A DNA stretch of 64,000 nucleotides from Eutypella sp. D-1 (taxonomy: Eukaryota > Ascomycota > Sordariomycetes > Xylariales > Diatrypaceae), in the NCBI GenBank assembly GCA_023313575.1, contig JAJTTP010000003.1:3470332-3534331 (forward strand). Reading direction: 5' to 3'. A model generated the notes under the pieces. It was not told the DNA's origin and searched no databases. It saw only the letters and a list, made by a program, of their open reading frames with translations. The position numbers were made by a program, and so were the translations under genes. Position 1 is the stretch's first letter. Each line of letters begins with the position of its first letter. Positions 1-64,000 of this stretch are shown here, one piece after another.

Positions 1-421
1 TTATATACCATTATAATAGCCTTATTACTTTAATAAAACATTAAAAATTTATATTATAATATTAATTATAAACTTTATTTTACCCCCCGCCGGCCGCCTT
101 ATAATTAACACTATTACATTAATACAATATAATACAATGCAATTAAATACATTATACTGTATTAAAATAAAGGTGGCCGTATAAGTGTTATACTATAACG
201 CACCAGGACCGTTAATATAATATAATGCAGTTAATTACGCCCCTGGATAGGACAAGATTTAGAGAAGTTGCAAGATGACAATATGCATCCTTTTTTCACT
301 ACCCTCTTTAAAAGGTGGATCTCCGATACGCTTAACTCCTACCCGATAAGACTGTACAATTCGCTCTTCACCTTCTCGCACCACTTCATATACCTAATAC
401 CTTGAATAAGCTTTCCAAAAC
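1..421. other. AT-rich left edge, no gene seen
   Basis: About the first 240 bases are very AT-rich with scattered TpA steps, broken by one short C/G-rich patch near 84-100. The texture resembles the RIP-degraded block at the right end of the window, so this is probably the edge of another repeat island. From about 241 the composition becomes ordinary. No coding signal is seen; 241-421 should hold the 3' end of the minus-strand UbiA transcript. Confidence 0.5.
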
Positions 422-1628
422 CTAGCATAGCTCGCCTCTCAGCCGAGGAAAGAGAGGTAGCAGGTTGCTTCCAAGAAGCCAGAACTTGTTCTAGTTAATT
501 AAATGGACTTGAGCGATTGACATGCTATCATGGAGTCCACTCACCCCATACCAGCAGTACGAGACGTAATCGTCCTTTTCGTCATAGCTAGAGACGAAGC
601 CAGCTAGGCAGCGTAAACCTAGGGCAATGAACACGATGCTTGCGGCCACTGGTGGTTGCCATAGTGCAATCAAGCCAATTGTCCAAGCCGTAGTCATGAC
701 AGCGAGAGACCAACGGGCCAACGGCTGGGAAAGCAATAAAGGTATTGTTTTGCGGCCCATGGTGGCATCGGCAGAGCGATCACGGAAGTCCTGAGCGTGA
801 CCCTACATGATGTTATCTCGTACCAAGTCTCTGTTAGGGCGTATCACAGTCGCACCTACCGTGGTCGCGAATATGGCGCCTATCATGAACACAGCGATAG
901 CTTTCGAGCCACGCAGCTCCTTCCCGTGATCTAAGGAAATTTAAGCACATACCACATACTAGAGATGAATGGAATAATGGACCTACCAAGTATGATGGTG
1001 GTACCCCAGCAGTAACATGCGAGACCTATGGCTCCAATGATATTCTTCACGATGGGAATTGCAGCCAAGCCTCCTTCGTTGTATATCAGGATTGCAACCG
1101 AATAGGTCAGAGTGCACGGGACTGTGTTCGCATAGAAGGCTAAAGCCCACATCAGTGTAAATAACACGTAGTATAGTATACTTGCATTATCCAAAGATAT
1201 ACGGCCAGAAGGCAGGGGCCGATGCGGCTTTGCGATCCTATCTTCGTCTATGCCGTCGATCTGATAGGTGGAGTAAGTAGACTATCACATTCTATAAAGT
1301 TGAAGAACACACCTACCTGGTTCTTAACCTATTGCGATGTTGGTGAGTGTTTAGCCAAGCTCGGGAGGGAATCATCATGGGCATACCTGGAAGGTAAGCA
1401 AATGTAGTTGGTTCCAAAGAAATCCCTTCAATACCACGGGCAAGCTTGATGGGCCGGCGAGCACAAGGGCCACAGCCATCTACTCCGCGTCTAAGTAGCA
1501 GTCCTACAAAGCCATTGCGCAGTACATACTGAGGGTAATGTGGCAGCGGGGATATCAGATTTGCCAAACAGGTATAGAGTCTGAACGAACTCGACAAGTC
1601 GAGTTCCCATCCGAAAAGAATTCTGCAT
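422..1628 (-). CDS. UbiA-superfamily membrane enzyme, likely terpene cyclase (Fma-TC type)
   Basis: Integral membrane protein of the UbiA prenyltransferase/terpene cyclase superfamily; in the fumagillin pathway such a protein (Fma-TC) makes beta-trans-bergamotene from farnesyl diphosphate. Minus-strand exons read 1628-1530, 1479-1387, 1328-1317, 1260-987, 930-860, 802-545 and 490-422, giving about 291 residues. The first Asp-rich motif (NQIDGIDEDR, then KPHRPLPSG) is at about residues 67-86. The second (QDFRDRSAD, then GRKTIPL) is at about 187-205. Several hydrophobic segments lie between them, and the C-terminus ends in NLLPLFPR. Exon 3 is only 12 nt and supplies the Asn of motif 1. A TAG in frame near 803 lies in a 57-nt intron with a CCCTAAC branch site, so the gene is not broken. 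It is divergent from the P450 across 567 bp. It could instead prenylate an aromatic or other acceptor. Confidence 0.85.
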
Positions 1629-2195
1629 TGCTCGAAATCTCCAACTTGGTTAAATGCCAAACTTTCAGGATACAGACGCTGTCAACGTTTCCACTTCAAA
1701 CAATGCGAGCAGGCTAGGATGATGGCATTATATCCTCATTCACAACCAAACTTGTCAAAACCTGCCCGACTGCCCTTGCATTGTCCATACGATGACTTCT
1801 AATACATTTACGTCAACATGCGATTAGGTGGTGTTGTAATTTGTAACTATTCCTTGCAACAAAAGTACCGATTTCCTATTTGGGAATACCACCGAAGTCA
1901 TTACTGGCCGTTATTCAGTTAGTGGATTTTCGCCGATTAAAAACATATTTGGAAAGTTCCGAGGCCTCGTTGGGCCGCTCGCCGCTCCAACCAAGACAGC
2001 TCATCAAGTTCATGGTCAAATACGTAGCTGGGCCATAAATTCTCGCGGGGGCCTGACGGAGCGGGCAGTTCGTCTTATGCGACACTAGGTTTCTAAGATC
2101 GAAGCAGACGATACATGCAACTTCTCAAGAAGCTGCTTCTTATGCAAGACTTTATTCTTATCTGACTGGGGGCTCTATTTCCTCCCAAAGGCAGC
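1629..2195. promoter_or_regulatory. Divergent promoter between UbiA enzyme and P450
   Basis: The 567 bp separate two start codons facing outward, so both genes probably share one control region. It contains a perfect 10-bp palindrome CGAGGCCTCG at 1960-1969, of a form that could serve a dimeric Zn2Cys6 factor. No binding site is proven. Pairing of the cyclase and P450 on one promoter suggests co-induction. Confidence 0.6.
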
Positions 2196-3871
2196 ATGAT
2201 TCCTTATAATATCTCTGTTGAAGTCACCCTTGTGGCATCGATAGTTCTCATCGGTCTACTGTTGTATCAAAAACAATCAAGACGCAAGGGGAGGCTGAAT
2301 GTTCCTCCAGGGCCAACGCCCCTACCCGTTATCGGCAATGTATTCGACCTCCCGCCTAAAGGGGAGGCGGAATTCCTCCACTGGTTCAAGCACAAGGATA
2401 CCTATGGTCCCATCAGCTCGATCAATGTGATGGGTCTGACCCTCGTCATATTTCATGACAAAGACGTTGCATATGCCGTGATGGGAAAGAAGGCTCAGAA
2501 GACGGCGGCGAGACCGCAGTTGAACTTTGCCACGCTATGCGGGTTCGAAAACTTCCTCATAACTCATCAATACAACACCACATACCGCCTGCACAGAAAG
2601 ATGGTTCAACAGGAGATAGGCACCAAGGCACTGTCCGCGGGCTTCTATCCCATTCAGGAGAAGGAGGCCCTTCACTTTACCCTTCAGACTTTGCGTAATC
2701 CAGAGAATATCTTACAGCATCTTAAAACGTAAGTTCCATATACTTTCCATGAGGTCACGCAGAAATGAACCTAGTAGACTGATGATTCTCTAGTCTGGCT
2801 GCCTCTGTGATATTACAGATCACATATGGATATTCGATAGAAAGGAATGGGCCGGATCCACTTGTTAACCTGATTGAGCACGCAATGGAGAACCTATCCC
2901 AGGCCTTTGTACCGCTCTCTTGGGTTGTGGATGCGGTGCCCGCTATCAAGTACCTTCCCGACTGGTTTCCCGGCACGTCATACAGGAAAACTGCCCAGGG
3001 ATGGAGAGCGATCAATGAAGCAGCTGCAGAGCTCCCCTACTCATTCGTGAAGCGGCAATTGGCACACCAGACGCATCGGCCATCATACACGTCCAACTTG
3101 TTGGAGAAACATATGACAAAGACAGGCCACGACGTGACCTGGGCGTCGGAGGATGAAGAGGCTATCAAGTGGTCTGCGGTCAGCCTGTACGCCGCAGGCT
3201 CGGATAGTACTGTCGCCATCATTACTAGTGTCGTTCTTGCACTAGTTATGTTTCCCGAAGTGCAGGAAAGGGCACAAGAAGAGATTGACCGAGTTGTTGG
3301 CGCCGATCGACTGCCTAACTTCGCGGATAGAGAAAACATGCCTTATATGGATGGCATTGTGAAGGAAGCATGGCGGTGGAATCCCGTTGGACCAGTGGGC
3401 CTGACCCATAAAGCGGAAGAGGACATCATTTGCGGCGAATATATCATTCCCAAGGGATCATATCTCCTCCCCTCGCTATGGTGGTTCTTGCACGACCCGA
3501 AGGACTACTCGGATCCACATATTTTCAAGCCTGAGAGATATCTTGAACCCCTCAACGAGCCTGATCCAAGTGATCTCGCATTCGGCTACGGGCGTCGATC
3601 TTGTGCCGGTCGCTTCTTCGCAGACGCGAGCGTTTACATCACAGTCGCTCAGCTTCTCGCCGCATTCCAAATTCGCAAAGACAGGGACGTACACGGAAAC
3701 GAGATCCCCGTAAAGTTGGAGGCTGTCCCGGGAATGGTGAACCGCCCAAAGGAATTTCAATTTAAGGTCGAGCCCCGCAGTCCGCATCATGCCGACCTGC
3801 TCCGCCGCATTGAAGCAGTACAACAACCGGAAGCCAGCGATGCGAGTCTACTCAACATCAGCACAGTGTGA
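2196..3871 (+). CDS. Cytochrome P450 monooxygenase
   Basis: Two exons, 2196-2728 and 2794-3871, joined over a 65-nt intron (GTAAGT donor, TAG acceptor), give 536 residues, a usual length for fungal microsomal P450s. An N-terminal membrane anchor spans about residues 8-25, followed by the proline hinge VPPGPTPLPVIGN. The I-helix oxygen-activation motif appears as AAGSDST (about 310), the K-helix ExxR as EAWR (about 368), and the haem-binding loop as FGYGRRSCAG (about 440-449) with its Cys ligand. All key residues are present. The family level resembles the broad O-methylsterigmatocystin-oxidoreductase-like fungal group. Its place beside the UbiA enzyme parallels Fma-P450, which oxidises bergamotene repeatedly in fumagillin synthesis; that role is inferred here. 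A possible polyadenylation AATAAA lies at 3905-3910. Confidence 0.95.
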
Positions 3872-4180
3872 TGGAAAATGGTATTAGAGGCATAGCATCA
3901 CCGCAATAAACTAAATTATCAATTCAAAATGTCGTGAGGGCCGCGGCGTATTAAGTTTGCTAATGTGTAAGTACTTTCTGTTAATGCTTTGGAGAAGGTG
4001 ACATCGTCACGCTCTTGCTTAGGTAATCGCAAAACCCCACTATAGGGGCCGAGGGCATGGGTGCGGCGAATTCACTTCGTTATATTGGAACTCTATGTAT
4101 ATTGTTTAAGCTCCCCGAGCAACTCCTGTCACTATGAAATGAGCTGATAAGAAAACTTTCTTCCGCAATTGCTCCGAATG
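3872..4180. other. Convergent intergenic gap
   Basis: Short gap between the 3' ends of the P450 and the minus-strand regulator. Apart from an AATAAA just after the P450 stop, I see nothing in it. Confidence 0.5.
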
Positions 4181-5573
4181 CTACCTACGGGTAGTGGGAT
4201 GAATCATTTTCTGTAAGTCGTTGGACGCCATTTTCACCGTGGCGGCAGCGTCGCCCAGCAGCTTAAACGCCTTCGTTCCTCTTTTCATGTCATTCTCTAT
4301 ACCTCTCACGAGTATGTGAAGGTCCTTGAACTGCATACAGACTATAATATACGTGATTTCAGTGCCCAAGGCGGCGGATGAGACTTGGAAATTGCCCACG
4401 TGTATATCGAGGGTTGGCGAAAGGAAAGACGCGCCGTTTGTCGGCATGGCCTTCATATGTTGTTGCTGTGTCATAAGCTTACGGCATAGATCTTGCGACA
4501 TGGCGGCGAGCTTCTGAATGACCGTGACGACGAGTATCGGATGCGTGGTGCAGACAGAGCAGTAGTTGCATGATGAAAACTGCTTACACGCCACAATCCC
4601 GTCACGCATGGACCCGAGCAAGCCGTCCAAACTATTGTGCTGGCCAGCATTGCTATCGCCGTTGTCACTTATCCGCTCGAGCGTATCGGCAAGGTAACCT
4701 ATGCAGTTGCAACGTCGATCCTCGGATGAAACCACAGAGCTCGCAGCATCGTTGGCGGTCGCTGGTGGGGTTAAGACGAGGCTGTTTATCAAATACCCAT
4801 CTTTCTTAGATCCCATTCCTAGTGTCGAGAATTGAGGAGTGCTTTGAATTTCGGGTGCTAGTGGGGAAGGATGTGGGGTAGGATGTAGTCCTTGGTGATC
4901 TTTCAACGAGTCCATATTCCATTCTTGAATTTGCCCAGAAAACACGGGGTCCAACAAGATGGGTGCCCAGAAATCGTCCCTGACGTCGATTGTCAATGTC
5001 TGGTCTATTTCCATTGTCCCATGCGCAGATGTCTCCTGCCCCGTAGATCTGCAGTCAATATCGCTTCTTGCCCGTTGCTTCTTTGTTGAAGGCTCTGAAG
5101 GATACTTTGACCTTGATGATGACTGTCGCCGTCTTGAGCTTGAGGAATCACTGGTTCCGGAAGACGCAATGGCACATTTTGACATCGGATTTGTAGACCG
5201 GGTAGTATTTGATGTTCTATAGGTGCAAGTGACATGTGCTGCCTGGCATCGTGCGCACCCATGAAGGTCGCCGCTGCATTTAAGCTATTACCGTGGCCCG
5301 GTTAGTCTCAGCTCGAGGGCCCTTTGGAACCTCTGGGGTCGATCTGGTGATTTACCTTTCTTTCTCGGCACTGATCACATGCCTGAATATCCTGGATTAG
5401 CACTACAATCTTCTGCTAGATATGAATGTAATCTATAGGAAATAGAAAGAAACATTCAGAGGATATCTTACCAGCACAGTGTAGTTGCGCGCGTCTACGC
5501 CACTATTTCCGGATAGGTCGACATACTCTAGGTTATTTGACGCATTCTTACTGCAACGGAAAGCCCCAAACAT
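4181..5573 (-). CDS. Zn2Cys6 transcription factor, AflR-like
   Basis: Minus-strand exons 5573-5472, 5415-5356 and 5284-4181 give 421 residues. The zinc cluster is complete: Cys47, 50, 57, 64, 67 and 74 in perfect C-X2-C-X6-C-X6-C-X2-C-X6-C spacing, beginning ACDQCRERK. It is split by the 71-nt second intron between Lys54 and Leu55, so unspliced sequence shows only half of it. A Ser/Arg/Lys-rich linker follows. The C-terminal half has Cys pairs and a helical region (CNCIGYLADTLERI, then CNYCSVC) typical of the AflR-type regulatory domain that drives metabolite clusters. A 34-residue extension (MFGAFRCSKN...) precedes the finger, with a 56-nt first intron. It probably regulates the surrounding genes; its target motif is unknown. 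Confidence 0.88.
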
Positions 5574-7535
5574 GACTCAGCTTGATGACAATGATCCCTA
5601 TGGAAGAAGGGGCGTATGTTGAACAGGAAGTGGACGGACAGTGTGATGTGAGAACAAGTCTGATATTCAATATACTTCCTATATCCATTCAACTTTTAAC
5701 GGGCCATTGTTATGTCGTACTTATCACCCCATGGGCTGAGTCAGAAACAGCATACGGTAGTTAATCTAGGACTAGTTGATTGGTGGCGAACGAGTGGTAA
5801 TCCTATACTACCTAAGTAGGTACAGATCTTAGATGGCCGCTAGCTTGACGGTCCCGACATTATGGACCATACTACCCTCCTCCCATGCATGTCAGGCATT
5901 CGGTTCTCCCGATGATAATGTGTAGTTCTTGCCTATCATTTTCCTGCAGGGGCATGGGCCATAGTGTTTCATTTTGAATGACCAAAAGTCAGCGAGTGGT
6001 TAACTTGTGCAACTTCAAATGGTCGAAACATGGGGAGATGTGCGTCCCTCCTTATTCGGTTATTTCCCTTTTCTGTAGAAAACTGCTGACCGGCGTCGGT
6101 AGGTACTGCAGGCTTTTATTTCGAGTAGATAGCGAGTGGGGAAATGTAGTTTACCCAAGTATTTGGTACAATTTACCTTTATGCCAGGATGCTTTAAGTC
6201 AGCATAGTAAGTATAACGGGTTAGAAAAAGTGGTTGGTCATCGCTTTCCGTGAGGCAAAGTAGATCTAGATGCTATTGATGTCGTCGTTTAGTCGCAGGG
6301 TTGTATCTAAAGAATACAGCAACATTGACTATGCAGTGTACGAACCGTATTTGGTCAGAAGGACTTCCGGATGCTTGCCCATTTTGTACCTAGTATGGCC
6401 AGAATCTCATCTATTATACAGGACCACTTCCCCCGGGCTGGCCCGGGGCCATCGCCCGCGCTTTTCTTATATCACTCATTTACCACAGCAACGGCTGCAA
6501 AAAAGGGACCATCGCCGCCGTCGCCGCCGCCGCTGCGAATTACATAAGTATGAAAGTAAATAAGAAAGCATCTGCCGTTATATGTTTAGGCCTAAGCCTT
6601 ATAAGTGCTCCCCTTTTACTTACCGCAGCCGTAATAGCAACGCGTTATACTTACGCGACAGGGCTTATAGCAGGACCGGCAAACTAGGCCTGCGACTTAA
6701 AGGTTACAGGCCCTGGCGAGTGGCAGCAGGTGGTAGGTAGGAGGTGGCGGGTGGGGCCCTTAACTAAATAATGTTAGTACACTGCATAGTTAGCGAAACT
6801 ACATTGTACCGTTAGCGTTACTATAACGAATAGGGGTTGAATAAAATATATTAGGTCGGCGAATTTCATGACGCACTTGCTGGCACCTAGGTCGGCACCG
6901 AAGGATTTTGTTTTTGTTTTTTGGCTGGGGTTACTTACATGCAGGGCAAGGTGTTTGCGGGGCTGTGGGGTTGTTGCCAGGGGTTGAGGGGTCGAGAGTG
7001 TGGCAGGTCAATAGAATGAGGGGTTAAGAGGGTAAGGGGTTTCAGATGTTTAAGGCCCAAGGGGTGTGAAACTTGCATACATAGATACATATCAAATCAT
7101 CACATGCCTTGAAGAATACTTTCGCTTATGCGGAGTACTTTATTGATGGTTAGAACCTAGGTAGCTTACATCACAAGACGAGCAATAACATAGTGAGCAT
7201 GGTTACGACGAAATCTAGGCAAGATGGGGTTCGGCCATAGATTCGGTGTAGTAATTGATCAGGGAATTGTACCGAAGCCGAAGGATTAATAACTGGTATA
7301 GCATAGCATGTACATGGCATTGAGCACTAATCTATGTCACCAAGTCCCCGATTCTAATCAGCTTTGAACAATTATCTAATACGGGAAAGATTAGATTAAA
7401 GCCTCGAGCCAACCTGTTGCTTCTCTGCATGATGGTCTGAGGAATACAGGTACATATCGTCCTTGGCGCATCCGTCACATAGCCGCAGAATTTACCAACA
7501 AACTATTCTACACTTGCGTATTCAACCGTTACATC
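5574..7535. other. Intergenic, no gene supported
   Basis: Nearly 2 kb with only short open frames of no recognisable family. It contains a perfect GC hairpin at 6431-6448 (CCCCGGGC, 2-nt loop, GCCCGGGG), a CGC/GCC trinucleotide run near 6509-6536, and a G/T-rich stretch at 6900-7060. The motif CGGGAAAGATTAG at 7382-7394 recurs upstream of the methionine aminopeptidase. The right end should carry the promoter of the first dioxygenase. Confidence 0.5.
7382..7394 (+). promoter_or_regulatory. 13-bp motif shared with aminopeptidase promoter
   Basis: CGGGAAAGATTAG lies about 140 bp upstream of the first dioxygenase start and occurs again, identical and on the same strand, at 14807-14819 upstream of the methionine aminopeptidase. 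It is a candidate cluster regulator site; no factor is known for it. Confidence 0.35.
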
Positions 7536-8345
7536 ATGTCCACTGTCACTGAGGAAACTAAAGCACACCTCCGCGAGCACGGTTGGGTGAAAATTCCGTC
7601 AGTCCTCACCAAGGAAGAAACAGCACACGCTCTTGATCGACTATGGAAGGCGAAAGAATCGTCGGAGGCCAGCGGCGAGGATACGTTCCAGCCCGTCCTA
7701 GATCCTAACCCTTCTAACGTCAGGGTGTTTTACCTTCCAGAGCTCGACCAGTTATTCCGGGATATGCTCACGCATCCTACAGGCGTAGAGTTGACCAAGT
7801 CACTTCTGGGAGAAAAGTTCCTCGTCAGCAATTTCTCGGCAAACATCGCTCGCCCGGGCTCACAGAGCATGGCACTTCACTCAGATCAGAGCATCGTTCT
7901 CCCTGAGCCTTGGCTGGGAATATGGGCGGTGAACGTGATTTGGTGCCTCACCAGAACCACCAAGGAAAATGGGGCGACATTGTATATTCCCGGTTCTCAT
8001 AAATGGACTCGGTGGCAGGACGTTCCTGAGAATGCGCCTGATCTCTTGGTGCCATTTGAAGCCGATGCAGGAGATATCATCGTCCTCGACGGCCGTTTGT
8101 GGCACACGTCTGGAAGCAACATCACCAAGGACGAGGACCGCGCCGTTCTTTTTGCCTATTACACTGCGCCTTACATGCGGCAGTTGGTAAACTGGACCGC
8201 TAAATTGCCAAGGGAGCTTCAGGAGACACTGAGTCCCGAGTTGAAGGAGCTGTTTGGACTCAGTCATATTGGTTACGTTGTCCACGGTGACTTGAGATAT
8301 ATGGCTGATAAATATCCTGGTATTAAGGCAGGTGGCTCGTCATGA
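7536..8345 (+). CDS. Fe(II)/2-oxoglutarate dioxygenase, PhyH family (1)
   Basis: Single-exon gene, 269 residues, of the phytanoyl-CoA dioxygenase family. The facial triad is visible: His115 and Asp117 in LHSDQS, and His190 in LWHTSGSN. Arg202 (EDRAVLF) is a good candidate for the 2-oxoglutarate carboxylate anchor. The central ENGATLYIPGSHKW segment is characteristic of the family. The enzyme would use Fe(II), O2 and 2-oxoglutarate to hydroxylate or further oxidise a small molecule. Its place near a UbiA enzyme and P450 makes it a candidate counterpart of Fma-C6H, the PhyH hydroxylase of fumagillin synthesis. Family membership is firm; the substrate is inferred from context only. The start is the first in-frame ATG. 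Confidence 0.93.
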   Translation: MSTVTEETKAHLREHGWVKIPSVLTKEETAHALDRLWKAKESSEASGEDTFQPVLDPNPSNVRVFYLPELDQLFRDMLTHPTGVELTKSLLGEKFLVSNFSANIARPGSQSMALHSDQSIVLPEPWLGIWAVNVIWCLTRTTKENGATLYIPGSHKWTRWQDVPENAPDLLVPFEADAGDIIVLDGRLWHTSGSNITKDEDRAVLFAYYTAPYMRQLVNWTAKLPRELQETLSPELKELFGLSHIGYVVHGDLRYMADKYPGIKAGGSS

Positions 8346-9486
8346 CATCTCGACGTCCGCCAGTCCCCAGTGTACCAAGAGAGAAAACACCGGGGAGGGG
8401 GGAGGGGCGAACTTCCACTTTCCAAATCGCTAATAGCAGTCTACTAAACAGTATCAGAAAAACACTTATATCGATCATTTCATGATATTTATTGGGGATG
8501 CATAATAATATCCGACATCCCTTGGTGGTGTCAGCTCTGTGAAACGCATAGCAAGTTATCCGTAACTCGTAATACAAATAAAATAGGGGGCACACTTATA
8601 GCAACGACGAATACAAAATGATACGTAATGCCCACTATCACTCACAGGCTACGTATTCAACCACGACCCATTGGCTTCCCATCTAGCCAGAACTTAACTT
8701 TAACCAAGTAACGGTTCAGGGCTCTCATGTAGGAAGGCAGCGAGTAAATCCGTATTTGCCAAGACGGCATGGAAAATCTGACTTGGACTATCAAGACTAT
8801 CTACGTAATATGAAGCGCACCGCGATCCTTCGGTCTAAAAGCTCTTTTATTAGCTGCAGAGTTAAGTTGCTACCTGGAAGCCTTTTAGCATTAGATTATG
8901 AAAAGTTTTCAAAAGACGTACGACTGGACAGAGGTTGAATCAACTGTTAGCGACATAGTAAATCAGGTAGTTAGACTAATTGCGTAAATATCCTACAATC
9001 CTCACTATTGGGGCTAACAACATTCCCTGCTTCGGCCTTCGTAGACTCGGACGCACATGATGCAGCGACTCTTGTGCTGATGGGGTTTATAAACCTTCTA
9101 CAAAGATTTTTCTGTGTCTGGTACTGGACGTACTGGATGACCATCGCATCTAATTCGGTGTTACATGGATAGGGAGATGCGGTTATCCGGTGTTACGTAT
9201 ATATGTGTTTCGCGAAGTTTCCTAATTGGGTAATTTCCATTGGCCGATAAATATTCGGCCCATGTTGAAGAAATTCTCGATCGGGATTCGGCGTATGCAA
9301 ATTCTAAGAAGGTAAGTTAGGGATGGGAGCAATAACAAGATCGAAGCCAATGTGATAGCTGGAAATAAAAAACGGAAGGATTCCGCCATAGGGGAATGGA
9401 GTGAAGTTTACTTGGTGCAGATGTATTGACATTGGCTTTGCTATATCGCACGATAAAAATATTTTCTTGTACTTCACCACTAGACC
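8346..9486. other. Intergenic, presumed promoter of second dioxygenase
   Basis: A G-rich patch lies just after the first dioxygenase stop (8385-8408). Otherwise there are only short frames without family resemblance. The last 300 bp should hold the promoter of the second dioxygenase; no clear core element is seen. Confidence 0.5.
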
Positions 9487-10473
9487 ATGGATAAGCTACC
9501 AGAATCGATCCCCCCAAGCTACAAGCCTTCTGTTCGCATTTCCGAGCTACCAGCTAACTCGCCAATAGACGAGATCCTCTCAGTAATCGATCGCGATGGT
9601 GGCGTCATCATAGAGGACCTTGTCAGCCACGATGAGCTGGTTTCAATTGAAAAAGAGATTGAAAAATACACCAGAAGTAGCAGGGATGGATATGAGGGCT
9701 TCTTCAAAGGTTTGATGCCACAGGAGACCCTCTTGATCGGCGGTTTAGTGGGTAAATCCGATACGTTGGCTAAGATCTGCGAACACCCGGTACTCGAGGG
9801 GTTGAGGAGAGAGATCCTGACCGATCATGGCACGAGGCGAGTGGAGAAATACGACCTCCCTTATCACATCGACCCGCTGCTCTCAGCCAGCCTCAGCTTT
9901 CGCATTCGATATGGGGCGGCACGACAGCGATTGCATCGAGATGACGGAACACACTTGACTGAGCACGAGAGCAAGCCCTACGATTTGAAAAACTCGGCTC
10001 AATTCGGCTGCTTGATCGCAGGCGTTGAGACAACCCAGGCAAATGGAGCTACAATCTTCATACCGGGAAGTCATCGTTGGGATGATAAGAGGGAGCCGCG
10101 TTTAGATGAAATTACTTTCGCGGGTGCGACCCCCTCCGTATTTAATCTCTGATTGCCCGCCATCTTTTCTAACCATTCAGCAGAGATGAAGCCGGGCTCG
10201 GCCCTGATCTTTCTAGCCGCTTGTTGGCACGGTGCCGGGCACAACAGCGTCCCGGGCTTCACTCGCGTCCTCCACAGCCTATTCTTCTGTCGGGGAACCA
10301 TGCGTACGCAAGAGAATCAGTTCCTGGCCATTCCACGTAGCAAGGTTTTGAAGATGACCCCGAAGATGCTGAATCTGCTGGGCTATAAACAGCCCGCAGC
10401 TGCGCTTGGTATGGTAGAGAACGGGGATCCCATGTTGGATCTTGCGACTGTTGTTGCCGCAGCAAATATGTAA
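9487..10473 (+). CDS. Fe(II)/2-oxoglutarate dioxygenase, PhyH family (2)
   Basis: Two exons, 9487-10123 and 10181-10473, joined over a 57-nt intron (branch TCTAACC; an acceptor 3 nt further on also keeps frame), give about 309 residues. The facial triad is His150 and Asp152 (LHRDDG) and His229 (CWHGAGHN). The N-terminus (PSVRISELPANS, then DRDGGVIIEDL) and the NGATIFIPGSHRW block resemble the multifunctional dioxygenases of fungal meroterpenoid and indole-terpenoid pathways such as AusE and FtmOx1. It differs strongly from the other dioxygenase 1.1 kb upstream in N-terminus and length, so the two are not a recent tandem duplication. A second oxidative step such as ring cleavage, desaturation or endoperoxidation is possible; substrate unknown. 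Confidence 0.9.
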
Positions 10474-11618
10474 TGATTATTACTAAGTATTGAGCAATAA
10501 AATTTGTTCCACTGCACTCATCAGTCACTTAGTCCTAGGCTATTCTAGGCAAATACATCAGTGGCATGCTGGCTGGAAGCAGTCAGGTCACTAACACTCG
10601 CAGGCAACTTGTATCAATCAACAAGTCGTCCCAAACAAGCCCAAATAACTCAATTTGCCTGGTCGTGCCTAGCGCCACATGTCCGCTATACATCCCTCGG
10701 GTCGACAACTACTTGTATGCTTCAGCAGGGCAGCTTTCTCATGTGACAGCCTCTGTAGGGGCTCTGGCAGTTTCCTAGCCATTCCCATCGCAGTAATTGG
10801 CGGCTATCTACCTTCGAATCCATCACTCGCATATGTGTGAGAACCATCTCACCACGATGATAGTTATGTGGATAGCACATCATATTTACTCAAGTTCACT
10901 TATACTTATCAGCAAGATTAGTGAGCAGCCCCCGATTCTGCGATGCACGTCAGAATGCCTCGGCGTTCTGATGCAGCCAAGCTCCTGCTTACTATTCGTG
11001 TGTCGTGGCCCACGGTATACTTTGCTTGTGCTTTGGCTCCGTAACTCTATGGGGTTTAATAATCTTCGTCTGGGTATAGTTACACATAAAACATTTTAAT
11101 GAAAACTTCGGATACTTCCCAACATGGATATTCCCGATGTACATCCTTCCATAGTACATAGTTATAACTACAAGTGGTTGAACGGGTAAGCTAAGTTCTA
11201 GTGTAAGGGAATAGCCGTGCTCCCGTAGTTATACATACTAGTATGTTCATATAACCATATGACACCGCGTAAAGTAGCCGCCTAGGCACTAGAGTCCCTG
11301 TCCCTTTTAATGCCCTCTGTTTACCAAGTTGGCTGGCATTAAGAAGAAAGCCATGCATAAGGCTTTGGCGGAAGGAGAACGTATACACGATTTTCCCTTT
11401 CTGTTTAGGAGACGCCGCATAGTGCATCGATGATGTGCGATACTGGAACCATAGAGTTTGGAAGACTAGCAGCTTCGGTTTTACTGAGGAACGCTGTAGG
11501 ACGCCTTCTTGTGAACCCTTGTGGTAATACATAGGCTATTTCCCTGTACACTCGCGTATTCGGAAACCAGCACATAAGTGGGAGAGGCTGAGATCTCCCG
11601 CAAATATCTTAGTACACG
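10474..11618. other. Intergenic, promoter of second regulator
   Basis: Ordinary-composition sequence with a few short frames, none recognisable. It separates the second dioxygenase from the next Zn2Cys6 gene, both on the plus strand. I see no repeats or RNA gene. Confidence 0.5.
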
Positions 11619-13246
11619 ATGAGCATGTTCGTCCACGAGCTCGGTTTTTCCCGCCGGGCATGTGACCGATGTCACGGACAGAAACTTCGCTGCAAAAGGG
11701 ACAATAATACTCAGGGCTGTCTCCGCTGTGCAAGAGCCGGCGTGCAGTGCACTCCTAGGCCAGTCAGATCTCGACACCGCGCACGACCTCAGACCTCACA
11801 AGAAGCACAAACATATAAAACGAGCCAGGCACAAACCCAGCGTAAGTTCACCCGAGCTCCTGGTTAAAGAATGAATGAGTTAAGACGCTGACACCGTTGG
11901 AAGGAGACACCGCGATCGACCAGGTGGACAAAGAAGACACGGATAATTTCGACATCTCGCCTAGCTTTCTCGGTTTCCCGTCAGATCTAGATTTGGGACT
12001 GGACTCTTCTTCTCTTCAGTCGGAAGCCGGCCCGCTAGAGGCGAGTTATCTACTGGCAGACACGGAACATGCTACGGTACAAAGCCGGCAGCCCAATCAA
12101 GCGTATACTCATGATTCATCTCAAAGCAGCAGCATCGAGCCACCGCAGCAAGAAAGCCAAGGGGATCCTCAAAGCTCTTCTCGAGGATCGACTGCACTAT
12201 CATCCTTCATATCTACTTTATTGCCTTACAATGCGGAAGAGCTCTCAAATCACTCGACGCACCGGTTGCCACTTGCAAGGACCACGGTTCCAGATAGTCG
12301 AAATCAGCAATCCGAGAATAGGCCAACAACAGCTCATGGAATGAGCCTTTATCGACGGGAAAGTGTTACTTTTCCTAGTGATAGCGAAGACATAGGTACA
12401 TCATCTAGTTACGACCAAGCAGCCTCTAATCATTCACGGTCTGCCAGCAGCGGCAGCCAGATTGTCAGTGATAGGAGTCATCAGGACACAGAGCTATCGG
12501 CAAACCCGGTAATGGCATCCTGGGTCCGTCAACTGTCAGATATCAACGTCGAACTTCATCAGGACATGTTGTCGATACCCCCGGTAGAAGTGGGTCAAAA
12601 CCAGGGGACAAGGCTTGAAAATGGGGGGCAACGCAACGTCATCGGATACAGCCAGCCCGCGAAAAAGCTGGCGATTGATCGGACTTTTAAACTTTCACAA
12701 CAGTATACGGAGATGCTAAATCACATAGTGTCGCGTTGCAAGTCGCAGCAGGGCGGTACAGAACCGATGATGGCCACTCTCACCATAGACCAGCCCACGC
12801 AGTTGCTCGTGCTATCTAGTTATCTGTGCCTTGTTGAATCGTACGACAAAATCCTGCAACACATAAAAGGTTGGACCGAGGCTCGATTGACTCTGGGTGT
12901 ATCTACTTCAGACAATCAATTCCCAATCCGACTGCCCCGGTTAGCGATTGGCTCGTTTCAGCTGCCCTCATCCTCGTCGTCGGGGCCTCTAGTTCTAACC
13001 TGCATTATGGAGGCGATGATAAAAGATATGCATGATCTAGTCAGCGAAATGATGAAATCAGTTGTTACTGGAAATGAGGCATCACGGGCCTCCCACACTA
13101 CAGCTAGGGAGCAAGGAAGCAATGGCGGCGACGAACTTGGCAGTGTTGCCAAGGTAACACTACAGGCAATAAGGACAAAAGAAAACACCACTATGGAGCT
13201 CATACATGTAGTCTGGAGGCTTGCTCTCGAATGCGATATAATCTAG
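11619..13246 (+). CDS. Zn2Cys6 transcription factor (second cluster regulator)
   Basis: The N-terminal zinc cluster has Cys15, 18, 25, 34, 37 and 44 (RRACDRCHGQKLRC, then CLRCARAGVQC) in C-X2-C-X6-C-X8-C-X2-C-X6-C spacing. One intron starts at the GTAAGT at 11842. The best acceptor is at 11903, 12-15 nt after a CTGAC branch; acceptors at 11906 or 11879 also keep frame, so the linker is uncertain. With 11904-13246 as exon 2 the protein has about 521 residues. A long Ser/Gln-rich region follows, then a helical part (LVLSSYLCLVESYDKILQHI) of the kind seen in regulators of fungal polyketide and terpenoid clusters. By position it may correspond to FapR/FumR of the fumagillin cluster, but I cannot confirm orthology. 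Two C6 regulators in one locus suggest layered control. Confidence 0.85.
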
Positions 13247-14097
13247 CATCTGAAATAAATGCCCCTGACTTCACATTGAAGATTTATGTTCCCTCGGGAT
13301 TAGCGTTATCATCGGTACCGTACAGCTGTGATGCGGTTCCGAGACTGAGACGAAAAGACCACCGTTGTCGAGTAGTCAAGTTTAGCAATAAATTAATCCC
13401 AAGGGGGGGTCTGATAACCCCTCAATACAGATAAAAGCCTTCGTGGAGAAGGGAATATAAGTTCGGAGTCAGGCGATTTTGGTCCAACCCGAGAAGTTCT
13501 CGGCTTGTGTCCTTCAGTTACTTGGAAAGACTTGACAGCTTCTCTGGAGTTTGGAATATTCTAAAGAGATAGTTATTGCCTGCGTATATGGAATGCCGTC
13601 AAAGTAATGGAGAATGTGCTCTCAACTCACATAACGTCTGCGCTCAAGGTGAGCAAAACATAAAAATGAAAGAGAACTCGAATGTAATAGGGGTATATAA
13701 GCGGTTGGTATGCCGAGCACATATTGCATCGAGCGAATCCTAGTCTAATACCGATGTCAGAAGAGTGAAGGGCTGAAGTGCTCGAATACTTACAACAGCG
13801 ACTTGAATAGAACAACTCGCAATTATCTCATCTGGTTCACTATGTGGGTTTCGAGTCCTGCTTTATGTTGATAAGGAAGTAGTCCGGATTCTTCGCGGCC
13901 GAGAGGAAGTTGTTGGCACGTGTTCGATCGACGTTGTAGTTTGATGTTTCTGTCAGTGTTGTATGATATATGGATTGAATACCCGGGATGACCGAAATGA
14001 TGAGTAATAAAGGGCTGAAATCGTCGGGGGCCAAGCGGGCGTATCAGTAAGAGTCGGCAAGAAACCAGGCGGGTCTCAAATCCGCCGTCCTCATTTG

Positions 14098-14134
14098 GCT
14101 GCCAGGCGGAGTCGAAAATACTCCGCCTGGCAGC
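14098..14134. repeat. 15-bp perfect inverted repeat (hairpin)
   Basis: GCTGCCAGGCGGAGT is followed by a 7-nt loop (CGAAAAT) and its exact reverse complement. The stem is GC-rich and should be stable as DNA cruciform or RNA hairpin. It lies between the second regulator and the aminopeptidase. It could be a binding site for a dimeric factor with CGGAG half-sites, a transcript end, or a relic of a small inverted-repeat element. Confidence 0.7.
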
Positions 14135-14806
14135 TTGCTTGCTGTACTATGGGAGTACCTGCCTACTGAAGTTAGAATTCAAATAACAAGGTAAATAATT
14201 AAGAATATACGATATGGTTGGAATAATATATCGTTTACTTACTGATCATTGCCATTTGGCTGTTTCTATATCGATTTCTAGTCTTGTTAGCTATGTAAAC
14301 CCCGTCCGTTTCTTGCAGGGACCTCCGAGCGTGTCCCCCGGCGCGATGTCAACGGAAGGGCGTGGCCCCCACGGAGCTGATAATCGCCGTAGTTAGCGAA
14401 TAATACGGTAGATCGCATTGATAATAGTCGAACCAAACCTTTTAAACGGGCAATTCTTTCTCATATAAAAGAACGAAAAATAAAGCTTAATAAACCCAAC
14501 TAAACCATACGAATGTTCCCACCCTTGCGCGAACCGAATCATTCAGTAGATCCGGACCTGATGCTAGTGGCGGGTATTTACTCTGGGCTCAATTCTTCTT
14601 GGTCTAAATCCAGGCTATCTACGCTATAACTATTAATTTGAAATAAATGGCAGTTAGATAGATGTTCTTCTAGCGGAAACTTCGATTTATATCAGGGCTT
14701 TTTTTTTTCACTGAATTTTTACTGTTCTTCGATCTTTCTTTTAAACAAAATCATTTCGACTATAAATTATTTCGACTATAACTTGGGTATTGTTGGTTGA
14801 ATCATT

Positions 14807-14819
14807 CGGGAAAGATTAG
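14807..14819 (+). promoter_or_regulatory. 13-bp motif shared with dioxygenase 1 promoter
   Basis: CGGGAAAGATTAG, identical and in the same orientation as 7382-7394, about 340 bp upstream of the aminopeptidase start and just before the pyrimidine repeat. Candidate shared regulator site. Confidence 0.35.
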
Positions 14820-14850
14820 TGACTAAGAATTTTTGGAGCGTTTTTCAATC

Positions 14851-15013
14851 TTTTTTCGACTTTTTCAACCTCTCTTTCGACTTTTCAATCTCTCTTTCGA
14901 CTTTTCAATCTCTGTTTCGACTTTTCAACTTCTATTTCGACTTGTTCAAACTCTGTTTCGACTTTTCAACCTCTTTTTCGACTTGTTTAAACTGCTTTTC
15001 GACTTTTTCTTCC
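14851..15013. repeat. About 20-bp pyrimidine-rich tandem repeat
   Basis: About eight imperfect copies of a unit built around TTTCGACTTTTCAA with a CTCT spacer, at a period close to 20 bp. The array ends about 150 bp before the aminopeptidase ATG and merges into a C/T tract, so it probably lies in the promoter or 5' leader. Pyrimidine tracts are common in strong fungal promoters, but a regular array with a TTCGAC core is unusual. Confidence 0.75.
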
Positions 15014-15160
15014 CTCCCTCCCTCCTATTTCTTTTTCTTTCGATCTTAATTTGTTCCCTCCCACCCTCCACTTTTTCCAACTATTATATGCTTCCCCCCT
15101 TGCAGCGCTTTGTATACATCCCATTCGACAACCGCCTATGCTTGATCTTGACAAGATAAA

Positions 15161-16578
15161 ATGACTGGCAACTCATCAGAACCACTATCTAAGAAGAAAT
15201 GTCTTGGGGTAGATTGCGAAAATGAGGCCGGGTCCTTGCAATGCCCGACGTGCCTAAAGATCGGCGTGACCGATAGTTTTTTCTGCTCTCAGGATTGTTT
15301 CAAGAAGAACTGGGTTCGTTTGTGCATCCCCATCGAACGAAGAACACAAACTAACAAGTGCCCACCTAACCGTAGAACCAACATAAAGCCTTACACAAGA
15401 CGGCGCAAGGCCAGCCGCAAAATGGTAGTGTGTACCAAGGATCCCCCCCGGAAGGCCGTCTTTCTAAACCCGATCCAGCTACCGGGTTCTATAACCCTTT
15501 CCCGACCCATCCTTTTACCGGCTCCGTTCGGCCTGTCTACCCACTTTCTCCGAGACGTGCCGTCCCTAAGTCGATACCGCACCCTGACTATGCCAAATCT
15601 GGCATACCGAGAGGAGAGCAACGCCTAAATAGGGCCAAAATCGATCTTCTTGACGCCAAAGCCCAGGAGGCGATGCGCAAGGTTTGTAAGTTGGCCCGCG
15701 AAGTACTGGACATCACTGCCGCGGAGCTTAAGCCGGGCATAACCACGGATTACCTTGATGAGGTCTGTCACAAGGCTACCGTGGAACGGAATGTAAGCGC
15801 ACGCCCGAATTTAAGATGGCATTGGGTGAAGCCTAACTGTGTCAGTCGTATCCCTCGCCCCTCAACTACAATGGCTTCCCCAAGTCCCTGTGTACTTCTC
15901 CGAACGAAGTTGTGTGTCATGGAATACCCGACCAGCGGGTACTTTTAGATGGCGATATCATCAATCTGGATATCTCGATATATCACGAGGGCTACCACGC
16001 TGACCTCAACGAGACGTATTATGTGGGGGATCGGGCCAAGGCGGACCCAGACTCGGTCAGAGTCATTGAAACGACACGGGAGTGCTTGGACAAGGCTATT
16101 GAGATTGTGAAGCCTGGTACACCAATACGAGACTTCGGCAAGGTCATCGAGAAGCATGCCAAATCCAGGGGTTGTAACGTTGTCGCGACATGGGGTGGTC
16201 ATGGCATCCATACTGAGTTCCATCCCCCGCCATGGATACCTCATTATGCCAAAAACAAGGCAGTGGGAGTCTGCAAGCCCGGGATGGCCTTCACGATTGA
16301 GCCTATACTTACGCTAGGCAAGCCTCGTGAGGTGTATTGGCCAGATGACTGGACGAATGCGACTGTCGACGGTATGCGGACTGCTCAATTCGGTACGTGG
16401 GAGACTATGGTTGGGTTAGTGGACGGCTGCTGACATATGTACAGAACATACTTTGCTTGTCACGGAAACAGGTGTTGAGGTTTTGACTGCGAGGCTTGAG
16501 GATTCCCCTGGGGGCGCGGTACCAATGCCCGCGCCTGCGGATATGGCAGTAGGAGCCAACGGCGAAGCTAAAAGTTAG
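15161..16578 (+). CDS. Methionine aminopeptidase type I, candidate self-protection copy
   Basis: Removes the initiator methionine from nascent proteins. Exons 15161-15313, 15376-15792, 15846-16392 and 16445-16578 give 416 residues, near the usual length of eukaryotic MetAP1. An N-terminal C6H2 zinc finger (Cys14, 19, 28, 31, 42, 46, His54, 58) marks type I. The metal ligands are intact: Asp232, Asp243, His309, Glu342 and Glu373, the last created by splicing. His215 in VCHGIPD matches the histidine that fumagillin alkylates in this enzyme family. The pocket wall is unusual: the common YCGHGI is WGGHGI (306-311), FHTAPN is FHPPPW (315-320) and TSVNEV is TSPNEV. This suggests a diverged paralogue rather than the housekeeping gene. 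The fumagillin cluster carries MetAP genes thought to protect the producer; the same role is inferred here. Confidence 0.93.
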
Positions 16579-17575
16579 TTCAGAATCATGCAGGAGGGCA
16601 AGCTCAGGTCGGATAAGATGCCTATTGGTGTGTTGGGGGAAGGGGGGAGGGGAGGTGGAAGGATTAGGAACTTACGTATTCAAAATTTAGATATTTCTAT
16701 GCTTTGCTTTGTTGTGATCCCATAGATCACCACTCAGCCGGAAGAGAAAAAAAGTGGCCCAACTTCGAGGTTCCGTTAAGTCTATAGCTGGGCCATTTAT
16801 TTTCGCTCCCGGCTCCCACTATGAAGTTCTCGCCTATCCCAAGAGAGATAGCTCTTACGCAGTCAGTAAAACCAGTTCTCCAAGCAAGGGATATTAATAC
16901 GACTCAGTTAAGGTATAGACGCCCGGCGACTAATCCACATAACCTAACAGACGGAACTCAGACGAGAAATACGCTGACAACGGCCTGCCATCTTAGATCA
17001 TCGACGCTGAAGGAAACCGCCAAGAGCAGCACCTCCGGCGCCGAAGCTAAGGGGGGGTTGATAACCGCTATGAATCCCCCGCGACCGAGCCGAAGCTACA
17101 AGGCTGTACAAAGGACCACGCAACGATTATCATGCTGATATGGAACAAAGTAGACGCTTTCAGGCCTTAAACCTCCCGAAGGAGCAGCCCTAAGCATCGT
17201 GGCACGCCTATAAACCGTTGTGCCTAACCGCCGGGAAAACCCCGTTGGCAGAGGCGCAGCAGCATACAGCCAAGCCAGCACACCACCTATTTCTAGGGGG
17301 CGCGACCCCAGCCCACAGTTTCCCCAGAGTACCATAGTGTATTTATGATCGTGAAGTATACTCCAAGCATACAATCAATCGATCAAATCAAATCCAGCCT
17401 TAAAAATTCCCAAATCCATTTGTTATCGCCGCACTTAGCTACTTTTAGGCGTTAAGCCCCCTCTAGAAATAACCCTCAGGCCCCTCAGACTACCTATTTC
17501 TAGGTAGTAAACCTTAAAGTTTAGTGGGGTTAGACCCACTAAGCTCTGAAGGCTGAGATGCGCTAGAACTCGATT

Positions 17576-17606
17576 GCTTACATAAGCTTACATAAGCTTA
17601 TGTAGC
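17576..17606. repeat. Short direct repeat with 16-bp palindrome
   Basis: The unit TTACATAAGC is repeated in tandem, and TACATAAGCTTATGTA at 17589-17604 is a perfect palindrome. Function unknown. Confidence 0.6.
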
Positions 17607-17719
17607 TTTCGAGTTCTTCGCTTTCTCATATACCCACCGACCCCCTTTGGGTCATAAACTCGAGTGAGCTGTCTATTGTGCGAAAAATCTTTTTCCGACA
17701 AATTCATTTATATGGCAAA

Positions 17720-18240
17720 TTATAAAAAGCGACTCACAAGCATACAAACCATCTCCCGTTCTGCACACTTTTTAGGAACTTGGTCGACGTTTTTTGTCCA
17801 TTTTCCTATATAATAATCGGACCCATTAAATTTACCCCGCATATACACTAATGGCAATCTTTTAGGTGCACTACCCCACTATAGCCACTAACCCCCGGGT
17901 ACTACCACCCACTAGCTCCACTATAGCTAGCCCCTCGAACCCCCTAAACGATTATTTCTAGCTACTACATTTCTCCCTACCAGATTAATAGCCATATCTC
18001 GCAAAATTTACTCCCCACCAAACTTTGGCCCCTGCATGCGTTAACGATAACCTTTTAGGTGCATTACCCTCTTAAAACAGTAACCCTTCAGCGGCTACCA
18101 CCCACTAACTCCACTATAGCCAGCCCCCTAAACTATTTCTTTCAAGAATTACCCCGGTGCATCAGCAAAGCAGTCCTATGAACCAGTCACAAATATGCAA
18201 ACCTTCACCAGTTCTGCTTTTTTTTTTGGACGTTCTTGGA
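17720..18240. repeat. Diverged duplicated blocks
   Basis: Two kinds of block occur twice. One contains CTTTTAGGTGCA followed by ACCACCCACTA and CCACTATAGC (about 17850-17935 and 18045-18130). The other contains CACAAGCATACAAACC or CACAAATATGCAAACC followed by a pyrimidine run and GGACGTT-like sequence (about 17730-17800 and 18185-18240). The order is inverted (A-B then B-A) while the strand is kept, suggesting rearrangement of an old repeat. No coding capacity is seen. Confidence 0.5.
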
Positions 18241-19062
18241 AGAAATCAAATCCTCGGTCCCTCCATATAAATTCTTCACCCAATTGACCCACACAAATTT
18301 GGCCATTAAACAAACTCATACCAGAGCCGAGGAGCGCTGGGTTGTGAGGCGGTTTGTGGGTGTACCTCGACAATATGGTACTATCGATCTGGTCGCCTTT
18401 ATAGCTACATAGATTTCGCTAGATAATCCGTCTTACCGTAAGATTTGCCGAGATGGGTTACAGTTTATTCCAACATCACCCCACATTCGACAAGAACCCT
18501 GCGATAACGTGCAACTGATGTTGGAGCATGGTAAGAGTTGACTTCTCCCCCTGACAGGAGTTACGATATGGCCCAAATGTAGACTAGGTAGGCTTCTTGA
18601 GGCATTCGAATATGGGGGCACACAACAGATCATCATCTAAAACTTCTAGATAGGGGAACCCGACCCCCAACTCGATCTCACCCCGCATTCCTTACTCCAG
18701 CTGGGGAAGAAGGCTTGGTAGGCCGATCTGGGGAAAGTCTAGTCCGGAGAATGGATCTATATGACGACAATCCGTGCGACGGCGCACGACACCATGTCCC
18801 GTAAACCGATGAGCTTAATCCTTAACACTTGATTGAGTTGTCGATCCATATCATGCTATGCTTTCTGGGGTGTAGATGCGATCCAGTAGCGGTGCCGGAC
18901 ATGACTGCATCTCCAAAAGCTGGGCGAACCTTGCAGTGAAGGCCAAACCCTGACCGGGTGGCAGGAGCAAAAACAGACCGAGATCCCTGGCGGTCTGGAG
19001 TATATTCGGTCCTTCTGCCGACTTCGGGATTATGGGACCCGGGAAGGCATGGCCGTCAGGAG

Positions 19063-19069
19063 TATAAAA
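19063..19069 (+). promoter_or_regulatory. TATA box of MFS transporter
   Basis: TATAAAA about 100 bp upstream of the transporter ATG at 19168, at a normal distance for a fungal core promoter with a short leader. Confidence 0.5.
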
Positions 19070-19167
19070 ACAGGCTATCGGCATTCACGCGCTCGCACAT
19101 GCCAAGAGGGAAGAGAGCTCCTAATCCATGTTAACACTGGATTTTGAACGGCAGATCAATAATAATC

Positions 19168-21245
19168 ATGCCTCATATCAATATCTTTGGCCGCGGCTTC
19201 AAGCTGCGCGCCGCCATCACCATCGCGTGCCAGATGGCCTTCATCCTATTCGGCTACGACCAGGGCGTTTTCAGCGGGATCGTGGGCAATGAGGATTTCC
19301 TTGAGACGTTCGGCCACCCGAGTCCCTCACTAGAAGGCATCATAGTCAGCATTTACAACCTCGGGTGCTTCTCAGGCTGCATTCTCTCCTTCATGTTCTG
19401 CGAGAAAACGGGCCGCAGGCTGGCCATGTGGATCGCTATGGTGTTCATCATCGTAAGTCAATTCGCTCCACGCGAGACACTTGTAGCCCGAACCGTGCTT
19501 TACTAAGACTCATTCCTATACTTTCCGTGATAGATCGGAGCCATCCTCCAGACGACCGCCTCTACGGTCCCGCATATGATGATAGCGAGATATGTCTGCG
19601 GAATTGGCACAGGGATCGAGACCTCGACCGTCCCTATGTACCAGTCAGAACTGTGCGAGGCTGATAAGAGAGGGAGACTGGTAGCCTCCGAGCCGCTTTT
19701 CGTGGGCCTGGGGATCGAGATCGCATATTGGTTTGACTATGGTATGAGCTTCACGGCGGGTTCCATCGCATGGAGACTGCCCATCGCATGCCAAATGATT
19801 TTTGCTATCGTAAGTTAACAAGCCCGTTCCCATTGAAACGTAACTGGCCGGTGATTTACATTGTACGATGCAGTTCGTGATCTTGCTGGTATTCGGTCTC
19901 CCCGAATCTCCCAGATACCTATATAAGCATGGGCGTCATGAGGAAGCAATGGAGATCCTTTGTCAGGTCTACGACGGCACACCGAACGACCCAAAGATCG
20001 CCAAGGAGCACCAGGAGATCTTGGACGCGCTCAAAATAGAACAAGAGCATGGCGAGTACAAGTGGTCGCAGCTCTTCAAGAAGGACGAAATTCAGACCGG
20101 CCGGAGAGTCCTGCTTGCGTACGGCATGCAGTTCATGAACCAGATGGGTGGCATCAACCTCGTCGTGTGAGTGCCATTCGTGCCAGTGCCCTAAATATGA
20201 GGCGAGGCTGACAGCCCTGCAGGTATTACATTACCTCCGTTCTACAGATCAACGTTGGGCTCGACCGAAACCTGTCTCTGCTCCTGGGAGGTGTCATTAA
20301 CGCCATGTTCTTCATCGGATCTCTTTTCCCGACATTCTTCCTCGACAAGTACGGGCGACGCAACCCGATGATTTGGGGTTCGTTGGGCCTAGGTATTTCC
20401 ATGATGATGATCTCGATTCTTCTTAGCTTCCAGAGCCGGGGCGGTGACTTAGCTCAATCGACCTCCAAGGGCAGCGTGGCATTCTTCTTTACGGTAAGCA
20501 ACAGCTTTGACCCCTAGGAGCAAGTTCGTCCTTCTGACTATTTTGCAGTACATGCTCATATTCGGCATGACCGCCAACTGTATCCCTTGGTAAGTGAAAA
20601 CCGAGTCTATTTACTGGAAACAGATTTCGTGGTTTATTAGCTGGGTGTCGCTTTGTCAACTAGACATGGGTCCTACATGATTATAGATGTTCAATGGTGA
20701 CTAACTCAACGCGTAGGGTTTACGTTCCTGAGATCCTGCCGCTGCATGTACGCGCCAAGGGAACCGCTGTGGGTATATCTTCCAACTGGCTATGGAACTT
20801 CTTCGTAAGTAACCTCATCTCCTACTCAGAAGACGTCAAAGCTTCCATGGCAGCTCCCGTCTACCTTTGCGCAAATGTAGTCACTGGCATGGAGGTTCAT
20901 ATGCCACATTTACTAACTGTACGATTTCCGCTTTTTCTTCAGGTGGTTATGATTACGCCCACGCTCCTGAATAGCCTGAAGTGGAAGGGATACCTGATCT
21001 TCATGGTGCTTAACTTCGCTTTCGTTCCGCTGGTATACTTCTGCTACCCGGAGACTTCCAACCTGACGCTCGAGGAGATCGACGGCTTGTTCCTGGAGCC
21101 GCACGCCGTCCGGACCAGTCTCCAGGTCGCCAAGCACGGCTGGTCGGAGGAGAGCGGCTGGGCGCAGCGGCGCGCCCTCGCGCACCAGACCAAGAGCAAC
21201 GAGCAGATAGAGAAGGAGGAGGTGCAGCATGTGGGTGAGAAGTAG
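19168..21245 (+). CDS. MFS sugar-porter family transporter
   Basis: Seven exons (19168-19452, 19534-19809, 19874-20166, 20223-20493, 20549-20589, 20717-20804, 20943-21245) give 518 residues, the usual length for fungal hexose/quinate-type porters. Each junction restores family sequence. Visible motifs are FGYDQGVFSGIV in helix 1, GRRLA after helix 2, PESPRYLYKHGR at the central loop, INLVVYYITSVL around helix 7, DKYGRRNPM after helix 8, and FCYPETSNLTLEEID after the last helix. The last two introns are long (127 and 138 nt) for this locus. The C-terminal tail is polar and Lys/Glu-rich. It sits 2.6 kb beyond the aminopeptidase on the same strand. It may import sugar or a related polyol or acid and need not belong to the metabolite locus; drug exporters usually belong to a different MFS branch. 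Confidence 0.92.
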
Positions 21246-24200
21246 CGGTCTATCTTGGCTTCCTAGGCGTCATGTCTTGGATAGACCTGAAGGCTAGTAC
21301 TTTAAGATCACAGCGAATTCGATGAAGTATTTGGTCCGCATATAGCAAATGTTTGGGTGGCTATGGGCGTCTATTTATGCGATTATCATAGAGATAGAGA
21401 ATCTCTCAATTGACAGCCACATATACAAGGACATTATAAGTGGAAACCCCCGGATATCAGGCATCTTGTATCTACGATAGGCCAAGGTAGGCCTAGTTGA
21501 AGTTCATGAAAAAGACACTGGATGGACTTTGAGTACATACCCCCAAACGGATTCGGTATGGGAACTCGCGTCCAATTGATAATCTCGCATGAATGTTTTG
21601 GACAGGCGCTTCCTAGAACTACGATGCCCAGGCTGCCCTTGTGAATCCACGTAGCAAATGCCAAGCGTTTTCAGCGTTTATCATTCGCCACCCTCGCTAT
21701 CGCTGTTGTTCCAATTACTTGATTGACCTTGTACAACACCCGACGGCATATTGCATGCAACATTCCCACGAGAAATAAATCATAAAGCCTTTTTATATAC
21801 ACGACAGCGACATTGCGTCGACCATGGGACATCCTCACTCTGTGTATGACGGTGCACGTAGGTGCATCACGAGTGATGGCCTAACCAATGGATAGGTAGA
21901 TATCCGTCCTCTGGTTGAGAGGAAGGAGAAGGGCAGGGACATGTTATATCCTCGCGACTCTTATCAGCGACCCCCCGGTCATAAGGCGACCACCTGAGAT
22001 GCGCTGGCTTATCTGCAGGTACATAGCCCCAGGGTCAATTATCAAGGGGTGGTTACACAAACCCACACTGCATTCAGGGGCTTCATATGGTTTATAGATA
22101 ACGAAGTTAAATGCATCCATTTATAGACCTCCTGTAGCAAATCTGGATGATTGTCCGTAGCCCTTTGATAAGCTGGGCAACGAGAACCTAACCTTGTTGC
22201 TGACTCGTTTTCATCTGTTTCTTTTACACATTTTAATATGGCAATCGGAAATGGAAAGATAAACTTATGATTTTAGTTCTTCGTGACAATACTGCCATCT
22301 CGGGTTTATAAGATACAGGCACGTTTCGATTATCTAAGTATTTCGTATCGAGAACGTGGCGCCCGCCCCCGTGGGGTGTGGGACGGGGGCTACTTGTAGG
22401 GGGTTAGGAAGGGTTTCAGTCGGGCTGTCCCCAGTAATACAGATAAAAGGATTTCTGTTAATAATCGAAACCTCCACCCTGCCTTATCTCTGGTATCTGG
22501 AGCGGCTTCACTTACGAGATGAAAAATGCGAATAGGGGAGGAAGATCCGACCTTGGACGAAAACTACACCAAAATTATCCAGAATATCCCCATAACAAGG
22601 GGGGCACACTTGGCTAGTTCGCCGCTCGCAAGGTAACGCCGACGGGCGGCCGGCTGCGTAAGAGACAAAAAATATTACATGATGAAAAAACCACGGCCAT
22701 AGATACAGATCAGAGCAGATAAGGAGGCCCGGCAGAAGCAATTACAACACATGAATACAGGTAATAGAAACCATCGCTCTATAAATATCTGGCCACTGCC
22801 CCCGAAATTCGTAGTGGACGTATTTTCTGCCTTTCCGGTCAATTTGTATTTATGTTGTCGGTCGCTGGTTCTTCACGCACGTCGTCACCGACTCACTCCC
22901 CGCCCGTGAAAGAAGAGCGTCGCCACCAAAAAACACATACGTGCACAGTGTCTCTATGTTAATAATAAAAAGTATGTTCTGTTTCAGGAATGCTTGACTT
23001 GACTTGACTTTGACTACATTGTCACGTGGAGTTGTGAGACCTCATTTACAAGATGAAAGGTGGAAGATTGAGCGACGATCTCGTACATATTTCGACTTTA
23101 TCTCGCCACCTATTTTCCTATTCTTTTTCGTATTCCCTAGTAGTCCCCAGTCTTCGCCATACTAATTGCCGCAGAGATATTTTTGCTGGCAGATATTATT
23201 ATCATGACACCTCAAGTGAGGAGCCTGGCCAGCATGTCCCCCATACGGCCGACATCCTATGTCGTTTGCTACTTTGAATGGATCCATGAGATAATTTTCT
23301 GCCACTGACGGTCTAGCTGCCTCGAAAGCTCCCATCGGTAACCAGTCCACAATACAGGGAAGAATGTCCTACATATGCCCTCATTTGATTGGGCTGTCCG
23401 GACCTCTCGATTGATTGGGGATGAATGGTTTCGATGAGACTGAACGATGCATCATATTATGCAGGGACTGGCTGCATCGGGATCCCCAAGGGGCCACGGA
23501 AGAGATGAGCTTCTCGACCGGCCTTGTGCTTGGGGCAGGGCGACGACATACTGCAGGATATGCTTTCGAGTGCTGGGTGGAGGCGGCATTGAGTCATGGA
23601 CCGTCCAGAAACACGATATGCCAGTATCGCCGCCGCCGGTAGTGATACCGACGGCCACTCCCGTGGCAGGCCCGAGTCCTAGGAACCGGCAGACGACGAT
23701 TGGATGCCGTTCTTAAGGATGGGTGGCTGTGGCGTCGTAACGAGGTCGCCGCCGCCGCCACCTGCCTGCCTCGCCGCACAGTCCTCGCAATACGCAAGAC
23801 CCATACAGGGGTTTGCCCATGCCAGTGTGCTGGCCATACTGATGAAGGCAATAACACCAAGCAGGCAGACAAGCAGGAGTTATGTACTCGGACAAACCGG
23901 TATGACTTCGGGGTATTGCGCTTCAATTCGCAGAGACCTCCGGGCAACTAGTGATCCCGGCCCTGCCCCGCATACAACTTACTGCATGTCGGAGCAGAAT
24001 GGCCGGCAAGGGACTGCACAGGACAGGTGGAAGCGTCTATCCCGAGAGCTTCCCCCATCGGGGAGTGTGGATTCCCGCCCGATGAGTCAACCAGCATTCA
24101 ATCGATTCGATTCGACGACCCCCGGAAGCCAAGCCATCCATTGCCTTTTTGTGCTCGGCGACGAGTCACATGCAACCCCGGCAAGGCAATGCACGTACGA

Positions 24201-27200
24201 TGTGATACGAGACGAGACGAGGTGTGCGCCTTGATGCATCGCGAGAGATCGATTCGATGGGCGCTCCATTCATCCTTTCAATGATGGACGGGTAGACTGA
24301 GGGGCGGTCTGGAAATCCTGAGTTCATGTCTAGCCTTGGCCGCTTGGCTGTTCAATAACTACCCGCCGCCTACTACTGACATCGCTTACCCCCCACCTGG
24401 CGCGCAAGGGCGCCTGCACGCCCTGCTGATGAGGGGCGGCAGTCAGCAAGGGGAGGTCTCGATGCATCTAGGTATGCCTAGGCGAAGGTCTTTTCTCGCT
24501 TTATCTTTGTTCTAGTGAATCCCAGCTTGGCTTGCCGGCTCTGGCTTTCGGGCCTGATCCACCGGACCCTACGCACCGGTGACCAATTCTGCCACCCATT
24601 CTGCCGGGTATTTGAGCGATGCGACGAATGTCACGAGCCGGCCTAACTAGGCGACGCACACAGCAAGAGCGCACACGCCACACGCCACACAACCCGCGCA
24701 GACACGAACGAACGACTAGACGTACCAACGATGGAGATTCCCTACTATCGTAGGCTATATCACCCAGCGCGCGAGACATACGGACAACTACGTGCTTTAC
24801 ATGCGCATACTGGCAGACCGGCTAGATGTGCGACGGGATGGTGGGGCACAAGCTAACAGGTGCAGGCATCTTACCACCAAGGAATGAGTCCAACCAGCAA
24901 AGATGCCATGGCCCGCGTAATGACTTTCCTAACCGTGTGGGAGGGAAAGGCGGCCTTCCCTAGCATTAGACTTAGCTATCCGCCTGCTTGTCGCTGTGCT
25001 ATGCGACGCGCGGCCGGGATCGGAGAGGGAGAAGGAGGAGAGGGAAGCAAGGGGATCGACAACCGGCATCCGGATACCCGTACCGAACCGATACCCAGAC
25101 CACGGCAGCGGCACCGAGAGCAGAGGAGCAGAAGAGCAGAAGAGCAGAAGAGGGGTGGGTTGCAGTCGCACGACAAGACTCAAGCGGACGTCACCATCGG
25201 CGGCGATGTGCAATTCCCTCGTATCTTCGTTCTTCTCTTCTGTTCTATTCTTTCTTCACATCCCATTCCCCCCTCCCTCGCCATCGGTCGCTCACGATAA
25301 TACTACTGAGCCGATGCAGCGTAACGCTACTAGGTATTACTGCACATACATGTATGTGCTGCATGCATGTATGTATGCATGCATGCATGGATTTACATAT
25401 CCGGCCCCATACTAATCTATTTAGTACTAGTCTACTATGTAGACTATGTACGAGACGCGATAGGTCTGTTGACCTGAGGATTCAACCTCAGATGCATGCA
25501 TGGCCAGCGCGAGCAGCGGCGGCGCCCCTCCTGCAGGGCTTGTCTAGTGACTGCCCAGATAGGGGGGAAGCCCGGCCACCAGACAGAGGTGCAGCCTGCA
25601 GCGCGGGGACACCACTAAATGTCCTTTAACACCGACGAGGGTTTCGTTCGCAAATCCCGTAGCGTGCGTTTGGTTCCACTGAGACCCCCCGGGGGTTTAG
25701 GAGGCCAGGGATGGAGGGGGAGCGAGGCAGAGAGGATGTCACTTCCCGTCTCACCCCCACCATACCACACACACACACCACATCCTAGCTTACACCTGGT
25801 CTTGGCCATGTGTGGAGAAGATGATCCGTCTCTCTGCCGGATTGGTTCTGATAGGCAGGCCGGGCGGCCGGCCAAGGACACAAGAATTGGAACAACCATC
25901 TAGTGCACATAGCAGGGATGGCGGGGTCTACCTACCGAATTCTTATGTCCACCGCCTATGCAGGGTTGGCCAGTTGGTAGGTCTACTGTCCCATAGTACC
26001 TAACCCACGAGTCAGGGAGTAGGGAAGGGGGACCGACCCTCTTTCGGTTTTTTTCTCTAGTGCCAAGAAGAGTTGGGAAAAAAGGCCAACTTTTACCGTA
26101 TAGGGGAGGTATAGCCGACAGAGGAAGGCCATACATACGATTTCGGCTCGCCTCTTGGCAACCCTTTCCTCGTGTGGAAGACGAGCTTACCTACCGACGG
26201 CGTCGGCAGGGAAGGAGGGAGTCAGTTGTGCTGGATTTTGAAAGTTGAAAGAAAAGGGTTTCTACACAATACTTGTTAATACGTATTTCCCGAAATTGAC
26301 CTTCCAATTTCGGACTCAAATCTTTTCGAGTCGCTCTCGCGCACTCGGGACTTTCGCTCGGGAGTTCCGTCCGTCCGGAGTCCCGGGGCCGAAGGCTTGG
26401 CAATACTGGAGTTTATGCTCTTCGCGCCGCCACCGAGGGAGTTTCACGGCGCGTTCGGCTACCTCAACAGAGTGAATCTGGATAGACAAATATTGTGTGC
26501 ATTCGTGCCGCATCCGTTGAAGTCTAGTCCTGTGTGTATATGAAGGCCAGGTCATATAGCTATATCAGAACTACCTAGGCTATCTAGTTCAGTATTGGAT
26601 GAAATACTAAGGATATATACACATCGCGGCTTATACACAGTATAGTGCCTGAGCGAATATGATGGCGATTTCCAATGAGCTTCGAAGTGTGAACTGAAAC
26701 CGTCGCCGCCAAGATGATTGAACTGCCCGCCCCCATTAAACGGAGACTTGGGGGTGGAGTCAAAGGTGCTCAGTAGGGAAAATATGAGATAAGTCGGATA
26801 ACAATTGACCAGAACAACAAGTACGTAAATATAAAGAAAGAAAAGGTACATTGTAATTAATAACTTTTTTCTCTTTTTTTTTCTGTCGATCCGTGAAAAG
26901 AACTCCTCATGACACCGGTTAAACATCGAGACTTAGCTGCAACGCCCTGAAGGCTAGCGTTCTGAAGTTTTCTGGGCGTTTTTTTTTCCTTCCTTCCCCA
27001 ATCCTTCACCTCATTCCCTCTTTTTTCTCATTTCCCCTATTTCGCCTTCCTCACTCCTTTCGCCATTTGCCCATTTTAGAAAAGAAACCCGCAATAAAAC
27101 TCCGCCCGGGCCGGTCCGGTGGGCTTTGGAGAACCTCATCCTCCCTACCATTCATCCATTGGAACGAATACTATCTGATGGAAGTTGAAGGAAGAATTAA

Positions 27201-28004
27201 TAAAAGAGAATTTTTTTCGGTACTGTACCGTGTAGGACCAATTCTCGGATTGGTTAGGTAGATAGGCGGGTAGTTAAGCTGCTATCAAGTAGTACCATGT
27301 AGTATATAAGCAAGAACTGGGGAGGAGATCGACATAGACAAAGTCAAAGTAATCGAGAACGGGAACTTTTGTTTGCCTTCTGCAGAAACGGCAGAAAATA
27401 TGTAAAGGTTTGGGACAATGCATACGGCATGTTGAACTTTTAGAGGGGTCATCGAATAGAACAGATGGAAAACAGATGGAAAAAGGAAGCCGAAAGAAAA
27501 TCAATAAGAAAACGTAAAAACAGCAGCGCGACCGCCAACCGTAGGGGGGGTATAATATGCCAGTCGCCGTCCTGTTCCTGAAAATGCTTTGGTAGAGAGA
27601 AGATGCCGCCGTCCGAGTATCACATATGTACGGGTCCGTCCATCTGTCCGATCATTCGTTCCTCGTGAATCACAAAGCCGGGTCGGGTCGGTTCGTTTTC
27701 CACAAACCGTGTTCGTGTCGTGGTCGTTTGGTCGTTGTGGTCGTGGTCTTCGTTTTCCCCAAAACTCCTCGTGTATTTAGATATATGTATCCCTGAATAA
27801 TTCATTCCCTCCACCTCCGGTCTCATATCACCCTCATGGCATATACCTTTTTCGGTGACGGGAAGTCTCGGTCCAAGAAGGACATCTCCTGTTGGCGAAT
27901 ATGGCGTTTTAAGCCACGGCGCTTGAGGCCACTCCCGACTTCCTGTCACCTATTAGGCCCCAGCAAGCCTTCTTGCTTCCCGAGTCTGGGTTCATATCCT
28001 ACTT
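21246..28004. other. Long gene-poor stretch
   Basis: Nearly 7 kb without a gene I can support. Open frames here are short, overlap on both strands, and show no family motif. Notable content: GC-rich sequence at 23400-25300, an ATGC-type palindromic microsatellite at about 25338-25392, a CA run near 25770-25785, and several G or T runs. The right end is the 3' side of the minus-strand bZIP gene. Confidence 0.5.
25338..25392. repeat. ATGC/ATGT microsatellite
   Basis: Alternating ATGT and ATGC tetranucleotides, largely self-complementary. Simple-sequence repeat only. Confidence 0.65.
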
Positions 28005-29502
28005 TTACCGCATATTACTGGTATCGAAACTGAACTGTGTTGGGAACGCCATCGAAGCGCTGAGTCCGAAGGGGTCCCAGTCTAGGGCCGGATCGAGAAG
28101 CTGGCTCATGCTCGGATATCCCTGGCCCTGAGTCTGGGCACCTTGCTCTGTTGCAGCCGGCGCGGGTTGTCCTGGCGGGGCGCTCGTTGCCGGTGGCAGC
28201 TGAATGCCCCGAGGCGGCTGCTGTGGTTGTTGTGGAGGCTGCGGTTGCTGCTGCTGCTGCTGTTGTTGCTGGACGTTCGGATATGCCGAAGAATATGGGT
28301 TCGGGCCCGGCGTGTCAGGCTCGACATCATCGATCATCTCGTTGGGCGCGTCATACTCCTGTTCTGTACTCACGAGTTAAACATAGGACTACAAAGTTCT
28401 ATCGAAAGAAAAAGGAAACGGGACAACTTGCCCAGTTGTTCAATGTGGCTCTGGAAGGATTGGGTGGGATAGAAGCCTTGGTCTCGAGCCCCCGGGGGGC
28501 GGGGTGGCTGCTGCGGCATGTGTCCGCGGCCAGGAGGCCCCATGCCAGGTATTGGAGGCATCTGCGGCTTCATGTGCGGTGGTATGGCGGTGGGCATCGT
28601 GGGGCCATTTGATGTGGTCGGGGAAGCGAGGCTCGTCGGGGCGCTACTGAAAGTCTGCGTCGTGCTGGTGGGAGAGGCTCCGTGAGAGGGAGGCGTTGGT
28701 CTGGTCTTGGGGGATGCTGCGGAATGCTGAAACCCGTGAATGGGCGGGGGCAGCGACGTGATTCCCGGTTCGAGTTTCGGGGCGATGCTGGAGGCAGATC
28801 TCCGTGAGTGGTGTCTGCTCAAGATCGCGCGCTGGATTGGCGGCGGTTGAACGATGTTTGGGGGCATGTGAGTTGGGCCCAGGTTGGGGCTGCCCGTCTT
28901 AGCGCGGAGTTCAGCTTGAACGTCGATGCCTTCGTCGTCTTAGTCAATAATCATCGAGATGCGAGACACGATAGTAAGGAAACCTACCCTTCTCAAGAAG
29001 GATCCTCTCCAGTAGGGAGTTCTTGTAACGTAACATCAGGCACTCATCTGCCGCGCTACGGTGAGCAGCCTGCAGGTTGGACAAGTTGGACTCGTGGACT
29101 CTGATGGTCTCTTCGAGCTGCTTGATATATTCCGTGCGGCGCTCTCTAAACGCGGCTTGCGCCTGGCGATTCCTCTGTTTGCGCTCTTCCGATGTCGCAT
29201 AAATCTGTTATCTGGTTAGTTACCTGCTACGTAGCAGCCCACGCAATCATGAGAGGTTTTTTTTCTAGATTTTTGGTATTTTCTTTTTTTTGCTGCTATG
29301 ATTTTCTCTTTCTTTTTTTCTTTTGCGTTTTTCTTTTCTTTAGGTGACTTACTGGTTTGCGACCACCCTTGCGCTTGGCGGGTTGGCTCTCCTGAGGGGC
29401 CGACGATCTGTCGGCAGCCTCATTCTCGGGGCTGGAGGGAACAGACTCCTCGGAGCCGTCCTTGGTGGGTTCTTTCTTGTCTATGGACATGTTCTCCGAC
29501 AT
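28005..29502 (-). CDS. bZIP transcription factor, Pap1/YAP-type
   Basis: Minus-strand exons 29502-29353, 29204-28988, 28929-28432 and 28363-28005 give 407 residues. A Lys/Arg patch (KRKGGRKP) leads into the basic region ERKQRNRQAQAAFRERR (residues 57-73), which carries the NxxAQxxFR signature of the Pap1/YAP class. A leucine zipper follows (about 75-122, ending ERILLEKGID). The C-terminal half is Pro/Gln/Ser-rich with a run of nine Gln near the end of the zipper-distal region, typical of an activation domain. The third intron is GC-AG, not GT-AG: donor GCAAGT at 28431 and acceptor at 28364. Using it gives HIEQLEQEYDAPNEMIDD without a break, whereas reading through gives an unrelated tail and stop. 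Likely a conserved stress or nutrient regulator; I cannot name the orthologue. The start at 29502 follows a pyrimidine-rich leader. Confidence 0.88.
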
Positions 29503-32500
29503 GACACTCTCACGAGACGATTGCCGCACGGCGACAAACGTCTCTCTCAAGAGGAGAGAAGAAAGCCTTGGATACGGGCTAATAAAGAAAGACGACTAAG
29601 GAATGGTAGCCTTTTCTGGGGCTGCTGTCGTGGTACTGCGTAGGTAGTAGGTATGAAATGAAGCTCTCTCCACTTTTTAGGTAAGACAGGGAGATCACAG
29701 ATCTCTTGTTGTCTGTTTGTGTTGCGTTGTCTTCTTGTCTGTCTTGTCTTCTGTCTACGGGCTAATCCCTTCTTTACCCCAATCAATTTTCCGTCTTTGT
29801 CACTCTTCCCTAATGGATCTCCTAGTTAAGCTTTTTAGGCGAAGATGATCCCGACGGGTCCCCAAACAGTGCTTGGTGTTTTCTTGGAATCCGGGGTATT
29901 TGGAGTTCTTGGGTTCTTGGAATCTTGGGGGCGTGTCTGCCTTGATGGGGAACGATGAAGTTGAGATAGGGCAATGAGCGGGAAGCGCGCGCACAATGAA
30001 TGTACCAATAGCGCTAACTCAAACTGAGTACATAATGAGATGAAAATCTGGGGAAGATTGGCAGGAAAGGGTGAATTGAACCCGATTGAACCCGATAGCC
30101 TGGTATGGGGGGGGGGGGGTGCGTATGTGTTCGCAGTATGTCGTCAATGGCAATGCGGATGAAATCTCCAAAGCTAATACGATGATGCAAGCGGCTCTTT
30201 CTTGGTGGTCGGTATGTTTAGATTTGATAATGGGAAATACACAAACGGCTGGAAGAGGTATAAGGTATAAAGTGGTGGTATGGTAGTAGTATGGTAGTAG
30301 TATGAGTAGTATGGGTAGTATGGACAGTATGGATCGTGTATGGGTGATAATGGGTTGTGGTGAAGTAAGAAAAAGAAGTAGAACGGCTAGGCCTTATGTA
30401 ATTGAAATGCCCGAGAGCGCGGCACAAGCAGGCACAGGCACAGGTACAAGGCAGGATGGCAGGGTAGAAAAGCCAGGTCAGGTTCCAGGTTTGCGCGGTT
30501 GCCAATGTGCAGTTGCGGTTGCGACGACTCTGAACTTGAACTTGAACTTGAACTTGGACTTATAAGTTCACTGTTCACTTAGATAATATGTTGTACTTAT
30601 GGGAAGACAATGTCCATTTTAATCTGGTCTTGAATGAGGTGGACGACGAGTAGCAGAGACTGAAAAGAGACACAAATTTCTTTCCTTCTCTGTCTTTTCT
30701 AGGTACCTAGGTTGGTTAGGTACTGTATTGTTTCTTTCCCCTTTTACTTTTTTCTCTTTTTCGGTCTTAATGAATGCATCTGGTGAGAGGTTGTTCCTTT
30801 TTTGCTTCTCTTCTTGCTAATCCAGTATGTGGCTTCAGGTCCGAGTTGAAGGTGGGTGGAATTGGTTAGGCGGTGATAATGATGGCCTCTTGCAGCCTAC
30901 CCGTAGACCTCTTCTGTTGATGAAGGTATTCCAAGATTGTAATAGGCGTATGTATACCTTATGTATTGTGTTGACAGAATCTTGGGAGAGAGTGTGTGCT
31001 GTACTCCGTATGGTTGTGTGAGTATGGTGAGGGTACTGAGGGTACGGTGTGTCTGTAGAGCGAGGAGTCACTAATCAACTAACTGAACAAGCGATTGATC
31101 AGTGTGACCGAACAAGCGTCCACAGTTTTTCAAAATTCCAAGGTTCCAAGGTGCCAATCCAAGGTTGTCAAAGTCAGGTGTGTACAGGAAGGCTCCAGGT
31201 TGTCTGGGCTTTTCTGGGCTTTCTGGGCTTTCTGGGCTTTTCTGGGGCAGAAAGAGGAGACTTGGAAAGGTTTTGCTCCTTCAAGGTTTAAAAATCCAGG
31301 GAAAACGTTTTTAGCTGCTGGATCCCTTATATGGTGAGAGGGGAATATTAGTGGCTGATCGTGACGGTCTCTGCGGGTTCAGTGGGTTCTATGTTTTTCA
31401 TGGCCCCGGGGGCTTTTGTGGGCTTTTATGGACCTTTATTGGCTTTTATGGGTGCTGTGGGCTAGCACTGCGGGTTTACGTGTTGGGCGAGATGCCGCCG
31501 CTGGAGGGGGGCCTAGTGCTTTTAGTTCAGTACACCTTCTAGGCAGTCAACTCTCTTTCTCCCTCTCTGCCTCTCAGAACTTTCAGAATTGAAAAAGTTT
31601 CTATGGCCAAGAGAGCCAAGATAGCGTCCGCAAGCTGCTAAGGAATAGTAAGGAATAGTGGACAGGACGGTCCGAGATCCAAATATCTTGACTTGTCTTG
31701 ACTTGTTCCGCTAAATTCACTGAACCCACTGAAAACCCACCTGTGTTCAACCACCAGAGGCCGTCCCAGCCGCCCAGCCGCCTAAGTCATGCTTGGTTTG
31801 CGAGCCCCTGCCTAACCACGCTACATCTGCTTTTTGGTATTCTGGTATTCTACTAATAAGTAGGTAGTGTTTTGCCTGTCGACGACCAAAAAAAGAAAAG
31901 AAAAATGGAACTCACGTGGCCTAAGAGACTGGTTTCGGGAATCGGGAGTCAAGCGCATCGGATTTCTTTCGCCCGTTCGTGGTCCAACCAATTAGCAGGA
32001 GAGGAACACCACACTCTTTCAAAGACAACTCCTCGAAAGACGTTCAAGTGGCTGCATTTTTACATCACATGTGCCAAGACGCAACTTACCAAACTACCTA
32101 ACAGCTAGAGCTCTACATAGACTAGGTTGTGGTTGTGCTTGCGTTGTCGTTAACTACCTAGGAGGCATGCAGCGGTCGACTGTCAGCCTGTTACACTGGA
32201 TGGCCAGCAAAGGCTAGGGCGCCAAGATCGTTATGCACCACGAAGAGAACCTCAAGAAGTATAGCGCCTGTATGCTAGGACCAAATTCATCGAATCTCAA
32301 ACGGAAATGCCACGAAGATCTGAGATGCCCATGGTGGGGCGGGAAGATCATCAAAATCCCATATATATCTACTACATATATGCCGTGAAGTGGGCTTAGA
32401 CGAGACCGGCAAAGCAGGGGATTCTACCAGCCTAGATACATAAGCGGGAGAGGGGTGAACGGGTTTGCGGGTGAGCTTCAAGATTGGATGCAGGAAGCAG

Positions 32501-35500
32501 TACCAGGGCAGGAAAGCCAAGTAAATCTAGGATGTAGCGAGGGAGTTCTCATCACTCTGTCACTCTGGCCTAGCAGTATTTCTTAGCTACGGAGCTTCCC
32601 TCCGCCTTAGATATAACCAGAACTGCTGTCAAGTCGGATCGGCGATTGTGTCTAATAACTAGCTTATACCGTAAATATACCGTCCCTGATTTCCCATGAA
32701 CGTGCACCGGCTATATCATAGCCCACAATTGCACGGCTAGATCGATTGCCGTTATTCTGGGAGATGCTGGCCCACCTACAAAGACATTCATATGTAGACA
32801 TCTACGTACAGCAACTCACTACGTAGCCGCTTGCTAATTCTTGCTGATTCTCCTCGCCTCCGCTAAGGCTGTTCCCCAGGTGTCAGCAGACTCCCAAACG
32901 AAGCAAGCGGTGATGTGGCTGTCAGTGGTGGGTCGAAGAAAAGAACCCCATCTTCTACAAAATGACGGCGATTCGTCATTCCTAGAGGGGGCGTCTGGGG
33001 TAGACATTTAAGGTGGCCAGAACGCTGACATAGGCCGAAGCCCGTGCCCCGGATGCTCTCACCGAGGCCATGTGATGTGCGTGCGGTATACTAGTTACTA
33101 GCTAGGCCCGAGCCAGCATGGAGCGGGCTTCGGCTGGGACGCTCATTCTGGCGTGCTATTATCTGTCATTCCAGCGATAGAAAGGGCGACGTCTGAACGG
33201 GAGTCATGACTTGTCGTGAAGTCGGCACGTCGGGTCCATGAGGAGGCAGACAGAGGCAAGCTGCCAAGAAATTTTCTAACGAGCGAGATCCTGACTGGCG
33301 AAGCCACCGAGGAGTGAGCATCCTGGCGAGCGCCCGGTTTTAATCTCACCAGTAGGTACTTCGTACATGGTAGTTCCGTCACATACTAGGTAGTACATAG
33401 TATATCATCATGCACGACTCGTTCGGTCTAGCTGTTCGGGTATAGTACGGGGTAACGTAAATGCCTACTTAGTATGCTTCCATATTGGATACACCAGCCA
33501 TACCAAAACGCGGCACAGCACTTGGGGACGATCCTACTATGCAGATGATGTGGCTTCATCTCCAACCTTCCATACCCAGAGGCAGACAGTATGCATGCTA
33601 TGCACGCTATGTAAGGTAGTTATACGCCATGTAATTTTTTAATCTTCATTTTTTCCATGTCACCTGAGCAGTTTTGCGTGATGACGAGAAACCTGGTAAG
33701 GTTTACCCCTCCACCTCATCTCCTTCATCACCACAGCCAATCACCGACGCATCCCCGCTATTGGGAACAACTAACCCTCCAGGTATTATAGGCCTGTCTA
33801 TAACCTGTATTAGAAGGGGGAAGGAGGGGAGAGGGACTAGGCTACTGTTCCGCACTATCCATACGCCACATATCCAGAGTATACGAGGTCCAGTCAAGTT
33901 GCTAGTAACAATGTAAATATTTTACAGCCGACTTCCGCCCGGTGCGCAAGTGCGAAAAGGTAGTGTTCGCAAACGCCATAGCTATATCAATTTGCCCATT
34001 CCGCACCGGCACCAACACTATATGTTTTATGTACCCGTCTAGTAAAGTCAAATGTGTGTTTGTGTGTGCGCTTGTCCGTGTGCGCTCTACGGCAAACTTC
34101 TCATTTCCACGCACAGGCTCTGAGCACGCTACCTGCTTGCTCCCCCCTCTACTGGCAGTACAACTGTCCGACGAGGACTCCGTCTGACGATAGTGTTTCG
34201 TCGCCTTGCATATGTCACAAGGGATACTTGCATCCCATCTAACGTGGAGGGCCAGGCACCGCTGGCATCTGATGGGGGGGAGAGATTGCCCTCTCTCTCC
34301 AGATGGTAGAATTACAAGGGTAAGTAGGAGAAATAGGTCCGTTCAGCGTCAGATTCTCTCATTCGCGAATGGGGTTCCGAGCCCCTCTTCAGCTGCTTGC
34401 CAGGAATCGCGTCGCGGTGCCCCTTGGCACGCCGCTCTAGCGGGCGGTTAGTCTTGGATTTTTTGTATTTAATCATTCCTTTTGATTCTTTCTTTCAAAT
34501 TATTTCTTCTCTTCTATTCTCTTTTTTTGTGAGTCCTCGCGATCCGGCGCACGGACGGCCTCGCGGCGCGGCGCGCACATAACCACCGAGATGACGAGAG
34601 AGGCGAGCTCAGAAAAGGGCATTAGCCCTGACGGGCCAAGACAACGATGTGGGGAGGGTAGGACCGGTGATGGTTTGAATTTTCACATCTCCGAGGAGCG
34701 GTCACCATTTTTTTGTGCACGCCTTGGCGGTGACGTGGGGTTTTCTCGAGCGCAACTAGCCAACCAAATGGCATCCCGAGGCGTCCAGTAGCGGCGGGTT
34801 CCGGGGAATGTCTAGCGTTCTCGCCGGCGGCCAATGCCGACCAGTTTCGGCGTGGGGCTCTGAAGGATAATTATCGGACTCAACCGTACATTTAAGAAGC
34901 AAACGAGACAGGTAGATGCACGGTACGCGCGCGCAGGTTGAATCGGGGAACGGGGAACGGAGAATGGGGCATACCCTTGACACCATCCGGAAACGCTACG
35001 TAGCTATGATCCAATACTGTTACAGCGAATATTCGCAATCACCGTCACCAATTATCTGTAACGATGTAAAAAGTTTTTGTTTGTGCTTGTGCAAGAATTG
35101 CGCATTTCGCCTGACTCGCGAGAGTCTTGGCAAACGTTGAAAACACGACCATCGAATCCCGCCCGGGGGTTCGGGATCTGCGGTTTTCTCTCTCTCGTCC
35201 TCTCAATGAGCGACGAGCGAGTGTTCGCGCCCCGAGCACTGACAATGTACTCCGTAGAGTAGGGACCCCAGCATTTCGGCGCGGTACCTGGTTGGATGGG
35301 CTGGCCTGACACGAACAGATGAGACGCACTCTCTTGACAAACCCTTCTAGAAATTTTCTAGCGCTTCCTCGGATCTCGCCAAGGCCCCCCCTGCAACTGG
35401 CGTACATCTCTGGCAGGCCCTCTCTTCCCCTCCTCTACTACGTTATACTGCACCTGCAACGTGGGAGGTGACATCGCCGGTCGACATATGTAGTTAGCCA

Positions 35501-37450
35501 CCAACATCTTCTTTGTTTCCTGCACTACATGCACCACTCTTTTCCGTTTACCGTACATTAGCCATGTGACGAGATCCACCCGATAAACACAGGCTGTCAG
35601 AGGATGAGGAGACTCAAAAAAAAAAAGAGGAGGCCTCGTCACACCGCCGATTTCGGCTATAGCCCTTAACTTATATACTGCTTATTTTCTACGGTATGCG
35701 TTGTTGACCTTGTTCCAACCGCAGCAAGAGGGATTAACCTAGCCAGACATTCAAGTCAAGGCCAGGCGAAACGTTTCTCAAACCCATAGTGTTGCGATTT
35801 CATTAATATCATATGCAGTCTATCAAGATAGCACATTATGTTCATATAATGCGTGGGGTTAGGGGCTAGAGCTATCATCTAGCAAACCTGTTCCTGCAGA
35901 GATGAAGAGTAGTCGCTAGGCATATTCCTAATTATCCTTTACGAAGTAGCAGTAGTCATCATATAGTTAGATCTTCAATCGGGTGAATTCCATTAAATAT
36001 CATTAAGCTACGCATAAGTAGGGGTATCCCATCCCCAATGGCGCATCTCTAGGGTCGAAAGCAGAGGTTTATTTGCTCCAGACTACCTGAAAGGTAGAGA
36101 ATACCAGTCAGACGTCGGGATTTCGCCATAGTCAGCTGTTCGTTGGCCTTTTCGGAGGGCACCGGTAGTATTCGAAGAGAAGTTACCCCTATTCGATATA
36201 CCATTGTGTCTCGGCTTCAGGAGAAATGCAGCAGGGTTCAACCTAGGAACTGCTGCGCTATGCCACCAAGTGAATATACTGCCATCGACGCAAAACGATT
36301 TCTACTGTGAAAGATTTATCTCCGGTAATAGATGGTGTGGTCCGCCCCCTTAGAGCAAGACGTAATATCAGTAAGGTACGACATTTCTATAGCTCATACT
36401 AAACCTTACGCCCCAACAGCGATGTGTGGCTCACAATATCGTGTCTAAACCCGGCCTGTGGGTGAATTGTCTCAGGAGATATCACTCCCTTGACTTCTTG
36501 AACCGTGTTTCGAGGATTGGGCACCTGTTCTTAAACATATGAGACAGATATCGCAACATCCCATGTCTGGGTATGATCTAATTACTATGGTGGCTACGAA
36601 AGCATTGTCCATATTCTTTTAACGACATGACATATCCCATTATCTTCACACCATCAACATCGACAGTTTTCAGAGGCTCATCCCAGCACCGAGGACTTTG
36701 CGATCGTTGCGTGAGTCCAAGATAATATAAGAGAGAGCATCTTATCATATCATTGTTTAAAAGCCCAAATTTCGAGTGATTAGGCTATTCTCGACTTGAC
36801 TACACGACGGTGACGACGGTTTATCGGCCCACCAGCAGTATCAAACAGAACAATTGTCGCGGGATACTTCGGTGAATGTGAGTTGGGATCCATGCTGGAA
36901 AGCGATTTCAGATTGGTGTGATGTAGAGACAAGAGCGAAACCTCAGTGTCATTGTTGAGACGCTTGTTCGGGCGGTGAATAGGGAGTGGTCTGGCTGGAT
37001 TCAAACAGGTTTGAAACTTTGTAGCTATTGCTCCTTGAATGCAAGAGGCGACGACCTAATGGGGACAGACTAAGAAAGGATATCCTAATCCAAAGGCCTT
37101 TCATGCTCAAATCTAGACATGCATATACTTCTAAAACAGTTATATACGCTTCCAGTCAAGTGATATCTTTGCAATACTAATCTTAAATCCTGGAGAGACC
37201 TAATGAGGTTTATATTGCCTCAGGAGCCGTCGAAGTAAGTCCAGTACATGCAGGGCTCGGATGCTCGAAGATATAAGGAGTCTCTGTCATCCTATATATA
37301 ACCTCGAGTATAGAAGCCTACAATAAGACATGCAGTTATGGGCCGTATCATTATAATGACCATGGTGATCTGCTTATGGTTTGATATTGCATTTGATAAG
37401 ACGAAATCCGACTATTAAGTGGTCTATATATTCTTAAAATTTGCTTGTTC
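29503..37450. other. Long gene-poor stretch upstream of bZIP gene
   Basis: About 8 kb with no gene I can support. The first 2-3 kb upstream of the bZIP gene are rich in simple repeats: a 13-G run at 30107-30119, a GTAGTATG array at 30280-30330, an AACTTG array near 30535-30558, and a TCTGGGCTTT array at 31201-31246. These may lie in a long leader or promoter. From 32 to 37.4 kb the sequence is ordinary with scattered short frames. A possible small minus-strand frame at 36780-37004 has no recognisable family. Confidence 0.45.
31201..31246. repeat. TCTGGGCTTT short tandem repeat
   Basis: Four to five copies of a 9-11 bp unit TCTGGGCTTT(T). Simple repeat in the gene-poor stretch upstream of the bZIP gene. 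Confidence 0.65.
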
Positions 37451-38815
37451 TTACCTTGGTATTCCTAACAAAAACTTAACAAGACGAGGATTCTCCGGCT
37501 TGCTGTGCTTGCCGTGCTTGCTGCCACTGGGTCTGTGGCCTTTGCTAGATTTTCCGGTTTTCTCAGCCTCTTCAGCCTTCTCAGCCTTTTCAGCCTTCTT
37601 CTTTTCGGCCTTTTCGGCCTTTTCGGCCTTTTCCCTTTCAGCTTCTGCAGCCTTTTCGGCTTTTCTAGCCTTGAGATACTCCTCTATGAGCCGTGTCAGT
37701 ATCATTTACGATCCTCTGCGGGCATTGTAGCTCAATGGCTTACCGGAAGCAAACATCGCGAATGTTTCGGCATTATCCACTGCCTTTTCGTGGGGAAGCT
37801 TTTTCAACCTATGGAGCTCGTACGCGTAGTCCCCAGCCGGGGGGTCTCGTATTACACTTAGATGGGTCATCTCGTGTATCATGTAAGAGGCCAGGCTTCC
37901 TAGGCTGAAATCTTTCTCTTTTGGTTTAACGCGTCTTGTGCCCTTAAAGAAAACCGGACACAGGACGATAGTGCTGTAGTAATTCAACGCCGATGCAAAA
38001 ACTGTTGAGGTAAGAGCAAGTAGTCCGAAAGTCAGCAACATCTCTTCCTGCTGATGGACACACGAAACCTCGAAAGAGGGCCTTCGACACGAGCATCTGG
38101 ACAATCCAGATCTACCGGATAAAACTGTGCTATCAGAGAAAAGGGGTTTGTTTCTTTTTTTGGGGGGGGGGGGGGGGGGTATTGTCGGGCTGAGAGTGGA
38201 ACAGGAAGGAGTATGATAGGAAGATAGCAAAAAGAGCAAAGTCTCCACAACTGTGAAGCCTTATCTGCTTGCATGGGCGCTTGTGAGGTACTTACCGTAG
38301 ATCCGTGAGGGGTCTTTAAGTGTTTCTGGATCTAATATACTTTTCGTGTACTCATCAAGCACACAACCCATCTGCCCGGTAGGATCTATCTTATCCTGAC
38401 AGAGAATGTTCGTTTTCTCCGGGTCATTGTGGCCGCCACACTCATTTACGATTTCTTGAAAGACTGTAGCGACATACGTTCGGATGTCCTGGTCGTCACT
38501 ACGGAACCAGTTTTTGACGTTCGTATTGCTCGGGTCTTCTGCGGCGCGTTTGCCGTGTCCAGCTATTACCTCACACCAATATAACACCTCTTCTACCAAT
38601 TCTTTTTTGCCGGTGTCAGAATCACACTCGGAAAGGGTCGCACGTCGTGAGAGGGCCCCGGATCGGCGCATAATCGATGATTCGGAGTCGTATGTGATGG
38701 CTTCGTTTTCCTCAGAGGATAGTGCTGCCCTCTCGAAGAGGTCTGTAGGCGACGCAGGACTAGGCCTGACGAGCGTAAGGCCCATCTGAGTTAATAAAAA
38801 CCATCGCATATACAT
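37451..38815 (-). CDS. Secreted-type HExxH metalloprotease (M35/aspzincin-like) with KAE tail
   Basis: Minus-strand exons 38815-38296, 38111-38064, 38001-37744 and 37683-37451 give about 352 residues. The N-terminus (MYMRWFLLTQMGLTL) may be a signal peptide, followed by a Ser/Glu-rich stretch and a cysteine-containing domain. The catalytic part reads YMIHEMTHL (His232, Glu233, His236), then GDYAYE, where Asp247 would be the third zinc ligand as in aspzincins, then DNAETFAMFAS, the usual NADTYA-like end of the domain. After this comes an unusual tail (276-352) of Lys/Ala/Glu repeats (KAEKAEKAE...) then a Lys/Ser/His-rich end. The first intron (184 nt) holds an 18-bp C run. The stop at 37451 is part of AGGTAAGA, a possible splice donor, so a further exon cannot be excluded. 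Confidence 0.78.
38162..38179. repeat. 18-bp G homopolymer in protease intron
   Basis: A run of 18 G on the plus strand (C on the transcribed sense) inside the first intron of the metalloprotease. Such runs are slippage-prone, so the length may be a sequencing estimate. Confidence 0.85.
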
Positions 38816-41800
38816 GACCGTGTGTAATAGCTACGTTAGTGCTATAGCTCCTTCCCTGTTTAGCTCCGGCTCTGTTTGGGCTGCGCATAAGTATTTATAT
38901 CTACGTGCTCTACATGCGAACCATATGTTTGCCATCGTGTGATTTGACCAAATCAGGTATATATGCATTGATGTCGAACCAGAGAGCTGCTATTTTGAGT
39001 GCTAGTGGATATCTTGCCTATAACGTTGTGCCAACTCTTACCGAGGTGGCAATTCGAATAGTTCTACAGGGATAGTTTGCCACAGTCATAATAGAGAGCT
39101 TTTTTGACAGCCTGTAAATAATTGGTCGGTACTGTGGCTATTACATCAGGGGCTAGAAGACGGGATAACTCATAGTTCCCTGGAGGCCCGGGGGGAGAAG
39201 GGGGGGGGCGTGAGGGGTTTAAATGCTATTACTATCTCGCTTGATAACACTCGTTACGTCTGGAGTTTAGTTGGCGACATCTTGCACTGAGGCTTGTGTC
39301 CGTATTTTCTTCTTGCAATGGCATACCTAATAAAAACACGATCAAATTATAAACCCGTTTGGTGCGACATGCGTAAATCCTTAAGGATTCTTAAAGAACT
39401 ACCTTGGTGATGCTATACATGGATGACATTCATTCCATTACCGAGAATCCTTCTAAAAAGATTATCAATTGAAAATGTAGGGACATGCAGAAATCACATG
39501 ACTCCAGATATAATTAAAATACATAACCATCACTCGGTATTTACCGAAAAGTGCATTCAATCTAGTGACTGATTCCAAACTGAAGTTGGAAAGGTACTAA
39601 AATCGGCTAACTGAGCTGGCGGATCAAAGCACGAGGGATTCGCAAACCCACATAAGCATATATGGTGGGCTCTTGTCTCTTTTCTAAGGCTGTAACGGCC
39701 GGTTTTTGTTTTCTTCAAATCTAACACCTTTCGCTAAGCCATTGTTGAAGCCACTTCCTTCGGTGCTGCTGTGCCGATGCCAAGGAGCCTGCTACAAAGC
39801 CCAACCGCCCGTATAGATACTGGCCCGAATGGCAAGCAGATCACCGTAAGGACCATCGTTGTTCCGCAAAGGCACAGCTTCCCGAGCCGTTTATAAATAG
39901 TGGCTGATCAAGGGTGCTCCCAAGCACATGTTTCGAGCGAATGTACGCAAATAGCGCCTCCGCAGGGGCAGGTAAGGAGTACAAGGAAGTGACGGGTGAA
40001 TATGTTATACATGGTAAATGTAATAGACTAAGGATAAACAGTTTAAATCTACAGACAGGTGGACAAGTAAGGCAAGCCGATATCTTCTCAACCCATCAGC
40101 CTTACGGCGGATGAGGATCAATGGCTCCACTGTAAGCAGGGGGTAGGGTGTTCTATACATAGAAACATACATACGTACACAGGATGGATCCCCTCGTCTA
40201 GTCTGGGCATAAATTCCGGGGAAAATAAGCGTCTTATAGCTAATTAACATGATCTACAATCCTGTTGTCTAGTTACTCCCCGGAAGAAAGGTCTTGAATG
40301 TAATCGGTCCTAGGCGAGTATATTTAGCTAACGTGGCGAATGAGGGGAGAATCGACCAGCGATGGCGAGGTAACTGCATACACAGGTACATGGACAAATG
40401 CCCCAAGACATTAACAAAGCATAACCGGCTTATGGGGGAAATCATTTCGTTTCGACCCCGATCAATGTCGCCATTGCTGGAATGTGCCATCAGCGAGCCC
40501 CCGGTCCTTGCTTGTTAAATCTGCTCGTAGGTCCTCGGGGACTTTCCCACTTATCGACAACAACCCTCTGTGGAACCAGTTCCGCAGGCCCCATAAGTCT
40601 CCGTATCAGAGACAATACCTGGATACACTAGATCAGGGCCTATCGCAAGCGATTCCTGCGTCTAAGGAAGGCTGTGCCCCCTGTATGACGGACTCGCGTA
40701 CCATGTTGTTCTGGCTATCACACGGCGAAAAAACTGGCGGATAAAAGCCGTCCGGTCCCTTGCTCACACGTCCTATCCTAGCGGAGGCTTGTACAATGGC
40801 AATAAGTTATGCGCGTGTACTTTAGGCGTGGCTCATGCCTGCGGGCGTGGCAAAAGATTTTGCCTTGCACCAGACTAGGTATCGCTGGGTTATATACAGA
40901 GCTGGAAGGCAGCGGGAAACCCTGTAGCGAAGTACGTCCCCTCGCGCTCTGATGGGCGAATTGGCATAATCGCTCTGGTTCACACGTGCACATGATTCTG
41001 GGATTGTCCAGAGTCACATCCGCTGTGACACCTCTCAGACTAAAAGCTTCTGAAAGCCGCAGGCCTGACGGTCAGAAGTCATTGGCGACACTCATTGAGA
41101 TGCGACACTACTGAATAGAAGAGGGAATACGTCTCTCATTTCGGATTTGCCACACTTACATACTGCTAGGTAGCGGACAACCCCTTATTCTTGCTAGAAC
41201 AAACCACAACACCTCAGAGACGGAGTTTCCCTATACTGACTGTCCCACACGGAGAGGGACGCTATGTCCGTGACACGCGAGGGACGAGGTGCCTCTTGGC
41301 CGGCGGGTGTGGTGCACCCTGGAAGATGACGGTGTTGAAATGGAGTATATGACTTGATTGACTTGAAGGTTCAGCTACTCTAGATGTGGGAGGAAGACGT
41401 CCCTTATATACATTGTGACGATGTCTCAGTCTTGACACTGAACTTCAACAGACGGCGGAGATAGGCGAACGATATCGCGCGAATGACGACGTAATACAGC
41501 AACAGTGTGATCCAAGCTACTCCACGAGGGAGCGACACATCGCCTTGCGATCTCGGTCCCCTTGCGTCTCCGGCACCGGAACAGCACCGGCGGTGAGGAG
41601 GCTGGAAGCATTCACCCGCTGGAAGAAGAACATGCGGGCCGCTCGGAGCTCATTGCCACTCGGCGATGCACAGCGCAGGAGCTGATGCCCTAGCGGCGCA
41701 TCCTCTTTGTCTGGCGGTAGCTAACTCGTATACCGGGTGTGATAGCGGGGAGACTGCCTTGACCGGCCGCTACACCGGCAATTTCGCGACATCGATGGAC

Positions 41801-43898
41801 AGTATCTACTCGGAGTCGCTATTAGAGCAGCTAATTGGCAGCTGACGGGTCATGACCATGATTGTCAAGCAGTACAGCCGGCGCCGGGTCCGCTACGCCG
41901 CTGACAAAGAGTCTGCTCTTTTGTCGCTGGTCAGTGGCCTCAGGCGGTTGTGGACCGAGCGCCGGGACAAAGCCAACTACGTTGCTGACCTTCTCATCTC
42001 TACTCAGACAGAAACAGCGTATTAGATAAAGCAACTGGTGCGCTTCAGGCACGACCAGGGAAGCGAGCTCAATGTTTCCCGTAAGCCTATATTGGATGGG
42101 TGGGGAGGCGCATGCATCGGAGGCCAGAGTTTTGGCGGCTGGCTTGATGGCGGCCCCTTGTAGACTCGGGTATGGCTTTGTGCGTGTTAGAGTCTTTTCG
42201 CGTCGTGAGCAAAAGGCGCACCGAGGGCTTTGCCAACAGTCTGTTTCGTGCGCCTGCCTTCAGCCTATCTTCTTGGGACACCATTTGCACCTAGTGAACT
42301 TATTTGGAAAATGATGCGATTTTGAGAGCTGCATTATAAGCGAGGATTTCTTCATGATTCTATACGGGAAGACACCAAGGAGTATAGTTAAAAGCCTTGA
42401 AGGAAGAGGCAAACTAGGCTGTTTTCATTTGTAATAGGGTACCTTCACAAGATTCGTAAAGCGCCCGTGTTCATTGATAACACCAGGGTCACCAGCATCG
42501 AGTATAAGTAGATCGTCGCGCTTGCAGCGAAGACTCTCTAGAGCCGTCACCTCGGTCTCATATGCTTCAAGTTTCACCCTATATCTCTACGCCCGGAAAC
42601 ATTCTCTGTGATTTGCATTAGTTGAGGTACCTAGTTACTTTTGTCACCGCGGCAAAGGGGACCTGCAGCTGACAGTGGGTTGATATGCTTCAGAGAGACG
42701 CCTCTCAGACAACGGGCTGCAACTGCGTTTGAGCCCCGTAGATGATACTGCAGTGCTTTGCAGTAGGCGATAGTCGTCTGTGGAGCGCGTGTGGATAAGA
42801 TAAAATGCACATCTTAAGGGGCAAGGCCTATGTAGGGAGCAAATGACGGATATAATTGGAGCGCATTTTCCTCTATCAGATGACTAAGCAATTCCCGTAC
42901 CTCGGTACTTACTACTTGCAGTAGGAGCCTTGGGAAGCCAAGTGCTCCCCGCATCTGATAATTCGATCACGTTAGAAATGACGTTGAGCCCTATCGATTA
43001 ATCGATAACCCACTAATCAATTTTGAACCTTTAGAAGTTTGTGTGCTCGTTCTCTCAGCTGGCAGCAGCTGATGTAGGTGGGTACCTGTCTAAGTGATGA
43101 ATTGAATTGAATTTTGTTTAAGCGAGCTTGGGGGATTCTAGGCTTTTGACCAATAAGAGAAGCTTAAGAGGGCTGGAGGGGTTGCGATCGAGAAATAGCT
43201 CGCTCCTGCCTGCCACCAGCCCACCTTGTAATGAAAGAAGGTTTGACCTCGCAGGTTTCAATGAGGTTGGCGGGGGAAGTAGCTACGTAGATTTTGAGGT
43301 ATCTACTGGTTATCAGCCAGAACATTTACATTTCACCTGGCAGGCGCCTGACAAGAAGCAAACACTGTTTGGTGCGCACGTAGTTACCGTGTTATTCCTG
43401 AAGCATTCAACCGAGTATATATCAGCTGCCAGCTGCCAGCAACCCCGCCCACCATTCCCCCCCTCACTCTCCCACCAAGGGGTACCACTACTTACTACCT
43501 AAATAGAGTACTCTCCTAAGTACCACCGACCTTACCTGAACATGAAAAGCTGGACCTGGGCAGCGACAACCTGGGGGGGGAATCAGGCAGTAGTCCACCA
43601 TCACTTGACCACCAATCTTTGAACTTCCCGGTAAAGAACTAAAAAAAACCTAACTCACCACACTCTCGTGTCTCTCTCCTTTACCACCCACCCACACCCG
43701 ATCTTCTGCTGTCGGAGATCCGTGGATGATAAACCACCCTAATTTATTTCTTCACCCCTCCTACTCTATATCTTCTCATAAGGATATGACCTGCTAGGCC
43801 GTATCCTTTTTTTCCATAAACCTCCCCTCATCTCGTTGGTCTGATTGTCGTCTCTCAAAGCTACGCCTTGCTGAAAGGCGAAAAATTCAGGCGGCAAG
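38816..43898. other. Gene-poor intergenic stretch
   Basis: Five kb without a supportable gene. There is a G-rich patch near 39187-39211 and pyrimidine-rich sequence at 43640-43850 that should be the promoter and leader of the Stm1-like gene. Short frames near 41.8-42.3 kb and 43.1-43.5 kb show no family resemblance. Confidence 0.45.
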
Positions 43899-45674
43899 AT
43901 GTCGGTCGCCTCCAAGGTTCGTTAAGAAGATTTCCTGGGTTTATGACTCCATGACTCGCGGTTCACGATTCGCTCGGTGTCGCCATCGTCATCGTCATCG
44001 TCGCTGTCGTCGTCTCTGTCGTCGTCTCTGTCGTCGTCTCTATCCTCGTCATTGTCCACGTTGTCGCATAATGAAGCTTTCCTTCCCTCTTCCTCCCCCC
44101 TTGTATATTCCGTGTATTCAGTCGCCGAATATGGATATATTAATGTTGTAATCCTGGCATTCATGTTTCTGAAATAGAAAATATCAATTTAATTACATGT
44201 TTTTCTTTGTCTTGCTAACTAATTTTCGTGTATAGAACCTTTTCGCCCTCCTCGGTATGCGCAATTCACCCCGCCTTCCTCCCCGCCTCTCCGCCCCACT
44301 TGACTTGCAATTCTTTCGACTTCCAACGTGAAGAGAGAGCAAAATAATGCGTTCTACGTTCGATTGAATTGAGTCTGTGGTTGGGAATGAATGGGAACGG
44401 ACCACGGCTGTACTGATGTAGAGAGAGAAATTATCGCTGACATGGGCATCGCCTCATAATATAGGTAACGACGAGGAGGATGACACGCCCAAGGCCCCCG
44501 TAAAGACGGTCGACAAGAACACCATGCGCAGCACCAAGCGCAGTGTCGAACCCCAGGCGCCTTCCAAGCCCGTTGGTAGCACTGGCGCCGGCTCTCGACG
44601 TGCTGGTCCTGGAGGAAACGAGGGAGGTTAGTTTTTCTCCACCTTTCGTTTAGCCGTTGCTGTCGCGCCCTGTTGGTGCTGTCGCAACCGTCATTTTTGA
44701 GTTCGTGTTGACTAACAATCAAATTTCTTTCCAGCGTTCCGTGACCGTAATGCTGGCAGCGCCAACAACCAGCGCAAGCCTCTCGACGAGGTCACCCGGC
44801 CCAGTGCTCGGGGCGGTCGCGGCGCTCGTGAGCAGGGAGGTAAGCTTGTCTATTTGACAGTCCCGAGATAATACAAAGGAAGGTACATCATTGCTGACTC
44901 TTTTCCCTCAGGCCGTGGTGCTCGTCACCCCCGCACCCGCGATGACCGACAAGCCAGGGGCGTCGGGTAAGTTACTGTTTGCCATGGTCTCTGGTCGTGA
45001 AGAAAGTATGTATATACTAATATAACTACAGTGGCGGATCTGAGAAGCAGGCCGCGCAATCTTGGGGAGCGAATGATGGCAACGCTGAGCAGAAGGACGA
45101 GCAGGTCGGCGAACAGATCGCCCAGTCCGAATTGAAGGAGGCCACCGCCGAGGACGCCGATGCCGCCGCTGCTGAGCCCGAGCCCGAGGACAAGAGCGTC
45201 TCCTACGCTGATTACCTCGCCCAGCAGGCCGAGAAGAAGCTTGCCCTAGGTGAAGGCAACCTTGAAATTCGCAAGCCCAACGAGGGCTCCAAGTCCGACA
45301 AGAAGTGGGCCAATGCTAAGGCGCTCACCAAGGAGGAGGATGACGAGTTCATCTCTGGCTCCAGCGGCAAGGCCAAGCGCGAGCGCGAGCGCAAGCAGAA
45401 GCAGGTCCTCGAGATCGACCAGCGCTATGTCGAGCCCGACCGTCCCCGTGGTGGACGTGGCGGCCCCCGCGGCGGTGGCCGTGGCGAGGGCCGCGGTGAG
45501 GGTCGCGGTGAAGGCCGTGGTGGCCGTGGCCGCGGCGAGGGCGGTCGCGGCGGTGGTCGCGGTCGCGGTGATTTCCGCGGCGATTTCCGTGGCGGCCGCG
45601 GCGGCCGTGAGGGCCGTGAGGGCGCTTCTATCAATGCTAGCGACGAGAACGCCTTCCCCAGCCTCGGCTCCTAG
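43899..45674 (+). CDS. stm1: Stm1-like ribosome/mRNA-binding protein (HABP4/SERBP1 family)
   Basis: Six exons (43899-43916, 44236-44254, 44465-44626, 44735-44839, 44912-44966, 45032-45674) give 333 residues. The N-terminus MSVASKNLFALLGNDEEDD with the following VKTVDKNTMRSTKR block matches the Stm1 N-terminal domain. SYADYLAQQ and the central acidic/lysine-rich region match the HABP4/PAI-RBP1 core. The C-terminus is a long array of RGG-type repeats (RGGRGG, GRGEGRG), then NASDENAFPSLGS. Stm1 clamps inactive 80S ribosomes and binds G-quadruplex nucleic acid in yeast. The first two coding exons are only 18 and 19 nt, and intron 1 (319 nt) contains a TCGTCGTCTCTG repeat. High GC and strong codon bias suggest high expression. 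This is a conserved core gene outside the metabolite locus. Confidence 0.9.
43985..44062. repeat. TCGTCGTCTCTG minisatellite in intron 1
   Basis: A pyrimidine-rich array based on GTCGTC and a TCGTCGTCTCTG-like 15-bp unit, inside the first intron of the Stm1-like gene. The acidic frame on the other strand is an effect of the repeat. Confidence 0.65.
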
Positions 45675-47107
45675 ATTATCGGACTGGGACGCTTCAGCGA
45701 ATTCCCGCGAGAAACCCCTCCTGTGGCGTGCGACTACGGTGTATCTACCATCTTAAAATGATGGAAAGCCCATAATCGCGAACGATATGTGGCCATGGGC
45801 ATTTCTTTGTCTGAAAACCAACCTGGCTTTCACACATGCACGCAAATGCACTTAACTAAAAACGTCGTCAAACAAAAATCAAGAAAACTTCTCTTTTTCC
45901 CAATACCTCCAATTTCATGTCCTGGGAACGCTGTGTATGTATGTTAAAATGGCTTTTTAAGGTAATGAGGAAAAATTCGGAATCGGGCGGTTTGCGCTCG
46001 TTATGGTTTCACTGTACTGGTAGAGGTCTTTTAGCCATGCGCCACCATTAAGTGACAACTTCTCCCTATATTTCCACATTGCGTCTCCAGCTCGGTTCTA
46101 CCCGAAGGTATTTCACCGCGTTATCACTGACAGGTCTTATAGGCCGACCTTTCGCTCAGCTTAAAACCTCCCATCTCGGATTACACCTACCGTATAGTAC
46201 CTTAACTTCATGTACAGTCACTGTTCAAGTCCGTCCGTAGAACCCCCCCACTAGCGAGTGGTCTTGGAGCTCTCGAAGTTAAACCTCAGCATTACGGTAC
46301 ACGGTATGCGACAACTGTTTCGCGCGCATGAGGCGATGGAAATGCTAACGAGAGGTTAGTGCCTCAAGTGGTTGTGTGTTAACCGACGTGATATGTAACT
46401 GAGTTAGTAGAGTTTTTATCTCATTTACTAGCTCTAGATCAAATCAAGAGCTACGACCTACTCCTATCTCAGGTCAAAGTGAACATCCGCTTCTTTGTCT
46501 ATCTTGGGGATATAATTCACTGTGTGGCCTAGGGACTGGCATCCTTTGTGATTGGGAACGAGAAGGCACTCCTTTGGTTGCATTGAGCGAAGTAGCCCAT
46601 CGATGTTCATTAACAAGAGAGAGAGCGTTTGTTTCGCCGACAGCACAATGTTCATTGCCGCTTACTCGATTGTTCCGGTCCGCTATATTGGCAGGACAAG
46701 GGAGCTCAGGCGCTTTCCTCTTTGCTTCACTTCGGCATCCTCTAAAGGCTCCTTGTGTCGTCGGAAGAAGAACTCATAAAGGCATTGTCCACTTGCCAGC
46801 AGATTGTGTTCTATAAGAGCAGCCATTTCGGGCCCCATTTCCTAATATCCAGCTCACAACACACACACACACCACACAGCATAGAGACAGAGAGATAAAA
46901 AAGTATACCAAGACAGCTCCGTTCCAACTGACAAAGTCTACCTTCTGGTTTAAGGTAGCCAAGTAAGCGAAGCTCATAGGGTATACGTTTTTTACCTCCT
47001 CTGCTCTACTGTTCTCTTCTTTCACTTCAAGGTATCAGGCATACCTTTTCTTTTCACAGAAAACCCCCACAAGAGAGACGTGCGAAAAGGGAAATACAAA
47101 GGCGAAG
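45675..47107. other. Intergenic, no gene supported
   Basis: Holds the 3' untranslated region of the Stm1-like gene and, at the right, a CACACA run (about 46858-46877) in the leader or promoter of the next gene. I see no RNA gene or recognisable frame. Confidence 0.5.
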
Positions 47108-47896
47108 ATGAACACCCTCCGCAACAAGCTCAACGGTCCCGACGCGATGCTTTGCCATTCGTGCCGACTGCTCGCCCACAACGGCGAGGAGCCCCTGCCG
47201 CCAACCCTCATGACCTCCCTGTCCACTGCGGCGGCCCGGTGTCCTGTGTGCGACCCGCGCGGCGAGCTTCACGGCGTCGCTCCGCTCCCGGAGCTCGACG
47301 CCCGCAGGGAGTTCTGGTACGCGAACAGTAGCACGGGAGGCAGCAGCCGCAGCGAGAGCACCGATGCCGATCTGTCGGTCGTCTCGAGCGAAGCCGACGC
47401 TGTCGTTGTGATGGCGGAGCCGGGGAAGAACGACGAAGGTAAGGAGTCCACTGCCACTACCCCGGAAAAAGGTAAGGATGGTAAGAAGCAGCGCCGTGGT
47501 ATCTTCTCTCGCTTCTTGGGTAAAGGTAAGGAGAACAGCGCGGTCGAGAACTCTCAGCACGATAAGGAGGAGGAGGACGACGAGTCGGACCCGAACCCGC
47601 CGGCTATACTTATGATGAACCTCTCCGCGACCGCCGTCGCTGAGGCCATTGCTGCCGCTGCTGCCGAGGAGAGCAGCGGCAGCAGTGACAATGGAGAGAA
47701 GTTTGTCGTGATTCACGACTCGGACGACGAGAAAACCCCGTCCATCAATTGCACGACGGCCGAGGACCACGAGGCCGAGCCCATGCCGGGTCTCTTCAGG
47801 GACGCCGGATTTCTGTCACCGCCGCTGTCCGTCGAGCTCACCGGCACCACCGAGGCATCCCCGTTTGTTCCTCGCGACGTTACCCGCGGAAGGTAA
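47108..47896 (+). CDS. Hypothetical protein with two CxxC motifs
   Basis: A GC-rich open frame of 262 residues with strong coding bias, starting MNTLRNKLNGPDAMLCHSC. Two CxxC pairs (LCHSC near residue 16 and RCPVC near 45) could bind one zinc ion. The rest is low complexity and probably disordered: Ser/Glu-rich, a Lys-rich patch (KGKDGKKQRRGIFSRFLGKGKE), an alanine run, and acidic stretches. I do not recognise the family. The stop is part of GGAAGGTAAGT, a good splice donor at about 47894, so the gene may continue into a later exon that I could not identify. It lies on the same strand as the Stm1-like gene, 1.4 kb downstream. Confidence 0.6.
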   Translation: MNTLRNKLNGPDAMLCHSCRLLAHNGEEPLPPTLMTSLSTAAARCPVCDPRGELHGVAPLPELDARREFWYANSSTGGSSRSESTDADLSVVSSEADAVVVMAEPGKNDEGKESTATTPEKGKDGKKQRRGIFSRFLGKGKENSAVENSQHDKEEEDDESDPNPPAILMMNLSATAVAEAIAAAAAEESSGSSDNGEKFVVIHDSDDEKTPSINCTTAEDHEAEPMPGLFRDAGFLSPPLSVELTGTTEASPFVPRDVTRGR

Positions 47897-50104
47897 GTTG
47901 GGTCGAGGGGAGCAAGTTTGTAAGTGAGTTGTAGCTGGGCGAGATTTGTCGTTGGACGGATGGCTTCGCTATTCTCGAAAAGGGGGATTTTGGAGTTGGG
48001 AGTTTACGGGTTAATCTAGACTGGATTTTGGGAATATACACACATTGATTGGGTAAATTTCAATGCCGACTTGCCTTCGTACTGCGTGATGGACTTGACT
48101 TACCAATTTGATACCGCTGATTGTGACTTAACGAGTTAATAGAGTTTTCGAGATCTAACATGGTTAGTTCTTCGTGAGTAGCAGGCGCTCTTCGTGTTTA
48201 CCAGTATAGTGTATGTGATCTATCGTCTTCCCAACTAACCTCCTCTCCCCCCTATCCCCACGTCTTTAGCCACTAACCCACTTCGTGGAAGAGTTTACTC
48301 GGCTAAGTCTATCGCGAAATAGGAAATAGTAATGCATTTGTGAGACTTGGGCTTGGGGAGAGGGCTAGACGTGTCTGATAATACCTCGTTCCTATTAATC
48401 TGGGCAGCAAGGGCTTCGGTCAATGATGCCTACGACAAGACCGCTTCAAGGCCCCGCCCAGATCGCCCAGGTCTCCATAGCGATATTCAGAAACTGCCGC
48501 CTCAAGATATACCTAACGGACAAAACGTTTCCAATAAAGTTATTAACCCCCACGCCCTTTGCATTCTGTGTTTCGGTGGTAAAGCCCGAACCGCCGAGCA
48601 TATAACTGGCTTTCATCTAGAATACGAATCAACATTGGTCCAATCTGTCGTCGCGGAAATGAAGTCTCGATACCGATTAGCTTCTTATTAAAGCCGTACT
48701 TATATATCTCATTGCGTACTACACTAAGATCGAGGCATTTGCGCGCTGAGAAGGAAAAAAAACATCGGGCATTACGATGCACCCGACGACATGGCATGGC
48801 CTAACTCGAATGGGATCCGAGACACAAACACACACGCCTGAGGGTTTGGGATCACTTTTATGGCTAGTCCATGTTAATAAGGGGGATGTTTTTTGCTTCG
48901 ATCCTCCCCAGTGGATCATGACCCTAGTCGTCGTTGTGGGCATGCTGTGTAACTAGCCAGCCAAATGGGAAACATGTTCGGCAGATGTCGAAGATCTTCT
49001 CTGTCACCTGCAAGGAACGGAGGCTAGAACTGTATGATGCGGGTGTAGATTACACGATATCACGTAGATCATGTTTTGTGATAGGTAAATTTCCAGGCAA
49101 ACTCTGTACATATCGTCGCTGCCCAAGGGTAGCTACTTTCCTCGCCTTTCCATACATTGGCCATTACTTAGTGCAGGATATGCGACGCTGTCATTGAAGT
49201 AGGTAGCCCCTAAACAGCAACCACATCAAATTCGAGTGATGGAATGTCCCAATTATCGAGTCGCAGGAAGTCGCATTACCACCGCACTTATGAGCGAAAT
49301 TGGGAATATTCGGCCGAGGCTGGCCAGAAAAGACCGCAATCGGGGGGTCTTGAAACGCAACTTCTCGACATCGTGCTGTCCCAAACCCCCGAAAAACAAC
49401 CCCCTAAACTTGTCTGGGCTTCCCGTCGTACGTTCGCATCCCGCAAGGGGCCGACGCTGATTGGAGCGCGCAGCGCAACTAAACGATGAAACGGCCGCTA
49501 TATAGGACTGATAGGAGTAAAGAATGGGATCAGGACGCCCTATCGTTCGATAGGTAGGCGTCCCATAGGACCACATAGCGGGTTCTTTCCCCACATAGCA
49601 AAACCCTTGGCGCAATGCCAGGGACAGGGACCTCAAACGTCAAAACAGAACAGCGTCGATTGGTGTGGATCGACACCAGCAATGGGTAGATCATTGAGAG
49701 ACGCAGGGAAGAAGGAAAAAAGATCGTGGCTTGTAGGTAATTAATAAGATAGCCCCCGATCATATGTGATAGGTTGCTGTCCCAGCCTCAAGAGACGTTG
49801 CCCAGCCTCGGCGCAGACCGGATCATCATGACAGGCGTTCCACAGAAAGCTTGTCCTATCAAGCCACGATAACTACTCTAGTCCCTAGGTGCTGCCACGG
49901 ATGCGCGTCAAGGTTCATTTTCTAGCGCAAGGCGAGCACCATCATTCTCCATGCATCGTTGGTAAGATGGGAAAATAATTTCAAATCCTCGCTACCCCCT
50001 TTATGCCTCACTCGCTCAATCATAGCTTCATTCGAGAATAGCTAACTGTTAGTTATTAGTGGTCACTGGTATGGACCCACATACTAATAGGAAGTACCTA
50101 TATA
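47897..50104. other. Intergenic approach to the AT-rich block
   Basis: Ordinary base composition, no supportable gene. Short frames near 48.3-48.7 and 49.2-49.6 kb have no recognisable family. It ends at the abrupt composition boundary. Confidence 0.5.
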
Positions 50105-51024
50105 TTTATCTCCCGTTTATATAAAGATACGGGCTTTGCCCGTATTTTTCCTAAATAAAAAGATAAACTTTAAACCAAAATATAACACCAATTTTATCAC
50201 TTCTTATATTATTATTTTTTTTACGTACATACTTATTAATATTAATTAATATTATTAAATAAATATAATAATATAAATTAATAAGGTTAAAAAAGTTATT
50301 ATCGTAATAACTTAAAAATCTTTTTACGTTAATATTATTAAAAAACTTTTATTATTACCTTTTTTTATCCGTTTTTATAACGGATAATAATAAACCTTTT
50401 TTCATTTATATTATTATATAACATTCCTTTTTTATATTTATTAATATTATTATTATTATAAAAACCACCTTTATTATTTAATATATCGGATAATTAATAA
50501 TAAACCGAATCTTTAAAGGCTGTTAAAAAATAACTTTATATTAAAACTTTTTAATAAATATTAACGTAAAAAGAAATAAAAAAAGCTAAAAACACGTTAT
50601 TATAATTTTTTAATTATTTATAAAAATATATTATTTTATTTATTTTATTATTTAACTTTATAATTATAATTTAAATAAAATTTAATTTAATATAAGTTAT
50701 TAACTTTTAAAAAATAATATAAACGTTATTAATTATCGATAACTTTAAAAAAATTAATAACAAGCCAGGAATTAACCGGATAATTAAAAAAACCTTTAAA
50801 TAATATTAAAACCATTTTTAAAGATTTATAAAAGTAAATTTTAAAGCTATATTAAAAACGTTTCGGTTTATATTAAAAACTGTATTAATATAAAAAAGCG
50901 TATACGTTAAAAAATATAATATTAATTTCATAATAACATTAATTAACTTTATTATATAATTTAAATTTTTAATATAAGATTTTAAAAAGTTTAAATTAAT
51001 AAAAAGCCGATAATTTAACGTTTT
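50105..51024. other. RIP-degraded AT-rich sequence, origin unknown
   Basis: Extremely AT-rich with abundant TpA, consistent with RIP. It starts with a perfect hairpin ATACGGGC-TTT-GCCCGTAT at about 50132-50150. I cannot assign it to either retrotransposon copy to the right; it may be an older, different element. Confidence 0.5.
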
Positions 51025-51463
51025 TGTTATGACCTGGTCAGGTTATAAAAGGCCAAGTGGGGCCAATAACAAATCACGATCCTATCCGAAAAAACGAGGT
51101 TTTTAAAAAAACCCAGCCACAGTGGGTCAGCCACGTCCGAATCACGTAATAAAAAGGATAGCTAGGATAACCAGCTATTTTAATAATTTAGGATAGCTGG
51201 GATAACCAGTTATCCTAACGATTTAATAATAACCATATATTTTAATATTAAAAATAAAAAATATAAATAATATATAACCATATTTATTACCTTTTTTTTA
51301 AATAATTTTTAAATTTACCAGCTTATAATATAACTTAATTATTTAAAACACCTTTTTTTTTATTATTATTAAACGTAATTATTTATTACTTAAAACTTTT
51401 AATATTCTTATTAATATAAATCCTTTAATTAGATTAATAATTAAGAATAAACCAGCCGTTATA
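51025..51463 (+). repeat. LTR of element A (5')
   Basis: Shares blocks such as TTACCAGCTTATAATATAA and the end AGCCGTTATA with the LTRs at 52968 and 59404. It is longer and more diverged at its start. The right boundary is approximate. Confidence 0.65.
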
Positions 51464-52967
51464 CGTTATAAGTTTTTATTTAATAATATTATTAACTTTA
51501 AATAATATCTGATATTATATTTTTTTTAGGCTAAAACTTTTAATAAGTTATTTAATAATTACTCGAACGAATCGAATAAATCGAGCGAACGGTAATTATA
51601 TTTACGAACTAAAAAGTTATACCCGTTAAATTTAAATTTAAAAAACCTGGATTTTATAATAATATTACCCCCGTATAACCTTTTTTTATTATAACCGTAA
51701 TTTACTTATATTAATAACGTTATATATATATTATAAAAGTTAATAAAATTTTTAATATTATATTATGCTTTACCGGGGGGATAATTTAATAATTTAAACC
51801 CATTTTAAATGCCTTTATAAAAATAAAAGAGAAAAAAAAATCCATAAAAACTAAACGCTTTTTTAAAAAATATAAAAATTTCGAAAAAAAAGTAAAAGCT
51901 AATTACGGAAATCCGGATAAAGCTTAAACCGTTACGTAATAACTTTTAACCTTTAAATAAAAAAAAGCAGTTTATATGTACGCCGCGTAATTTAAATAAC
52001 TTACTGTTAAAATAAATTAAATCGATAATAAATCCTTTATCGATACGTTTTATCGAAAACTTAAAAACTCGGTTAAAAATAAAATCATTACGTAAAATAA
52101 ATTAAATGCTTTCGATAAATTCGTTATTTTAATAATTAAAATCGATAATAAATAATTTAAATAATATTAAAAAAAAAAAGGATATTATGTATTTAAAGGA
52201 TTTAAAGGATATTAAAATAATAAAAATAAAAATTAAAAACTTACCGATACATTTTACGGGACGGCACCAGGACCAATATTACTCGATATGATACGAAAAA
52301 ATAAACGATAAATTAAATATTATAATTATAATAAAATAAAACATTTTAAAAAAAAATATAAAAAATTTAAACAAAATATAAATTAAAAATTTATACCCGA
52401 AAAAAAATAACCTTTTACCGGTAAAAAAACGCTCGGAATAATCCGCCGTATATATTCGGATAATAATATTTATTAATAAAAATTATAAAAAACCAAACGA
52501 TTAGCTTAAGCCGTTATAAAATAATAACGTTAATAATAATAAAATAAATACCTCGATAACGATAAAAAAAAAGCCTTTACGGAAACCCATTTTATAAAAA
52601 AAAAAATAAAATAATTAATTAATTAGTTTAAAAAACGATAAAATTATAAATTAAAAAAGATATACGGCATTTACGTTAAATAATCCTAATAACGATTTAA
52701 AAAATAACGGTTTAAAATCTATTTATAATAATTTTATAACTAAAATAAATTTATTAATTAAAAAATTTAAACTTAAATATTGCATTTTTTAAAGCATTTT
52801 ATTAATTATTAAAAATATAAATATTATTAATATAAGGAACGAAAAATCGGTATTATTAACCGAATTAAATAAATAGTTAAAAAAAGATTTAATTTCTTAT
52901 AATAAAAAAGAAACGAAACCGATCGATAATAATATAAAAAAATTCGGCGTTATTATAACTGCATATT
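51025..52967 (+). mobile_element. Ty3/gypsy element A, left part (LTR plus gag region), RIP-degraded
   Basis: Begins with an LTR-like block (51025 to about 51463) starting TGTTATGA, followed by gag-type sequence. A zinc-knuckle relic (CxxC-x4-H-x4-C with Cys changed to Tyr) lies near 52310-52370. Every frame is full of stops made by C-to-T and G-to-A changes. The same order and sequence, diverged mainly by transitions, recurs at 52968-54880. The copy breaks off at 52967, where the LTR of element B starts, and its continuation is found at 59821. Confidence 0.75.
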
Positions 52968-53384
52968 TATTATGGCTTGATTAGGCCAAATGGGGCAGGC
53001 AACCCTATTCGTTAACGGTATTACCGGAAAAATAAAGGCATAAGCTAGCCATATTTAATAAGCTATAAAAAAAAGCTATATATAGATCCGTTATGATTTA
53101 TGGATTTAAAGGTATTAATTAAATCCGTTACGATCTAAGGATCTAATATAACTATATATTCCAATGTTAAAAATAAAAGATATAAATAATATATAATTAC
53201 GTTTATTACTTTTTTCTTAAATAATTTTTAAACTTATTAACTTATAATATAATTTAATTATTTAAAGCATTTTTTTTTTTATTATTACCAGATGTAATTA
53301 TTTATTACTTAAAACCTTAACACTTTTATTAATATAAACCCCTCGACTGGATTAATAATTAGGAATAAACTAGCCGTTATATGT
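52968..53384 (+). repeat. 5' LTR of element B
   Basis: About 415 bp, beginning TATTATGGC (RIP-altered TGTTATGGC) and ending near AGCCGTTATA. It matches 59404-59820 along its length. The right boundary is approximate. Confidence 0.75.
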
Positions 53385-56300
53385 TATAAATTTTTATTCA
53401 GTAATATTATTAATTTTAAGCAATATCCGATATTATATCTTTTTTAAATTAAAACTTTTAACAAATTATTAACTTTTTACTCGAACAAATCGAACAAATT
53501 AAGTAAACGGCGATTATAGCCGTAATTTAAGGAATTACGCCTGTTAAGTTTAAACCGAAAAAACCTAAACCTTATAATAACATTACCCCCGTATAACCCT
53601 TTTTTATTACAGCCGTAACTTACCTGTATTAATAACGTTATATATATACCATAAAAGCTAATAAAATTTTTAATATTATATTATGTTTTACCGGAGGGAT
53701 AACTTAATAATTTAAACCTATTTTAAATGCCTTCGTCGGGGTGGAAAAGAAAAAAAGAATTAAAAAAATTAAACGTTTTTTTAAAAAATATAAAAATTTC
53801 GAGAAAAAAATAAAAGCTAATTATAAAAATCCGGATAAAGCCCGAGCCGTTACGTAATAACTTTTAACGTTTAAATAAAAAGGGGCAGCCTATACGTACG
53901 CCGCGTAATTTAAATAACTTATTACTAAAACAGATTAAGTTAATAATAAATCCTTTATTAATACGTTTTATTAAAGATTTAAAAATTTGGTTAAAAATAA
54001 AATTATTACGTAAAATAAATTAGGTGCTTTTAATAAGTTCGTTACTTTAATAATTAAAATCGATAATAAATAATTTAAACGATAATAAAAGAAAAAAAGA
54101 TATTATATACTTAAAGGATTTAAAAAATATTAAAATAATAAGAATTAAGATTAAAAGCTTATTAATATATTTTATAAGACAGTATTAGGATTTATATTAC
54201 TCAATATGATACGAAAAAATAAACGATAAATTAAATGTTATAATTATAATAAAATAGGACATTTTAAAAAAGAATATAAAGGACTTAAACGAAATAAAAA
54301 CTGGAAACCTGTACCCGAAAAAAAATAACCTTCTGCCGGTAAAAAAACGTTCGGAATAATCCGCCGCGTATACTTAAATAATAACATTTATTAATAAAGA
54401 TTATAAAAAACTAAACGATTAACTTAAGCTATAATAAAACGATAACGTTAATAATAATAAAATAAATATTTTAATAACGATAAAAAAAAAGCTTTTATAA
54501 AAACCTATTTTATAAAAAAAGAAAAAGTAAAATAATTAATTAATTGGTTTAAAAAATAATAAAATTATAAACCAAAAAAAATATACGGCATTTACGTTAA
54601 ACGATTTTAATAACGCTTTAAAAAATAACGATTTAAAATTTACTTATAATAATTTCGTAATTAAGATAAATTTATTAATTAAAAAATCCAGACTCGGACG
54701 CCGTATTTCTTAAAATACTTTATTAACTGCCGAAAATATAAATGTTATTAGCATAAGGAACAAAAAATCGGTATTACTAACCGAATTAAATAAATAATTA
54801 AGGAAGGATTCGATTTTTTATAATAAAAAGGAAACGAAACCGATCGACGATAATATAAAGAAATTCGGCGTTATTATAACCGTATACCGTATAAATAAAA
54901 GTGGTTAAAAAAATATCTTACCCCGGAGGATATTAAGTATGCTATTATAACAAATATACATATTAAACGTTAAAAGCTATAAAAATCCGGAACGAAATCG
55001 AATAATAAAAATACAAAATCAGATATTAAAAAAATAAATTAATAAACGCCGATTTATATACGTTTAAAGATTTATTAAAAAAAATAACCTTTAATAAAAT
55101 TAATTTTAAATATTTTTATAAAAATTTAAAAGTAAAAAAATAACCATATATATAAAAGGAATTTAACGAGGAAGAATTTTATAATAACCCGCATAACGCC
55201 GTATAAGTTTACGGCAAAGATTTAAAATAATAAAGCTGTTTATACTAAAGCTATAAAGCGGTATTATAAGGCTTAAAAACGTAATACGATATTTATAAAC
55301 TATTTTAAAAGCTTAAAAACGATACGGATATATTATAATACAAATAAAGGTTAAAAATAATTAATATATCGTTATAGTAAATAACGGAGCCGACAGTAAT
55401 TATATAACCCTAAAATTATATAATAAGTTATAATTATTATAAAAGGAGAAATAATACCTTTATAATATAATAAAAGCCGAAAGTTATATTTTTAAATATA
55501 ATAAAAAAAAAGTATTATAAAAAACCGATTAATTTAACGTATATATCGAAAAATAAAAATAAAATGTTATTTTCGATATTATGCTTTTAAAAAAATACGA
55601 TATAATCCTTAAGTAACCATAACTATATTAATATAATCCATCGATTAACTGAAAAATTAATTAAATAACATTTCCTTATCTTTTAAAAATTAACGATAAC
55701 TTAAAAAAAAAATCTTAATACTTGACAGATAGCAAATACGGATATAAAGATACGATAAAAACCTTATTAAAAAGAACACGATAAATTAAAGAAAAAAGAC
55801 ACGAAAAAAGGATTAAATAAATTATCGCATTTATCCGATAACGATTCCGCCTTTTTAATAACATCCTGGAAAAAGAAAATATAATAACATCATAAATACG
55901 TAACGTATTACCATAATATTATTAATACGATAAAGTATTTCGCGAAAAATTTAAAAAAAAATTATTAAACCGTAATAAATAAAACCACGAAATTATCTTT
56001 ATAAAAAGAAAAACGTTACGATTTTATAAAATCTATAATCTTAATAAAATCGAATTTAAGGAATTACGAAAATACCTCGAAAATAAGTTAATAAAAAAAT
56101 ATATTCGATAATTAAAATTATTAATAAAATACCTTATTATGTTTATATTTAAAAAAAATAGCAAATTACGATTAATAATCGATTATTAATAATTAAATAA
56201 AATTACCGTTAAAAACCGAATACCGTTATTATTTATTATTAAAATAAAAGACCGTTTATACGGAGTTAAATAATTTATTACCTTAAATTTTAAGGATAAA

Positions 56301-59300
56301 TATTACCATATTAGAATTAAACCCGAAAATAAATGGAAAATAGCCTTTAAAACGAAATACGGCTTATTTAAATATTTAGTTATGCCTTTCGGATTAATTA
56401 ACGTATTAATATTATTTTAACGTATAATTAATTACGTATTATAAAAATATTTTAATATTTTCGTTATTTATTATCTCGACGATATCTTTATTTATTTAAA
56501 ATTAAAGGAATAATATAAAAAGCATATATATAAAGTATTACAGATATTATAAAACGTTAACTTATTAATAAAACCCGAAAAAAATGTATTTTATATATAA
56601 AAAGTAAAATTCCTCGGATATATTATCACCCCCGAACATATTAAAATAAACCTTAAAAAAATCGCAATTATTAAAAACTGGAAAATGCCTATTAATATAA
56701 AGGAAATATAAGCTTTTTTCGGTTTAGTAAATTATTATCGGAAGTTTATATAATAATTTAAATATATTATAACACCTTTTACGGAATTAATAAAAAAAGA
56801 TAAACGGTTTATATAAATTAATAAGGTAAATAAAGCTTTTAAAAAATTAAAAAACGTTATTATTAACAAATTAATACTTATTATATACGATCTTAAAAAA
56901 CCCGTTAAGTTAAAGACCGACGTTTCGGATTATGCTTTTAAAATATAAATTAAATAATAAGATAAAGAAAGAAAATTATACCTTATTACATTTTACTTTT
57001 ATAAACTTATTAAAACCGAACTTAATTATCCGATTTACGATAAAAAATTTTTTATTATCGTTAACGTATTTAAGGAATTTAAATATTACTTTATAAAAAA
57101 TATGCACCAAATTAAAGTCTATACCGACCATAAAAATATTACATATTTTTTTATTATTTAAGTCCTTAACGGAAAACAGTTATAATACGCCGAATATTTT
57201 ACGGAATTTGATTATATTATCATTTATAAAAAAGGATTAAAGAACGGATAAATAAACGTTATTAATAAATAACCTATTATGGAAGAAAAATATATATTAA
57301 TTAAGTATACGATATTTTAATAAACGCTAAAAAGATATTTAAAATAATAACAAATTGTTATTATTAAAATTATTTAAAATAATTTATATAAACAAATCGA
57401 ATAATATAATAACGAATTATTAATAAAGAAATAAATAGAAAAACTATAAATACCACGAGAACTGTAAAAATAATTAATATAAAAGATTTACGAATATCCT
57501 TTATACGGACATTTAAAAAATTATAAGCTTTTTAAACGATTATAACGGATTTATGTATTTAATAAAATGAAATTAATAATATAATAAATATAATAACGAT
57601 ATAACATATACGGAAAAATTAAAATAAAACGATATAAACTTTACGGAAAATTATAACTATTATTAATTAATAAACGACTATAAAAGTTTATTATATTCGA
57701 TTTTATTATTAAATTACCGATATTAAAAGATTTAATAACATATAACGGTTATAACAGCATTTTTATAATTATTAACCGATTTATAAAGTTTTTTTATTTT
57801 ATTTTATATAACGAAAACACCGATATAAAGTAAATGGTATATATTTTTTTACGACATATTATAACAATATACGGCTTTATATTCGAAATTATCTCCGATA
57901 AAGGAATAATATTCGTATTAAAATTTTGGCAAAGTTTTATAATAAGATTAAGATTAAACCTTAAACTTATGACAGTTTTTAAACCTTAGGTAAACGGATA
58001 AATAAAACGAATTAATTAAATATTAAAAACTTATTTTCGATAATATATTAATTATAAGCAAAATAATTAAATAAAATGGTTACTTATTACATAATTAGCT
58101 TATAACATAGCTTATTACGAGAGTATACGGATAACATTTATTAACGCTAATTTCGGATTTACCCCGAACGTTTACTAAGATATTTATAAAAAAGGATTAA
58201 ATAATATTAAAGCCATGCTGATATCGGAATAACTTAAATAATTACATAAAAAAATAAAGGCAGAATTCGAATTCGTACGTTAACGAATAAGCAGATATTA
58301 TAATTAAAAAAGGTTAAAAGGATTAACTTTCTCGGAGGGAAATATGGTTTATTTAGCTATAAAAAACATTACGATAAAACGACTTAATAAAAAACTCGAT
58401 TATAAGTATATCGGACCGTACCCAGTTATTAAAAAAATATTAAAAAATAATTACGAACTGGATTTATTATTAAGAATTAGGATTTATTTAATTTTTTATA
58501 TTTCTTTATTCGAGGACGTAACGAATATAAACGTTATAAAAGCAGGACGAAACGATATCGAAATAAAAATAAATAAATATAAAGTAAAAAAAATTTTAAA
58601 CGTGCGAATAAAAAATAGATAAATAAAATATAAGGTTAAATGGAAAGGATATAATAACTCCGAAAATATATAAAAACCCGTTAACCACTTAATAAACGCT
58701 TAATGCTTTTTGAAAAATTTTTACTAACGTTAACGAAAGCGTTAATAAAAATAATATCTTAATTAAAATTACTTAATATATTTATCTTAAACTAATTAAA
58801 ATCCGGAATAACTTTAGGATTTATTAACGTTTTAATAAACCCTGTAAAACGTATATTTTCCGCTTAACGTTTTTTTTCCTTTAACCTTTTTAACTTTTTT
58901 AAAGATTAAAAACTATAACGAACCATTTTTTTTTTACGATATCGAAAAAATTTTTATAATTTTCGGAAACGTTAAAAATGCGTAATAGCTTTATTTATCT
59001 TTTTTTAAGAACGAAAAAGTTACTTCTCGGTTAATACTTTTTTACGTTTTAAGCAATCCTGTTTACGAACGATGTTTTAAAAAGAATTAATTAAAATCCT
59101 TAAGCTATTATATTGCCGCTTATATAAAATATAATTTTAATAATAAGTAAAATCTTTAAATATTACGTATTATTTTTTACGACGAAAATAAAAAGAATAA
59201 AGCATAATTTCGAACTTAGAAAATAAAATATAAAAAGTAAAGGCTTTACGATTTTCCCGCTGGTTAATCCGGTAACGAGATTTAAAAACACGATTAGTTA

Positions 59301-59403
59301 TAATAAAAGGATAAAAACATAAGGACGGAAAAAACTTATAAAGAATAAATAAAAGCACGGAAATTAAGTTTTAAAAATAAAAACCCTGGAAAAGGAAAGA
59401 TCG

Positions 59404-59820
59404 TGTTATGGCCTAACTAGGCCAAATAGGGCAGGTAACCCTATTTATTAACGGTATTACCGGAAAAATAAAGGCATAAGCTAATTACATTTAATAAATT
59501 ATAAAAAAAAGCCATATATAGATCTATTATAATCCATGGATTTAAAAGTATCAGTTAAATCCGTTACGATTTAAAGATTTAATATAACCATATATTTTAA
59601 TATTAGGAATAAAGGATATAAATAATATATAATTACGCTTATTACCTTTTTTTTAGATAATTTTTAAACTTACCAGCTTATAATATAACTTGGTTACTTA
59701 AAATACTTTTCTTTTTGTTATTATTAAACGTGATTACTTATTACTTAAAACCTTAGCATTTTTGCTAACATAAACCCCTCGATTGGACTAATAGTTAGGA
59801 ATAAATTAGCCGTTATAATA
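59404..59820 (+). repeat. 3' LTR of element B
   Basis: About 417 bp, beginning TGTTATGGCC and ending CCGTTATAATA. It shares the GTATTACCGG and CCCCTCGA-TGGA-TAAT blocks with the 5' LTR. Sequence after it is not flanking DNA but the interrupted internal part of element A. Confidence 0.75.
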
Positions 59821-62800
59821 TTATACGAATAAAAATAATTAAAAAGAATATCTTACCCCGGAAAATATTAAGCATATTATTATAACAAATATATATATTA
59901 AACGTTAAAAGCTATAAAAATCCGGAACAAGATCGAATAATAAAAATATAAAATCCGATACTGGAAAAATAAGTTATTAAACGCCGATTTATATACGTCT
60001 AAAAATTTGCTAAAAAAAATAACCTTTAATAAAATTAGCTTTAAATATTTTTATAAAAATTTAAAAGTAAAATAATAATTATACGTATAAAAAAAATTTA
60101 ATAAAAAAAAATTTTATAATAACTTATACGACGCCGTATAAATTTACGGTAAGGATTTAAAATAATAAAGCCGTTTATATTAAAGCTATAAAACGGTATC
60201 TTAAAGTTTAAAAACGTAATACGATATTTATAAACTATTTTAAAAGCTTAAAAACGATACGGACATATTATAATACGAATAAAGGTTAAAAATAATTAAT
60301 ATACCGTTATAATAAATAGCGGAACCGAAAATAATTATATAACCCCGAAACTATATAATAAGTTATAATTATTATAAAAAAAGAAATAATATTTTTATAA
60401 CATAATAAAAGCCGAAGGTTATATTTTTTAATACGATAAAAAAAAAGTATTATAAAAAACCGATTAATTTAACGTATATATCGAAAGATAAAAATAAAAC
60501 GTTATTTTCGATATTATACCTTTAAAAAAATACGATATAATTTTTAAATAACTATGGCTATATTAATACAATTTATCGATTAATTAAAGAACTGGCTAAA
60601 TAATATTCCCTTATTTTTTAAAAACCGACGATAATTTAAAAAAAAAATCTTAATACTTAACGGATAATAAATACGGGTATAAAAATACGATAAAAACTTT
60701 ATTAAAAAAAATATAACGAATTAAAAAAAAAGGATATAAAAAAAGGATTAAATAAATTATCGTATTTATCCGATAACGATTCCGCCTTTTTAATAGCATT
60801 TTAAAAAAAGAAATAACCATACCTTTATAAATACGTAACGTATTACCATAATACCATAAATATAATAAAATGTTTTACGAAAAATTTAAAAAAGGATTAT
60901 TAAACCGTAATAAATAAGATTACGAGATTATCTTTATAAAAAAAAAAACACCACGATTTTATAAAATCTATAACCTTAATAAAATCGAATTTAAAAAATT
61001 ACGAGAATATTTCGAAAATAAGTTAATAAAAGGATATATTCGATAATTAAAATTATTAACAAGATACCTTATTATATTTATGCTTAAAAAAAACGGTAAA
61101 TTATAATTAATAATCGATTATTAATAATTAAATAAAATTACCGTTAAAAACCGAATACCGTTATTATTTATTATTAAAATAAAGGACCGTTTATACGGAG
61201 CTAAATAATTTACCACTTTAAATTTTAAAAATAAATATTATTATATTAGAATTAAACCCGGAAATAAATAAAAAATAGCTTTTAAAATAAAATACGGCCT
61301 GTTTAAATATTTAATTATATTTTTCGGATTAATTAATATATTAACATCGTTTTAACATATAATTAACCATATTTTATAAAAATATCTTAATATTTTCGTT
61401 ATTTACTATTTTAATAATATCTTTATTTACTCGGAATTAAAAAGATAATATAAAAAATATATACATAAGGTATTATAAACATTATAAAACGTTAACCTAT
61501 TAATAAAACCCGAAAAAAGTATATTTTATATATAAAAAGTGGAATTTCTCGGATATATTATCATTTTTAAACATATTAAAATAAACCTTAAGAAAATCGT
61601 AATTATTAAAAATTAAAAAATATTTATTAATATAAAAAAAATATAAGCTTTTTTCGGCTTAATAAATTATTATCGGAAATTTATATAACGATTTAAACAT
61701 ATTATAACACCTTTTACGGAATTAATAAAAAAGGATAAACGGTTTATATAAATTAATAAATTAAATAAATCTTTTAAAAAATTAAAAAACGTTATTATTA
61801 ACAAATTAATACTTATTATATACGATTTTAAAAAACCCGTTAAACTAAAAACTAACGTTTCGGATTACGCTTTTAAAGTATAAATTAAATAACGAAATAA
61901 AAAAAGAAAATTACACCTTATCGTATTTTATTTTTATAAATTTATTAAAACCGAACTTAATTATCCGATTTACGATAAAGAATTTTTTACTATTATTAAC
62001 GCATTTAAAAAATTTAAACATTATTTTATAAAAAATATGCATTAAATTAAGGTTTATATTAATTATAAAAATATTACATATTTCTTTACCACTTAAACCT
62101 TTAGCGGAAAATAATTATAATATGTTAAATATTTTACGGAATTCGATTATATTATTATCTATAAAAAAGGATTAAAAAACGGATAAGTAAATATTATTAA
62201 TAAATAACCTGCTATAGAAAAAAAATACATATTAATTAAATACGCAGTATTCCGATAAACGTTAAAAGGATACCTAAAATAATAATAAATTATTGCTATT
62301 AAGATTATTCGAAATAACCTATATAAATAAATTAAGCAATATAATAACGATTTATTAAAAAAAGAATAAATAAAAAAATTATAAGTATTACGAAAATTAT
62401 AAAAATAGTTAATATAAAAGATTTACGAATATCCTTTATACGGATACCCGGGAGATTATAAATTTTTTAAACGATTATAACGGACCTATATATTCGATAA
62501 AATAAAATTAATAATATAATAAATATAACGATAATATAACATATATGGAAAAACTAAAATAAAACAATATAAACTTTACGGAAAATTATAACTATTACTA
62601 ATTAATAAATAACCATAAAAATTTATCACATTTAATTTTATTACTAAATTACCGATATTAAAAAATCTAATAATACGTAACGGTTATAATAGCATATTTA
62701 TAATTATTAACCGATTTATAAAATTTTTTTATTTTATTTTATATAACAAAAACACCGATATAAAATAAATAGCATATATTTTTTTATAATATATTATAGT

Positions 62801-64000
62801 AATATATAGCTTTATATTCGAAATTATCTCCGATAAAAAAATAATATTTGTATCGAAATTTTAACAAAGTTTTATAATAAAATTAAAATTAAACCTTAAG
62901 CTTATAATAATTTTTAAACCTTAAGTAAACGGATAAATAAAACGAATTAATTAAATATTAAAAACCTATTTTTAATAATATATTAATTATAAATAAAATA
63001 ATTAAATAAAATAATTACTTATTACATAATTAATTTATAACATAATTTATTATAAAAATATACGGATAATATTTATTAACGTTAATTTCGGATTTACCCC
63101 GGACGTTTACCGAAATGCTTATAAAAAAGGACTAAATAATATTAAAGCCATATTAATATCGGAATAATTTAAATAATTGCATAAAAAAATAAAGGTAAAA
63201 CTTAAACTTATACGTTAATAAATAAGCAGATATTATAATTAAAAAAGGTTAAAAAAATTAACTTTTTTAAAAAAAAATATAATTTATTTAGCTATAAAAA
63301 ACATTATAATAAAATAACTTAATAAAAAACTTAATTATAAATATATCGGACCGTACCTAATTATTAAAAAAATATTAAAAAATAATTACGAATTAAACCT
63401 ATTATTAAAAATTAAAATCTATTTAATCTTTTATATTTCTTTACTTAAAAACGTAACGGATATAAACGTTATAAAAATAAGACGAAACGATATCGAAATA
63501 AAAATAAATAAATACGAAGCGGAGAAAATTTTAAACGTACGAATAAAAAATAAATAAATAAAATATAAAATTAAATAAAAAGGATATAATAACTCCGAAA
63601 ATATATAAAAACCCGTTAATTACTTAATAAACGTTTAACGCTTTTTAAAGATTTTTTATTAATATCGACGGAAACGTTAATAAAAATAGCATCTTAATTA
63701 AAATTACCCGATATATTTATCTTAAATTAATTAAAATCCGGAATAACTTTAAGATTTACCGACGTTTTAATAAACCCCGTAAAACGCGTATTTTCCTCCC
63801 GACGTTTTTTTCCTTTAATTTTTTTAACTTTTTTAAATTATCGATACTACGAAAAACCGCCTTTATTATCTTTTTATACCATATACGCTTTTAATAACGA
63901 AAATAACGGAGTTTTATATTAACCATATTAGCTTTTTCTTTAATAGCTTTAAATTTTAACTCCAATTTTCGATATTAAAATGTAACCTTTATAATTGGCT
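59821..64000 (+). mobile_element. Ty3/gypsy element A, right part, running off the window
   Basis: Resumes element A at the internal position where 52967 stopped (equivalent to about 54886 in element B). Reverse transcriptase (about 60990-61560), RNase H (about 61840-62180), integrase (about 62570-62960) and chromodomain (about 63480-63640) follow in the same order as in B. It carries still more RIP-type stops than B, fitting an older insertion. Its 3' LTR is not reached before the window ends. Confidence 0.75.

Follow-up and report, generated by a model that had tools for sequence, protein, structure and literature searches.

Fumagillin and ovalicin are known as inhibitors of type II methionine aminopeptidase, MetAP2 (PMC7020470; PMC10648944). 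According to the passages of the source cited here, the fumagillin pathway employs a polyketide synthase (PKS), an acyltransferase (AT) and ABM for the polyene ester, and a ketoreductase (KR) for ketone reduction (PMC7020470). The fumagillin/pseurotin supercluster of Aspergillus fumigatus (Afu8g00370-00520) further comprises a terpene cyclase, a P450, the C6-hydroxylase dioxygenase, a C6 regulator and genes for both aminopeptidase types, MetAP1 (fpaI) and MetAP2 (fpaII). A. fumigatus is reported to carry a housekeeping and a cluster MetAP1 sharing 65.2% identity (PMC12584730). According to one data set from A. fumigatus, neither fpaI (-0.282, p 0.633) nor fmaE fell along with the remaining cluster genes, while fpaII did (-5.196) (PMC4209032). 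Two published ovalicin-type clusters, mFma of Metarhizium robertsii and Pbo_Ova of Pseudallescheria boydii, are intertwined with pseurotin genes. As described in the cited passages, the 12-hydroxy-ovalicin cluster of M. robertsii is without FmaB, FmaC and FmaE and has the putative oxygenases mFmaF/F' (PMC9600275). The gene list cited for M. anisopliae contains a P450, methyltransferases and a pair of phytanoyl-CoA dioxygenases, together with two MetAPs whose type is not given (PMC5088523). The scheme for P. boydii, in the part cited, involves a terpene synthase, a P450, a dioxygenase, a methyltransferase and one more hydroxylation (PMC8877094); the same source gives [M+Na]+ 319.1512 for ovalicin.

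A comparable group of genes occurs in Eutypella sp. D-1 (GCA_023313575.1), near the end of contig JAJTTP010000003.1. It spans positions 422-16578 of the window, by which we mean the whole 64,000-nucleotide stretch that was analysed (3,470,332 to 3,534,331, forward strand). All seven genes named there by an earlier note on this DNA were recovered in gene models and Pfam searches; the last line of the list adds a further gene outside the window:

422..1628, minus strand: UbiA-type terpene synthase gene, 289 aa, seven exons (introns on the minus strand, by splicing, at 1480-1529, 1329-1386, 1261-1316, 931-986, 803-859 and 485-544); Pfam UbiA, 89.7 bits, residues 31-270
2196..3871, plus strand: cytochrome P450, one intron (2729-2793); Pfam p450 in both gene pieces
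4181..5573, minus strand: Zn2Cys6 regulator 1, 420 aa, start codon uncertain; Zn_clus, 31.9 bits
7536..8345, plus strand: PhyH-family dioxygenase 1, 269 aa, intronless; Pfam PhyH
9487..10473, plus strand: PhyH-family dioxygenase 2, 308 aa, intron 10124-10183; Pfam PhyH
11619..13246, plus strand: Zn2Cys6 regulator 2, 510-529 aa, intron acceptor uncertain; Zn_clus, 22.6 bits
15161..16578, plus strand: type I methionine aminopeptidase paralogue, 416 aa, four exons (introns on the plus strand, by splicing, at 15314-15375, 15793-15845 and 16393-16444); zf-C6H2 and Peptidase_M24
L012, about 1316-2913, beyond the window: O-methyltransferase gene; Methyltransf_2

The models were spliced by hand, domains being assigned with Pfam and the aminopeptidase type with NCBIfam, and none of the seven contains an internal stop. 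The noted ends of the locus coincide with stop codons, that of UbiA at 422 on the minus strand and that of MetAP1 at 16578, and UbiA (1628 to 422, minus) is indeed divergent from the P450 (2196-3871, plus). The P450 contains FGYGRRSCAG, which resembles the heme motif; it had no match to solved structures at 1e-60.

The UbiA protein carries both motifs of the UbiA-type terpene synthases Fma-TC, EriG and Tps1A, NXXX(G/A)XXXD and QDXXDXXXD (PMC9835599), in the form of NQIDGIDED and QDFRDRSAD. Among the ten UbiA-type genes of the genome with a readable motif I, it is the only one with the Fma-TC/EriG spacing: its N and D are eight residues apart, whereas the distance is ten in the nine others. UbiA terpene cyclases of the BibS/Pb_BisA type belong to the same family and share motif II, but the motif I cited for Pb_BisA, NQRHPGSVAED, likewise has its D ten residues after N (PMC11745945). 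In a tree of the genome's own sequences (10 versus 6, with one fragment, C10:497187, excluded), the window protein and the nine other non-canonical ones were split from the six canonical NDXXDXXXD prenyltransferases with support of 100/100. NCBIfam gave weak matches to ordinary UbiA models only, all far under the cut-off, and the best solved structures were archaeal DGGGP synthase (4.6e-6) and then chlorophyll synthase (0.0051). The earlier note had considered that the protein might group with ordinary prenyltransferases and not with Fma-TC. It is set apart from the former and has both terpene synthase motifs; on the side of Fma-TC the comparison covers motif spacing. As judged from its sequence, assignment to the bearers of UbiA-type terpene synthase motifs, and not to the canonical prenyltransferases, is supported.

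The earlier note had listed a PKS, an acyltransferase, a methyltransferase and a ketoreductase as missing. For the PKS this has been borne out on a larger scale, as none of the 72 ketoacyl-synthase matches of the genome falls inside the window or on the 2.7 Mb that precede it on the left; the rightmost on the contig ends at 693,845, which is 2.78 Mb short of the window. Because no ketoacyl-synthase match is near, a pseurotin PKS-NRPS core gene is not near either. The single ABM match of the genome is on another contig (C72), and none of the 15 matches to PF02458 (Transferase), which may not be the family of Fma-AT, is on the window's contig. In the ketoreductase class, 19 of the 280 adh_short candidates were scored (0 of the 20 rows on the window's contig). 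As to the methyltransferase, an O-methyltransferase gene, searched in pieces, lies some 17-19 kb to the left of the window, behind a 15-kb AT-rich, RIP-like repeat block that forms the left flank of UbiA.

By gene class only, the locus has in common with mFma and Pbo_Ova a UbiA synthase, a P450, more than one oxygenase and a C6 regulator, and possibly the O-methyltransferase, which here lies behind the repeat block. MetAP genes recur in the M. anisopliae list, and an FmaB-type PKS is absent in M. robertsii as well. The ovalicin-type set of a UbiA-type synthase, a P450, two dioxygenases and no PKS is present by class. Nevertheless, the locus differs from these clusters: it has two regulators, a SwnH-like second dioxygenase and, of the MetAPs, MetAP1 only; no pseurotin core gene is nearby, and neither the hydrolase nor the acyltransferase of the P. 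boydii scheme was recognised. The terpene cyclase, P450, C6-hydroxylase dioxygenase, MetAP1 and C6 regulator of the A. fumigatus supercluster also have counterparts by class, whereas its PKS, ABM and MetAP2 have none near; its acyltransferase and ketoreductase were not seen, within the limits of PF02458 and adh_short given above. Closeness to published ovalicin-type clusters is thus supported at the level of gene classes.

An improbable alternative is that a fumagillin-type cluster is decaying here, its PKS, acyltransferase and ketoreductase having been lost on transposon entry and the rest being a leftover. The repeat block adjoining the UbiA side, with the O-methyltransferase beyond it, is in keeping with such a history; nevertheless, all gene models of 422-16578 are intact, and the contig right of 693,845 shows no PKS relic, although one mutated below 20% G+C would escape detection. 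Since the M. robertsii cluster is also without PKS, acyltransferase and ABM and has two oxygenases, an ovalicin-type product accounts for the absences better than decay does. The reduced locus suggested in the earlier note is not needed: the unseen genes are largely dispensable for such a product, and a methyltransferase sits left of the repeats. It is a more serious, still tentative, possibility that the terpenoid lies off the bergamotene/ovalicin line (bisabolene, bisabolol or another skeleton) and that MetAP1 is an unrelated neighbouring duplicate. In the tree the window UbiA sits on a long branch, and across the alignment its paralogues are no more than 29% identical to it, whereas FmaA and its Metarhizium counterpart are cited as 76% identical (PMC9600275), so that the window enzyme may make another terpene. 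Bisabolenes are made by UbiA-type enzymes elsewhere, according to the cited parts of PMC9835599 and PMC11745945. In addition, the grouping of UbiA, P450 and PhyH is not specific to this locus, because on C28 of the same genome a UbiA-type gene and a P450 are likewise arranged divergently, a PhyH gene lies 16 kb away, and the contig has no M24 match; other UbiA-type genes are near a Methyltransf_2 match (C12:3466789) or a ketoacyl-synthase match (C12:3797561). Against another skeleton speaks the Fma-TC/EriG spacing of motif I, found in the window UbiA only among the ten with a readable motif. As to the duplicate, some 1.9 kb separate MetAP1 from the nearest gene of the cluster, and it is near the contig end, but the lists cited for A. 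fumigatus and M. anisopliae likewise have a MetAP gene beside such enzyme classes (PMC7020470; PMC5088523).

The two dioxygenases differ in their relatives. Among solved structures, PhyH dioxygenase 1 has only distant relatives, and the closest to PhyH dioxygenase 2 were SwnH1 and SwnH2; SwnH1 matched over residues 3-313 of a 314-aa model with E 1.1e-89 (the query model having six extra residues), and the best non-Swn match was at 1.6e-19. While the second PhyH is thus like the swainsonine enzymes, no ketoacyl-synthase match that could be SwnK is near the window. The reading that the earlier note had drawn from the gene set is partly supported: the UbiA motifs, the divergent MetAP1 copy, the lack of a nearby PKS and the gene classes count for it, and it is weakened by the UbiA-P450 pair with PhyH that recurs at C28 without a MetAP and by the SwnH-like second PhyH.

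All 15 M24 matches of the genome were checked, and they include two MetAP1 genes and one MetAP2. The window copy matches NCBIfam TIGR00500, type I, with 273.8 bits (cut-off 171.35), keeps the seven active-site residues and has an N-terminal C6H2 zinc finger. The earlier note had named its being the only MetAP1 of the genome as a finding that would count against the reading; this is not the case, a housekeeping copy, 70% identical, lying at C12:529426-530995. That the window gene is a second, divergent MetAP1 beside the housekeeping one is supported at the sequence level, and such an altered spare may serve the fungus as self-protection. The sole MetAP2 lies elsewhere, none of the 15 matches placing one in or near the cluster. 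It has Ala two residues before the metal Glu (FAIETF), and the window MetAP1 has Thr at the corresponding position (FTIEP). In human MetAP2, A362T at this Ala is cited as conferring ovalicin and fumagillin resistance, whereas a Thr change in Entamoeba MetAP2 gave no significant fumagillin resistance (PMC10648944).

It was also considered whether the product hits MetAP1, or both types, the cluster MetAP1 being a pocket-altered resistant target and not a bypass of MetAP2. We regard this as very unlikely, and the related view of a free-standing MetAP-directed terpenoid cluster, in which a pocket-altered MetAP1 is the only protective gene against a product inhibiting type I or both types, as unlikely. 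The absence of MetAP2 in or near the cluster is in keeping with a resistant target, as are 16 unique changes at residues identical in the housekeeping, 8bqd and 9fq0 enzymes, some of them close to metal-binding residues (R304A, Y306W, C307G, N320W, M344I), versus nine changes of this kind in the housekeeping copy. Nevertheless, a concentration of the 15 catalytic-domain changes around the active site is not firmly established (p 0.16, 0.15, 0.09 and 0.02 at half-widths 3, 4, 5 and 6), faster evolution of the window MetAP1 was rejected because its rate is not significantly different from that of the housekeeping copy (chi-square 1.59 and 1.72), and fumagillin and ovalicin are, in the sources cited at the outset, MetAP2 inhibitors.

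A common promoter element was also sought. One 10-mer lies upstream of UbiA/P450, PhyH2 and MetAP1 and has no other copy in 114 kb. As a sign of co-regulation it was discarded: sharing by three of six also arose in 25/500 dinucleotide shuffles, 54/500 sets of real non-overlapping windows and 181/400 sets of real windows allowed to overlap. Shared 8-mers (165/500) and 9-mers (23/500) were no better, and the shared 10-mer is not firmly beyond chance.

The product is probably a small terpenoid rich in oxygen and may be of the ovalicin kind, the bergamotene chemistry being suggested by gene class. The full proposal, which we consider about evenly poised, is a PKS-free cluster for an oxygenated sesquiterpenoid of ovalicin/fumagillol type whose extra MetAP1 bypasses a blocked MetAP2. 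Points against it include the long branch and low identity of the UbiA protein, the position of the O-methyltransferase beyond the repeats, the SwnH-like second PhyH, the C28 pair without MetAP, the A. fumigatus data in which fpaI did not fall with the cluster, and the Entamoeba result on the Thr change. Within the membrane, the UbiA enzyme would cyclise farnesyl diphosphate, giving bergamotene or a related terpene, the P450 would yield an epoxidised ketone skeleton, the two PhyH dioxygenases would add hydroxyls, and the O-methyltransferase from beyond the repeat block would methylate one of them, with no polyketide chain attached. As bypass resistance, the extra MetAP1 would sustain N-terminal methionine removal while the product blocks the only MetAP2 of the fungus.

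There is medical interest in MetAP2 inhibitors of the fumagillin type, and in the sources cited here the role of MetAP1 in their clusters is unsettled. A small cluster without a pseurotin core gene and without MetAP2 would allow a test of whether MetAP1 alone confers self-tolerance, and the locus could show which dioxygenase is responsible for the hydroxyl by which ovalicin differs from the fumagillin line. Should MetAP1 prove to be the resistant target, the locus would specify a natural inhibitor of MetAP1 and, beside it, the resistance determinant. It is also a lead, guided by a resistance gene, to what may be a new MetAP inhibitor.

With introns set by hand from consensus splice sites and continuous reading, all seven genes named in the earlier note at positions 422-16578 yielded models free of internal stops. 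Six introns, each of 50-60 bases, interrupt the UbiA gene; with the last of them spliced out, the protein is 289 aa long and matches Pfam UbiA at residues 31-270 (89.7 bits). Its NQIDGIDED (motif I) and QDFRDRSAD (motif II) fit the motifs NXXX(G/A)XXXD and QDXXDXXXD published for UbiA-type terpene synthases (PMC9835599). The genome holds 19 PF01040 rows, counted as 17 genes: six are canonical, namely a COX10-like gene and five genes showing NDXXDXXXD, while the remaining eleven, the window's among them, carry QDXXDXXXD. The motif I region of one of these (C10:497187) was not recovered and this gene was left out of the 16-row tree; in the nine others a D stands ten residues after the N, as is also described for Pb_BisA (PMC11745945), and in the window UbiA it stands eight after. 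The window protein and these nine split from the six canonical rows with support of 100/100, so that the grouping with ordinary prenyltransferases, named earlier as the case against a Fma-TC-like enzyme, did not appear. Its branch is long (1.91), no other row in the tree is more than 29% identical to it, and NCBIfam matched it to ordinary UbiA models only far below cut-off. On its motifs, the tree split and these sub-cut-off matches, the window UbiA is a non-canonical enzyme, belonging by its motifs to the class described for Fma-TC and EriG, and a possible orthologue of Fma-TC.

PhyH genes are scarce (nine rows in the genome, two inside the window). Among solved structures, the relatives of PhyH1 are all distant (DhiD, 4.4e-14; SptF, 1.9e-13). 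PhyH2 is close to the solved swainsonine dioxygenases SwnH1 (1.1e-89) and SwnH2 (1e-77), the next best match being 1.6e-19, and 87/201 residues are identical to SwnH1 in the first two alignment blocks shown. The similarity of PhyH2 (9487-10473) to SwnH1 extends over its entire length. The absence of a PKS noted earlier is confirmed by profile search of the whole genome, since none of 72 ketoacyl-synthase rows lies near the window. Likewise, none of the 15 Transferase rows genome-wide is near it, and the single ABM row lies away from it. The adh_short search scored 19 of 280 candidates and so says little on a ketoreductase.

The cluster lies on contig C23 (3,534,331 bases; genome 48.5 Mb in 72 contigs), whose final 64 kb make up the window. 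G+C is normal across its genes, with an AT-rich block on either side. In window coordinates, negative to the left, the surroundings are:

about -18.7 to -17.1 kb (about 1316-2913 of the excised locus L012), minus strand: O-methyltransferase gene (Methyltransf_2, 57.1 bits)
about -17 to -1.7 kb: left AT-rich block
19135-21245: sugar-transporter gene of several exons, the next gene recognised right of MetAP1
37709-38830, minus strand: aspzincin (M35) metallopeptidase gene, in two frames
50000-64000: right AT-rich block, reaching the contig end

Compared with each other, the blocks match best over 5.8, 5.7, 4.2 and 4.0 kb (85-87% identity), and two of these four matches are inverted. On the composite RIP index the blocks score 0.85 and 0.82 and the cluster -0.36; stop-free frames in the blocks reach no more than 80 and 104 codons. 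By these features the blocks resemble transposon nests mutated by RIP, although no transposon gene was identified in them. TTAGGG and CCCTAA are absent from the final 500 bases of the contig. The extension past the left edge considered in the earlier note appears to be interrupted by the left block, behind which the O-methyltransferase is the first gene; the methyltransferase is indeed missing from 422-16578, but one is present beyond the block. Its best solved relatives are mpaG' (1.7e-26) and lepI (2.5e-23). With 25 Methyltransf_2 rows in 48 Mb, the chance of one within 20 kb is about 2% by hand estimate, and this may be a cluster gene severed by the block. Between the left block and UbiA, a patch of about 1 kb (about -1600 to -500) has normal G+C without a long open frame, and may be a relic. 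Right of the sugar transporter, no further pathway gene was recognised among the ORFs, inspected by eye and in some cases against Pfam.

The window aminopeptidase combines an N-terminal C6H2 finger (63.9 bits) with an M24 domain (120.1 bits), is assigned to type I by NCBIfam, and has as best solved MetAP1 chains 8bqd (E 2e-127), which we take to be yeast MetAP1, and 9fq0 (1.7e-124). By inspection, the 15 M24 rows comprise two MetAP1, one MetAP2, one Spt16-like and otherwise Xaa-Pro-peptidase-like proteins:

window 15161-16578: MetAP1 gene of the cluster
C12:529426-530995: housekeeping MetAP1 gene on another contig
C5:516851: single MetAP2 gene

The cluster copy is thus not the only MetAP1 of the genome, as had been left possible, and a genome search with it as query returned the same two genes and no more. 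A. fumigatus is reported to have three MetAP2 and two MetAP1; the latter are 65.2% identical, and one of them is the fpaI of its fumagillin cluster (PMC12584730). The two copies here share exon limits near residues 51, 190 and 372, are identical at 289/410 positions, and are about equally far from the 8bqd enzyme (197/363 and 206/363). Positions uniform in the three other MetAP1s are altered at 16 sites in the window copy versus nine in the housekeeping copy; several of the former adjoin metal-binding residues, with a weak clustering test (p 0.02 to 0.16 by width), and the rate difference between the copies is not significant. All seven active-site residues, which we assigned by motif, are kept in the window copy. 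A tandem array of four copies of a unit of about 41 bases (14842-15007) lies just upstream of its gene.

Ovalicin retains the ketone and has no polyene. In fumagillin biosynthesis (PMC7020470), Fma-TC and Fma-P450 give a keto epoxide, and a methoxy group is introduced by Fma-C6H together with Fma-MT; reduction of the ketone falls to Fma-KR, and the polyene ester depends on PKS, AT and ABM. Ovalicin undergoes further hydroxylation, and P. boydii has an annotated ovalicin cluster (PMC8877094). The set present here (one synthase, one P450, two dioxygenases and, at a distance, one methyltransferase, without a PKS) matches what an ovalicin-type product would require. Ovalicin production without PKS is already published: according to PMC9600275, 12-hydroxy-ovalicin comes from an M. 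robertsii cluster lacking FmaB, FmaC and FmaE, with putative oxygenases mFmaF/F'. The M. robertsii and P. boydii clusters are both intertwined with pseurotin genes, whereas no pseurotin core gene lies near the window; the present cluster also has a MetAP1 without MetAP2 and a SwnH-like dioxygenase. Among the open-licence papers listed in literature searches, no title or abstract opening describes a fungal cluster with MetAP1 alone.

Some observations count against an ovalicin-type product and against self-protection by the cluster MetAP1, kinship with the Fma genes being judged by gene class. One is a group on contig C28 (excised loci L007 and L045):

C28, minus strand, 31,160: UbiA-type gene
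C28, plus strand, 33,792: P450 match
C28, 47,269 (also given as 47,116): PhyH

Since C28 has such a pair and no M24 row, the UbiA-P450 pairing is not special. This group, which has no MetAP, may be a further terpenoid cluster of the fungus. Another is that in one A. fumigatus expression data set, neither fpaI nor fmaE followed the cluster (PMC4209032). A promoter 10-mer common to UbiA/P450, PhyH2 and MetAP1, weighed as a sign of co-regulation, did not stand out firmly from chance.

As for self-protection, the extra type I enzyme would bypass an inhibited MetAP2. Under fumagillin, wild-type yeast grows and a map1 deletion does not (PMC7020470). In human MetAP2 an Ala to Thr change near a metal Glu confers resistance, and the same change in Entamoeba MetAP2 is without significant resistance (PMC10648944). 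The sole MetAP2 here has Ala at that position and both MetAP1 copies have Thr. Given this and the map1-dependent growth of yeast, bypass through an additional type I enzyme is the simplest reading of the MetAP1 carried by this Eutypella cluster.
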